This document shows positions 1 to 38,158 of a stretch of DNA of 38,158 nucleotides, one piece after another. A program made the position numbers and the translations under genes. Numbering within the stretch: position 1 is the stretch's first letter; each line of letters begins with the position of its first letter. The stretch lies in IMG/VR virus record IMGVR_UViG_3300023112_000043, positions 1 to 38,158 of that record; one strand, 5' to 3'. Origin of the DNA: a virus. The notes below the pieces were generated by a model. It worked only from the letters and a program-made list of their open reading frames with translations. It had not been told where the DNA came from and searched no databases.

Positions 1-2
1 AT

Positions 3-653
3 CACGCCACCGTAGAGTTCTATGTGGGGTGCCGCCGGGAGGCTCCGGACGGTCTGGAGATCCCCGGCCTGGGCTCCGATGATCTCGAAAACGCCCAACG
101 GACGTCCCCCCTGACGTGGACCACCGCGTTCTCGGGCATCTGGCCGAGCAGCCAGGGAGGCTTCGGAGATTGGCGGGATTCTGCGTCATCCTTCCGGAAG
201 GGGTACCAGAAAGCCGTCGCATGGGAGGGCCATCTCGTACGCAGACGGGGACGCGACAGCGACTCCGCGGCCGCGGTCGTCTATGGGGACTCGTTCTTCT
301 CCCAAGCAGAGAACGAGAGCACCTGGACCTGGGGTAATGTTGAGTGGCACACCTCCACGTCCCCAAAAAATGGGTTCAATCTCAGGCGGTCTGTGTACGA
401 TGCCCAGTCCTTTGTAGCGGCGGGCAATAGCCCTGGGCCGTTCTACATTCTGCCGCCGCACACACACGGGGACGACGAGATCTTCACCGATCAGGCGAAC
501 ACCCCCATAGCCTCGGTGGGGTTTACCGAGCTCGTGGAGTTCCCCTTCGAGAGCTCCTCCCGTGTGGACTCAGATCCCGCTACCCCCATGGTCAAGTTCC
601 GCGGAGCGCGGCTCACCTGGGTGACTGATCGCCTCTCGGATGGCGGCTGGTAG
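3..653 (+). CDS. 3' part of an unknown beta-rich, probably virion, protein
   Basis: The reading frame is open to the left edge, so the gene starts outside the window; a GTG at 24 is in frame but nothing marks it as the start. The visible 216 residues are rich in Trp, Ser, Gly and Asp, with many short polar beta-type stretches and no membrane segment or Cys cluster. I do not recognise the family. The strand is that of the virion genes on the right side of the window, and it sits just before a terminator shared with the opposing replication operon. A structural role, for example tail or fibre, would therefore fit, but this is inference only. Confidence 0.6.
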   Translation, partial: HATVEFYVGCRREAPDGLEIPGLGSDDLENAQRTSPLTWTTAFSGIWPSSQGGFGDWRDSASSFRKGYQKAVAWEGHLVRRRGRDSDSAAAVVYGDSFFSQAENESTWTWGNVEWHTSTSPKNGFNLRRSVYDAQSFVAAGNSPGPFYILPPHTHGDDEIFTDQANTPIASVGFTELVEFPFESSSRVDSDPATPMVKFRGARLTWVTDRLSDGGW

Positions 654-668
654 TGTGAGCTAAAGAAA

Positions 669-697
669 GGCGGCCCTCCAACAGTGGAAGGGCCGCC
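669..697 (-). terminator. Intrinsic terminator ending the minus-strand operon
   Basis: A nine-base-pair GC-rich perfect stem (GGCGGCCCT at 669-677 with AGGGCCGCC at 689-697) closes an 11-base loop. Read on the minus strand the hairpin is followed by TTTCTTTA, a U-rich tail, so it should stop the long right-to-left operon. On the plus strand the tail is not U-rich, so it is a weaker stop for the gene ending at 653. It lies between two convergent genes. Confidence 0.8.
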
Positions 698-712
698 CAG
701 AAGTATGAAACG

Positions 713-859
713 CTACACGGTGAGGCTGAGAACCAGCGCGACAGCCTGTTCGAGGGAATCCCCCCGATACAGGAAGCCGGCGTCGTTCAGCAGGGCCTTC
801 ACCTCCCGAAGCCCCATGTCTGCGAGGTCTCCCTCAGAGAACAGGGTGACTCGGTTCAG
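713..859 (-). CDS. Small unknown protein, last gene of the replication operon
   Basis: A short open frame fills the gap between the preceding stop (858-856) and the terminator. Its C-terminal part reads as a compact amphipathic protein (MGLREVKALLNDAGFL and onward), typical of coding sequence. No ATG or GTG lies near the 5' end. One possibility is a CTG start at 859-857 overlapping the upstream TGA as CTGA, giving 48 residues. The other is the internal ATG at 817-815, giving 34 residues. The gene agrees with the operon's pattern of overlapping starts. The function is unknown and the start is unsure. Confidence 0.5.
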   Translation of the reverse strand: MNRVTLFSEGDLADMGLREVKALLNDAGFLYRGDSLEQAVALVLSLTV

Positions 860-1773
860 CTGCGCCAGTCCACGTCGCTCAGGCTCGTGATCTCGTTTCC
901 CGAGTCCACGTCCTGGTTGTACTGGTACGCCAGGTAGCCATCCAGGGTCTCCAGGTGCTCCAGGACACGGGTGAGGACGGTCTCGACTCCCTCGAGCCGG
1001 GACGCCTGCGCATCGACGTGCTTGTCGAGCATGGTGCCGATGGTGGTGACCATGCCCTCGAGCTTCTCGAGATCGGCCGAAGCTGCCGCGGCGGCGGCGG
1101 GGGCGGCGGCCGTCTTCTTGGCCTTCGCGGGAGCACGACGGGCCGGCGCCTTCTTCACGGGTGCCTTCTTGGCCGGGGCCTTCTTCTCGACCTCCTCCTC
1201 CTCTTCCTCGGAAGCCTCTTCCTCGACCTCCTCCTCGACCTCCTCCTTGGGAGCGGGCTTCTTCCGGGGGCGGCGCGGCTTCTTGGCCGGGGCCTTCTTG
1301 GGGGGCGCCTCTTCCTCGGCCTTCTCCTCGGCCTTCTCCTCACCACCGCTACCCGCGGGGGCTCCGTTCTCCTTCAGGTCGGCGAGCAGCGTCTTGAGCT
1401 CCTCGACATCCAGGTCCCCGATGCTCTCGTAGGGCGCCGCGCCCTCATCGGTGGTGAACTTGGAGATCATCTCGGCCAGGTCAGCGGCGGGGATCTTGAA
1501 GGAGTTGCCGCCGCGGGGCGGGATCAGACCGAGGTGAATGGCGATTCCGCGCAGGTACCGCTTCTGTCCAACAGGCATAGGTAGAGTCTCTCGTTTGGGG
1601 TTTTTCGTACAAACGGCGAAGGCGCCGAAGTCGAAGACGGCTCGAATTCGTGCGCGAGTCACCCCCTCATGGGATTCCTCGTGCAGGGAGCAACCTCCCC
1701 CGTCTTCGAGCATGACGGGGAAGACCTTCTTGCATTTCGCAAGCCGGGCGCAGCTAACACACGGCTCGAACAT
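856..1773 (-). CDS. Cys-cluster protein with histone-H1-like Lys/Ala/Glu tail and C-terminal coiled coil
   Basis: The ATG at 1773 shares its A with the upstream TGA (TGATG), giving 305 residues. Residues 1-65 hold a C-x2-C...C...C cluster (CVSCARLAKCKKV, then GGGCSLHEE) that could bind metal. Next comes a compact segment of about 80 residues. After that is a long low-complexity stretch with alternating AKKAP-type basic and EEEVEEE-type acidic blocks, like histone H1 or AlgP tails. The last 70 residues are heptad-like. The Cys domain and the rest could be separate proteins, because an ATG at 1578 lies in frame, but its ribosome binding site is weak. A DNA-compacting or nucleoprotein role is inferred from composition only. 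Confidence 0.75.
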   Translation of the reverse strand: MFEPCVSCARLAKCKKVFPVMLEDGGGCSLHEESHEGVTRARIRAVFDFGAFAVCTKNPKRETLPMPVGQKRYLRGIAIHLGLIPPRGGNSFKIPAADLAEMISKFTTDEGAAPYESIGDLDVEELKTLLADLKENGAPAGSGGEEKAEEKAEEEAPPKKAPAKKPRRPRKKPAPKEEVEEEVEEEASEEEEEEVEKKAPAKKAPVKKAPARRAPAKAKKTAAAPAAAAAASADLEKLEGMVTTIGTMLDKHVDAQASRLEGVETVLTRVLEHLETLDGYLAYQYNQDVDSGNEITSLSDVDWRS

Positions 1774-2066
1774 CACAGGATCTCGTTGCGGAACTTCGCC
1801 CAGCACCCGAGCACGATGGTGTCCGGACACCCGAAGGTGACGCAGGTACCGTCGCATGTGGGGAGCTGGGTTCGGATCCTGCGCCAGTTTCTCTTGATGT
1901 GGCGCTCCATCGTTTCTCGGTGCTCATCCAGGCGGCAGTTCTCCGGGACTTCGCCACCCTCGAGCGCATCCAGGACCGCAGCAGAGGAGCTGCCCCGAGA
2001 CAGGTTCCCAAGGCCTTCTTCGCGCGCGATATCGATGAGTTCACTCTTGTTGATCTCGTCACCCAT
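1773..2066 (-). CDS. Small protein with Rho-N/SAP-like helix pair and Cys-rich C-terminus
   Basis: It has 97 residues. The ATG at 2066 lies inside the end of the RusA-like gene (overlap 2059-2066). Residues 5-36 (KSELIDIAREEGL followed by AAVLDALE) resemble the two short helices of Rho N-terminal/SAP/HeH-type nucleic-acid binding modules. The C-terminal third has a tight Cys set (CDGTCVTFGCPD, then GCW) that may bind zinc. The family was not recognised. It is co-transcribed with recombination genes, so a nucleic-acid-associated role is plausible but unproven. Confidence 0.7.
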   Translation of the reverse strand: MGDEINKSELIDIAREEGLGNLSRGSSSAAVLDALEGGEVPENCRLDEHRETMERHIKRNWRRIRTQLPTCDGTCVTFGCPDTIVLGCWAKFRNEIL

Positions 2067-2520
2067 CGGGGACTCCGAAGTCTTCTGGGTCAGAGGGCTC
2101 CAGGAGCAGGTGTACCCCTACTTTGTCTCCCATCTCTTTCCGCAGGTACAGCTCGAAGAAGAGGCAGTCGTCGATTGACCCTCCAAGGGCTTCGACGAGG
2201 CAGTCCTCGATCAACTTCCGCCTATTTCCTACGTCGAATTTCTTATAGCGGGTTTTTGCCTTTCCTTTAGCCCACCCCTTGTTGATGACCGTTTCGAAGG
2301 TGAATGAGAGCGAGAGCGTGTAGATGGACCGCGGAGTGTGCTTCGCTACGAAACGGTTGATCTCCGTGAAGTAGTTCTCTCTGAGGTACTGCGTGAACAC
2401 GATCTTGAAGTCGCGCGCCTCCTTGGAGTAGACCTGACCTCCCTGCCGACGGTGAACCCGGATTCGGTTCTCCGACGGAGGGAGGTACGGCACCCACAGC
2501 TCAAGATCTGCGGTACCCAT
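2059..2520 (-). CDS. rusA: RusA-like Holliday junction resolvase
   Basis: It has 153 residues, close to the family's usual 120-150. RusA enzymes are dimeric, metal-dependent nucleases that cut Holliday junctions. The start matches the family (LPPSENRIRVHRR, then YSKEARDFK), and the core KFDVGNRRKLIEDCL followed by GSIDDCLFF aligns with the D-x-D-N-x-x-K...D catalytic region. By that alignment D96, K102 and D117 are kept, but the second Asp (E. coli D72) is Gly98. It lies with RecA-like and Cas4-like genes, so it probably resolves recombination or replication branches before packaging. It overlaps its upstream neighbour by 20 bases. Activity is uncertain because of the Gly. Confidence 0.82.
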   Translation of the reverse strand: MGTADLELWVPYLPPSENRIRVHRRQGGQVYSKEARDFKIVFTQYLRENYFTEINRFVAKHTPRSIYTLSLSFTFETVINKGWAKGKAKTRYKKFDVGNRRKLIEDCLVEALGGSIDDCLFFELYLRKEMGDKVGVHLLLEPSDPEDFGVPDG

Positions 2521-3052
2521 CTACGTTCCTCCGGCGCTTCTTGCCGTCCACCTCCATGCGCTTCGTCTCGATGAGCCGGGAGATGACCGCCCGGTCGCGA
2601 GAGGCGGACTTGGTGAGGCCCTCCAGGAGCTCGAGGTAGGTCTTCGCCTCGACGTAGTTCACGTCCGCTTCGACGTAGCGAATGTCCGTGAGGCACTCAT
2701 CATCCTTCGTCTGGGCGCTCCCCGCCTTCTGCTTCCGAACCAGGGACTTGGTCAGCTTCAGCTTCCGGTCGGCGTTGAGGACCTCCGCCCGCGCCACTGT
2801 GGCCAGGTTCTCCAGGAAATCCGCGTAGCCGCACATCAGCGCGAAGATGGTCCCCAGCTCCTTGGAGGTGAAGTCCGTGATGTTGGAGGGCAGGTGCCCG
2901 TCGAAGGGGTCTCCGTTCTTGTCGTAGGGCCGCTGGGGGGTGTTCAGCCCCTGCTCCTCCAGTCGCGCGAGGGCGCGCTCTGCGGCGGTGTTGTACATCT
3001 CCTCGCCCTCTTCGAGGCCGACGGTGAAGTCTGTTCCTTTGGTGCGGCTCAC
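2501..3052 (-). CDS. Unknown helical protein in the recombination cluster
   Basis: It has 183 residues. The GTG start at 3052 overlaps the stop of the nuclease gene as GTGA. The protein is almost wholly alpha-helical and charged, with a central basic helix (DRKLKLTKSLVRKQKAG) and a C-terminal helix ending in a very basic stretch (KKRRRNVDGYRRS). Small helical proteins next to phage RecA/UvsX genes are sometimes recombination mediators of the UvsY type, and the size and charge fit. I cannot see diagnostic residues, so this is a candidate role only. It sits between the Cas4-like nuclease and the RusA-like resolvase. Confidence 0.8.
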   Translation of the reverse strand: MSRTKGTDFTVGLEEGEEMYNTAAERALARLEEQGLNTPQRPYDKNGDPFDGHLPSNITDFTSKELGTIFALMCGYADFLENLATVARAEVLNADRKLKLTKSLVRKQKAGSAQTKDDECLTDIRYVEADVNYVEAKTYLELLEGLTKSASRDRAVISRLIETKRMEVDGKKRRRNVDGYRRS

Positions 3053-3858
3053 AGCTTGTGCTCACAGAAGTAGGCGTAGGGGCAGAAGTTGCACTGGTCC
3101 TTCGTGGCATCCGCGATGGGAGGCTTGCCCTCCTCGAGCGCAGCTTCCACGCGCGAACCCTTGTTCTTCCACCACCGTCGGTAGATCTTGGGGTCATACG
3201 GGACCACGAACTCCTTGACGGAGTGCGGCCACTTCTTCGCGACGTAGAGGAACGAGATGAAGGGAGTGTCCAGCGCAGTCGCGTAGATGCCCACAGCCTG
3301 GATCAGGTGCTCCTTCTTCGGAGCCTGCAGGCGATCGAACTCCGCCCCCATGCTCTTGATCTCCAGCAGAACCCGAGTCTGCGGAAGGTCCACCACCCCG
3401 TCCGTCCGGCTGTTGCTCACGAACGCCTCTGGGAGATCCACCCGGACCTCATCCCGGAACTGGCCCGGGAGCGCCGTATGCAGTGCCTTCTGGACCACAT
3501 CGTGGATGGCGTGGCCCATGGAGAAGGTGATCATCAGCTCGGGCTTGATCTTCTGCTTCGGGCGGAAGCTGCCATCTGCGTCGTAGTACAGCCGACGGAT
3601 GCAGCCGTGGGCCGAGCTCGCGTGGATGGTCCCCACGCTCCGGTGGTACTTCTTGACCTTGCCGCCCCCATGACAGGTCCCGCACTCCAGGTCGGGCTCC
3701 TCTTCCTGCCACGCCTCGTACTCATCGAGAGTCAGCCCCTCTTCTGACCCATTTCGCTTCACTCCCGTGTAGTAGTACCCGCGGAGGTTGATCGTGCTTC
3801 GAATCTCCTCGACTTCTCGTGAGTCAGCCTTGAGCAGATCGTCAATCGTTCGGATCAT
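3049..3858 (-). CDS. Cas4/RecB-like PD-(D/E)XK exonuclease with predicted Fe-S cluster
   Basis: It has 269 residues. The PD-(D/E)XK core is visible as D157 (GVVDLPQ) followed by E166-I-K168 (LLEIKSM), with a helix carrying GHAIHD before it. Four cysteines sit as in Cas4 and AddB: C86 (GCIRRLYY), then C256, C259 and C265 (CNFCPYAYFC). They are predicted to hold a 4Fe-4S cluster that locks the fold. An extra CGTCHGGG motif near residue 59 is half a zinc-knuckle. Such enzymes resect DNA ends, which fits the adjacent RecA-like gene. Its start overlaps the preceding gene's end by 17 bases. No cas genes are present, so a CRISPR role is not suggested. Confidence 0.88.
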   Translation of the reverse strand: MIRTIDDLLKADSREVEEIRSTINLRGYYYTGVKRNGSEEGLTLDEYEAWQEEEPDLECGTCHGGGKVKKYHRSVGTIHASSAHGCIRRLYYDADGSFRPKQKIKPELMITFSMGHAIHDVVQKALHTALPGQFRDEVRVDLPEAFVSNSRTDGVVDLPQTRVLLEIKSMGAEFDRLQAPKKEHLIQAVGIYATALDTPFISFLYVAKKWPHSVKEFVVPYDPKIYRRWWKNKGSRVEAALEEGKPPIADATKDQCNFCPYAYFCEHKL

Positions 3859-4303
3859 TCTGGTAGGTCTCCAGTAGTTGAAGGAACCAGTCCTCGGGGA
3901 CGACGTAGTACGCCTCCCCCGACTCCCGGTACTCGATGTAGAACAGGGGAATCTGGTCCCCAGTGGCCTGTTCAGCCACCTTCAGGAGGTCCGCCACCTT
4001 CAAGGTGAATGACTTCTTATCCGTGTACTTGCACTCAACGCGGACAGCGTCTGACCGCACGTCCCCTTTGTCGATGGGGGTCTGGCCGGAGGCGATCGTA
4101 GTGCGCCCGCCCACTTGCTTGGCGACGCGCTTCTCCTGCTTGTCCGACTGCTTCCGGTAGCTGCGGGCCCCAGAACGGAGCTTGTCCTTCTGGGGCGCCT
4201 CTCGCTTTGCCTTCCAGGTGCGCCCGCACTTCTGGCACTTCAGCTTGCCCAGTGCCCAGGGCCTCAAGAGGCCCCGGCACACAGCGCATAGATCCTCGCT
4301 CAC
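3842..4303 (-). CDS. Zinc-ribbon plus restriction-endonuclease-like (resolvase-like) nuclease
   Basis: It has 153 residues. The GTG start at 4303 overlaps the recA-like stop as GTGA. Residues 6-27 form a zinc ribbon (CAVC, then CQKCG). The rest resembles small PD-(D/E)XK proteins of the archaeal Hjc or VRR-Nuc type: a basic helix (QEKRVAKQVGGR), then D80 (GDVRSDAVR), then E-C-K (VRVECKYT) as the metal-binding strand, then a beta-rich end. It probably cuts branched or nicked DNA in the recombination pathway. The family is assigned from motif order, not full alignment, so the exact substrate is unknown. Confidence 0.75.
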   Translation of the reverse strand: MSEDLCAVCRGLLRPWALGKLKCQKCGRTWKAKREAPQKDKLRSGARSYRKQSDKQEKRVAKQVGGRTTIASGQTPIDKGDVRSDAVRVECKYTDKKSFTLKVADLLKVAEQATGDQIPLFYIEYRESGEAYYVVPEDWFLQLLETYQNDPND

Positions 4304-5466
4304 CCGTAGCTACAGCGAACGCCAGCTGCCGAGAGAGTCTTCTTCTCCAGGAGCTCCAGGAGCCCGTCCGTCTCTCGGACAAACTCAGCAGCAGCCCGTG
4401 CTCCCTGCCCGATCTGCTCACCTTCGTAGGAGTACCACGCGCCCTTCCGGGTCACGATCCCGTAGTCGCCCGCTACCGCGACAGAGTGTGCTTCTCTGTC
4501 GATGCCGCAGTGCTCGTACATGAAGTCGAAGGTCCCGCGAGCACCCTCGTGCCCTCCCGCCTTCTGCTTGGTGATCTCCCAGCGGATGGTCTTGCCGGTC
4601 AACAGCTTGCCGTCCTTGATCTTGGCCTGGGGCGCCATCTCCACCGTCACCCATCGGGCGTGCTTCAGTGCCCAGCCGCCGGCCTCCAGCGTCTTCGGGC
4701 TGTACTTGTTGGCCCGGTCGGTGTTGTCCCGAACCTGGTTGATCCCGATGACGCAGGTGAGGTTGGGATTGCCGTCCTTGTCCGGAGACAGGGCCGTGTT
4801 GAGCTTGCGCGCGAACCTGGTGTTCAGCATCGCCGCTCCTCCCACTCGAGGGGAGTCTCCCAGCTCTCCCACGTTGTCGTGCTCCGTCAGAAGAGACCCG
4901 AAAGAGTCGATGACGACGATGTCGAACTCACGACTGGCGATGACATCGATCGCGATCTGCAGGGCCTCCTCCGCCGTAGACGGCGGGATGGTGGCAAACT
5001 CCCCGATCTGCTCGGTCAGCGCCCCCACGATCTCATCCGAGGGGTCCTCCAGGAGATCTTCACGGTACTCCGAGATGAAGTGAGCGACCTCGAGGTCCGA
5101 GAAGGAGACCTTCACGCCGCAGGCGTGGGCGAACTCCTTGTCGAAGACCATCTCGGTAGACACGACGGCCACCGAAGTCTTCTCCCCATGCTGCCGCTGG
5201 TGCTCTCGGATGACCTGGTTGGCCAGCCAGTTCTTCCCCACTCCCTGCTTGCCCGTGAAGAAGGACATCCCTCCAGCGGGGAGCCCTCCCCCAAGCGCGA
5301 TGTCCAGATCCAGGACCCCTGTGGGCAGGCGCTTGACCTTCCAGGGCATCGTGTACTCCCCAGCCGTGAAGACCCGGCCGGGGTACTTGCTCTTCAGCTT
5401 GTTGATGACTGCAGAAGCCCGACTACCGGCTGCGGTGGCGGCGGGGGCCTTCTTCTTTCTTGGCAT
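4300..5466 (-). CDS. recA: RecA/UvsX-like recombinase with an unusual P-loop
   Basis: It has 388 residues from the ATG at 5466, chosen because GGGAG lies four bases upstream. RecA-family proteins form filaments on single-stranded DNA and drive strand exchange. Visible motifs are the P-loop at residues 72-79 (GKQGVGKN), the catalytic Glu105 region (STEMVFD), Walker B at 181-187 (FDIVVID) and the DNA-sensing Gln244 (GINQVRDN). The P-loop ends in Asn where the family has Thr or Ser. The N-terminus (MPRKKKAPAATAAG) is a basic Ala/Lys tail. It overlaps the zinc-ribbon gene by 44 bases and is followed directly by nuclease and resolvase genes, making a recombination module. Confidence 0.93.
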   Translation of the reverse strand: MPRKKKAPAATAAGSRASAVINKLKSKYPGRVFTAGEYTMPWKVKRLPTGVLDLDIALGGGLPAGGMSFFTGKQGVGKNWLANQVIREHQRQHGEKTSVAVVSTEMVFDKEFAHACGVKVSFSDLEVAHFISEYREDLLEDPSDEIVGALTEQIGEFATIPPSTAEEALQIAIDVIASREFDIVVIDSFGSLLTEHDNVGELGDSPRVGGAAMLNTRFARKLNTALSPDKDGNPNLTCVIGINQVRDNTDRANKYSPKTLEAGGWALKHARWVTVEMAPQAKIKDGKLLTGKTIRWEITKQKAGGHEGARGTFDFMYEHCGIDREAHSVAVAGDYGIVTRKGAWYSYEGEQIGQGARAAAEFVRETDGLLELLEKKTLSAAGVRCSYG

Positions 5467-5581
5467 GCTTCTCCCAAGGGCGTGTCCCACAGTTGGGACA
5501 GTGGGGGGTCATCCCCCCGTGGTTGACGTTTCGAGAACCGCACTCAGGGCAGGGCGCAGCCCCATCCGTGGCGGTCTTCAT
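5423..5581 (-). CDS. Small zinc-ribbon protein
   Basis: It has 52 residues. The ATG at 5581 overlaps the HU-like stop as ATGA, which is why this start is preferred to the in-frame ATG 36 bases upstream. It has two clear zinc knuckles, CPECGSRNV and CPNCGTRPW, 18 residues apart, and a basic C-terminus ending in GPRRHRSR. Proteins of this pattern are frequent in phages and have no known general role; binding nucleic acid or a partner protein is likely. Its 3' end overlaps the recA-like coding sequence by 44 bases. Confidence 0.75.
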   Translation of the reverse strand: MKTATDGAAPCPECGSRNVNHGGMTPHCPNCGTRPWEKHAKKEEGPRRHRSR

Positions 5582-5895
5582 GTGGTGGTTGTCCAGGACG
5601 ACAGCGTATTTGTCCATGAGTTCATCTCCAGGCGGAAGGCACGGATGGGCTTGATGCCCAGCATCAGCCTAACCACCGTCTTCCTCTCTCGGTTCTCCGC
5701 ACCCGGAGGAGAGGTGAAGGAACTGTGTTGTCGGGCAGAGCAGGTGATCCGGAACAGGCCTCGAAAGACCACCTCCTGCTGCCGTACAAGATTCTCGGCC
5801 ATGACCTCCTTGAGGGAGTTCATCATCAGCTGTACCGCTGGCAGGGGGATGCCAGTCCTCTTCATGATTTCCTCTTCCATTTCTCGCTGGGTCAC
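5578..5895 (-). CDS. HU/IHF-like DNA-binding protein
   Basis: It has 105 residues from the GTG at 5895, which overlaps the upstream TGA as GTGA. The first 50 residues follow the HU pattern: helix TQREMEEEIMKRTG, helix AVQLMMNSLKEVMAENL, then the beta strand EVVFRGLFRI. After a variable arm the last strand (VVRLMLGIKPIRAF) corresponds to the HU sequence around IPAAKVPKFKPG. HU-like proteins bend and compact DNA. The saddle arm tip is poorly conserved and the C-terminal 15 residues (Ser/Thr/Trp-rich) are extra. The assignment rests on the pattern, not close identity. Confidence 0.7.
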   Translation of the reverse strand: MTQREMEEEIMKRTGIPLPAVQLMMNSLKEVMAENLVRQQEVVFRGLFRITCSARQHSSFTSPPGAENRERKTVVRLMLGIKPIRAFRLEMNSWTNTLSSWTTTT

Positions 5896-6095
5896 GGAGC
5901 CACCAGATCTTCCAGAAGGTGCGCGTGCTCCGAGCACGCTTCCCACGTCGTGCGGGAGTCCGTGAAGCCGCCGCGCCTCCAGCCGCTGCCGATGACATGC
6001 GGCCCCGGCTTGAGAGTCGCGGAGCACCAGTCGCACTTGATCTCGACGAGGACCGTCTCGCCCGTATCCTCTCGCCTGGCGTAGACGCGGCTCAC
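5892..6095 (-). CDS. Small CxxC protein, paralogue of the gene at 6469-6624
   Basis: It has 67 residues. The first 27 (MSRVYARREDTGE, then LVEIKCDWCSAT) are nearly the same as those of the protein encoded at 6469-6624, while the rest differs. A CDWC knuckle plus a later Cys and two His could bind zinc. The ATG at 6095 overlaps the neighbour's stop as ATGA. The function is unknown. It looks like one product of a local duplication, separated from its copy by the DnaJ-type Cys protein. Confidence 0.75.
   Translation of the reverse strand: MSRVYARREDTGETVLVEIKCDWCSATLKPGPHVIGSGWRRGGFTDSRTTWEACSEHAHLLEDLVAP
6016..6052. repeat. 37-bp exact direct repeat, copy 1 (copy 2 at 6545-6581)
   Basis: Positions 6016-6052 and 6545-6581 are identical over 37 bases, beginning gtcgcggagcaccagtcgca, with weaker similarity continuing to the right as far as both start codons. 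The repeat encodes the conserved LVEIKCDWCSAT part of two small paralogous genes. It is evidence for a recent tandem duplication and could be a site for recombination that loses the gene in between. Confidence 0.85.
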
Positions 6096-6472
6096 CCTTC
6101 TTCCGGGGCCGCTGCGTTGATCTCTTCGAATGTGCGTCGGTCTGACCGGCCCTCTCGCTGGCAGCGAGGAGGATCGCCCATGAAGCCGTCCATGCCGTCA
6201 GGATCGCGGCCCCCGCAGCGCATGGTTTCCCCGCAGACGCCGCAGTACTCCTGGCTCCCCCGCCCCCCGCACACAGGGCACGAGCGCGTCCGCTTCTTCG
6301 GGTCCCTGCCGGCGCCCTGACAACGGCTGCATCGGCCCTCGATGACGTTGCCGGGGAGGGCCCAGGATGCATAGGCGGCCGGCAGTGCGGCCTCTTGGTG
6401 CTCCCGCACCGAAGAGCGGGGGTCCATGGAGGCGCGCGCTCCTGCCATGAAGGCTTCTTTCTCGGTACTCAT
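6092..6472 (-). CDS. DnaJ-type zinc-finger protein without J domain
   Basis: It has 126 residues. The ATG at 6472 overlaps the upstream stop as ATGA. Its middle carries successive C-x2-C-x-G-x-G-like knuckles (CSRCQGAGR, CPVCGGRG, CGVCGETMRCGG), as in the Cys-rich domain of DnaJ. There is no J domain. The ends are charged and probably disordered. Such stand-alone fingers in phages are of unknown role; protein or RNA binding is a reasonable guess. It lies between two paralogous small genes. Confidence 0.78.
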   Translation of the reverse strand: MSTEKEAFMAGARASMDPRSSVREHQEAALPAAYASWALPGNVIEGRCSRCQGAGRDPKKRTRSCPVCGGRGSQEYCGVCGETMRCGGRDPDGMDGFMGDPPRCQREGRSDRRTFEEINAAAPEEG

Positions 6473-6624
6473 CGCTCACCTGTGTCGTTGTGTGTGAAGA
6501 GCGCAGCGCGCTTCTCAATGGCCCAGTGGGTAGCCTCATCCTCGGTCGCGGAGCACCAGTCGCACTTGATCTCGACGAGGATGTCTTCGCCGGTGTCTTC
6601 CCGCCTGGCGTAGATGCGACTCAT
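6469..6624 (-). CDS. Small CxxC protein, paralogue of the gene at 5892-6095
   Basis: It has 51 residues. The ATG at 6624 sits four bases inside the neighbouring gene (ATGA type overlap), and the stop overlaps the next start in the same way. The first half (MSRIYARREDTGE, then LVEIKCDWCSAT) matches the N-terminus of the protein encoded at 5892-6095, and the second half is unrelated and acidic. The perfect fit into the chain of overlapping genes supports it as real. The function is unknown. Confidence 0.75.
   Translation of the reverse strand: MSRIYARREDTGEDILVEIKCDWCSATEDEATHWAIEKRAALFTHNDTGER
6545..6581. repeat. 37-bp exact direct repeat, copy 2
   Basis: This is the second copy of the repeat at 6016-6052, inside the small gene at 6469-6624. 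See the first copy for the interpretation. Confidence 0.85.
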
Positions 6625-6917
6625 TCCTCACCCTCATCGAGCTCGCGCACGGAAGAAAACCTCCCGACGAGCTCCCCTCCGGCCACCACATCAAAGGGCA
6701 CATCGTCGTGCTGAAGTTGCGTGAAGATGGTCTCGATCGCGGGGTAGGGCTCGATGGTCTGCTGCGTGACCTCGTACACGCCCTCCCCTGGCCGATCTTT
6801 GCGGAACTTGATCCCGTAGTGGGCACCTCGCGAGTGGCCGCAGAGGATGCAGGGAGAGTCGGGCGGCCCCCCGATATCGAGGCAGAAGTTTCGACAGGGC
6901 TTCTCGTGCTTGCTCAC
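6621..6917 (-). CDS. Unknown protein with N-terminal Cys cluster
   Basis: It has 98 residues from the GTG at 6917, which overlaps the upstream stop as GTGA; an ATG at 6956 is in frame but would overlap the previous gene more. Near the N-terminus CRNFCLDIGGPP followed by CILCGHSRGAHYG gives four Cys and one or two His, suitable for a zinc site. The remainder is a mixed alpha/beta acidic domain with no family I recognise. It is part of the run of small genes after the DNA polymerase gene. Confidence 0.75.
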   Translation of the reverse strand: MSKHEKPCRNFCLDIGGPPDSPCILCGHSRGAHYGIKFRKDRPGEGVYEVTQQTIEPYPAIETIFTQLQHDDVPFDVVAGGELVGRFSSVRELDEGEE

Positions 6918-7102
6918 TTTTTGGTCTCCGTGCGAGGTGGCTTGATCGGCAAGCACTTGGGAACGAAGCCGGGGGACAGATGTGTCCGGATGAGGTCCGA
7001 GAAGTGCCCGAACTTCTCAGCGTCTTCGACTTTCTTGCGATCTTCCACCGAGAGACTGTCCAGGAACTCTTGTCTGCGCTCTTCAGAATCTTTGTCGATC
7101 AT
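6914..7102 (-). CDS. Small unknown acidic/basic helical protein
   Basis: It has 62 residues. The ATG at 7102 overlaps the polymerase stop as ATGA. It has a charged helix (RRQEFLDSLSVEDRKKVEDA), a short central segment, and a basic Pro/Lys end (PIKPPRTETKK). It has no membrane segment or enzyme motif, and only one Cys. The tight coupling to DNA polymerase suggests a replication accessory role, but nothing in the sequence proves it. Confidence 0.7.
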   Translation of the reverse strand: MIDKDSEERRQEFLDSLSVEDRKKVEDAEKFGHFSDLIRTHLSPGFVPKCLPIKPPRTETKK

Positions 7103-9504
7103 TTGGCATCTCCCCAGGACAACGCGTCGTCCATGTCGATGAGAATGGGTACGGCCATGGGGAAGGGGTTCTCCATGTTGATTCGCACCCGATCGCGGAC
7201 AGCTCGGATGAAGTCTTCGTCGTCCGGAACCTCGAAGACGAGCTCATCGTGGATCTGCATCAGCATCCGGGCACCGAACGCGCGCATCTCCGGGTCGTTC
7301 TCACACCGCCGCATGGCCTTGTTGACGATGTCTGCAGCTGACCCCTGGACCTTGGAGTTGACAGACTGGCGCTGCGCCTGCATGGCCAGGCCGCGCTCAC
7401 GAGACAGGATGTCTGGAAGCCGGCGGAATCTCCCTGCGAGTGTCTGGACAAGCAGGTCATTCTTGCATTCCCAGTGGGTCTGCTCGATGAACTCCAGAAC
7501 CTCCGGGTAGATGTTGAAGTACTTGTCGATGAGGGCTTCTGCCTCGGGGCAGGTCTCGTAGGCGCGGCCCGCCCGAGAGATCCGCAGCTCCAGCGGAAGG
7601 CCCAGCTGCATCCCCAGCTTCTTGGGGCCAATCCCGTACAGAAGACCGAAGCCCACCGCCTTCATCGCGGCTCGGAGCTCGATGAGCTCCAACTGCTCCT
7701 TCGTGGGGTTGTCCGCCTTCTTGGCTGCGACGATGTCGTCGTAGTTGGCACCGACCGCCAGAGACGCGGTCATGGAGTGAAGGTCTTTCCCCGCATGAAT
7801 CGTCTGGCACATCACGGGGTCACCACTCAGGTGCGCCATGATCCGCATCTCGAGCTGCTGGTAGTCCGCCACGATGAGTCGCATCGGGAAGTCCCGCGGC
7901 AAATCCGGCAGGGGGACATGCTCCACCGAAGGGAGACACCAGTGGTCGCAGGCACCCCAGGTGCCCGCCACGAACCACTTCCGCATCTTCCGGCCCCACT
8001 CCCCGCGTGAGGGAATGTTCTGGAGATTCGGGTCCCCAGATGCGAGGCGCCCAGTCACCGTCCCTGCGATCTTCAGATCGGTGTGGATGCGATCTCGGTT
8101 GTCCACCTTGGTCGGCAGCCCAGTCACGTAGGTGCCGTGCAGCTTCTTCAGAACGCGGTGATCTCGAAGGCACTCAGCCAACGGGTTCCCCTTGTCCGCC
8201 CACTTCTCGATCGTGGCCTTGTCCGTACTGGGGAGCTTGATCCCAGTCGTCCCGCCCGTGGTCATCTTCGTGGGCGGCATCCCGAACGGGTCCTCCCACT
8301 TGTCTCCGACCTTCTTGAAGAAGAGCTCTCGGAGCTGCTTGGGGCTGTTGGGATTCACATCCCAGCCGGCCAGGCGCACGAATTCACGCTCGAGCTTCTG
8401 GATCGTCTGGAGCATGGGGCCGTCCAGTTCTTCGATCTGCTCCAGGTCGAGCTGGAACCCTCGGCGCTCCATCATCCACAGGACCCGCAAGAGCTCCGCG
8501 GTCTCTGCATGGTAGTAGTCGCAGAGGTTGCTCCCGTTCCCCATATCGACTTCTGCCAGCAGCTTCTCGAGGAGATTCGCCAGCATGATCGATGCCCAGG
8601 CGTCCAGAGAGGCGTAGTCCCCTACCAGGAGCTCCAGCAGCGCCAGGGGATCCACATCGGCAGCGGCCGTGTGGATGAGTTCCTCCAGGACCGCTTCGTG
8701 CGCCTCAAGGAGCACTTCGGGATCTGTGAGCAGGTGACGCTCGCCATCCCGGTCTTCCTTCGGGACGGGCGGCGCCCCAAGAATCTCGAAGAAGTCGGAC
8801 ACGTACCCGAGGCGGGTCCTCGTAGTCGGACACAGTCCCGTCTTCCTGGCGATGCTCAGGAGCTGGGAGGCCGTGAGGAGCCTCCCGAGGTCCGCACGAC
8901 CCGCAGACGCCTTCTGGGAGACCTTCTTCAGCGATGTGAGGAGGGCCTCCGTTCCTTCCAACTGGCCCACGATGGCCAGGAGCTCCACCGCACGCCCCGC
9001 ATCCTGCGCCTCCATCGCATCGTGCATGTCGCACAAGGTCTTGACCTCGTTGTCGATCTTGCCGACAGACCCGAACACCTCCCGAAAAGGAGCCATCCGA
9101 AGGCCGAGGTAGTCAGCAGAGCACTGCTTGAGCCCGTGACGCCCGATGCGGTTCTCATCCAGGAGCCAGTCCATGGGGACCGTGTCGAGGAGGTGCCCCT
9201 TCAGCTCGATTCCCTCATTCGCCACCATGTGCATGTCGAACTTGGCGTTCGTGAGGCACTTCTCGATGTTCGGGTCCTCCAGAACCCCGCGGAACACCTC
9301 CAGGAGTCGAACGGGGGCACAGATGCGCGTGTCCTCCGTCGCGAAGGAGAAGAACTTGACTCGCGCACCGAATTTGCTCAGTCCGGTGGTCTCCGTGTCG
9401 AACCCCACGCGGGGAGCCTTTGCGTAGAGCGCCGCGTACTGCTGCGCATCTGTCTCGGTGAAGAGGTAGACGGGGTCGGGGGTCTTTACGAAGGAAAAAC
9501 GCAT
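7099..9504 (-). CDS. polA: Family A DNA polymerase with 3'-5' exonuclease domain
   Basis: It has 801 residues. It copies the phage genome and should proofread. Exonuclease motifs are D36-x-E38 (GFDTETTGL), D90 (NAKFDMH) and a later Y-x3-D (GDYASLDAW). Polymerase motif A is at D547 (VADYQQLEMRIMAHLSG), motif B at K615-F619 (KAVGFGLLYG) and motif C at D753 (MQIHDELVFEV). The Phe in motif B is the Pol I type, which disfavours dideoxynucleotides. There is no 5' nuclease domain. About 150 residues separate the second and third exonuclease motifs, longer than in Pol I, so an insertion is present. The gene follows a hairpin and has its own AGG-type ribosome binding site. Confidence 0.97.
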   Translation of the reverse strand: MRFSFVKTPDPVYLFTETDAQQYAALYAKAPRVGFDTETTGLSKFGARVKFFSFATEDTRICAPVRLLEVFRGVLEDPNIEKCLTNAKFDMHMVANEGIELKGHLLDTVPMDWLLDENRIGRHGLKQCSADYLGLRMAPFREVFGSVGKIDNEVKTLCDMHDAMEAQDAGRAVELLAIVGQLEGTEALLTSLKKVSQKASAGRADLGRLLTASQLLSIARKTGLCPTTRTRLGYVSDFFEILGAPPVPKEDRDGERHLLTDPEVLLEAHEAVLEELIHTAAADVDPLALLELLVGDYASLDAWASIMLANLLEKLLAEVDMGNGSNLCDYYHAETAELLRVLWMMERRGFQLDLEQIEELDGPMLQTIQKLEREFVRLAGWDVNPNSPKQLRELFFKKVGDKWEDPFGMPPTKMTTGGTTGIKLPSTDKATIEKWADKGNPLAECLRDHRVLKKLHGTYVTGLPTKVDNRDRIHTDLKIAGTVTGRLASGDPNLQNIPSRGEWGRKMRKWFVAGTWGACDHWCLPSVEHVPLPDLPRDFPMRLIVADYQQLEMRIMAHLSGDPVMCQTIHAGKDLHSMTASLAVGANYDDIVAAKKADNPTKEQLELIELRAAMKAVGFGLLYGIGPKKLGMQLGLPLELRISRAGRAYETCPEAEALIDKYFNIYPEVLEFIEQTHWECKNDLLVQTLAGRFRRLPDILSRERGLAMQAQRQSVNSKVQGSAADIVNKAMRRCENDPEMRAFGARMLMQIHDELVFEVPDDEDFIRAVRDRVRINMENPFPMAVPILIDMDDALSWGDAK

Positions 9505-9522
9505 AGATGCCTAAACGCATGA

Positions 9523-9550
9523 GGGGCGGGCCCGAAGATGGACCCGCCCC
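9523..9550 (-). terminator. GC-rich hairpin between the RGG/zinc-protein and polymerase genes
   Basis: GGGGCGGG at 9523-9530 pairs perfectly with CCCGCCCC at 9543-9550 across a 12-base loop. It fills one of the few gaps (9505-9559) in the operon. Read on the minus strand the hairpin is followed by TCATGCGTTTAGG, which has only a short U run, so it may attenuate transcription or mark an RNA end rather than stop fully. It could lower polymerase expression relative to the upstream gene. Confidence 0.55.
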
Positions 9551-9559
9551 GTGTTGAAA

Positions 9560-10684
9560 TCAGCGCCGGAAGTTGCGGTCGTAGGACTTGGCACTCGACG
9601 CGTAGCCGATCTCGCCCTGCCGAAGCCCCAGCATCTGGCTGTACTCGGCGTCCGTCTTCGGAGCGGTGTAGCCCTCGAAGTCGAACTGGTTCTTGATCAG
9701 CTTGTCCAGTCCCTCGTCGTACGTGAGCTCCCCCGAGTCCGACACGTCCACGACGGGGCACGTCTGCTTGTCAGCCAGGGTGAAGTCCAGCAGGCTGACC
9801 ACCTTCTCCAGGCTGTAGACGGGGAACCCATCATCGCCCTTCACGCGCTTCACCTGAGACGCGACCTGGTGGTACTCGTGCGGCCGGGGGTCGTCACAGG
9901 AGTCGCAGTCGTACTCGGCTCGCGGGAACTCCACCTCGCCACAGTGGCGGCAGCGGATCTCCTGGTCTCCGTAGGCAGAGACCTCTCCGTCGGACATGTC
10001 CGTGTCCTCGGTCTCGAGCAGCACCTCCTCGCAGTTGGGGCAGATGAACACCGACGGGAAGAGGGTGCCAGCACAGCGGCACATCTCACGCGCGCGACGG
10101 TTGATCTCCTGCACCACCTTGAAGTGCGAGGACGCCATCTCCAGGAACTTCTTCCGGAAGAAGCCGACCTCTTCCATGTTCCCGTCCTTGAGGATCTGCT
10201 TGCGCTCCCGGATGCTCGACACGGGATCCCAGCTGAAGACCTGCTTGCCCTTGAGCTTGCCCCGGGAGTAGAGCAGGGGGGACCCGTTCTTCATCACCGG
10301 AGTGCGCTGGTAGAGCGCGTAGTGGATGACTCCGACGTAGTAGCGGTTGACCTCGTCGTACTTCGGCTCGCTCACGTTGGGGTCTTCCGCGTCCGCCCGA
10401 GCCCGCAGAGTGCTCCCGTCCTCCGCTTCGCGGAAGTAGCCCCAGGAGGTGTTCCCCCGCTCGTTGGTGTACTGCAGCTTGAACATCGGCAGACCCAGGT
10501 AGGGTGCCGTGACTCCGGGGCGGTCATGGACCGGGTAGCTGCCGGGGGTGAGCTGAAGCCAGGTGCTCTCACCATCCTTCATCTTGAGCTGATCGGACCA
10601 CTTGCAGCCCCATCCGTTCCGGCGTCCACCGCCACGGCCGCCACGGCGACCTCGATTTGCACTCAGGGGGATGTTGCGTCCCAT
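9560..10684 (-). CDS. RGG-rich zinc protein, candidate single-stranded DNA-binding protein
   Basis: It has 374 residues from the ATG at 10684, which has GAGG seven bases upstream. The N-terminus is Arg/Gly-rich (RGRRGGRGGGRRNGWG), typical of nucleic-acid binding. The middle carries four or five Cys pairs (CRC, CPNC, CRHC, CDSC) between residues 200 and 275, and the rest is mixed. It lies between primase and DNA polymerase and is followed by a hairpin that could favour its expression. No other protein in this operon looks like an SSB. An SSB or gp32-like role is thus a positional inference, with no OB-fold signature I can confirm. Confidence 0.85.
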   Translation of the reverse strand: MGRNIPLSANRGRRGGRGGGRRNGWGCKWSDQLKMKDGESTWLQLTPGSYPVHDRPGVTAPYLGLPMFKLQYTNERGNTSWGYFREAEDGSTLRARADAEDPNVSEPKYDEVNRYYVGVIHYALYQRTPVMKNGSPLLYSRGKLKGKQVFSWDPVSSIRERKQILKDGNMEEVGFFRKKFLEMASSHFKVVQEINRRAREMCRCAGTLFPSVFICPNCEEVLLETEDTDMSDGEVSAYGDQEIRCRHCGEVEFPRAEYDCDSCDDPRPHEYHQVASQVKRVKGDDGFPVYSLEKVVSLLDFTLADKQTCPVVDVSDSGELTYDEGLDKLIKNQFDFEGYTAPKTDAEYSQMLGLRQGEIGYASSAKSYDRNFRR

Positions 10685-11625
10685 ACTTGCCTCGCTTGAC
10701 TGATATTGATTGGGTTGCCGCACACGTGCACAAGTTCTTCTTCCAGAAGATCATCCGGTTGATGGATGCCGTCGGGAAGCGCCGCCACGTACACGCGCAC
10801 TGCCTGAAGTTTATGGCTCGCTTTGAGCATCCCTCGACGGCCTGCCGGGTCGTTGTCCAGGCAGAGCACCACTCGGGAGCTCATCGCTTCTATCGATCTA
10901 CACTGCGCATCAGACATGCTGCTGCCCATCAGGGCAACCACCGTCGTCAGCCCAGCCTGACAGAACCACAAGGCGGCCTTGAAGCCCTCGACCACGTACA
11001 CGGGCTTCCGCTCGTGGCGAAGCTCCGCAACCACCTTGTCTGCTCTCCAGAGGTACTCCCCTTTGTTCAGGTGAGGTACCTCGATTCCGTACCGGTGCAG
11101 CTCTGTCGTGTACACCTTGTACTTTCCGCCGAACTCTGAATCATGGCGGCGGCCGACAATGCCAACCAGCCGCCCCTTCTTGTCTCTAACCGGGTAGGTC
11201 ACCCGGCTGAGCTCTCTGTCGTATCCCACGTCGTTTTCAAAGAGCACCCGCTCGTCGAACCCCTCTCTCAAGAGGTCTTCCGGGCACCAGTCAAACATCC
11301 CCAAGAGCTTCTCGGGGAGGAACACGGGGCCAGGAGAGCGTGCCTTCTTCTTAGTCCGTGACGTGTCTTTCTGCTGGAATTTCTTCGACAAACGGACAAC
11401 AGTTGTCCGCTCCTCGCCAGCCATCTCGAGGAACTTCCGGAGGTTTCCGCCCCCACACCCACCAAAGCAGTTCCACAGCCCGTTCTCGACGTTGACGGAG
11501 AAGCTCGGGGAGTTTCCTCCGTGGAAGGGGCAGAACCCCTTGTAGTTGGATTCCGAGCTTCTCCGGAGGTTTTCGACATACTTGCCGTAGACCTCCAGGA
11601 AGTCAGGTTCGGAAGGGGTCTGCAC
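10663..11625 (-). CDS. dnaG: DnaG-type DNA primase (zinc finger and Toprim)
   Basis: It has 320 residues from a GTG at 11625 inside the end of the helicase gene. The upstream open frame is only the shadow of the helicase tail. The CHC2 zinc finger is C32, H35, C53, C57 (CPFHGG, then CFGGC). The Toprim fold follows with E213 (VVEGFKAAL) and D257-N-D259 (CLDNDPAG). It makes RNA primers for the lagging strand. It is shorter than bacterial DnaG (about 580 residues) because the C-terminal helicase-binding domain is missing, as in many phage primases. It overlaps the next gene by 22 bases. Confidence 0.94.
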   Translation of the reverse strand: MQTPSEPDFLEVYGKYVENLRRSSESNYKGFCPFHGGNSPSFSVNVENGLWNCFGGCGGGNLRKFLEMAGEERTTVVRLSKKFQQKDTSRTKKKARSPGPVFLPEKLLGMFDWCPEDLLREGFDERVLFENDVGYDRELSRVTYPVRDKKGRLVGIVGRRHDSEFGGKYKVYTTELHRYGIEVPHLNKGEYLWRADKVVAELRHERKPVYVVEGFKAALWFCQAGLTTVVALMGSSMSDAQCRSIEAMSSRVVLCLDNDPAGRRGMLKASHKLQAVRVYVAALPDGIHQPDDLLEEELVHVCGNPINISQARQVWDATSP

Positions 11626-13015
11626 GCTTCTTCGCGGGCTTCTTCTTTGCGGGGTCTGCCTTCGGGGGCCCTCCGGCGCCACGCGCCGCGGCTTCGGATT
11701 CTTCCATCTTTGCCTTCTCCGCAAGGAACTGCTTGATGCTCACCGTGGACTGTTGAACGCTGAAGTCGGATCCTGGGTTGGCGTTGATGACGAAGGGCGG
11801 GATGACGGTCTCTCGAGACTTCGAGAAAACCAGCATGATCGAGGCCCCTCTGCCCGTGGGGTTGGGACCTCGGAAGGCCCGCACAGCGATGTCTGCGTCC
11901 TGTCCGATTCCATCTGCGAAGGACAGGTCGTCGAGGTCTCCAGACGGCTCCTTGGCGTTGGCGCGGTTGGCCTGGGTGGTGCCTACGACCGGGCACTCAC
12001 AGAACTGAGCCATGCCCTTGAGGTCCTGTGAGATGTGCCCGATCTGCTTCCAGTCCGCGCTGCGCTGCCCAGAACGTCCATCCCGCATCAGGTAGAACCC
12101 GTCCACTACGATGAGATCCGGCTGGAACCGCTCAGCAGCAGCGATGAGGTTCTCGACCGTACTGGCCTTCCGCTTGCCCTTGTCGCTCAGAAACAGCAGT
12201 GAGCGAGTACGTCCGCGGGGGTTCGCGTCTTCTTCCTCCGTCTCCGCGAGGATCTCCAGCATGTCGAAGAACTCGTCCCTGTCTTCCGGGGTGAGCGCCC
12301 CTCTCCGGAGCCGGTCGTAGCAGACTCCGGCCAGGATTGAGCTCACACGCTTCAGCATCGCTACTCGAGAGATCTCCTTGGAGAAGATCATCACTCGGTA
12401 GTTGTCCAGGTACGCCTGCGCGGCGATGGCACAGGCCAGCCAGGTCTTCATGTTGCCTGGGCGGCCGTAGATGACGATGAACTCTTCGTCCATCATCCCG
12501 CCCGTCTTCTGGTTCAGGAGCGTCCAGGGGTAGGGGATGCCAATGAGGCCCCCGCCTTCCTCCTGGGTGTTGTACTCCTGGCGCAGAAGATCGACCGAGG
12601 CCGAGAGCAGGATGCCCTCGTCTTCATGCGCCTCTACGTTCATCCTCCGGAACTTCGGCAGGAACCCATCGAGGATGGCCGTGGGGTCCTGTCCGTCTGC
12701 CAGCTCATCCTGTAGGTCATTCAGGAGGACCTGCAGGTCGACCTGCGACTTCTGGGTACGCACCTCACGGATCAACGCCGGGAGAGAGTTCCGAGAGGGG
12801 CTGAAGTCGAAGTCGGGGAACTTCCTCAGGAACCGCTCTACCGACGGCACCTCTCCGCGCTGTTGGGGGTCGTGGTACTCAGACCAGAGCCAGGCGAAGC
12901 CCTCGTGCGCGGCCTCCAGCGCGAACATCTCAGGGGTGACCCCTTTCTTCTTTGGAGTCTGAAAGTCCCCGGTCTCCAGGATGTTGCTGATCAGCTCAAG
13001 CTCTGGGTGCGACAT
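11603..13015 (-). CDS. dnaB: DnaB-like replicative helicase with variant P-loop
   Basis: It has 470 residues, the usual length. It should form a hexamer that unwinds the fork ahead of the polymerase. An N-terminal helical domain (residues 1-130) is followed by the RecA-like motor: P-loop at 184-191 (GRPGNMKT), catalytic Glu214 (FSKEISR), and Walker B at 301-305 (LIVVD). The sixth P-loop residue is Met where most families have Gly. The C-terminus is a disordered Lys/Ala/Pro tail. The ATG at 13015 directly follows the upstream TAG, and the primase gene starts inside the 3' end, so the two are translationally coupled. Confidence 0.95.
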   Translation of the reverse strand: MSHPELELISNILETGDFQTPKKKGVTPEMFALEAAHEGFAWLWSEYHDPQQRGEVPSVERFLRKFPDFDFSPSRNSLPALIREVRTQKSQVDLQVLLNDLQDELADGQDPTAILDGFLPKFRRMNVEAHEDEGILLSASVDLLRQEYNTQEEGGGLIGIPYPWTLLNQKTGGMMDEEFIVIYGRPGNMKTWLACAIAAQAYLDNYRVMIFSKEISRVAMLKRVSSILAGVCYDRLRRGALTPEDRDEFFDMLEILAETEEEDANPRGRTRSLLFLSDKGKRKASTVENLIAAAERFQPDLIVVDGFYLMRDGRSGQRSADWKQIGHISQDLKGMAQFCECPVVGTTQANRANAKEPSGDLDDLSFADGIGQDADIAVRAFRGPNPTGRGASIMLVFSKSRETVIPPFVINANPGSDFSVQQSTVSIKQFLAEKAKMEESEAAARGAGGPPKADPAKKKPAKKRADPFRT

Positions 13016-13300
13016 CTACAGTTCTTCCTCGTTGTGCTGTGGGGTCTCAGGGGGCGCATCCACCAGCCCGAGGTCTTCGTTGATGACTGACTGGATGTCG
13101 CGCACCACCGCAAACAGCCGCGCCACGAGCTCTGCATGCTTCTCGTCCAGCGTCGTCTCCCCTCCCCCGATGGTTCCCTCGAAGGTGGGTGTGGTGAGGT
13201 TGACGACGTAGGCTGCGCGGACTGTGGACTGTCGGACGGAGGCCTCCACCGAGACGAGCTCGATGGAGGTGGTGCTACGAGGTCCGGATGTCACGGTCAA
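13016..13300 (-). CDS. Small unknown protein upstream of the helicase gene
   Basis: It has 94 residues, overlaps the preceding gene by 26 bases and ends directly before the helicase ATG. The N-terminal two thirds are beta-rich (ELVSVEASVRQSTVRAAYVV), followed by a helix (EKHAELVARLFAVVRDIQ) and an acidic tail. No Cys cluster or catalytic motif is seen. The family is not recognised. The next gene upstream in transcription has a similar order of beta strands then helix, so the two might be distant relatives or partners. Confidence 0.72.
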   Translation of the reverse strand: MTVTSGPRSTTSIELVSVEASVRQSTVRAAYVVNLTTPTFEGTIGGGETTLDEKHAELVARLFAVVRDIQSVINEDLGLVDAPPETPQHNEEEL

Positions 13301-13616
13301 GCTCCTTGGCCTGCGACACCGCAGAAGCCAGGCTCTCGGACACCAGCTCCGCCGCGATTACAACCGCAGCCATCACGCCGTCCTCACTCTGGTCACAGGT
13401 CAGGGTGAGGCCGACTGAAACGTCAAAGCCGTTCCCGAAGTCCTTGTCCGAGTAGGACTGCCGGTAGTTGATCTGGGCCTTCTCGTCGCCGAGCAGCGAG
13501 ATGAGCTGGTCGTCTTCCATATTGAGATGCTCCTGGGTGATTGGGACCGAGAAGTCCCGTCTGTCGCTCTTGCCGTTCCTCACTTCTCCGTAGAGCTCGC
13601 CGACGGGCCGGCGCAC
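13275..13616 (-). CDS. Small unknown beta-then-helix protein
   Basis: A GTG at 13616 sharing a G with the upstream TAG gives 113 residues. An ATG at 13520, with AGGAG about nine bases upstream, would give 81. The shared core is a beta region (DVSVGLTLTCDQ) and a long Ala-rich helix (MAAVVIAAELVSESLASAVS). The longer N-terminus contains plausible protein sequence (VGELYGEVRNGKSDRRDFS), so I list the long form. The family is not recognised. It sits in the DNA-replication operon between two other unknowns. Confidence 0.65.
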   Translation of the reverse strand: MRRPVGELYGEVRNGKSDRRDFSVPITQEHLNMEDDQLISLLGDEKAQINYRQSYSDKDFGNGFDVSVGLTLTCDQSEDGVMAAVVIAAELVSESLASAVSQAKELDRDIRTS

Positions 13617-14041
13617 TACTGGAGGGCCTTCGGGATGGTCACGCGAAGCGTGCCCTTCTTCAAGGTGAACATCTGCCCGTAGATGGCGCGGAGCTCGGGG
13701 TTGAGCCGCTCCATCTGCGTGGGATTGACGGTGTACCCGATCACCCCGTACCGGAAGAGCTCGTCCATGTGTCCCCGCTCCTCCGCCTCCTCCACGATGT
13801 CCTCGGAATCGTACACCTTCTTGTCGGAGCCCGACGACACCCGGAACTGGTAGGCTCCGATCTTCGTGCTTCCGGCCCCGCCTTCGCGGAGCTCCTTCTT
13901 CGCCTCGTTCACGAGGGCGGGCCTCTTCGCCTCCAGCTCGCGGAGCATGTCCACGGCATCCGAGTCGGCCAGCTTCAGCCGCTCCCACAGGGCGGAAATC
14001 TCGTCGTTCGTCTCGAGCAGTGCGTCAACAGCGGTAGGCAT
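13616..14041 (-). CDS. Unknown protein with N-terminal coiled coil
   Basis: It has 141 residues. The ATG at 14041 shares its A with the upstream TGA (TGATG). Residues 8-52 are helical and heptad-like, then a small domain (GAYQFRVSSGSDKKVYDSED) and a C-terminal beta hairpin (LKKGTLRVTIPKAL). No enzyme motif is visible. The architecture of a coiled coil plus small domain resembles phage Gam-type DNA-end or nuclease-inhibitor proteins in outline only. The family is unassigned. It is coupled to the uracil-glycosylase-like gene. Confidence 0.72.
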   Translation of the reverse strand: MPTAVDALLETNDEISALWERLKLADSDAVDMLRELEAKRPALVNEAKKELREGGAGSTKIGAYQFRVSSGSDKKVYDSEDIVEEAEERGHMDELFRYGVIGYTVNPTQMERLNPELRAIYGQMFTLKKGTLRVTIPKALQ

Positions 14042-14754
14042 CAGTGGCCTCCAATCAGGGTCTTGTGGTGGCTGATGAGGGACAGCGCAAAGCGCAAATC
14101 CCGGATGGTCTCGTAGGTGTGGCCTCGCCCCTCTTTCACAAGGGGTCCATCTCCCTTGCGCAGGAGGAAGCCAGGGCTCAGTGTAGGCAGCATGGCGTAC
14201 CGCACCGGACGTCCGGTGCTCGGGGAGTCGATGGAGATGTCCATCAGTCCCCCGCGCTTGTCCATGATGGCCACCTTCTTCCCAAGGAGGGTCGTAGCGG
14301 CGACCTTCCCTCCTGCGATGATGAGCAGGGGGTCGATGGCGTAGATGGTCCGATGCAGGCGATTCCTGCACGCCTTCACTTCTTTCGCGCTCGGGGTTCG
14401 ATCGTCTTCAGGGCGGCACATCACCGCGTTGGTGAAGAAGATGTGGCCCTCGAGGTAGTTCCGCAGATTCTCGAAGAAGGCGTCGTTCTCCTCGATCATG
14501 CGTACTTCTTCCAGCTCTGGACTGTCCCACCACGCCTTCTCGAAGAGCTGAAGTAGGAGTCTCCCGGCAGGTCCCACGAATGGGTACCCCGCCTCATCAT
14601 CTTCGATGCCTGGGGCCTCTCCCACGTAGAGGATTCGAGCACTGACGCTGCCAGATCCGAAGACTGGCTGCACTCGACTCTCGCAGAGGAGTTCACAGGC
14701 GTCACATCGAGAATACTCCTCAAGGAGTGCCCTCAACGCAGTACTACCTATCAC
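14041..14754 (-). CDS. Family-4-type uracil-DNA glycosylase-like protein, catalytic His replaced
   Basis: It has 237 residues from a GTG at 14754 with AAGGAG nine bases upstream. Motif 1 is clear at residues 45-64 (GEAPGIEDDEAGYPFVGPAG). Four Cys (C17, C20, C113, C129) match the 4Fe-4S ligands of family 4, including CRPEDDRTPS. Motif 3 is normally H-P, as in THPAALL-type sequences, but reads TLSPGFLLRK, with Ser193 in place of His. Family-4 enzymes remove uracil from DNA. The change might lower activity, shift substrate, or make it a DNA-binding protein. A stretch at 80-105 is longer than in bacterial relatives. Confidence 0.88.
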   Translation of the reverse strand: MIGSTALRALLEEYSRCDACELLCESRVQPVFGSGSVSARILYVGEAPGIEDDEAGYPFVGPAGRLLLQLFEKAWWDSPELEEVRMIEENDAFFENLRNYLEGHIFFTNAVMCRPEDDRTPSAKEVKACRNRLHRTIYAIDPLLIIAGGKVAATTLLGKKVAIMDKRGGLMDISIDSPSTGRPVRYAMLPTLSPGFLLRKGDGPLVKEGRGHTYETIRDLRFALSLISHHKTLIGGH

Positions 14755-14766
14755 GATATTTTCTCC

Positions 14767-16146
14767 TTATGGTAGGTCTTCCCATCTCCACTTCCTTATG
14801 ACTCGGTAGCCCTTTTCTCGGGATTTGCGGATCAGGGAGTGGATCATTCCCCGGAACGTGTCCACCGAGGAATCGAGTAGCAGGAAGACAAGAGGGTTCG
14901 GCTTTCCGTCGAGGGCACGCAGTACCCGGCCCACACTCTGCTCGTAGGCGATGGCAGAGTGAGACCTGGCAGCGAACGGGGTCATCAGGACCAGGGTGTC
15001 CAGGTCTTTCCGGTTGTACGCCGCGGCCCCCACCCCGAGAGAGGCGAAGACCAAGTCGGAGCCGTTGAGGCGTTCCAGGCGCTCCTTCGACTTCGTCTTC
15101 CCGTGGATCACTGTGCTCCCGGGGTTCTGGGCGTGCAGGTGCTCCAGGTGGTCGGGGCCATGGGAGAGGGCGTAGACGATCCGTCCGCGCTTCTTGAGCT
15201 CATCCAAGAGCCGTTGGATGAGGGAGTTGCGGTCTTCGTTCTGCGCCAGAACCTTGTGGGCGCGGCCCACATTGAACTTCCCATTCCGATCCAGCATCCC
15301 CTTTCGCTCGTCCTCCCGGAAAAACACTCCCATGTCGAGCACGTAGACCGTGGGGTCGAGGTCCTGCTCCACGTTGGAGTGGAAGATGGGCCCCAGGTTG
15401 GTCAGGAAGATGCCCTCGCACCGGTCAGTCCGCACTGGCGTGGCGCTCAGCCCCAGACGCATCCCAGCCCCCACGGCGCACGCCTGGGAGAAGAAATCCG
15501 CGCCCATGATGTGGCACTCATCGTAGATCACCAGTCCGAACTTCCTGTAGAAGTCCGCAGGGAGTCTCCCGGTCTGCGCCCTGCGCGCCAGCATGTTCAC
15601 TGTCGAAAGACAGATCCCAGCTTCGTAGTCGAACTTCTTCCCCTGGATCCAGCCAGTCTCCCCTCGGTAGTCGAAGAACTCGTCGAGCTCTCCCAACCAG
15701 TTGTCCAGGTGCGCCCTCTGGGGGCTCACCACCAGAGTGGACACCTTCTCATGGGCGGCCTTGTTCCACGCCAAGACGGTCTTGCCCAGGCCACACGCCA
15801 GATTCAGGACGCCTGAGTGCGCTGCCTTCAGGTCCTCCCATGCCTCTACTTGGTTGTCGCGTAGTTGGAATGCCGGCTTGGCGGTGAGGTCGATGCTGTC
15901 GAACTCAGTGGGCCGCAGATCTACCACCTCGCAGCCAAGCTCCTCAACCTGCTTGTCCGTCAGGGTGTACAGCGGGACCTGGTAGTGGAACTTGTGAGTC
16001 CGCATGAGGGCGCGGCGCTGCTCTTCCGGGTCGGCCCCGAAGGTCAGAAGACCTTCGAGGATCCCAGAAGACACCGCAGACCGGGGCAGGAACAGGTGCC
16101 TGCCCCGGTATACGACGCCCGCCTCGAGGTGAGGCAGTCTTGTCAC
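14767..16146 (-). CDS. SF2 DNA helicase, UvsW/XPB-like
   Basis: It has 459 residues. The GTG start at 16146 overlaps the upstream stop as GTGA. Motifs are the Q-region at 93-104, Walker A at 117-123 (ACGLGKT), DECH at 209-212 (IYDECHIMG), motif III SAT at 234-236, motif V region (DLVFASLGVG) and motif VI QSVGRVLR. This is the order of the RAD25/UvsW group, which remodels branched and reversed forks. It is the second gene of the operon and thus likely among the first made. A role in recombination-dependent replication with the RecA-like protein is inferred. Confidence 0.93.
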   Translation of the reverse strand: MTRLPHLEAGVVYRGRHLFLPRSAVSSGILEGLLTFGADPEEQRRALMRTHKFHYQVPLYTLTDKQVEELGCEVVDLRPTEFDSIDLTAKPAFQLRDNQVEAWEDLKAAHSGVLNLACGLGKTVLAWNKAAHEKVSTLVVSPQRAHLDNWLGELDEFFDYRGETGWIQGKKFDYEAGICLSTVNMLARRAQTGRLPADFYRKFGLVIYDECHIMGADFFSQACAVGAGMRLGLSATPVRTDRCEGIFLTNLGPIFHSNVEQDLDPTVYVLDMGVFFREDERKGMLDRNGKFNVGRAHKVLAQNEDRNSLIQRLLDELKKRGRIVYALSHGPDHLEHLHAQNPGSTVIHGKTKSKERLERLNGSDLVFASLGVGAAAYNRKDLDTLVLMTPFAARSHSAIAYEQSVGRVLRALDGKPNPLVFLLLDSSVDTFRGMIHSLIRKSREKGYRVIRKWRWEDLP

Positions 16147-16517
16147 TCCTTTCTCCTCTTCCGGAACGAGGGATACCTCTTTCGGGGGATCCCACTGAGA
16201 GCCTGCGTCAGCGTCTCGCTCATGGCGGTAGCGGCGTTGAGGCTCGAGTTGTACGTGAGCGCGGACACAAAGGTGTCCCCCTCGTCAGGATCCTCTGTGG
16301 GGACCGGAACTGACCGCCCGTTGGTGGGGTGCCCCTTCTTTGGCCCCGGGGTATCTCTGCTCCGGCCGGATTTCCCTGCCTGGACCTTGATCCGGCAGGT
16401 TCCTTTGTACCGGCAAGCCCGGCAAGTGCTATCCGTGATGTCGTAGTAGTCTTCCTCTCCGTAGCACCCTGGCTTCTCCTCGGTATGGGTTGAATATCGG
16501 CTTGTGAAGTCACCCAT
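16143..16517 (-). CDS. Small Cys-cluster protein, first gene of the minus-strand operon
   Basis: It has 124 residues. The ATG at 16517 has a strong AGGAG six bases upstream. An N-terminal cluster CYGEEDYYD, then CRACRYKGTC gives four Cys for zinc or an iron-sulfur centre. The middle is a Pro/Lys-rich disordered linker and the end a short helical segment plus basic tail (KRYPSFRKRRKE). As first gene of the early operon it could be a regulator, but no DNA-binding fold is recognised. Confidence 0.75.
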   Translation of the reverse strand: MGDFTSRYSTHTEEKPGCYGEEDYYDITDSTCRACRYKGTCRIKVQAGKSGRSRDTPGPKKGHPTNGRSVPVPTEDPDEGDTFVSALTYNSSLNAATAMSETLTQALSGIPRKRYPSFRKRRKE

Positions 16518-16530
16518 GGACGCTCCTAAG

Positions 16531-16554
16531 ACCCTGGTGATGTGCTACCAGGGT
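16531..16554. promoter_or_regulatory. Perfect inverted repeat between divergent operons
   Basis: ACCCTGGT at 16531-16538 is matched exactly by ACCAGGGT at 16547-16554, with an 8-base spacer. It lies in the 83-base gap between the start of the leftward replication operon and the start of the rightward operon, close to where a -35 region would be for the plus-strand -10 element. It could be an operator for a dimeric repressor, or a hairpin in the leftward mRNA leader. Confidence 0.65.
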
Positions 16555-16564
16555 TATGACAGAG

Positions 16565-16570
16565 TATGAT
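16565..16570 (+). promoter_or_regulatory. Candidate -10 element for the rightward operon
   Basis: TATGAT differs from the bacterial TATAAT consensus at one place and lies 31 bases before the ATG at 16601. No TTGACA-like -35 is seen at 17 bases upstream; the inverted repeat ends 10 bases before it. The arrangement resembles that before the RNA polymerase gene (TATACT at 22306-22311). It may be a host promoter with activator, or a promoter for the phage RNA polymerase. Confidence 0.4.
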
Positions 16571-16600
16571 GTTCCCTACATCTGGCGCAGAGGTGCAGTG

Positions 16601-17632
16601 ATGGAAGTGATCGACCAGTACGATGACCTGGGCGAGCGGTTCTCGCGGTCGGAACTCGCAGCACTCGCCACCTCGCTGCTCAAAGAAGCCTCCTGGGTGG
16701 AGCGGGATGACCTCCTCGACCGGGACTTCGCGCTCATCCTGGTGGACGGCGAAGGGAAGGAGCACCGGAAGTTCGCTTGCTACGACGCAGGCTCCACTCT
16801 GGTCTCGCAGTGGTACCTCCTGAACGCGACCCACGGGCTCCCCGACACCGCGATGAAGGTCGCCTCGGTGAACCTGACTCGAGCAGCGCAGCACTACGGA
16901 GTCATCACAGACGGAGATCTGGAGAAGGCCGCTTCTGCCCCGCTGGAGGGAGCAGATGAGCGCCGGGTCTTCCTCTCCGTCGCCCCGTCTCGCCCCTCGA
17001 CCTCCCCGTCCGTCATCCGCAAGGTGGCATCGGCCTTCGACGTGATGACGGAGGTGACCCGGGAGTGGGCAGACCTCGACCCCTACGATCGGCATGACGC
17101 CGCAGTGGACCTGGTGAAGATGGCGTCCCTCACGGGGGCCACGGTGCCAGATCACATCTTCCAGTACAGCGGCACGGAGCTCAGCCCGCGCTTCTCCAAG
17201 GTCGCACAGGCGCGGCGGGAGTTCACTACCCGTGAGGACACGCGAGAGGGGTACCTCCGCCTCTCGAAGATGGCCGCGGCGATGGACACCGAGGATGTCG
17301 TTGAGGCGATGTTCCTCCTGGACGAGCAGGCGGGTGTGACTGGCCGCTACGGCGCGCGTCTCCCCGATCCAGTTCTCGCGGTCTACGGGGCCACGAAGGA
17401 GGCCGAGTTCTCCTGGATCCAGGGCGGCGACTACGTCAACGAGCGCATGCTGAAGAGCTACTCCGGCAGCAGCGCGTTCAACGCCACCAGTGGCAAGGTC
17501 TTCACGGACGCGGTCTGCGACCGGTTCAAGAAGGACCCGATCGGCACCTTCAAGGCCATGCCTCCCGAGCAGCAGAAGCTCATGGCCCGCCTCGCCTCCC
17601 AGTCCCGAGACAGCAACGATGGCGGCAACTGA
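16601..17632 (+). CDS. Unknown helical protein, first gene of the rightward operon
   Basis: It has 343 residues from the ATG at 16601, preferred to the ATG at 16556 because GAGGT lies six bases upstream and because the -10 element lies between the two ATGs. The protein is mostly alpha-helical and mixed in charge, with short motifs such as FSKVAQARREF and LRLSKMAAAMD. There is no membrane segment, Cys cluster or known enzyme motif. Its place three genes before the portal on the virion strand suggests a structural or head-assembly protein; the family is unknown. Confidence 0.85.
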   Translation: MEVIDQYDDLGERFSRSELAALATSLLKEASWVERDDLLDRDFALILVDGEGKEHRKFACYDAGSTLVSQWYLLNATHGLPDTAMKVASVNLTRAAQHYGVITDGDLEKAASAPLEGADERRVFLSVAPSRPSTSPSVIRKVASAFDVMTEVTREWADLDPYDRHDAAVDLVKMASLTGATVPDHIFQYSGTELSPRFSKVAQARREFTTREDTREGYLRLSKMAAAMDTEDVVEAMFLLDEQAGVTGRYGARLPDPVLAVYGATKEAEFSWIQGGDYVNERMLKSYSGSSAFNATSGKVFTDAVCDRFKKDPIGTFKAMPPEQQKLMARLASQSRDSNDGGN

Positions 17633-18422
17633 TCTGCAGCTCTTCCGGGATGAGCAAGCTCACCCCCTGGTCCTACTCCGTGCCTGCCTCCGCCTGTTTG
17701 GGGCAGAGGTGCTGGAGTGGGAGCCCACGGTCGTGAAGAGGTCGATCGAAGACGCCACTGAGGCCACCGTATCTCGCGTGAACTTCGTGAAGATCCTGGC
17801 GGCCCTGACCGTCGCGAACCGCGACAACTTCTGGCTGGAGTGGGAGACCTTCCACTTCTTGTCCCAGGCGTTGAACAACAACCTCCCCTCGGCAGGTGCC
17901 ATCCAAGATCAGAGCGTCGGACAGATGATGGTGGCGGTGGACATCGCTGCCAGCATCCGGAAAGAGCTGGGGACGCTCTCGGAGGTCCCGGAGTTCAGCG
18001 ACGAGGTGCGGCGGTACATCGCGGCCCAGCTCTCGGAGGCGGGAATCTGGTTCGTCCCAGAGCCCCTCACCTTCGTCAACCCCCTCATCTCTGGACTCAC
18101 CCAGGTTTGCGGTGAGTGTGACAATGAGGAGGAGCCGCAGGTGGACGGCCTCTGCAGCTACTGCACGGATCGGTACGACGCGGACTCTCTGCTCAAGCTC
18201 GAACCGGACGAAGAGCTCAGCAAGAAGTACGACGGATCCAAGGTGCGGGTCATCGAGAAGTTCAAGACGCTCCCCGTCCAGAAGCGGCTCATGGACTACC
18301 TGACAAAGCCTGCTACGGTACTCCGCGAGACCCAGGCGGATATCTGTACCGCCAAGATCGTGACCGGATTGGAGTACATGATGCACCGCCGGGCGCAGCT
18401 GAGCCGACAGGAGGCCGTATGA
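17619..18422 (+). CDS. Unknown protein with one zinc knuckle pair
   Basis: It has 267 residues. The ATG at 17619 overlaps the previous gene's end by 14 bases; the longer open frame upstream is a shadow. The N-terminal 150 residues are helical (VNFVKILAALTVANRDN, then GQMMVAVDIAASIRKEL). Residues 165-187 hold CGECDNEEE followed by CSYC, a likely zinc site, and the C-terminal quarter is helical and basic. The family is not recognised. It is coupled on both sides (ATGA into the next gene) in the pre-portal block. Confidence 0.85.
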   Translation: MAATDLQLFRDEQAHPLVLLRACLRLFGAEVLEWEPTVVKRSIEDATEATVSRVNFVKILAALTVANRDNFWLEWETFHFLSQALNNNLPSAGAIQDQSVGQMMVAVDIAASIRKELGTLSEVPEFSDEVRRYIAAQLSEAGIWFVPEPLTFVNPLISGLTQVCGECDNEEEPQVDGLCSYCTDRYDADSLLKLEPDEELSKKYDGSKVRVIEKFKTLPVQKRLMDYLTKPATVLRETQADICTAKIVTGLEYMMHRRAQLSRQEAV

Positions 18423-19444
18423 CCCCGGAATCCCTGGCCGCCTTCGTAGACGAGATGCAGAAGCTCTCAGAAATGCCCGCACCGGCTGCCAAGGAGGAAG
18501 ATCGCGGTGGGGTCGTCAGTCGCGCACGTAGCTCTCTGAAGCGGCACGCAGGAGTCGGAACCCTCGCCATGGGAGGCCTGACCGCGGCGCTGGCTGCGAA
18601 GAACCCGCAGGCAGCCGGGAAGTTCTTTCGGCACGCCAAAGAGCTGGTGACGAAGCCGGGTAAGAGTCTCGCGCGCGGGTGGAAGTCTGGAAGGACAGAC
18701 ATCACCTCTGGAGCTGGGGCATCGGACGCTGCGTCGAAGCGGGTCGGCATGTACAAGGACACGTTCCGCAGTGCCGGAGATGGGCGACTCCTCCAGCATG
18801 ACGTGCTCACTCAGAAGGACCCAGGGTTCTTGCGGCGGCAGAACATCCTCGGCGTCGGAGAGCGCAGCAAAGAGGGCCTAAAGCTGAACAAGGCGCTGGC
18901 ACAGCGGGTCAAGGAGACTCAGGGCAGGTTGGACGCTGGGGAGCGGATTCCGGAGAGTCAGTTGCGCGCACTCTACGACGAGATCGGCCAGGCTGGTAGC
19001 GCCCAGAAGCTCAAGCCGGCGGCGGGCCTGACGACGTACATGCCCGGAGAGAGGTCTGCTAACGTGGGCCTCGGGACCGTCGGAGGAGTGGCAGGAGGCC
19101 TCGAGTCGCACGATCCCGAGACGGGGCGTAAGCGTGGGGTAGGAGAGCGCCTGGCCCGTGGTGCTGCTGGGGCAGGCACCGCCATTGGGCTGGGACACAT
19201 GTTCATGGGTCGAGGCACTGGGATGGACGCCGGGAACTTCATCCCCAAGAGCCTCCGGGCTAAGCTGCCGAAGACGTTCCGCGGTAACCAGATCCCCCTC
19301 ACAGGGGATAGGTCGATGCTCTCCCAGAAGGGGCTGCTGCCGCTGGCCGCTGGCGGCGTACTCGCAGCAGGAGAGGGCGTAGCCGCAGATGCTGCAGGTG
19401 CGGGCGGGCAGTTGGTAGATCGGGCCTTCGGGCAGGGGGAGTAG
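18419..19444 (+). CDS. Probable virion protein with N-terminal EMQK motif and Gly/Ala-rich hydrophobic segments
   Basis: It has 341 residues. The ATG overlaps the previous stop as ATGA, and the stop is followed directly by the portal ATG. The N-terminus (ESLAAFVDEMQKLSEM) resembles short N-terminal motifs in other proteins of this strand. Several Gly/Ala-rich weakly hydrophobic segments follow (AMGGLTAALAAK, GLGTVGGVAGG, AAGAGTAIGLGHMFMG, LPLAAGGVLAAGEGVAADAAG), separated by basic linkers. Such composition is seen in internal virion or DNA-ejection proteins that insert into membranes. No family is recognised, and the role is inferred from context. Confidence 0.8.
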   Translation: MTPESLAAFVDEMQKLSEMPAPAAKEEDRGGVVSRARSSLKRHAGVGTLAMGGLTAALAAKNPQAAGKFFRHAKELVTKPGKSLARGWKSGRTDITSGAGASDAASKRVGMYKDTFRSAGDGRLLQHDVLTQKDPGFLRRQNILGVGERSKEGLKLNKALAQRVKETQGRLDAGERIPESQLRALYDEIGQAGSAQKLKPAAGLTTYMPGERSANVGLGTVGGVAGGLESHDPETGRKRGVGERLARGAAGAGTAIGLGHMFMGRGTGMDAGNFIPKSLRAKLPKTFRGNQIPLTGDRSMLSQKGLLPLAAGGVLAAGEGVAADAAGAGGQLVDRAFGQGE

Positions 19445-21508
19445 ATGTCGGTCTCAGGCGAGCTCAGTCGGTTCAATCCGCGTCGCGCCAGTGTGGACGG
19501 GAGCCGTGGATTCGGTATCCAATACCCGTCCCCCTTCTTCGACATCGCGCAGCAGTTCCTCCCGACGAACCAGCACCAGCTGCACAAGTGGTGTCGGTAC
19601 TACTTCCTCACGAATCCGGTCATCAACGCCGCCTGCTCCAAGATGGCCGAGTACCCGGTCACCCCTCTGGTGTTCGAGACAGAGGACCCGGAGCTCCAGA
19701 AGCTCGGACGCAAGGTCGAGGGGCAGCTCAAGCTGCGCTCGTTCCAGGTCGAGGTGGGCCTGGACTACTTCGTGTACGGCAACGCCTTCGTCTCGGTGTT
19801 CCTGCCGTTCGAGAAGTACCTCATCTGCTCGAGCTGCAAGGCCCGGTACCGGGCGAAGACGAACCGCTTCCGCTACACCTGGCGCAACTCCCGTTTCTAC
19901 CTCAAGAAGTGCAAGTGTGGGCACGTCGGCTACGCCAAGCAGCACGACGTCTACATGCGGAGCTTCCGGCAGATCAAACTGGTCCGCTGGAACCCCGAGA
20001 ACATCACGATCAAGCACAACGAGATCACAGGGGAGACGAAGTACTTCTTCAAGCTCCCCCGTGCGGTGCTCAATGACATCAAGCTGGGGGACAAGGACAC
20101 CATCGAGACGCTGCCCATCGAGTTCCTCGAGGCGGCGCGGCGTCGGAAGTCTCTGCTCTTCTCGAAGGACAACCTGTACCACCTGAAGCGTCCGACCATC
20201 GCGCAGAAGGACCAGGGGTGGGGAACCCCCCTGATCTACCCGCTGCTGAAGGATGCGTACTACCTGCAGGTGATGAAGAAGGCGAACGAGGCAGTCCTCC
20301 AGGAGAGCATCGTCCCCCTCCGCATTCTCTTCCCGGGCCAGAGCACGGGAGGTAACGAGGGGCCGTACGGCGCGTACAACCTGACGAACTGGAAGAAGCG
20401 TGTTGATGAAGAGATCAACATGTGGAAGCGGGACCACAACTACATCCCTGTCCTTCCGGTGAACGTCGGCTTCCAGCAGATCGGCGGCCAGGGGCGCTCC
20501 CTCCTGCTCTACCAGGAGATGCGACTCCTCGCGGAGCAGATGCTGGCCGGTGCCGGCATCCCCGTAGAGTTCATCTTCGGCGGCCTCCAGTGGAGTGGGT
20601 CGAGTACCTCTCTCCGTGCCCTGGAGAACATGTTCCTGGGCTTCAACATGCAGCGGCATGAGCTCGTGAATGAGTTCATCCTCGGGAAGATCTTCTCCTT
20701 CATGGACTGGCCGAAGGTCCCTGCGCGGTTCGACAAGTTCCGCATGGCCGACGATCTCCAGAGGAGCATGTTCTACCTGCAGCTCAACCAGGCACAGAAG
20801 ATCAGCAACCGCCGGCTCATGGAGGAGGTCGGAGAGAACTTCGACCTCGAGACCGAGCGCATGGAAGACGAGATCGCGACGCAGCTCCAGGCCAACCGCA
20901 AGATGCAGGTGGCTTCTGCCGACATCCAGGGCGAAGCCCAGCTGCGTGGATCCCGCTACCAGACCAAGGCCCAGGAGCTCCAGATGCGCTCCCAGGCCAA
21001 GGTACAGATGGAGATGCAGCAGGAGCAGATGCAGGCTCAGGCGGCCATGCAGGGCGGAGCTCCGGGGCAGCCTCCCCCACAGCAGCCCGCGCAGCCTCCA
21101 CAGCAGCCTTCACAGCAGCCTCAGCAGGGCGGAGATCAGGCCCAGCAGACTGCAGGTCTCCCAGAAGGGGCCACGGCGTACGACGAGAACGCACAGAACC
21201 CCAACGCCACGGGCATGCCGGCAGCGATGGCGGGAATGCAGTCACAGGTACAGCCCGGTGGAGGAGGCGTAGACCTCCGGTACATCGCGCAGCGAGCCGC
21301 GGCATTCCTGCGCACCGTGAAGGCTGAGCAGGGTGAGGAGGCGATGTTCCAGTCTCTTGCGCAGATGCAGACCTCCAACCCCGCGCTCTACCAGCTGGTA
21401 GTCCAGCTAATGAATGAGACGGGGTCGAAGCAGGATCCGACAAACGCGATGTCGAATCCTGCTCCGAATGGAACTCCGCAGGCCAGTGCGGGACGCCAGG
21501 TCGGCTAA
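19445..21508 (+). CDS. Portal protein with a zinc-ribbon insertion and Gln/Pro-rich tail
   Basis: It has 687 residues. Portals form the dodecameric ring at the capsid vertex through which DNA enters and leaves. Evidence is the pattern of a long mixed domain (KWCRYYFLTNPVINAACSKM, then VGLDYFVYGNAFVSVFLPFE), a long helix region around QVMKKANEAVLQESIVPLRI, and the typical EQMLAGAGIPVEFIFGG stretch, plus size. Residues 128-158 hold C-x2-C and C-x-C (CSSC, CKCG), a zinc-binding insert. After residue 500 the protein becomes Gln/Met/Pro-rich and probably disordered, with a final helical segment near 600-660. No terminase or major capsid gene is in the window. Confidence 0.83.
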   Translation: MSVSGELSRFNPRRASVDGSRGFGIQYPSPFFDIAQQFLPTNQHQLHKWCRYYFLTNPVINAACSKMAEYPVTPLVFETEDPELQKLGRKVEGQLKLRSFQVEVGLDYFVYGNAFVSVFLPFEKYLICSSCKARYRAKTNRFRYTWRNSRFYLKKCKCGHVGYAKQHDVYMRSFRQIKLVRWNPENITIKHNEITGETKYFFKLPRAVLNDIKLGDKDTIETLPIEFLEAARRRKSLLFSKDNLYHLKRPTIAQKDQGWGTPLIYPLLKDAYYLQVMKKANEAVLQESIVPLRILFPGQSTGGNEGPYGAYNLTNWKKRVDEEINMWKRDHNYIPVLPVNVGFQQIGGQGRSLLLYQEMRLLAEQMLAGAGIPVEFIFGGLQWSGSSTSLRALENMFLGFNMQRHELVNEFILGKIFSFMDWPKVPARFDKFRMADDLQRSMFYLQLNQAQKISNRRLMEEVGENFDLETERMEDEIATQLQANRKMQVASADIQGEAQLRGSRYQTKAQELQMRSQAKVQMEMQQEQMQAQAAMQGGAPGQPPPQQPAQPPQQPSQQPQQGGDQAQQTAGLPEGATAYDENAQNPNATGMPAAMAGMQSQVQPGGGGVDLRYIAQRAAAFLRTVKAEQGEEAMFQSLAQMQTSNPALYQLVVQLMNETGSKQDPTNAMSNPAPNGTPQASAGRQVG

Positions 21509-21768
21509 TCCCACTGCGGTGGGTTGATCGCCCACTTGCGAGGCTTTGAGATCTGGATTCCTTCCAGCAGAGCCCCCAAGATCTTGGGGGCATGTTCCAC
21601 GAAGCACGCCTCATGGAACATGACTTCGTGATCTCCCGTAGTGAACGTCTCTACTTCTGCGGTCCACCGCACGGCCCGTCGGAAAATCCGGTGTCGGGAG
21701 AGACAGAGGGCGGCCTCCCGCCGCACAATGTGAGCTCCGCAGTACTCACAGTAGTAGCTGGGGGTCAC
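21505..21768 (-). CDS. Small zinc protein, convergent with the portal gene
   Basis: It has 87 residues from the GTG at 21768, which overlaps the upstream stop as GTGA. It has CEYCGAH near the start, then a Cys and His pairs (CLSRHR; MFHEACFVEH) that could complete one zinc site. Its TAG (21507-21505) overlaps the portal's TAA on the other strand, so the two genes share bases at their ends. It is the last gene of a minus-strand island inside the virion region. The function is unknown. Confidence 0.72.
   Translation of the reverse strand: MTPSYYCEYCGAHIVRREAALCLSRHRIFRRAVRWTAEVETFTTGDHEVMFHEACFVEHAPKILGALLEGIQISKPRKWAINPPQWD
21573..21622. promoter_or_regulatory. Two adjacent inverted repeats just after the portal gene
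   Basis: Positions 21573-21590 are an 18-base perfect dyad (CCCCCAAGATCTTGGGGG). Immediately after it, CATGTTCCA at 21591-21599 pairs with TGGAACATG at 21614-21622 across 14 bases. Both lie inside the small minus-strand gene but also 65-115 bases downstream of the portal stop, so on plus-strand RNA they could form tandem hairpins that protect, process or terminate the transcript. There is no U-run. Confidence 0.45.
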
Positions 21769-22094
21769 GGCATCACCGCCAGCAGGAAACTCGAGTAGTC
21801 TCCGCAGCCAGCACATTCTCCTGCGCCCCAAAAGGGGAGAGCCGGTAGGGCCCCCGCGCAGGCAGAGCACAACCACAGGGCATCGGGTACTTCCTCCTTC
21901 AACTCTGGGCAGCCCTTGCAGTCCATGTCCCCACAGCGTCCCTCTACGATCGGGCAGTATGCTGCGAGGATGTCCTCTTCTGCGGTTCGAGGGGCTATAG
22001 AAATCTCGGGAGGACGGAGAGAAAGCCCCTCGAGGCCGGCATCACGCCGACCTCGAAGGACACTCTCCCGGGGCCTCCTACCCATCCTGGGCAT
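21765..22094 (-). CDS. Small protein with two Cys clusters
   Basis: It has 109 residues from the ATG at 22094; a second ATG nine bases inside is also possible. The N-terminus is basic (MGRRPRESVLRGRRDAG). The centre has CPIVEGRCGDMDCKGCPEL and later CSACAG and CAGCGDY, enough for two metal sites. It overlaps the small gene upstream (22078-22185) and is coupled to the next by GTGA. The family is not recognised. Confidence 0.72.
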   Translation of the reverse strand: MPRMGRRPRESVLRGRRDAGLEGLSLRPPEISIAPRTAEEDILAAYCPIVEGRCGDMDCKGCPELKEEVPDALWLCSACAGALPALPFWGAGECAGCGDYSSFLLAVMP

Positions 22095-22185
22095 CGTCCA
22101 AGTCCTCGATGTGATCCTCGAAGACGTCAGACGATGTTCTCACGGCGGCAGCAATCACTGCCGCCCAGAAGGCCCACGTCAGCAT
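22078..22185 (-). CDS. Micro-protein with one membrane segment
   Basis: It has 35 residues. The ATG at 22185-22183 has a strong GGAGGG seven bases upstream and lies one base after the previous stop. The sequence starts MLTWAFWAAVIAAAVRT, a single hydrophobic helix, followed by an acidic cytoplasmic-type tail (EDHIEDLDDAQDG). It fits exactly between neighbours in the minus-strand island, which supports it despite its size. A small membrane-active or superinfection-type protein is possible, but unproven. Confidence 0.6.
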   Translation of the reverse strand: MLTWAFWAAVIAAAVRTSSDVFEDHIEDLDDAQDG

Positions 22186-22186
22186 C

Positions 22187-22270
22187 TCAGAGCCCTCCCC
22201 AATCATCGGGCCACTCCGGCTCGATGGGCTGGGGGTCGGGATCGGTCTTGGTACGCTGCTGCTTGATCAT
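22187..22270 (-). CDS. Micro-protein, first gene of the minus-strand island
   Basis: It has 27 residues. The ATG at 22270-22268 has GGAG seven bases upstream. The product (MIKQQRTKTDPDPQ, then EPEWPDDWGGL) is polar and Pro/Asp-rich, probably disordered. It may be a leader peptide or small regulator. Support comes from the ribosome binding site and from how it abuts the next gene (stop at 22187-22189, next ATG at 22185). Confidence 0.45.
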   Translation of the reverse strand: MIKQQRTKTDPDPQPIEPEWPDDWGGL

Positions 22271-22283
22271 GTGCTGCTCCAGC

Positions 22284-22311
22284 GTCGGCGCTACTTGCCG
22301 ACTGTTATACT
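22284..22311. promoter_or_regulatory. Divergent control region of the RNA polymerase gene: inverted repeat plus -10-like element
   Basis: GTCGGC at 22284-22289 pairs with GCCGAC at 22297-22302 around a 7-base loop. Directly after it, TATACT at 22306-22311 resembles a -10 element for the plus strand, 27 bases before the GTG at 22339. On the minus strand the same AT-rich patch reads TATAAC. The 68-base gap (22271-22338) thus serves both the minus-strand island and the polymerase gene. No -35 consensus is seen. Confidence 0.45.
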
Positions 22312-22338
22312 TATGGCCTCGATCTGTGGAGTATTTAG

Positions 22339-25300
22339 GTGTCCAATCTGAACCCTGAAGCAGCCCACCGCTCCCTGGTCCAGAAGACCAAAGAGGCGAT
22401 CTCCTCTCACTTTCCGATTGAGGGCAGGAAGCACCGCCTGGAGCTCCTCTCTCTCGTCATTGAGGAAGGGCCGAAGTTCAGTTCGGCCAACTACGAGTCC
22501 CAGGCGGGCGCGCGACTGACGGGGAAGACCTGGGGACCGGACATCAAGGCGAAGTTCCGCCTGGTGGACATCGAGACCAAGAAGGTTCTGGACGAGAAGA
22601 CCCGGACGATCGGCACTCTGCCCAAGATCACCACTCGGTACAGCTACATCGTAGCAGGCAGCGAGCGGCAGTTCGATGGGGTGTTTCGGCTGAACCCCGG
22701 TGCCTACCACGCAGAGGCCAGCAACGGCGACCTCCTCGCGAAGTGGAATGTCGCTGCTGGGTCAAAGATCGGGTCCTTCAAGATCTTCATCGAGCGGAAG
22801 GACCCGAAGAAGGTCGGGCGCATGCACCTGATCGTGAAGAGCGGGGATGCGTCCACCGTGAAGATCGCGATCTACCCGGTGCTCAAGGCCATGGGCATCA
22901 GCGATGAGCAGATGAAGTCCAAGTTCGGAGAGAAGATCTTCGAGGCCAACAGGGCTGCGGCAAAGCCCGGAACCCTGCAGCGGTTCCACAAGGCGATCGA
23001 GAACCGGAAGAAGTCTCAGGACTACAAGCCCCCGCCCCCAGCAGAGGCTGCCCAGTTCGCCAAGCAGGTGTTTGAGGGAGCCGAAGTCAGCGCCGACACG
23101 ATGCAGTCCGCGCTGGGCAAGAAGTTCGAGAAGATCTCCGGGGAGGCCCTGCTCCTCTCCGCGGCGAAGCTGGTGGGGATCAGCAAGGGTCGCGTGAAGG
23201 AGGACGATCGACAGTCCCTCTCGAACAAGCGCCTCTTCGGGGCCGAGGATTTCATCCACGAGCATCTGACGAAGGGCGCCAACATCTACTCGTTGCAGCG
23301 GAAGATTCGCAACAACGTCGATCGCCGCGATCGCATCTCGGAGATCATCCCCGCACCTGGCGTGGGGTACGGCGCGGCCATCCTGTCGAAGTTCAAGGCG
23401 GGACAGCTCCCCACCCAGACGAACCCCCTGCAGTTCGTCTCGAACCACACGAAGACCACGATCCTCGGAGCGGAGTTCGGCGGCATCAAGGGCGACAACG
23501 TCAACATGATGCAGGACAAGCTGATCAACCCGAGTCACCTCGGGCTCCTCGATCCGCTTCAGACCCCTGAGAACTCCGCCACTGGCGTAGTCCTCCATGT
23601 ACCTCTCGGCGCCAAGAAGAAGGGCCACCGGCTGATGGCGCAGGTCATCAACGTGAAGACCCGTCGGGTCGAAGAGAAGAGCGCCGCCGAGCTCGAGAAC
23701 GCGGTGGTCGCTTACCCAGACCAGGTCAAGGTCACGAAGAAGGCCGACGGCACGTACAGCCTGAAGCCTCGGTTCTCGAATGTCGTTGTCTACGACGACG
23801 AGCGCAACACCTCCAAGCGCCCATGGAATCAGGTCCAGTACGTGCTCCCCTCGGCTCGGAACCTCTTCGCGATCAGCGCCAACCTGGTGCCGTTCATCCA
23901 GAACGACAACGGCAACCGTGCGATGATGGCCGCCAAGCACCAGGAGCAGGCCGTGGGGCTCCAGAAGCGGGAGGCCCCACTGGTACAGTCAGTCCAGAAG
24001 GGGAAGGCCTCCTACGAGCGCCTGGTGGGCGCCATGGCCGCTATCACAGCGGTCACGGATGGGACGGTCTCCTCTGTCTCCAAGAAGGCCATCGTGGTGA
24101 AGGGCCCGGACGGCAAGGCCTCGAAGTACCCCCTGTACGATCACTACCCGCTGAACGGCGCGAAGCACATGATGCACTCCACCCCTCTGGTAGAGGTGGG
24201 GGACAAGGTCAAGCGCGGCCAGGTCATCGCGGACTCCAACTTCACCCACAAGGGCACCCTGGCCCTGGGTACCAACCTGCGTGTGGCCTACATCCCGTAC
24301 AAGGGCCTGAACTTCGAGGATGGCATCGTCATCTCGGAGAGTGCCGCGTCCAGCCTGGTGTCCAGTCACCTGCACAGCGTCGAAGTCGAGATGACGCCGA
24401 ACGTGGTGGTGAACCGGAAGCTGTGGCGGCAGTACGCTGGGGCGATCAAGGCCACTCCTGAGGCGCTTCGGAAGCTGGATGAGAATGGCGTGATCAAGAA
24501 GGGGACCCGGGTTCAGCCCGGAGATGTCCTGATCGCGAAGCTGCGCAAGCAGGACAACACCAAGGAGACCCAGGTAGTCAAGGCCGCGCTGAAGAAGGCG
24601 ATCCGGGACTACGTCGATGCCGCTGAGATCTGGGATCACGAGTACGGCGGCACAGTCGTTCGCGTGGTGAACACCGGGAAGAAGCTGGCGGTCTACGTCC
24701 GGACTGAGCAGACGATGGAGATCGGGGACAAGCTCTCAGGTCGACATGGCAACAAGGGCATCGTCACCAAGATCCTCCCCGATGACCAGATGCCGCGGGA
24801 CAAGAGCGGGAAGCACGTCGAGGTTCTCCACAGCCCGGCGGGCATCCCCTCACGCATGAACGTCGGACAGGTCCTCGAGACCGCAGCGGGCAAGATCGCG
24901 AAGAAGACGGGCAAGCCCTTCCTGGTTGAGAACTTCGACCCGGACAAGGACTACAGCCAGTTCGTGAAGGACGAGCTCAAGAAGCACAAGCTCTCGGACA
25001 CCGAAGAGCTCTTCGATCCGGAGACGGGGGAGAGCCTCGGTCAGATCTTCACGGGGTTCCAGTACACGCTGAAGCTGGACCATCAGGCGGAGAAGAAGGT
25101 CACGGCTCGCGCTGGTGGATTCGGGTACAAGTACCGTCCCACTGGGGAGGCAGCTCAGGGCTCTGGCGTCGGGCAGGGAGGCCAGCGCATTGGTGGCCTG
25201 GATCTGTACTCCATGCTGGCTCACGGAGCTGTACACAACCTTCGGGAGATGCAGACCTACAAGTCTGACCGAGAGCAGGCCGAGGATGTGTGGCTGCGGA

Positions 25301-28300
25301 TCATGCGGGGAGAGCGCCCGCCGCCCCCGAAGGTCCCCCGCTCCATGGTCCACTTCCAGCACTACCTCCGTGCGATGGGGGTGAGTACATCCGAGAAGGG
25401 TGGAAAGTACAGCCTCATGCCCATGACGGATGCCCAGGCCGTTGCCCAGAGCAGTGGTCAGCTCACCCTCCCAGAGAAGACGCTCGCGGCCAAGGGCTCG
25501 CTGACTCGAGAGGAGCGGGGCGGCCTCTTTGACCGCGGCAAGACCGGAGGGCTTGACGGCCGGAAGTGGAGTCACATGGACCTGGGCATGCGCGTGCCCA
25601 ACCCGGTCTTCGAAGAGCCTGTCCGGCTGCTGCTCCGGATGAAGAAGCCCGAGTTCCGGAAGCTCCTGTCCGAGTCCGGTGCGCAGGGTCGCAAGTCCGG
25701 CTTCACGATCATCGAGGAGAAGCTCCGCGCGTTGAACGTGGACACTGAGCTCAAGAAGAGCGAGAAGTCCCTGACGGATGCGAAGAAGGGCAAGCTCAAC
25801 GTGGAGTACAAGCGTGTTCGCTATCTCCGCGCCCTGAAGAAGCTGAAGCTGAAGCCGATCGACGCGTACACCAACCGTGTGATCCCGGTGCTTCCTCCGC
25901 AGCTCCGGAAGGTGAGCATCGGCTTTGACGGCACGCAGATCATCGACCCCGTCAACCAGATGTACGCCATCACCGGGTCTATGGTGAGGCAGCTCAAGAA
26001 CGCGGAGAAGGAGCGTCTGCCGGTGGGGGACATCCAGAAGCTCCAGGCGGAGATCTACACGACCGTCAAGGCGCTGCGCACAACCGGGATGACGCTCGAG
26101 GGCAAGCAGCTCCCGAGTCTGATGGACAAGCTTTCGGGGGCGAGCAGCCAGCCGAAATATTCGTTCTTCCAGACGGGCGTACTCGGCAAGCGTCAGGATC
26201 TCTCTGGTCGCTCTGTGATCACACCAGATCCAGACCTCCCGCTGGATGAGGTCGGGGTCCCCCGCTCCATGGCCATGGAGATGTACAAGCCGTTCGTCAT
26301 CCGGGAGCTCTGGCGCCGCATGGGGCGCGCGCGTACTCCACGAGAGGCGCGGGAGATGATCAAGAAGAACCACCCCGCCGCCAACGAGGCGCTGGCCCGC
26401 GTGGTGAAGGACCGTCCCGCGATCATGAAGCGGGACCCCGCCCTTCACATGTTCTCGATGATGGCCTTCCGCCCGAAGATCGTAGAGGGCCGCTCCATCA
26501 AGATCCATCCCCTGGTCGTCGGAGGCTTCAACGCTGACTTCGATGGGGACACCATGGCCATGTACGTCCCGATCTCAGACAAGGCGGTGGAAGAGGCGAA
26601 GGGCATGCTCCCCTCGAAGAATCTCTTCTCGCCCACTTCTGGCAACCTGATGGTCGCCCCGAGCCAAGATGGCGTCCTGGGGATCTACCAGGCGACCCGC
26701 TGGGGGAAGAAGAAGTCCGGATCCTTCACGCAGGAGGAGGCCCTCAAACTCATGAAGCAGGGCAAGCTGAAGTCCTACGATGTGATCTCAGTCAAGGGGA
26801 TGACGAAGCCCACCACCCCGGGCCGCCTGGCGCTGAACAAGACGCTCCCCGCGGAGTTCAAGGGAGATGCCGAGCTCCTGCATGACCCCAGCTTCCGCAT
26901 GGCCAAGGGGAAGATGAAGGGTCTCGCTACGCGGGTCGCTCGAGCGCACCCAGGTGAGTTCGCCTCGATGATCGATCAGTGGAAGACGCTGGGGCACAAT
27001 CTGGCCTACAAGAACGGGTCGAGCGTCAGCCTCAACGACTTCCATGACGGCTTCAAGCTCCGAGATGAGCGCCTCAAGAAGTACCAGGTGAAGGAGCGGG
27101 AGATCCGCAAGGGCTCCGGCAGCCAGAAGGAGAAGGACCAGAAGATCGTCAACCTGTACCGCAAGGCGCAGACAGAGCTCCGTGAGGTCGGCACCGCTCG
27201 GTACAACCGCACGGACAGCAACCGCATGTGGGACTGGGCGCAGAGCGGGGCGAAGGGCAACTGGAACCAGTTCGGCCAGCTCGTGATGGGCCCGATCTTG
27301 GTCCAAGATCCGATGAACAAGGAGGTCCCGTTCCCGATCGTGAAGTCGTTCGGAGAAGGCCTCCCCATCTCCCAGTATTGGGCATCCCTGCATGGAGCGC
27401 GGAAGGGAACCATCGACCGCGCGAGCGCGACGGCGAAGCCTGGCGCGCTCACCAAGGAGCTTATCAACACGGTCATCGACCAGACGATCAAGTCGGAAGA
27501 CTGTGGCACCACGAAGGGCACCCTCCTCCCCGTGACGGATGCAGATGTTGGCGGCCGCTACCTGGCTGCTGATGTCCCCCTGAAGGGCGGCGATTCCCTC
27601 AAGAAGGGCACGCTCATCACTGAGCCCCTCCGCACGCGCCTCAAGAACTCGGGCCCCAAGAAGGTGCTGGTCCGGTCTCCCCTGGCCTGCAAGGAAGTGA
27701 AGGGGATCTGCGCCACCTGCTACGGGCTGAGCGAGCGCGGGAAGAACTACAAGGTCGGCACCAACGTCGGGGTCATCGCGGGGCACGCCCTCGGAGAGCC
27801 CATCACCCAGATGCAGATGCGGACGTTCCACACAGGTGGTGTGGGCGGTGCGGGAGATGTCGGAGACTACTTCACCGCGGCGGAAGACCTCCTCAAGGTC
27901 CCGAAGAAGCTGCGCGGTGAGGCGACGCTGGCGACCGTGTCGGGCCGCGTAGAGAAGATCATGAGCGACGCCCTGGGTGGAAAGATCGTGACGATCACTG
28001 GGAAGCAGCACACGGTCCCGCACACCAACCAGCTCCTCCCCAAGATTCGGGTAGGCGCGGAAGTGAAGAAGGCGGAGGCCCTCTCCACAGGCAGGAAGAA
28101 CCCGAACCACATCCTCGAGATCACAAAGAGCATGGGTGCGGTTCGGAACCACCTGACGGAGAACCTGAACAGCCTCTACGTGGAGACCACAGGGAACGAG
28201 CGGAGGCGCAACATCGAGACGGTGATCCGGGCGATGACCGATCTCACCAAGGTGAACAACCCCGGTGACGCCCCCAACATCCTGCGCGGGCAGATGCTCC

Positions 28301-28665
28301 CTCTGAGTGAGGTCGAGAACCTGAACAAAGACCTGCGCCGGGCAGGCAGGAAGGAGATCACCCACAGCCCCACGCTCAAGCCCCTCAACCAGGCTCCGCT
28401 GGCAGGGTCAGAGGACTGGATGGCGCGGCTCAACTTCCAGCGGCTGAAGGAGACGTACGTGGAAGGAGGGGCCCAGAACTGGGTCTCTGACATCCACGGC
28501 CACCCCATCCCCGGAGCTGCCCACGGTGCTTCCTTCGGGCTCACTCCGCCGTCCCCCGCTACAATGCCCAAGTCGGCCCCCAAGCCACTTCCTGTCTCGC
28601 GGCCTGCGCCCCAAAAGAAGGCCCCGGCCTCGCCACCCTCCAGGTTCTCATTCTTCGGGAAATGA
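22339..28665 (+). CDS. rpoBC: Single-chain DNA-dependent RNA polymerase: fused beta and beta' subunits
   Basis: It has 2108 residues from a GTG with GGAG seven bases upstream. Beta part (about 1-1010): LPKITTRYSYIVAGSER near 95, LLDPLQTPENSATG near 405, RVAYIPYKGLNFEDG near 655, K798 and K806 in GDKLSGRHGNKG (the catalytic-site lysines), and GGQRIGGLDLYSMLAHGAVH near 950. Beta' part (about 1055-2060): LGKRQDLSGRSVI, NADFDGD with D1400, D1402 and D1404 chelating Mg, GARKGTIDRASATAKPG, zinc ligands C1722, C1784, C1791, C1794, and trigger-loop M1827, R1828, H1831 (MRTFHTGG). The N-terminal beta' zinc domain is absent; its place holds FDRGKTGGLDGRKWSHMDL. The tail is Pro/Ala-rich. It should transcribe phage genes. 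No alpha, omega or sigma gene is seen. Confidence 0.97.
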   Translation: MSNLNPEAAHRSLVQKTKEAISSHFPIEGRKHRLELLSLVIEEGPKFSSANYESQAGARLTGKTWGPDIKAKFRLVDIETKKVLDEKTRTIGTLPKITTRYSYIVAGSERQFDGVFRLNPGAYHAEASNGDLLAKWNVAAGSKIGSFKIFIERKDPKKVGRMHLIVKSGDASTVKIAIYPVLKAMGISDEQMKSKFGEKIFEANRAAAKPGTLQRFHKAIENRKKSQDYKPPPPAEAAQFAKQVFEGAEVSADTMQSALGKKFEKISGEALLLSAAKLVGISKGRVKEDDRQSLSNKRLFGAEDFIHEHLTKGANIYSLQRKIRNNVDRRDRISEIIPAPGVGYGAAILSKFKAGQLPTQTNPLQFVSNHTKTTILGAEFGGIKGDNVNMMQDKLINPSHLGLLDPLQTPENSATGVVLHVPLGAKKKGHRLMAQVINVKTRRVEEKSAAELENAVVAYPDQVKVTKKADGTYSLKPRFSNVVVYDDERNTSKRPWNQVQYVLPSARNLFAISANLVPFIQNDNGNRAMMAAKHQEQAVGLQKREAPLVQSVQKGKASYERLVGAMAAITAVTDGTVSSVSKKAIVVKGPDGKASKYPLYDHYPLNGAKHMMHSTPLVEVGDKVKRGQVIADSNFTHKGTLALGTNLRVAYIPYKGLNFEDGIVISESAASSLVSSHLHSVEVEMTPNVVVNRKLWRQYAGAIKATPEALRKLDENGVIKKGTRVQPGDVLIAKLRKQDNTKETQVVKAALKKAIRDYVDAAEIWDHEYGGTVVRVVNTGKKLAVYVRTEQTMEIGDKLSGRHGNKGIVTKILPDDQMPRDKSGKHVEVLHSPAGIPSRMNVGQVLETAAGKIAKKTGKPFLVENFDPDKDYSQFVKDELKKHKLSDTEELFDPETGESLGQIFTGFQYTLKLDHQAEKKVTARAGGFGYKYRPTGEAAQGSGVGQGGQRIGGLDLYSMLAHGAVHNLREMQTYKSDREQAEDVWLRIMRGERPPPPKVPRSMVHFQHYLRAMGVSTSEKGGKYSLMPMTDAQAVAQSSGQLTLPEKTLAAKGSLTREERGGLFDRGKTGGLDGRKWSHMDLGMRVPNPVFEEPVRLLLRMKKPEFRKLLSESGAQGRKSGFTIIEEKLRALNVDTELKKSEKSLTDAKKGKLNVEYKRVRYLRALKKLKLKPIDAYTNRVIPVLPPQLRKVSIGFDGTQIIDPVNQMYAITGSMVRQLKNAEKERLPVGDIQKLQAEIYTTVKALRTTGMTLEGKQLPSLMDKLSGASSQPKYSFFQTGVLGKRQDLSGRSVITPDPDLPLDEVGVPRSMAMEMYKPFVIRELWRRMGRARTPREAREMIKKNHPAANEALARVVKDRPAIMKRDPALHMFSMMAFRPKIVEGRSIKIHPLVVGGFNADFDGDTMAMYVPISDKAVEEAKGMLPSKNLFSPTSGNLMVAPSQDGVLGIYQATRWGKKKSGSFTQEEALKLMKQGKLKSYDVISVKGMTKPTTPGRLALNKTLPAEFKGDAELLHDPSFRMAKGKMKGLATRVARAHPGEFASMIDQWKTLGHNLAYKNGSSVSLNDFHDGFKLRDERLKKYQVKEREIRKGSGSQKEKDQKIVNLYRKAQTELREVGTARYNRTDSNRMWDWAQSGAKGNWNQFGQLVMGPILVQDPMNKEVPFPIVKSFGEGLPISQYWASLHGARKGTIDRASATAKPGALTKELINTVIDQTIKSEDCGTTKGTLLPVTDADVGGRYLAADVPLKGGDSLKKGTLITEPLRTRLKNSGPKKVLVRSPLACKEVKGICATCYGLSERGKNYKVGTNVGVIAGHALGEPITQMQMRTFHTGGVGGAGDVGDYFTAAEDLLKVPKKLRGEATLATVSGRVEKIMSDALGGKIVTITGKQHTVPHTNQLLPKIRVGAEVKKAEALSTGRKNPNHILEITKSMGAVRNHLTENLNSLYVETTGNERRRNIETVIRAMTDLTKVNNPGDAPNILRGQMLPLSEVENLNKDLRRAGRKEITHSPTLKPLNQAPLAGSEDWMARLNFQRLKETYVEGGAQNWVSDIHGHPIPGAAHGASFGLTPPSPATMPKSAPKPLPVSRPAPQKKAPASPPSRFSFFGK

Positions 28666-29120
28666 CCATGAACAAGATCGCCGCCTACGAAGCCGCTCTC
28701 GCACGCCTCGACGCAGAGAAGACCGCCGAGGCGATCATCGACGCATACGGCACTTCTGAGGGCTACATGCCGGGCCCGTACCTTCTCGCCTTCGACCAGA
28801 TGGAGAAGGAGGCGGGCATCAAGGCCCTGCAGGAGTTCGGGAAGGGGTTGTTCCGCTCTGGCATGAAGGGAGCGAAGACTGTCGGAACTCGGGTGGGGGG
28901 CACCCGAGAGGGGGGTAAGTTCGTCCGTGGCGGCTGGAAGATGAACAAGGGCATGGGCGCAGGAGATCAGCTCAAGTGGCTCGGGAGCCGCGCCCAGATG
29001 CACGTTGGTCGCGCCCTCCAGACCGGCGGCGGCCAGGCAGCCCTCGGTGCCGCGGGCGCTGCTGGAGTGGGTGCCGCCGGCTACGGAGGCTACCGCGTCC
29101 TCGGCGGTGGCCAGAAGTAG
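28662..29120 (+). CDS. Small probable virion protein with QMEKEAG motif and C-terminal glycine-zipper segment
   Basis: It has 152 residues. The ATG at 28662 overlaps the polymerase stop as ATGA; an ATG two codons later is also possible. The N-terminus (MNKIAAYEAALARLDAEKTA) is like that of the protein at 34177 (MDKLAAYESLLEG). A second motif, AFDQMEKEAGIK, follows. The middle is basic and Gly-rich, and the end is a Gly/Ala hydrophobic helix (AALGAAGAAGVGAAGYGG). It may be a partner or packaging adaptor of the polymerase, given direct coupling; this is inference. Confidence 0.8.
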   Translation: MTMNKIAAYEAALARLDAEKTAEAIIDAYGTSEGYMPGPYLLAFDQMEKEAGIKALQEFGKGLFRSGMKGAKTVGTRVGGTREGGKFVRGGWKMNKGMGAGDQLKWLGSRAQMHVGRALQTGGGQAALGAAGAAGVGAAGYGGYRVLGGGQK

Positions 29121-30218
29121 ATGGAGAGTCCCGCCACGCCAACCCGGGCGGTCTCAGCGCAGATCCACCTCGGCCGAGTGGTCGAGGTGGACCCCGACCG
29201 CTGGATCTGCCGCGTGATCGGCGATGACCCACCGAAGGAGTTCACTCCTGTTCTGGTGTCATCGCTGTTCATGGGCGCGTTGGGGGAAGGCATCCATGCC
29301 ATGCCTGAGGTCGGTGCTCGGGTGTACGTGGCCGTACCGTCAGACGGGTCGCAGAAGTTCCTCGTCGGGTACGCGTACACCATGGATCCGACGACAGAGG
29401 ATGCGCGCAAAGCGGGCTCTTTCCATTCCGGTCGCCCCTACTTGAACCCGGGGGATATCGCCGCGCTCTCTCGAGATCAGAACGGGGTGGTGATCCGGCG
29501 TGGGGGCATCGTAGAGATCCGCAGCACTCCGCTGGCTCGGACCATCTTCAACCCCCAGCAGAACCAGGTACTCACCCTGGCGGAGAACTGGGAGGTGGAG
29601 ACATTCGGCGGGAAGATTTCCTGGCGAAACCTCCACAGAGAAGATGATCGAGATGGAGAGCTGACAGCTCAGTACGAGCACCAAGTACGCCAGTATGTGG
29701 ATTCCCCCAGCTCTACGCTCCGCCTGCAGATGGGGGCTACCGAGGGGACCCGACTGGAGCTCGATGAGCCGGTAGACCGGCCTCCTCTGAAGGATGTCTC
29801 GACCAAGGTGACACTCCTTGCGGCAGGTGCCCTCGCGCCTCTGCCCATCACGATCCCTGTGCGGAGGCCCGACGCACCGGACCCCGCAGCGCGAGTAGTG
29901 GACTTCCGGGTCTACGACGACGAGATGGCCCCGGTGTCAGCCGAGAGCCTGACGTTCGGGATCTCCCGCCAGGGAGCGGCGCTCCTCGAGACTGCTGAGA
30001 AGATCAGGATCGCCAAGGACGTAGACACCGGCAATAGTGAGCCGGTCCTCCGGGGCAGTTCCTTCCTCTCCGCCCTCTCCAAGTCTCTCGCTGAGATCCA
30101 AGCAGGCCTGAACGCTCTGGGGGTCCCTACCCCGGACACGGCGGTCTTCTTGGGCGAGCTCGCCGCATCAGAGATCACAGGGGAGCCCTTCCTTTCCTCC
30201 ACGCTCGAGAGCGAGTAG
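29121..30218 (+). CDS. Baseplate/spike-type OB-fold protein (gp5/gpV-like)
   Basis: It has 365 residues and starts directly after the previous stop. Residues 15-85 have the OB-fold pattern of phage tail spike/baseplate assembly proteins: HLGRVVEVDPDRWICRVIG, then VLVSSLF, then MPEVGARVYVAVPSDGSQK and FLVGYAYT. After that comes a beta-rich region with GVVIRRGGIVEIRS-like strands and a C-terminal helix. Such proteins sit at the tip or hub of the tail. This implies a long-tailed phage, probably contractile. No lysozyme domain is present. Confidence 0.75.
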   Translation: MESPATPTRAVSAQIHLGRVVEVDPDRWICRVIGDDPPKEFTPVLVSSLFMGALGEGIHAMPEVGARVYVAVPSDGSQKFLVGYAYTMDPTTEDARKAGSFHSGRPYLNPGDIAALSRDQNGVVIRRGGIVEIRSTPLARTIFNPQQNQVLTLAENWEVETFGGKISWRNLHREDDRDGELTAQYEHQVRQYVDSPSSTLRLQMGATEGTRLELDEPVDRPPLKDVSTKVTLLAAGALAPLPITIPVRRPDAPDPAARVVDFRVYDDEMAPVSAESLTFGISRQGAALLETAEKIRIAKDVDTGNSEPVLRGSSFLSALSKSLAEIQAGLNALGVPTPDTAVFLGELAASEITGEPFLSSTLESE

Positions 30219-30219
30219 T

Positions 30220-30318
30220 ATGGGTTCACCCGTGCCTGCGAACATCACCTCTTGTTTGGAGGTTACGAGGCAGGCGAACCTGGCTACGCGCGCCGGCACC
30301 AGTTCAGCCGTCCTGTAG
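30220..30318 (+). CDS. Possible 32-residue micro-ORF in an intergenic gap
   Basis: The 110-base gap between the OB-fold gene and the next gene holds an ATG frame starting one base after the upstream stop and ending at TAG 30316-30318. That TAG overlaps the AGGAG ribosome binding site of the next gene. The product (MGSPVPANITSCLEVTRQAN and onward) has no recognisable features and its own ribosome binding site is weak (GAG). The region could instead be an untranslated leader or promoter. Confidence 0.3.
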   Translation: MGSPVPANITSCLEVTRQANLATRAGTSSAVL

Positions 30319-30328
30319 GAGCACCTCG

Positions 30329-31528
30329 ATGACTGCCCTCTTCCTTCCCGAGGTCGACCCGCATTCCTTCTTCGAGAAGGCGGCGTCCATCGCCAAGATG
30401 CCGGACGACGAGACGAAGTGGCCTGCGCATGTGCTGTCGAACCTGCACCAGCAGCTCCCGTTCCTCAGCCAGTTCGAAGTCAACATTGACATCCAGCGCA
30501 TGGAGCCGGAGGCCGGATTCGCATTCGGGCACGCCATGCTGCTGCCGAAGAGTGATCCCGCTGCGGCGACCGAGTCGAAGAATCCTGAGAACATGCTCCG
30601 GATTCCGATCATCATCTCGGACCGACAGCTGCAGCCCTTCCACGTATTCGAGGTCGCGGGGAACGCGTTCCCCCTGACCGCGGAGCGTGTGCAGTCTGCG
30701 CTCACCAGCCCGGCCATCTTCGACGGTCCGGCCAAGCGTCCGTCTGGGCAGAAGTCTCTGATCGACCAGCTGCACCCGCCCTACCAGCAGCGTCAGGGCT
30801 TTGGCCTCCACAAGTCTGCGGGGGCGCCGAACTACGAGAACATGAGTGCCGACCAGCTCCAGCAGATGGCGGAGCTCAAGCGGACGAAGAAGCTCGACAA
30901 ATACCAGCGCGGGCTCTCCGGGAAGGAGAGGGTCGAAGGGGCCGTTCGTCAGTCCACCATCCCTATCGGGGTTGGTGCCGGTCTCGGGGCGCTCAGGGCG
31001 ATGGGAGCATCGAAGGCCAAATGGGACAAGAAGGGCATCCAGCAGCGGCTTGGAGCCGGCCTCGGTGGCGCTCTTGTTGGTACTGGAACGGGTGCGGCCA
31101 TCACCGCCGCCAATCAGGGAGTCCAGAACTGGCGGCGGAAGAAGCGAGATGCGGCGCGTAGGGAGATGGGCCTTCTCAAGAAGGAAGGTTCCGTCACCCT
31201 CAGTTTCAGCTCCTCGAACATGGTCCCGGCTTCTGCAGTAGTGGGGAGCCAGCGGCTTCCTCTGAAGAGCGGGGCCACGGTGGCTTCCCTCGCCTTCTAC
31301 CAGGTGCCCGGCACGAAGTTCGTGATGGCCGTACCTCGGAGCATGGCGAAGAAGCTCGAGAAGGTCTCGGACCAGCAGAAGCTCCGCAGCATGCTCAGCG
31401 GTGGGATGCGCGAGGAGATCCGGGCTGCACGCAGCGGACTCCCTTCCCCCGGCCTGTTCATGGTCTTCGAGAAGGCCAAGAAGGGCTACCGCTACCTCAA
31501 GCCCAGTCCCATCGCCGGCATGCGCTGA
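30329..31528 (+). CDS. Unknown probable virion protein with FFEKAAS motif and glycine-zipper segments
   Basis: It has 399 residues, with AGGAG seven bases before the ATG. An N-terminal DPHSFFEKAASIAKM motif is followed by a folded domain (residues 30-170). A central Gly-rich hydrophobic part comes next (PIGVGAGLGALRAMG, then LGAGLGGALVGTGTGAAITAA), flanked by basic helices. The C-terminus is beta-rich (VTLSFSSSNMVPASAVVGS). The glycine zippers suggest membrane contact or oligomerisation, as in ejection proteins. The family is unknown. Its stop overlaps the next ATG (TGATG). Confidence 0.83.
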   Translation: MTALFLPEVDPHSFFEKAASIAKMPDDETKWPAHVLSNLHQQLPFLSQFEVNIDIQRMEPEAGFAFGHAMLLPKSDPAAATESKNPENMLRIPIIISDRQLQPFHVFEVAGNAFPLTAERVQSALTSPAIFDGPAKRPSGQKSLIDQLHPPYQQRQGFGLHKSAGAPNYENMSADQLQQMAELKRTKKLDKYQRGLSGKERVEGAVRQSTIPIGVGAGLGALRAMGASKAKWDKKGIQQRLGAGLGGALVGTGTGAAITAANQGVQNWRRKKRDAARREMGLLKKEGSVTLSFSSSNMVPASAVVGSQRLPLKSGATVASLAFYQVPGTKFVMAVPRSMAKKLEKVSDQQKLRSMLSGGMREEIRAARSGLPSPGLFMVFEKAKKGYRYLKPSPIAGMR

Positions 31529-31932
31529 TGCTCCCGTTCTACCCCAAGCTGGCTGCGGCATCCGACGCCCCGGGGTACACCCCGATCTCGTCGAGGGATG
31601 AGAAGTGCGAGGACTGCCGCTTCTACCGGGCCATCGCTTCCGGGGGCGGGTACTGCGAACAGTTCTCCTTCGGGGCAACTCCAGAGGGTGTCTGCGATGA
31701 CTACTCCCGGGTGGAGCGAGACCAGGTCAAGACAAGTTCGGCCATCGATCCGGCGCTCAGTGAATTGAAGCTGCGGAAGCAGTATGCCAGCCAGGCGGCC
31801 AGAGATTTGACTCGGGGAAAGGTCTCGAAAGACACTGCACTTGCGGCGATCCGTGCGGCCGAAACATCTCGGACTGCCAAGTTCCTCAAGCTGGTCGATA
31901 CGATCGATCAGGAATACCCCAAGAAATCCTGA
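31528..31932 (+). CDS. Small protein with four-Cys cluster and helical tail
   Basis: It has 134 residues. The ATG shares its A with the preceding TGA. The first half has CEDCRFYRAIASGGGYCEQF, then VCDDYSR: a C-x2-C...C...C pattern seen in many phage proteins and resembling high-potential iron-sulfur or zinc sites. The second half is a charged helical region (LRKQYASQAARDLTRGK; AALAAIRAAE-type helix). The family name is not known to me. It lies in the virion gene run. Confidence 0.8.
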   Translation: MLPFYPKLAAASDAPGYTPISSRDEKCEDCRFYRAIASGGGYCEQFSFGATPEGVCDDYSRVERDQVKTSSAIDPALSELKLRKQYASQAARDLTRGKVSKDTALAAIRAAETSRTAKFLKLVDTIDQEYPKKS

Positions 31933-31945
31933 GTAGGAGAAGCCC

Positions 31946-33457
31946 GTGACCACGCATTCTGGAGGGTCTCTCTGTCAGGCCATCTCAGGTACGCTCAACG
32001 AGAGCGACTTCGGCGCGTTCAACCAGGAGTTCGCAGACCCCAAGGTTCGCCGGCTCATCGAGAAGAACGCCTCGGTGATGGCCTGTCTCGCCCGGCTCAC
32101 TGAGCGCCCCATCACCAGCTCGGAGAAGCTGGCCTCTGCTGCTCGTTCCGCCTTCCGTCCGGGTACCGATGTCGTACAGGTGCGGCCAGACGGCTACGGC
32201 TACGTCATCAAGGTCTCTGCTGCCCCACAGGGCATGGCCCCGCAGGAGACCAAGGTGACGGCTCAGCAGGCCCAGCAGGCGCTCCCTCCGGAGATGCTGC
32301 AGGCCGCTGACCAGCAGGGAGCGGCTACCGTCACCAACGTCCAGGCTGCGCCCGACCCTCTGCAGGAGCAGGCGGTTCCGGTGAGTCAGTTCGGCATCTA
32401 CAAGGTCACTGACGCCTCCACCGGGAAGCAGGTGGTGGGTTTTGTGCTCCCCACGCTGTTCGACCCGGTTGCGGGTCAGCCGACTCCGATGAAGCTCTTC
32501 ACCAACGGGAGTCAGTATTCGGTGCAGCCGGAGATCGTGGGATCTCTCGTGGGGGTGAGCCACAACCTGCCGCTGCCCCAGAAGCCTGAAGTCCGAGGCT
32601 TCGGCGTCTTCGTGAAGGTCAACGAGAAGGCGATCGTCGCCACCGTGCCCTACACGATCCTCACCAAGGTCACGGTGGAGGGTCGTGGGTACTTCGCAGC
32701 GCAGGACATGAACCGACAGGACATCCGGATCATCCCCTCGGAGGGCCTGGCGTCTCCGGTCGCGTCATCTCCTACCGAGATCGCAATCCCTGCCGACTAC
32801 AAGTTCCTCCCTCTGGACAACCCGGTGCAGCTCACCGCGGGGCCCGAGCTCATGAAGGCGGCGCAGGCCAACGCGTACCCCACGATGGTGGAGATCCGCG
32901 CCTGGCAGGGCGGCTGTCGGCTTGACGGTCCGGTTTTCGACAAGCTCGGCTCCGGGGAGCATGACTGGGTGGACGGGGCCTTCTGGTTGGCTGCGGCGGG
33001 CATGCCGCAGAATCTCACCACTGCGATCTTCGAGAAGGCCGCAGCATCGGGAGAGGCGGTTCGCCTCTTCGGGCTCCAGCCGCTCTCGAGTCGGGATGAG
33101 TACCAGGTCGAGGCGGCGAAGGAAGCCGCGGTGGACATGCTCGACGTGCAGATCCCCAAGCGGGTCAACCTGATCAAGGAGATCAGCGCCATCTCCTTTG
33201 ACAAGCGGGCCTCCGCCATGGTGGACACCGCGTCCGTGGATGCTGTCCTCGCGCTCAACTTCCTGAACCCCGAGAACGTGGACACCTTCGTGGAGTTCCT
33301 GCCCCAGCTCGAGGATGCGTCCACGAAGCTGGCGGGAGTAGTCCTCGCGGCGCAGGTCGGCCTGCAGTCCATCCCCAAGACCGCAGCGGTCCGTGCGCTG
33401 TTCGCACTTGAGGACGTCATCACCGGCCTCAAGAGCCTCAAGAAATACACCGTGTAG
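31946..33457 (+). CDS. Large unknown probable virion protein
   Basis: It has 503 residues from a GTG with AGGAG six bases upstream. The N-terminal 100 residues are helical, followed by a Gln/Ala/Pro-rich linker (AQQAQQALPPEMLQAADQQG). A beta-rich central domain (residues 145-320) follows, then a helical C-terminal third containing AIFEKAAASGEA and DKRASAMVD. There are few Cys and no enzyme motif. The length and the neighbourhood suggest a tail, baseplate or internal virion protein; this is not provable from sequence alone. Confidence 0.85.
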   Translation: MTTHSGGSLCQAISGTLNESDFGAFNQEFADPKVRRLIEKNASVMACLARLTERPITSSEKLASAARSAFRPGTDVVQVRPDGYGYVIKVSAAPQGMAPQETKVTAQQAQQALPPEMLQAADQQGAATVTNVQAAPDPLQEQAVPVSQFGIYKVTDASTGKQVVGFVLPTLFDPVAGQPTPMKLFTNGSQYSVQPEIVGSLVGVSHNLPLPQKPEVRGFGVFVKVNEKAIVATVPYTILTKVTVEGRGYFAAQDMNRQDIRIIPSEGLASPVASSPTEIAIPADYKFLPLDNPVQLTAGPELMKAAQANAYPTMVEIRAWQGGCRLDGPVFDKLGSGEHDWVDGAFWLAAAGMPQNLTTAIFEKAAASGEAVRLFGLQPLSSRDEYQVEAAKEAAVDMLDVQIPKRVNLIKEISAISFDKRASAMVDTASVDAVLALNFLNPENVDTFVEFLPQLEDASTKLAGVVLAAQVGLQSIPKTAAVRALFALEDVITGLKSLKKYTV

Positions 33458-33466
33458 GAGGCCGCA

Positions 33467-34168
33467 GTGGCCCCGCAGCTCATCGAGATCGGAAACATGA
33501 CGCCTGCCGAGGTCCGGCAGGCGTACGACTCCTTCCGGAAGATGGAGATGGAGAAGAAGCAGCAGCTCGCTGAAACTCCTCCGGGCACCCTGCGCCACCG
33601 GTGGCGCTCTCGGCAGTACAAGAACCACCGCAGGGACGCGGAGTCCTTCTTGGCGAAACAGGGAGCCGCCCCCATGGACAAGCTCGCACGCATTTTCGGC
33701 GCCCAAGAGCCGGATGTATCAGAAGCTGCAATCCCGTACGGCGTTCGGAAGCGTCAGTACTCTCGGTACGCCAAGGCCAAGGCCAAGGAGAAGGCTACCC
33801 CCATGGGTAAGGCCTCCCTGGTGGGCGGCCTTGTTGGGGGCGGCATCGGGGCGCTCGGCGCGGCCCTGAGCGGACCGTCACGGCGTGCGGCACCCAACGC
33901 TGTGATCGGGGGAGTCCTCGGTGGCCTCGGTGGGGCCCTGGTTGGCGCCGGGCTGTCTGCCCAAGATGAGAGCCACATCCGGGCGGCCAAGAGCATCGTC
34001 CGCAACAACAACTACGACCGGGCCACCCTGGGGGCCGTCCGCCGGCAGCTCGATACCAAGCAGCACCAGCGGGAGTTGAACGAGTTCTACAAGGAGCAGC
34101 GGGCGGAAGATCGCCACCATGAGCTCCGCAATCGCCTGGATCGCATCGATCGGCATAGCCGCTACTGA
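33467..34168 (+). CDS. Probable virion protein with paired glycine-zipper hairpin
   Basis: It has 233 residues from a GTG with AGGAGG five bases upstream. The basic N-terminal 70 residues are followed by an internal MDKLARIFGAQ stretch (ATG at 33674) that resembles the N-terminus of the next protein and of the one at 28662. Residues 117-165 are two Gly-rich hydrophobic helices (LVGGLVGGGIGALGAAL, then VIGGVLGGLGGALVGAGL) like a membrane hairpin. The C-terminus is long, charged and helical. The ATG at 33674 might be a second start. Membrane insertion during ejection is a reasonable hypothesis. Confidence 0.8.
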   Translation: MAPQLIEIGNMTPAEVRQAYDSFRKMEMEKKQQLAETPPGTLRHRWRSRQYKNHRRDAESFLAKQGAAPMDKLARIFGAQEPDVSEAAIPYGVRKRQYSRYAKAKAKEKATPMGKASLVGGLVGGGIGALGAALSGPSRRAAPNAVIGGVLGGLGGALVGAGLSAQDESHIRAAKSIVRNNNYDRATLGAVRRQLDTKQHQRELNEFYKEQRAEDRHHELRNRLDRIDRHSRY

Positions 34169-34176
34169 GGACCACC

Positions 34177-34620
34177 GTGGACAAACTCGCAGCATACGAA
34201 TCTCTTTTGGAAGGCCACCCACTCTGGGAGGATTTCGAAAAGTCTGCAGCCTGGGCCCCAGTTGGGGCCCTAACCGGCGTGGTGGGCGGAGCTGCGCTTG
34301 GCTACGCCAAGAGCCGAGAGCTGCCCCGGAAGTCTCGTGTTCGCGGAACTATCGCAGGCGGGGCGCTCGGCGGTGCCGTAGGTATGACCGCGGGGGGAAT
34401 GGCAGATGTGACCAGCTCTTTCCGCCGGGCCAATGCGGCGCTGGAACGCGCGCACGCAGGGGGGCTGTTGCAGGATGCCCTGGACAATCGAAATCACTTG
34501 GCTGCCCTGCGAGAGTTGGACCTCTCGAGTGCCCGCGTCGATAGAATTCGAGGCAAAATGAATTCCTTGGAGAAGGAGATCAAATCCCTGGATGACCTCG
34601 ATCGGTTTATGACGGAGTAG
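34177..34620 (+). CDS. Small probable virion protein with DFEKSAA motif and glycine-zipper hairpin
   Basis: It has 147 residues from a GTG nine bases after the previous stop. The N-terminus MDKLAAYESLLEG and the following DFEKSAAWAPVGALTGV repeat motifs seen in neighbouring proteins. Two Gly/Ala hydrophobic segments (ALTGVVGGAALGYAK, then TIAGGALGGAVGMTAGG) form a predicted hairpin, and the C-terminal 70 residues are a charged coiled coil. It is the smallest of the set of glycine-zipper proteins on this strand. The function is unknown. Confidence 0.8.
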   Translation: MDKLAAYESLLEGHPLWEDFEKSAAWAPVGALTGVVGGAALGYAKSRELPRKSRVRGTIAGGALGGAVGMTAGGMADVTSSFRRANAALERAHAGGLLQDALDNRNHLAALRELDLSSARVDRIRGKMNSLEKEIKSLDDLDRFMTE

Positions 34621-34624
34621 CTCT

Positions 34625-35488
34625 ATGGCGCACCCGGCTGAATTCTTCATCAAGTACCTCCTCGTGATCGGGGCGGCGCTGTCGTATGAAGAGGTGGTGC
34701 TGAACCTTGAGATCCACGGCCTCTCCGCGCATTCCGAGGAAGACCACGACCGGCTCCAGAGGGAGGTGTCGGGGGGACCAAAGGACTTCCGGCCCTGGGA
34801 CCCGAAGCACCGCGCCTCCACTCGTTGGCTAAGGGAGAAGAAGATCTTCTCCCTGGTTCACCCAGACGCCGCGACGCATGCGATGAAGCGTCTGATCCTC
34901 GGCAATCCCCATGTGCGGGAGAAGGCAGAGGCTCTGGTGATGAGCGGGGTCCCGTTCCACGAGGCCGCCGCAAACCTGGGGGAGCTCGGGTGCGCGGTCC
35001 CGGAGCTCGCGGTTGCGGAGTTCCGGCACTACTTCTGGAATCCAGACATCATGGGTGTGGGGGATTGGGCCGAGTACCTTCAGACGGACTCCACAAAGCG
35101 CACCTACCCGCTGCAGAGCGCGTACCAGCTTGCAGTGCGCGCAGGTCCGGAGGCTGCGGCCTACCGCCTGGGGGTTCACCGGGAGCTGGACGGGAAGAAG
35201 ATCATGGTCGAGGTGCAGCGGGAGCTGTACCACTCGTTCCTCGAGGCCCGGTCACTACCGCTCTCGTCCAAGAAGGTGGAGATGCTGGGGAACCTGGCGC
35301 GCGGCCTGGCGCGAATCGACGAGCGCGTTCAGGCAGGTGATAGTGCCCTGCAGGAGACGCTCAAGAAGTTCGAGAAGTTCAAGGTCCTCCACGGTCGGAA
35401 AGAGATGCCCAGTTTGATAGACTTGGCCCCCACAGGCTCTGTGAGCAATCGCTCCCGGGACGAGATTCTCCAGTCCGAGGGGAGCTGA
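34625..35488 (+). CDS. Unknown helical protein
   Basis: It has 287 residues and starts four bases after the previous stop. It is largely alpha-helical and mixed in charge, beginning MAHPAEFFIKYLLVIGAALS with a short hydrophobic stretch. It has short Ala-rich helices (FHEAAANLGELG) and a basic C-terminal region. No Cys cluster, nuclease or ATPase motif is visible. The family is not recognised. It is followed by the second of the two gaps in the virion operon. Confidence 0.82.
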   Translation: MAHPAEFFIKYLLVIGAALSYEEVVLNLEIHGLSAHSEEDHDRLQREVSGGPKDFRPWDPKHRASTRWLREKKIFSLVHPDAATHAMKRLILGNPHVREKAEALVMSGVPFHEAAANLGELGCAVPELAVAEFRHYFWNPDIMGVGDWAEYLQTDSTKRTYPLQSAYQLAVRAGPEAAAYRLGVHRELDGKKIMVEVQRELYHSFLEARSLPLSSKKVEMLGNLARGLARIDERVQAGDSALQETLKKFEKFKVLHGRKEMPSLIDLAPTGSVSNRSRDEILQSEGS

Positions 35489-35490
35489 CG

Positions 35491-35559
35491 TTGCGGCCCA
35501 ATGACAGCTTCTCCGGCCTGGGTAGCGGCCACGGGGTACACTCCCAGAACTTCGCGTAG
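35491..35559 (+). CDS. Possible 22-residue micro-ORF in an intergenic gap
   Basis: The 83-base gap 35489-35571 contains a TTG with GGAG six bases upstream (overlapping the previous gene's end) and a frame of 22 residues (MRPNDSFSGLGSGHGVHSQN if initiated as Met). It stops two bases before the AGGAG of the next gene. The spacing fits the operon's tight packing, but TTG starts are rare here and the peptide is tiny. It may equally be a leader. Confidence 0.3.
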   Translation: MRPNDSFSGLGSGHGVHSQNFA

Positions 35560-35571
35560 CAGGAGCCGCAC

Positions 35572-35955
35572 ATGGGACAGACTTCCCGGTCGTTCGCGAC
35601 CATCTTCGAGCTCAAGACCTACATGGCGGACAACGACGTCGCGTCGTCTGCGATCCTGAGCATCGACCGCAATGCCTCCGGCCACATCAACCTGCTCCAT
35701 GACGGCGACTACGATCACGCGTCGGGCACCGGAGGCGCGACCGTGACTGTCCCCGCGGGAGCCACGGTCCAGAAGATCACGGCCTTCGCCAACGGCGCAG
35801 ATGGCACGATCACGATCGACGGCGGAGACCCAATCACGGTGCGCACGAGCGGCGGGTTCGAGGACTCCCCTACGGGACTGGTCTCTCCGGTCGGCGGGGC
35901 GATCGACATCGTCTTCTCCGCGTCGATGGACTACTTCGTCTCCTGGACTCTGTAG
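35572..35955 (+). CDS. Small beta-rich structural protein
   Basis: It has 127 residues, with AGGAG six bases before the ATG. It is Gly/Thr/Asp-rich with repeated short strands (GATVTVPAGATVQKITAF, then GTITIDGGDPITVRTSGG). This resembles small jelly-roll-like adhesins, head-fibre or tail-decoration proteins. It has no Cys and no signal peptide. It sits directly before the fibre-like gene, so it may be a fibre base or decoration protein; this is inferred from composition and place. Confidence 0.72.
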   Translation: MGQTSRSFATIFELKTYMADNDVASSAILSIDRNASGHINLLHDGDYDHASGTGGATVTVPAGATVQKITAFANGADGTITIDGGDPITVRTSGGFEDSPTGLVSPVGGAIDIVFSASMDYFVSWTL

Positions 35956-35964
35956 GAGGGCGCG

Positions 35965-37869
35965 GTGGGCTTCACTGGAATCATGGGCGGCGGAGCTGCG
36001 ATCGTCCCCAGAGAGGGGGCGGATCTCCAGGTGTCCACCCTCGGGCCCCATGCGATTGCCACGCCGGCAGGCTCGCTGGGGACGTTCAACGGATGGACGG
36101 CCACCGTCGTTCCGGCGGCCAACGATCCTGCATTCCCGAATGGGACGACAACCGGGGCCGTCGTCATCGCGGATGCCGCTGCGTCCAGCACGACCATCAC
36201 CCTTCCGGGGCCTGGCTACTATGAGCTGGAAGCGGACATCGGCGGTGAGATCGAGACGCTGGGAATCTACTGCACTCGTCCGCTTCCGCAGCTTGCTGTG
36301 GCAGGCCGTACGAATGCCGAAGCGTTCAACTCCGCGGCCGGCGCGCGCTCTGCCACGCTCTCCGACTCCGGAGGGTCCGACAGCCCCGCGCACAGCACTG
36401 TGGCCGCCCAGGGCTCCGACGGAGCCCCCCTCACGGTGACGGGCAGCACGACGGCGTCTCCGTCGTGGACCAACCCGTCGACTGCCACAGGCGACGGGGT
36501 GCAGCTGTCGCATGTGCTGACCGACGCGTACGGGCGTGTCAGTGTGTTCGCGTACTCCGAGCGCATCGCGGGCGCGGGCGGCGGGAGCAGCCTCGATCCT
36601 GACGCAAACACGCCATCCATCCTCGAGCTGAATGTCTCTGCCTCGCCCTCGGGCACGACGGTCGGGTCTGTCGCATTCCGCGGCCCCGTGGACGCGGACG
36701 GGGCCACGCTCGGCGGTGCGGATGCTTCATCCTTCACGGTGTCTGGCAACGGCGACGGCAGCTTCGACATCGTGGCCGCCACAGACCTCACCGAGGCGAC
36801 GCGCATCATCACGGCGACGGTGGGTGGCTACACGACCGGCAACATCGAGATCCAGACGTACCCGGACACCGCCACGCTGCTCACGGCTGTCACCTCAGAC
36901 GGCGAGACCCTCTGGAGGCACGGCGGTGGCTCGTGGACCGTCCACGAAACGTGGTCAGGACAGAACCTCCTGGGCATCGACACCAGCGAGGACGGCAACC
37001 TCCTCTCGTTCCTGTGCCGCTTCGATCAGACAACCGGTGTGGACACCGCCCAGACCACGGACCTCGTCACTCCGTCCTGGGGCGGGAACACCAACATTGG
37101 TGGCACCAGCTATGCCACGCAGACCGTCTATATCGACAGCGTGAACGGGTACGCGCTGACCGGTCACAACAATGGGCGCGGCAGGTACAAGTCCATCGCG
37201 GACGTGCTCGCCGACGGGAACTTCAACAGCTCGGTCGAGATGAGGTTCAACTCCGGCGGCCACTGGACTGGCAACAACTACTCCCTGGCTGACGACTTCC
37301 TCACCCTCGCCAGCGGGCGCATGCTCGCATGCGGGTGGCACTGGAACAGCGGCAACGGTCAACCTCACCTCTCGACGAGTGATACCGGCCCCGGCGGGAC
37401 ATGGACCGAACGCGCCATCGGTACGTGGACAGTCGGGTTCCCGCGAATGATGGCAACAGATGGCACGCTGATTGTCGTCGTTGGAGGCTCATCGACCTGG
37501 GGTGTCCTGGGCTACTCCGCCGACAGCGGGACCACCTGGGCCACGGGCGGCGCCATTGCCGGAACCAACTTCTATGCCGTGGCGTGCAAGCCAGATGGCA
37601 GCCTGTGGGTTGCTGTTGGGGCTTCAGGCGCCGTTGCCACGACCGCAGACCCCACCCTGCTATCGTGGGATCTGCGCACCAGTGGCACGGCCGAGGATCT
37701 GCGTGGCGTGGCGTGGGACGCCTCCGCAGGCGAGTTCGTCGCCGTCGGCACGACCCAGACGGTGATCACGTCGTCCGACGGCATCACCTGGACGGCGGAG
37801 ACACTGCCGGCCGGGGTGAACGGGACGATCAACGCTATCCGCGCGCGCACCACAGCCGCACCGACGTGA
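35965..37869 (+). CDS. Fibre-like protein with Ig-type and sialidase-type (BNR) repeats
   Basis: It has 634 residues from a GTG with AGGAGGG upstream. The N-terminus is hydrophobic and Gly-rich (MGFTGIMGGGAAIV), then come beta-rich domains (20-200) and a cadherin/Ig-like stretch near 210-300 (SILELNVSASPSG, then DATLGGADASSFTVSGNGDG). From about 330 a propeller-like region follows with repeats of the S-x-D-G-x-T-W type: PGGTWTERAIG, SADSGTTWATGG, SSDGITWTAE. BNR repeats occur in sialidases and exo-alpha-propellers. No catalytic Arg triad was checked, so glycan binding rather than cleavage is the safe reading. It is likely a host-recognition fibre. Confidence 0.78.
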   Translation: MGFTGIMGGGAAIVPREGADLQVSTLGPHAIATPAGSLGTFNGWTATVVPAANDPAFPNGTTTGAVVIADAAASSTTITLPGPGYYELEADIGGEIETLGIYCTRPLPQLAVAGRTNAEAFNSAAGARSATLSDSGGSDSPAHSTVAAQGSDGAPLTVTGSTTASPSWTNPSTATGDGVQLSHVLTDAYGRVSVFAYSERIAGAGGGSSLDPDANTPSILELNVSASPSGTTVGSVAFRGPVDADGATLGGADASSFTVSGNGDGSFDIVAATDLTEATRIITATVGGYTTGNIEIQTYPDTATLLTAVTSDGETLWRHGGGSWTVHETWSGQNLLGIDTSEDGNLLSFLCRFDQTTGVDTAQTTDLVTPSWGGNTNIGGTSYATQTVYIDSVNGYALTGHNNGRGRYKSIADVLADGNFNSSVEMRFNSGGHWTGNNYSLADDFLTLASGRMLACGWHWNSGNGQPHLSTSDTGPGGTWTERAIGTWTVGFPRMMATDGTLIVVVGGSSTWGVLGYSADSGTTWATGGAIAGTNFYAVACKPDGSLWVAVGASGAVATTADPTLLSWDLRTSGTAEDLRGVAWDASAGEFVAVGTTQTVITSSDGITWTAETLPAGVNGTINAIRARTTAAPT

Positions 37870-37877
37870 GGTGACTC

Positions 37878-38158
37878 GTGAGCATCATCGACCGCATCGC
37901 CGACCACGGGCGCTATCTCGCCCCCACAGACCGGCCGCCCACCGGGGACCCTTCCAATCCCGCGTCTCCTGAGTCCATCGCCTACCGTGAGTGGGAGCGC
38001 GCCGCGCCGCGCCGGCTCAACTGCATGGGCGAGGACCTGCGTGGACTGGACTTCAATGAGGCCAGCCTCCGCATGGCGGGACTGAAGGGTGCCGACCTGC
38101 GGAACTGTGACCTGCGTAAGTGCGACCTGCACGGTGCAGATCTACGGGACTGCGCGTT
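37878..38158 (+). CDS. Pentapeptide-repeat protein, 5' part
   Basis: A GTG at 37878 with GAGGTGA upstream opens a frame that runs off the right edge (93 residues visible). After about 50 residues the A-(D/N)-L-x-x repeat starts: EDLRG LDFNE ASLRM, GLKGA DLRN, CDLRK, CDLHG, ADLRD. Such repeats fold into a right-handed beta-helix; some mimic DNA and inhibit gyrase (Qnr, MfpA), others are structural. Because it follows the fibre gene, it could be either a fibre part or a separate effector. The full length is needed to judge. Confidence 0.8.
   Translation, partial: MSIIDRIADHGRYLAPTDRPPTGDPSNPASPESIAYREWERAAPRRLNCMGEDLRGLDFNEASLRMAGLKGADLRNCDLRKCDLHGADLRDCA

Follow-up and report, generated by a model that had tools for sequence, protein, structure and literature searches.

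The DNA analysed here, referred to as the window (38,158 nucleotides, positions 1–38,158 of IMG/VR virus record IMGVR_UViG_3300023112_000043), encodes the beta and beta' parts of a bacterial-type RNA polymerase (RNAP) as a single chain with a conserved active site. In its phage family the chain is accompanied by a sigma factor gene, a promoter-like motif with a strand bias, and a conserved position near the portal gene. With a one-chain RNAP core, a sigma factor of their own and apparently matching promoters, these phages probably do not rely on host transcription alone but carry a machinery of their own into the cell. The best explanation, and in our estimation a likely one, is that the single chain is a sigma-dependent RNAP carried in the virion, and that it initiates transcription of the gene block on the opposite strand.

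The RNAP gene was re-read as one open frame with a GTG start (Table 1). The original prediction, made from the sequence alone, was that this frame of 2108 residues holds the beta and beta' motifs in order, and the HMM search it proposed found the Rpb2 and Rpb1 domains of Pfam in the correct order (Rpb2_6 3e-63, Rpb1_2 7e-32, Rpb1_5 5e-23, Rpb1_3 1e-9). The chain matches bacterial beta' chains at E 2.8e-114. It was aligned on Salmonella RpoB and RpoC, and the mapped positions are given with E. coli residue numbers. Beta K1065/K1073 fall on K798/K806, beta' R425 on R1365, D460/462/464 on D1400/1402/1404, M932/R933/H936 on M1827/R1828/H1831, and the second zinc site, C814/C888/C895/C898, on C1722/C1784/C1791/C1794. 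The two lysines and NADFDGD lie where they had been placed, while MRTFHTGG occupies residues 1827–1834 and not 1825–1833. This last segment is the trigger loop, and residues ~1677–1712 correspond to the bridge helix, by its E. coli limits. Alignment and Pfam agree that the catalytic residues of both barrels, the bridge helix and the trigger loop are all present – canonical bacterial motifs in one phage polypeptide, as had been claimed. The core had also been called complete, which holds for the catalytic parts only, because the N-terminal zinc-binding site of beta' (C70/C72/C85/C88) has no counterpart in the RpoC alignment and the beta lobe is only partly represented in the alignment with bacterial RpoB. 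No recognisable linker marks the junction of beta and beta'. E. coli beta has 1342 residues and Salmonella beta' 1407, a sum of 2749, so the chain is ~640 residues shorter than the two bacterial chains, as originally estimated. The classic rifampicin contacts are altered (D516 to T359, H526 to N369, S531 to T374).

An AlphaFold2 model of residues 500–1695 only, a contiguous stretch that contains both catalytic barrels, has a pLDDT of 89.2 and a pTM of 0.80. Its beta half matches bacterial beta chains with Z of 34–37 and rmsd of 2.0–3.9 over 286–510 residues (among the 50 matches listed), and its beta' half matches bacterial beta' in Foldseek.

Table 1. Features of the window, with positions counted from its first nucleotide
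Feature	Position	Strand	Basis
RecA-like	4300–5490	-	
Replication/repair block, strand opposite RNAP	4300–16146	-	
DNA polymerase A	7099–9504	-	
DnaG-like primase	10663–11724	-	
DnaB helicase	11603–13015	-	
Uracil-DNA glycosylase	14041–14754	-	
SF2 helicase	14767–16146	-	
Portal protein (687 aa), the nearest large gene upstream of RNAP, same strand	19445–21508	+	30–31% to Arash gp204 (annotated portal) and D69 counterpart
Conserved frame, 109 aa, downstream of promoter-like site	21765–22094	-	Not called by simple gene caller
Promoter-like site AAAT - 15 nt - GCCATAA, facing away from RNAP gene	22300–22339	-	PWM 18.9 bits at 22317
RNA polymerase, single-chain (beta fused to beta'), 2108 aa	22339–28665	+	Frame, Pfam, family frames, bacterial alignment
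Beta part, ~residues 1–1020	22339–25398	+	RpoB/RpoC alignment; boundary approximate
E660/D661, counterparts of beta E813/D814	24316–24321	+	Alignment
GDKLSGRHGNKG, beta catalytic lysines K798 and K806	24724–24759	+	Frame, alignment
Beta' part, ~residues 1021–2108, without N-terminal zinc-binding site	25399–28662	+	Alignment; boundary approximate
NADFDGD catalytic magnesium loop, residues 1398–1404	26530–26550	+	Frame, alignment
Bridge helix equivalent, ~residues 1677–1712	27367–27474	+	R780 to R1688, T790 to T1698; ends approximate
Second zinc site span, C1722, C1784, C1791, C1794	27502–27720	+	Alignment
Trigger loop MRTFHTGG, residues 1827–1834	27817–27840	+	Frame, alignment

The fused chain is no isolated case. 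In one IMG/VR scan all loci have it, and beta and beta' share one frame at 80 of 80 loci (35–100% identity; four loci are cut by contig ends). An earlier scan found a single frame in 11 of 11 contigs, from 11 metagenome ids. An assembly error that joined two genes, named at the outset as what would overturn the claim, is ruled out by these 11 contigs and 80 loci. Bacterial contamination or a prophage was also rejected: a scan of genome contigs returned one match of 31%, on a 12.6-kb MAG contig. Plasmid records were set aside, as all 68 that matched were below 60% identity and the annotated ones were mostly ordinary rpoB/rpoC. Two phage records, labelled Enterococcus Efs 1-1-1 and Staphylococcus SA 1306 Kay, were dismissed as kin; in both, frames of beta and beta' size are separate, and the records resemble host contigs. 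In an RNAP tree that left out archaea, eukaryotes, crAss gp66 and YonO, the eight bacteria fall on one side of a branch with support of 100. The family is large and its members are mostly uncultured phages. The portal gene is upstream of the RNAP gene at 70 of 82 loci, and family members match portal PHROGs with E-values of up to 0.1. The alpha subunit (PF01193) was matched in none of 25 phage records; the control was positive in 13 of 14 genomes. The fusion would replace the alpha dimer in keeping beta and beta' joined.

Salmonella phage Arash and Vibrio phages D69, D148 and D181 have an RNAP of the same family, at 29–30% identity. Arash and D69 resemble the window's phage in having the portal upstream, the same sigma family and the same kind of promoter. 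Unlike the window's chain, theirs is broken ~82 residues after NADFDGD, with beta and the N-terminal half of beta' in one protein and the C-terminal half of beta' separate. The Arash RNAP is annotated as ordinary beta subunits and that of D69 as hypothetical proteins.

A divergent sigma factor is encoded in 24 of the 29 records searched with alignment A2, and five of these 24 had supplied that alignment; it was not found by this search in G000, G005, G007, G011 and G019. In G001, the longer record of the window's phage, the gene lies at 54128–54931, outside the window. The protein (the gp10 family) has ~270 amino acids with regions 2, 3 and 4, and was recognised by reading the frames under weak Pfam matches – in the window's clade, Sigma70_r2 had no match in G001 and G003, and the region 4 model gave weak matches only. 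When profile A6 was compared with the PDB, all 60 chains among the matches listed carried sigma names (best E 7e-17). The structure model of the sigma is poor (pTM 0.41) and too loose to superpose, with TM of 0.13–0.36 and rmsd of 17–31 among the matches listed; the entries listed for it are sigma or sigma-containing. Scans with the sigma protein alone found 13 contigs, of which 10 had a known fused RNAP and the other three carry one too. This co-occurrence comes in part from kinship, because the query sigmas were taken from RNAP-bearing contigs.

De novo analysis upstream of genes gave a bipartite promoter-like motif, AAA(A/T) - ~15 nt - G[G/T][C/T]ATAA. It is well above shuffles in three of the seven genomes tried: G001 (best 7-mer GGCATAA in 12 of 65 upstream regions, z 15.8; maximum z in 40 shuffled sets 7.6), G003 (GTCATAA in 12 of 83, z 13.7; shuffled maximum 6.3) and Arash (GGTATAA in 22 of 98, z 18.3; shuffled maximum 7.2). 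The putative promoter words of the phage class are GGCATAA / GGTATAAG. The motif z in G006 and G009 was not above the largest shuffled z, the best 7-mer of G013 was the ribosome-binding-like AAGGAGG and not a promoter word, and in D69 a T run ranked first, with the promoter word prominent only as an 8-mer.

Nearly all PWM hits are intergenic – 27 of 28 in G001, 34 of 39 in G003, 33 of 38 in Arash and 26 of 28 in D69, where shuffles expect 0.17–1.0 hits. The intergenic hits are mostly on the strand opposite RNAP: 27 minus in G001 (RNAP plus), 29 plus and 5 minus in G003 (RNAP minus), 32 minus and 1 plus in Arash (RNAP plus), and 26 minus in D69 (RNAP plus). In 18 records outside motif building, AAA-N15-GKYATAA has 51 matches against 13 for the reversed control; by our own count 42 of the 51 are on the strand opposite RNAP, and three of the 18 records have zero matches. 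Part of this bias arises because opposite-strand genes hold most of the upstream regions (45 of 65 in G001, 77 of 98 in Arash). No clear late-strand motif was found in G001. Sigma70-like sites of host type are more frequent than in shuffles in Arash (25 of 98; shuffles mean 13.9, maximum 21) and G003 (11 of 83; mean 5.3, maximum 9), with no excess in G001 and D69, and host RNAP may therefore read some genes.

Published mass spectrometry detected both RNAP and the gp10-family sigma in Arash virions. The virion location is published for Arash only, and the window's phage would share it by analogy. The RNAP proteins gp206 and gp216 have 128 and 40 unique peptides (3516 and 1210 spectra), sigma gp10 24 (467), helicase gp217 38 (1148) and the portal 32 (877), or 2.3, 2.0, 2.0, 2.4 and 1.5 spectra per residue, respectively. 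A second Arash sigma, gp196, is absent from the virion table. RNAP has the top spectrum count in Arash virions and its gene is near the portal, as might be expected if the protein, though derived from an RNAP, were inactive or had only a structural role in the virion. This reading deserves almost no weight: all mapped catalytic residues are kept, the catalytic columns are invariant across the family alignments, and inteins are inserted within the catalytic motifs of some members, the usual place for inteins in essential enzymes.

Under the preferred explanation, the enzyme would be made late from a gene near the portal, packaged as a holoenzyme (if the window's phage behaves like Arash) and ejected with the DNA. 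The phage sigma and the single chain would then read the dedicated promoter, probably initiating at a T followed by A/G, 13–14 nt after the motif start. Such promoter-like sites lie mainly on the strand opposite RNAP and the structural genes, and the ejected enzyme would start transcription of the opposite-strand (early/middle) genes.

An alternative that we consider unlikely keeps the sigma-dependent single chain as the phage's own but has it made after infection for middle or late genes only, with host RNAP serving the early genes and the Arash virion signal due to carry-over. The excess of sigma70-like sites in Arash and G003 and a gene position near the portal, usually a late block, agree with this. 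The Arash virion list of 116 proteins also contains non-structural enzymes, among them ribonucleotide reductase gp27 (11 unique peptides) and RNA ligase gp143 (14), and the authors offer carry-over of abundant proteins as an option. However, the unique-peptide numbers of RNAP, gp10 and gp217 are like those of portal and capsid, against 2–3 for each of ligase, primase and glycosylase, though at 0.97–1.38 spectra per residue these three are within ~2.4-fold of RNAP. Most sites of the promoter class are on the opposite strand, that of the replication genes, and a late-encoded enzyme needed for that block would most simply be delivered by the virion.

It is less probable still, to the point of being doubtful, that the sigma serves host RNAP, with the motif a host-RNAP promoter under phage sigma and the single chain sigma-free. 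As far as published descriptions go, jumbo-phage RNAPs work without sigma, and the sigma contacts of the beta' coiled coil are not kept at the mapped positions (R275, E295 and A302 are M, L and T), but that region aligns poorly, which makes the residue test weak. Against it, each of the 13 contigs that the sigma scans found carries the fused RNAP as well, and Arash virions hold both at similar spectra per residue.

Beta-beta' fusions are found in the rpoBC genes of Helicobacter and Wolbachia, which are cellular and full size, with alpha and host sigma. The gp66 protein of crAss-like phage phi14:2 is similarly a single chain with both catalytic barrels, and a virion RNAP. It shares features with QDE-1, whereas the window's chain matches bacterial beta' chains. 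The phiKZ/AR9 jumbo-phage RNAPs are alike in lacking alpha and exist in virion and non-virion forms; as described, their beta and beta' are each in several chains, beta' being broken after the barrel, and they have no sigma, whereas the family studied here has a single chain and a sigma. The contrast originally drawn with phiKZ-type split enzymes and gp66 is consistent with these partial descriptions. P23-45 gp96 and gp64 are likewise described as single-chain barrel RNAPs, one of them in the virion, with promoter motifs of their own. Unlike the window's chain, gp64 has very low sequence similarity to known RNAPs; gp96 is fused to the tail tape measure, and the P23-45 text consulted in part mentions no phage sigma.

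The broader possibility is of a widespread, self-contained lineage, in which the virion packages a one-piece RNAP along with an early sigma of the phage; once ejected, this holoenzyme would read promoters found only in the phage, and host RNAP would not be needed to begin infection. We judge the chances of this to be evenly balanced. If true, no earlier virion RNAP is known to use a sigma factor, as far as the literature matches listed go, and the re-cut after the beta' barrel in Arash and D69 would show a possible route from fused to split jumbo-phage enzymes. A jumbo-phage review, in the part available, states as unknown what keeps beta and beta' joined in phage RNAPs that lack alpha, a question to which fusion offers one natural solution. 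Being compact, a one-chain enzyme that has a canonical active site and its own sigma and promoter would be useful as a minimal sigma-dependent polymerase, both in mechanistic studies and in synthetic biology. Independence from host transcription is directly testable in the cultured relatives Arash and D69, and the family brings together phage RNAPs of one chain, two pieces and three pieces.

The closest published group is mReC, RNAP-encoding Caudovirales (Weinheimer and Aylward 2020, PMC7481178), compared here by description. These too are metagenomic tailed phages whose RNAP matches bacterial beta and beta' models (COG models there, Pfam here), keeps NADxDGD, forms a clade apart from bacteria and is encoded among phage hallmark genes (here, the portal). 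The beta/beta' models of those authors did not detect gp66. Their main text speaks of beta and beta' subunits; in word searches of the whole of it, 'fused' and 'fusion' occur once each, both for crAss, and the words 'sigma', 'alpha' and 'virion' are absent. As far as it was consulted, it makes no mention of a sigma, of promoters or of a fusion of the group's own RNAP (PMC7481178). No other work on a fused phage RNAP, or on a phage sigma with a virion RNAP, was among the literature matches listed, in a search with most subscription journals outside its scope. The mReC capsid marker PF07068 matched none of 25 records and none of the control genomes. The mReC terminase PF03237 matched 14 of the 25 records at E up to 0.01, three of them over the cut-off.

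Pfam domains along the 2108-residue RNA polymerase (RNAP) chain of this 38,158-base IMG/VR virus record run in the order beta first and beta' second, which agrees with the open-frame reading in the original prediction. The C-terminal end of beta passes directly into beta', with no recognisable linker. Among solved structures, bacterial beta' chains come closest (E from 2.8e-114 downwards). Mapping on Salmonella RpoB/RpoC showed that all the listed catalytic residues are kept and that the second zinc site is conserved; nothing in the chain corresponds to the four cysteines of the first beta' zinc site. The word 'complete' in the original prediction holds for the catalytic parts only, since that zinc site and parts of the beta lobe are missing. 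Leaving aside the N-terminus, the biggest stretches missing relative to Salmonella beta measure 117, 112 and 54 residues, and some of this difference is taken to reflect lineage-specific inserts of the Salmonella enzyme; with B. subtilis beta as reference, the figures drop to 55 and 31 residues. The rifampicin contact positions are altered. A predicted model of residues 500–1695, folded with 67 relatives, has a pLDDT of 89.2 and a pTM of 0.80. VIA-align placed its beta half (model residues 1 to ~540) on bacterial beta with Z 34–37 among the 50 matches listed, and Foldseek aligned ~757–868 columns to bacterial beta' chains. A single confident model covering both barrels fits with their forming one active centre.

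Coordinates of features in the window and in related records
Feature	Record	Position	Strand	Remarks
Single-chain RNAP	window	22339-28665	+	one frame, 2108 aa
Portal	window	19445-21508	+	687 aa; Arash gp204 and the corresponding D69 protein match at 30-31%
DNA polymerase A, primase, DnaB, RecA-like, glycosylase and SF2 helicase genes	window		opposite to RNAP	
Portal-RNAP interval, with conserved minus-strand frame	window	21508-22339	-	phage-class promoter site
First-class promoter site	window	22317	-	portal-RNAP gap
Sigma gene	G001	54128-54931		in long plus-strand gene run, products up to 2243 aa
Helicase gp217 gene	L014 (Arash)	26088-27506		directly after beta' C piece
Intein-like insert	L030	9198-10256		
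Intein-like inserts	L078	12276-13754, 15024-16121		
Intein-like inserts	L170, L188, L189, L195, L198, L164			

An assembly chimera joining two genes was ruled out, as the fused frame recurs across many loci. A scan with the window protein found 11 loci, two identical to it and nine at 70–72%. An alignment scan gave the best 80 of at least 510 relatives (among at least 600 pattern matches), at 35–100% identity, and all 80 have the beta-beta' joint in one open frame (76 complete, four cut by contig ends). A third scan, with distant members as query, found 79 loci overlapping the earlier sets; L206 has a break near residue 1910, and every other locus is again a single frame. Because the scans retained best matches, fused forms are favoured and the counts do not give the frequency of split forms.

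The nearest named full-length phage relatives (29–30%) are Salmonella phage Arash and Vibrio phages D69, D148 and D181. In Arash and D69 (records OQ632216 and OZ195729; loci L014 and L013) the beta-beta' joint is intact and the cut falls at residues 1486–1489 of the window's RNAP chain, ~82 residues past NADFDGD. According to a review (PMC7598289), the beta' of jumbo-phage RNAPs is likewise divided past the barrel, and so is that of cyanobacteria. A scan with gp206, the first Arash piece, found 27 loci (L228–L254). Both pieces of the Arash layout are in view at eight of these. Another ten have a further break at Arash 1109–1148 (residue ~1120 of the window's chain), some 100 residues past the start of beta', and an additional four (L241, L245, L246, L248) stop at that break with the next piece out of view. 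L238 is interrupted once more within beta, at L229 just the first piece is in view, and three others are cut by contig ends. None of the 27 breaks at the joint itself (residues 1020–1030 of the window's chain, Arash 1014–1024).

In a tree of 49 RNAP rows (LG+G4, quick search; the long Cobetia Carin-5 row is unsafe), all bacteria fall on one side of a branch with support 100. The 38 fused rows and the Arash/D69 rows form one group (support 99). Support for the fused rows by themselves is only 71, which leaves two placements for the broken forms, as sister group of the fused forms or nested in them; the beta-beta' fusion is common to all 40 rows whichever branching holds.

The polymerase is accompanied by a sigma factor. 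Pfam sigma region 2 was present in Arash and D69, passed the cut-off in 2 of 19 further records and was not found in the window's clade. Frames beneath the weak matches belong to one family, which includes Arash gp10. A five-member alignment found this family in 24 of 29 records, five of which supplied the alignment; two pairs, G001/G002 and G013/G023, are apparently near-duplicates. This search found no sigma in the window itself nor in records of 67, 76, 113 and 171 kb; the 131-kb record G001 contains both window ends and hence covers the window's phage. All 60 solved structures listed as matches to the family profile are sigma-named (best E 6.7e-17). When individual sigma proteins or a close alignment served as query, 13 contigs came up: ten were already known for fused RNAP, and the remaining three all encode it; the query sigmas came from RNAP-bearing contigs, so this co-occurrence is partly kinship. 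Alpha (PF01193) was found in 0 of 25 records, with controls detected in 13 of 14. Arash and D69 have a second sigma gene (gp196, VPHD69_0246).

Candidate promoters were sought as over-represented upstream words, using simple codon-usage gene calls and dinucleotide shuffles. The best 7-mer in G001 is GGCATAA (12 of 65 upstream regions, z 15.8; largest z in 40 shuffled sets 7.6). Its 17 copies are all on the minus strand, and each falls within an intergenic stretch or at its border (16 of the 17 under the first gene calls). Independently, phage record G003 gave GTCATAA (12/83, z 13.7, shuffle null 6.3) and Arash GGTATAA (22/98, z 18.3, null 7.2). In D69 the best 8-mer is GTTATAAG (12 vs 0.3 expected) and the best 7-mer CCTTTTT; in G013 they are GGTATAAG and AAGGAGG. 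In G006 and G009 the promoter word, in one orientation or the other, was first or among the first in rank but did not exceed shuffles. Aligned sites of the window's clade share AAA(A/T) 15–18 nt upstream, and T then A/G at +13/+14. The motif appears similar to the TAAA - N15 - GCCGATAA class of FliA-type sigma factors.

In G001, G003, Arash and D69, weight-matrix matches above 12 bits number 28, 39, 38 and 28 (0.17, 0.33, 1.0 and 0.33 expected in shuffles), bearing in mind that sites that built a matrix match it by construction. The intergenic matches number 27, 34, 33 and 26, with strands 27-, 29+/5-, 32-/1+ and 26-; RNAP lies on +, -, + and +. Some strand bias is expected, since opposite-strand genes own most upstream regions (45/65, 49/83, 77/98 and 77/99). 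In 18 records that had no part in deriving the motif, the pattern AAA-N15-GKYATAA had 51 matches against 13 for the reversed control; by our count 42 of the 51 are opposite to RNAP, and three records have none. Sigma70-like control sites (up to 3 mismatches) were mildly above shuffles in G003 (11/83) and Arash (25/98) and not above them in G001 (3/65) and D69 (28/99). The window has just one first-class site (threshold 11 bits). A separate word, TAAAATA, stands out upstream of structural-strand genes in Arash (7/21, 0.3 expected) and D69 (13/22, 1.3 expected).

The virion table of the Arash paper ranks gp206 first by spectra (3516), with 1210 for gp216 (the second RNAP piece), 467 for sigma gp10, 1148 for helicase gp217, 877 for portal gp204 and 1333 for capsid gp226. 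Per residue these are 2.3, 2.0, 2.0, 2.4, 1.5 and 4.3 in the order gp206, gp216, gp10, gp217, gp204, gp226; by this table beta-beta'N, beta'C and sigma are at similar levels. Ligase, glycosylase and primase have 1.38, 1.15 and 0.97 spectra per residue and 2–3 unique peptides each, against 24–128 for the two RNAP pieces and sigma. Ribonucleotide reductase gp27 and RNA ligase gp143 are better covered (11 and 14 unique peptides), making carry-over or packaging of other enzymes possible and slightly lowering our confidence in the overall reading of the system; early transcription and carry-over are the options the Arash authors themselves give. The second sigma, gp196, is absent from that table, which would fit a factor made after infection.

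Of 82 loci, 70 have a same-strand portal match upstream of the RNAP gene (distance 0.2–5.5 kb); a few near-identical contigs are included in the 82. Nine of the 12 loci without a portal match have <3 kb upstream, and L054, L065 and L073 have >5 kb. Of 12 portal family members, eight matched a portal PHROG with E no higher than 0.1; 9e-8 was the best value, and the member from the window had just 0.048. The simplest reading, which we consider fairly probable, is that a sigma-dependent RNAP of one chain would travel in the virion and open the opposite-strand gene block.

The nearest published group is mReC, the RNAP-encoding Caudovirales (PMC7481178), to which the window's phage and its relatives likely belong; its capsid marker had 0 matches in 25 records, where no control genome gave a match either. 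By word search, the mReC main text has 'fused' and 'fusion' once each, both of crAss-like phages, and 'sigma', 'alpha' and 'virion' nowhere. Among the matches listed in a literature search of incomplete coverage, none dealt with a virion RNAP that is both fused and sigma-dependent.

Several minor observations concern neighbouring genes and unusual records. The conserved frame between portal and RNAP, with its promoter site, may be a small gene running against the structural block. Helicase gp217, with RNAP-like virion peptide counts, is a possible transcription partner. In the portal family C128, C131 and C158 are invariant and C155 near-invariant, possibly a zinc site. L138 and L139 (OR846602, OR844998), deposited as Enterococcus and Staphylococcus phages, have two distinct frames, one the size of beta and one the size of beta', and resemble pieces of host chromosome. 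In a Chloroflexales MAG, contig L098 encodes a protein related to the beta part of the chain at 31%; this may be phage DNA binned wrongly or a clue to the host. Intein-like inserts of ~350–510 aa (one cut by a contig end) interrupt some RNAP chains at three sites, which in the numbering of the window's chain lie after TPE (residue 411), within NADFDGD (near 1403) and within the trigger loop (near 1828). All six inserts scanned have LAGLIDADG domains, and three have an intein splicing domain.
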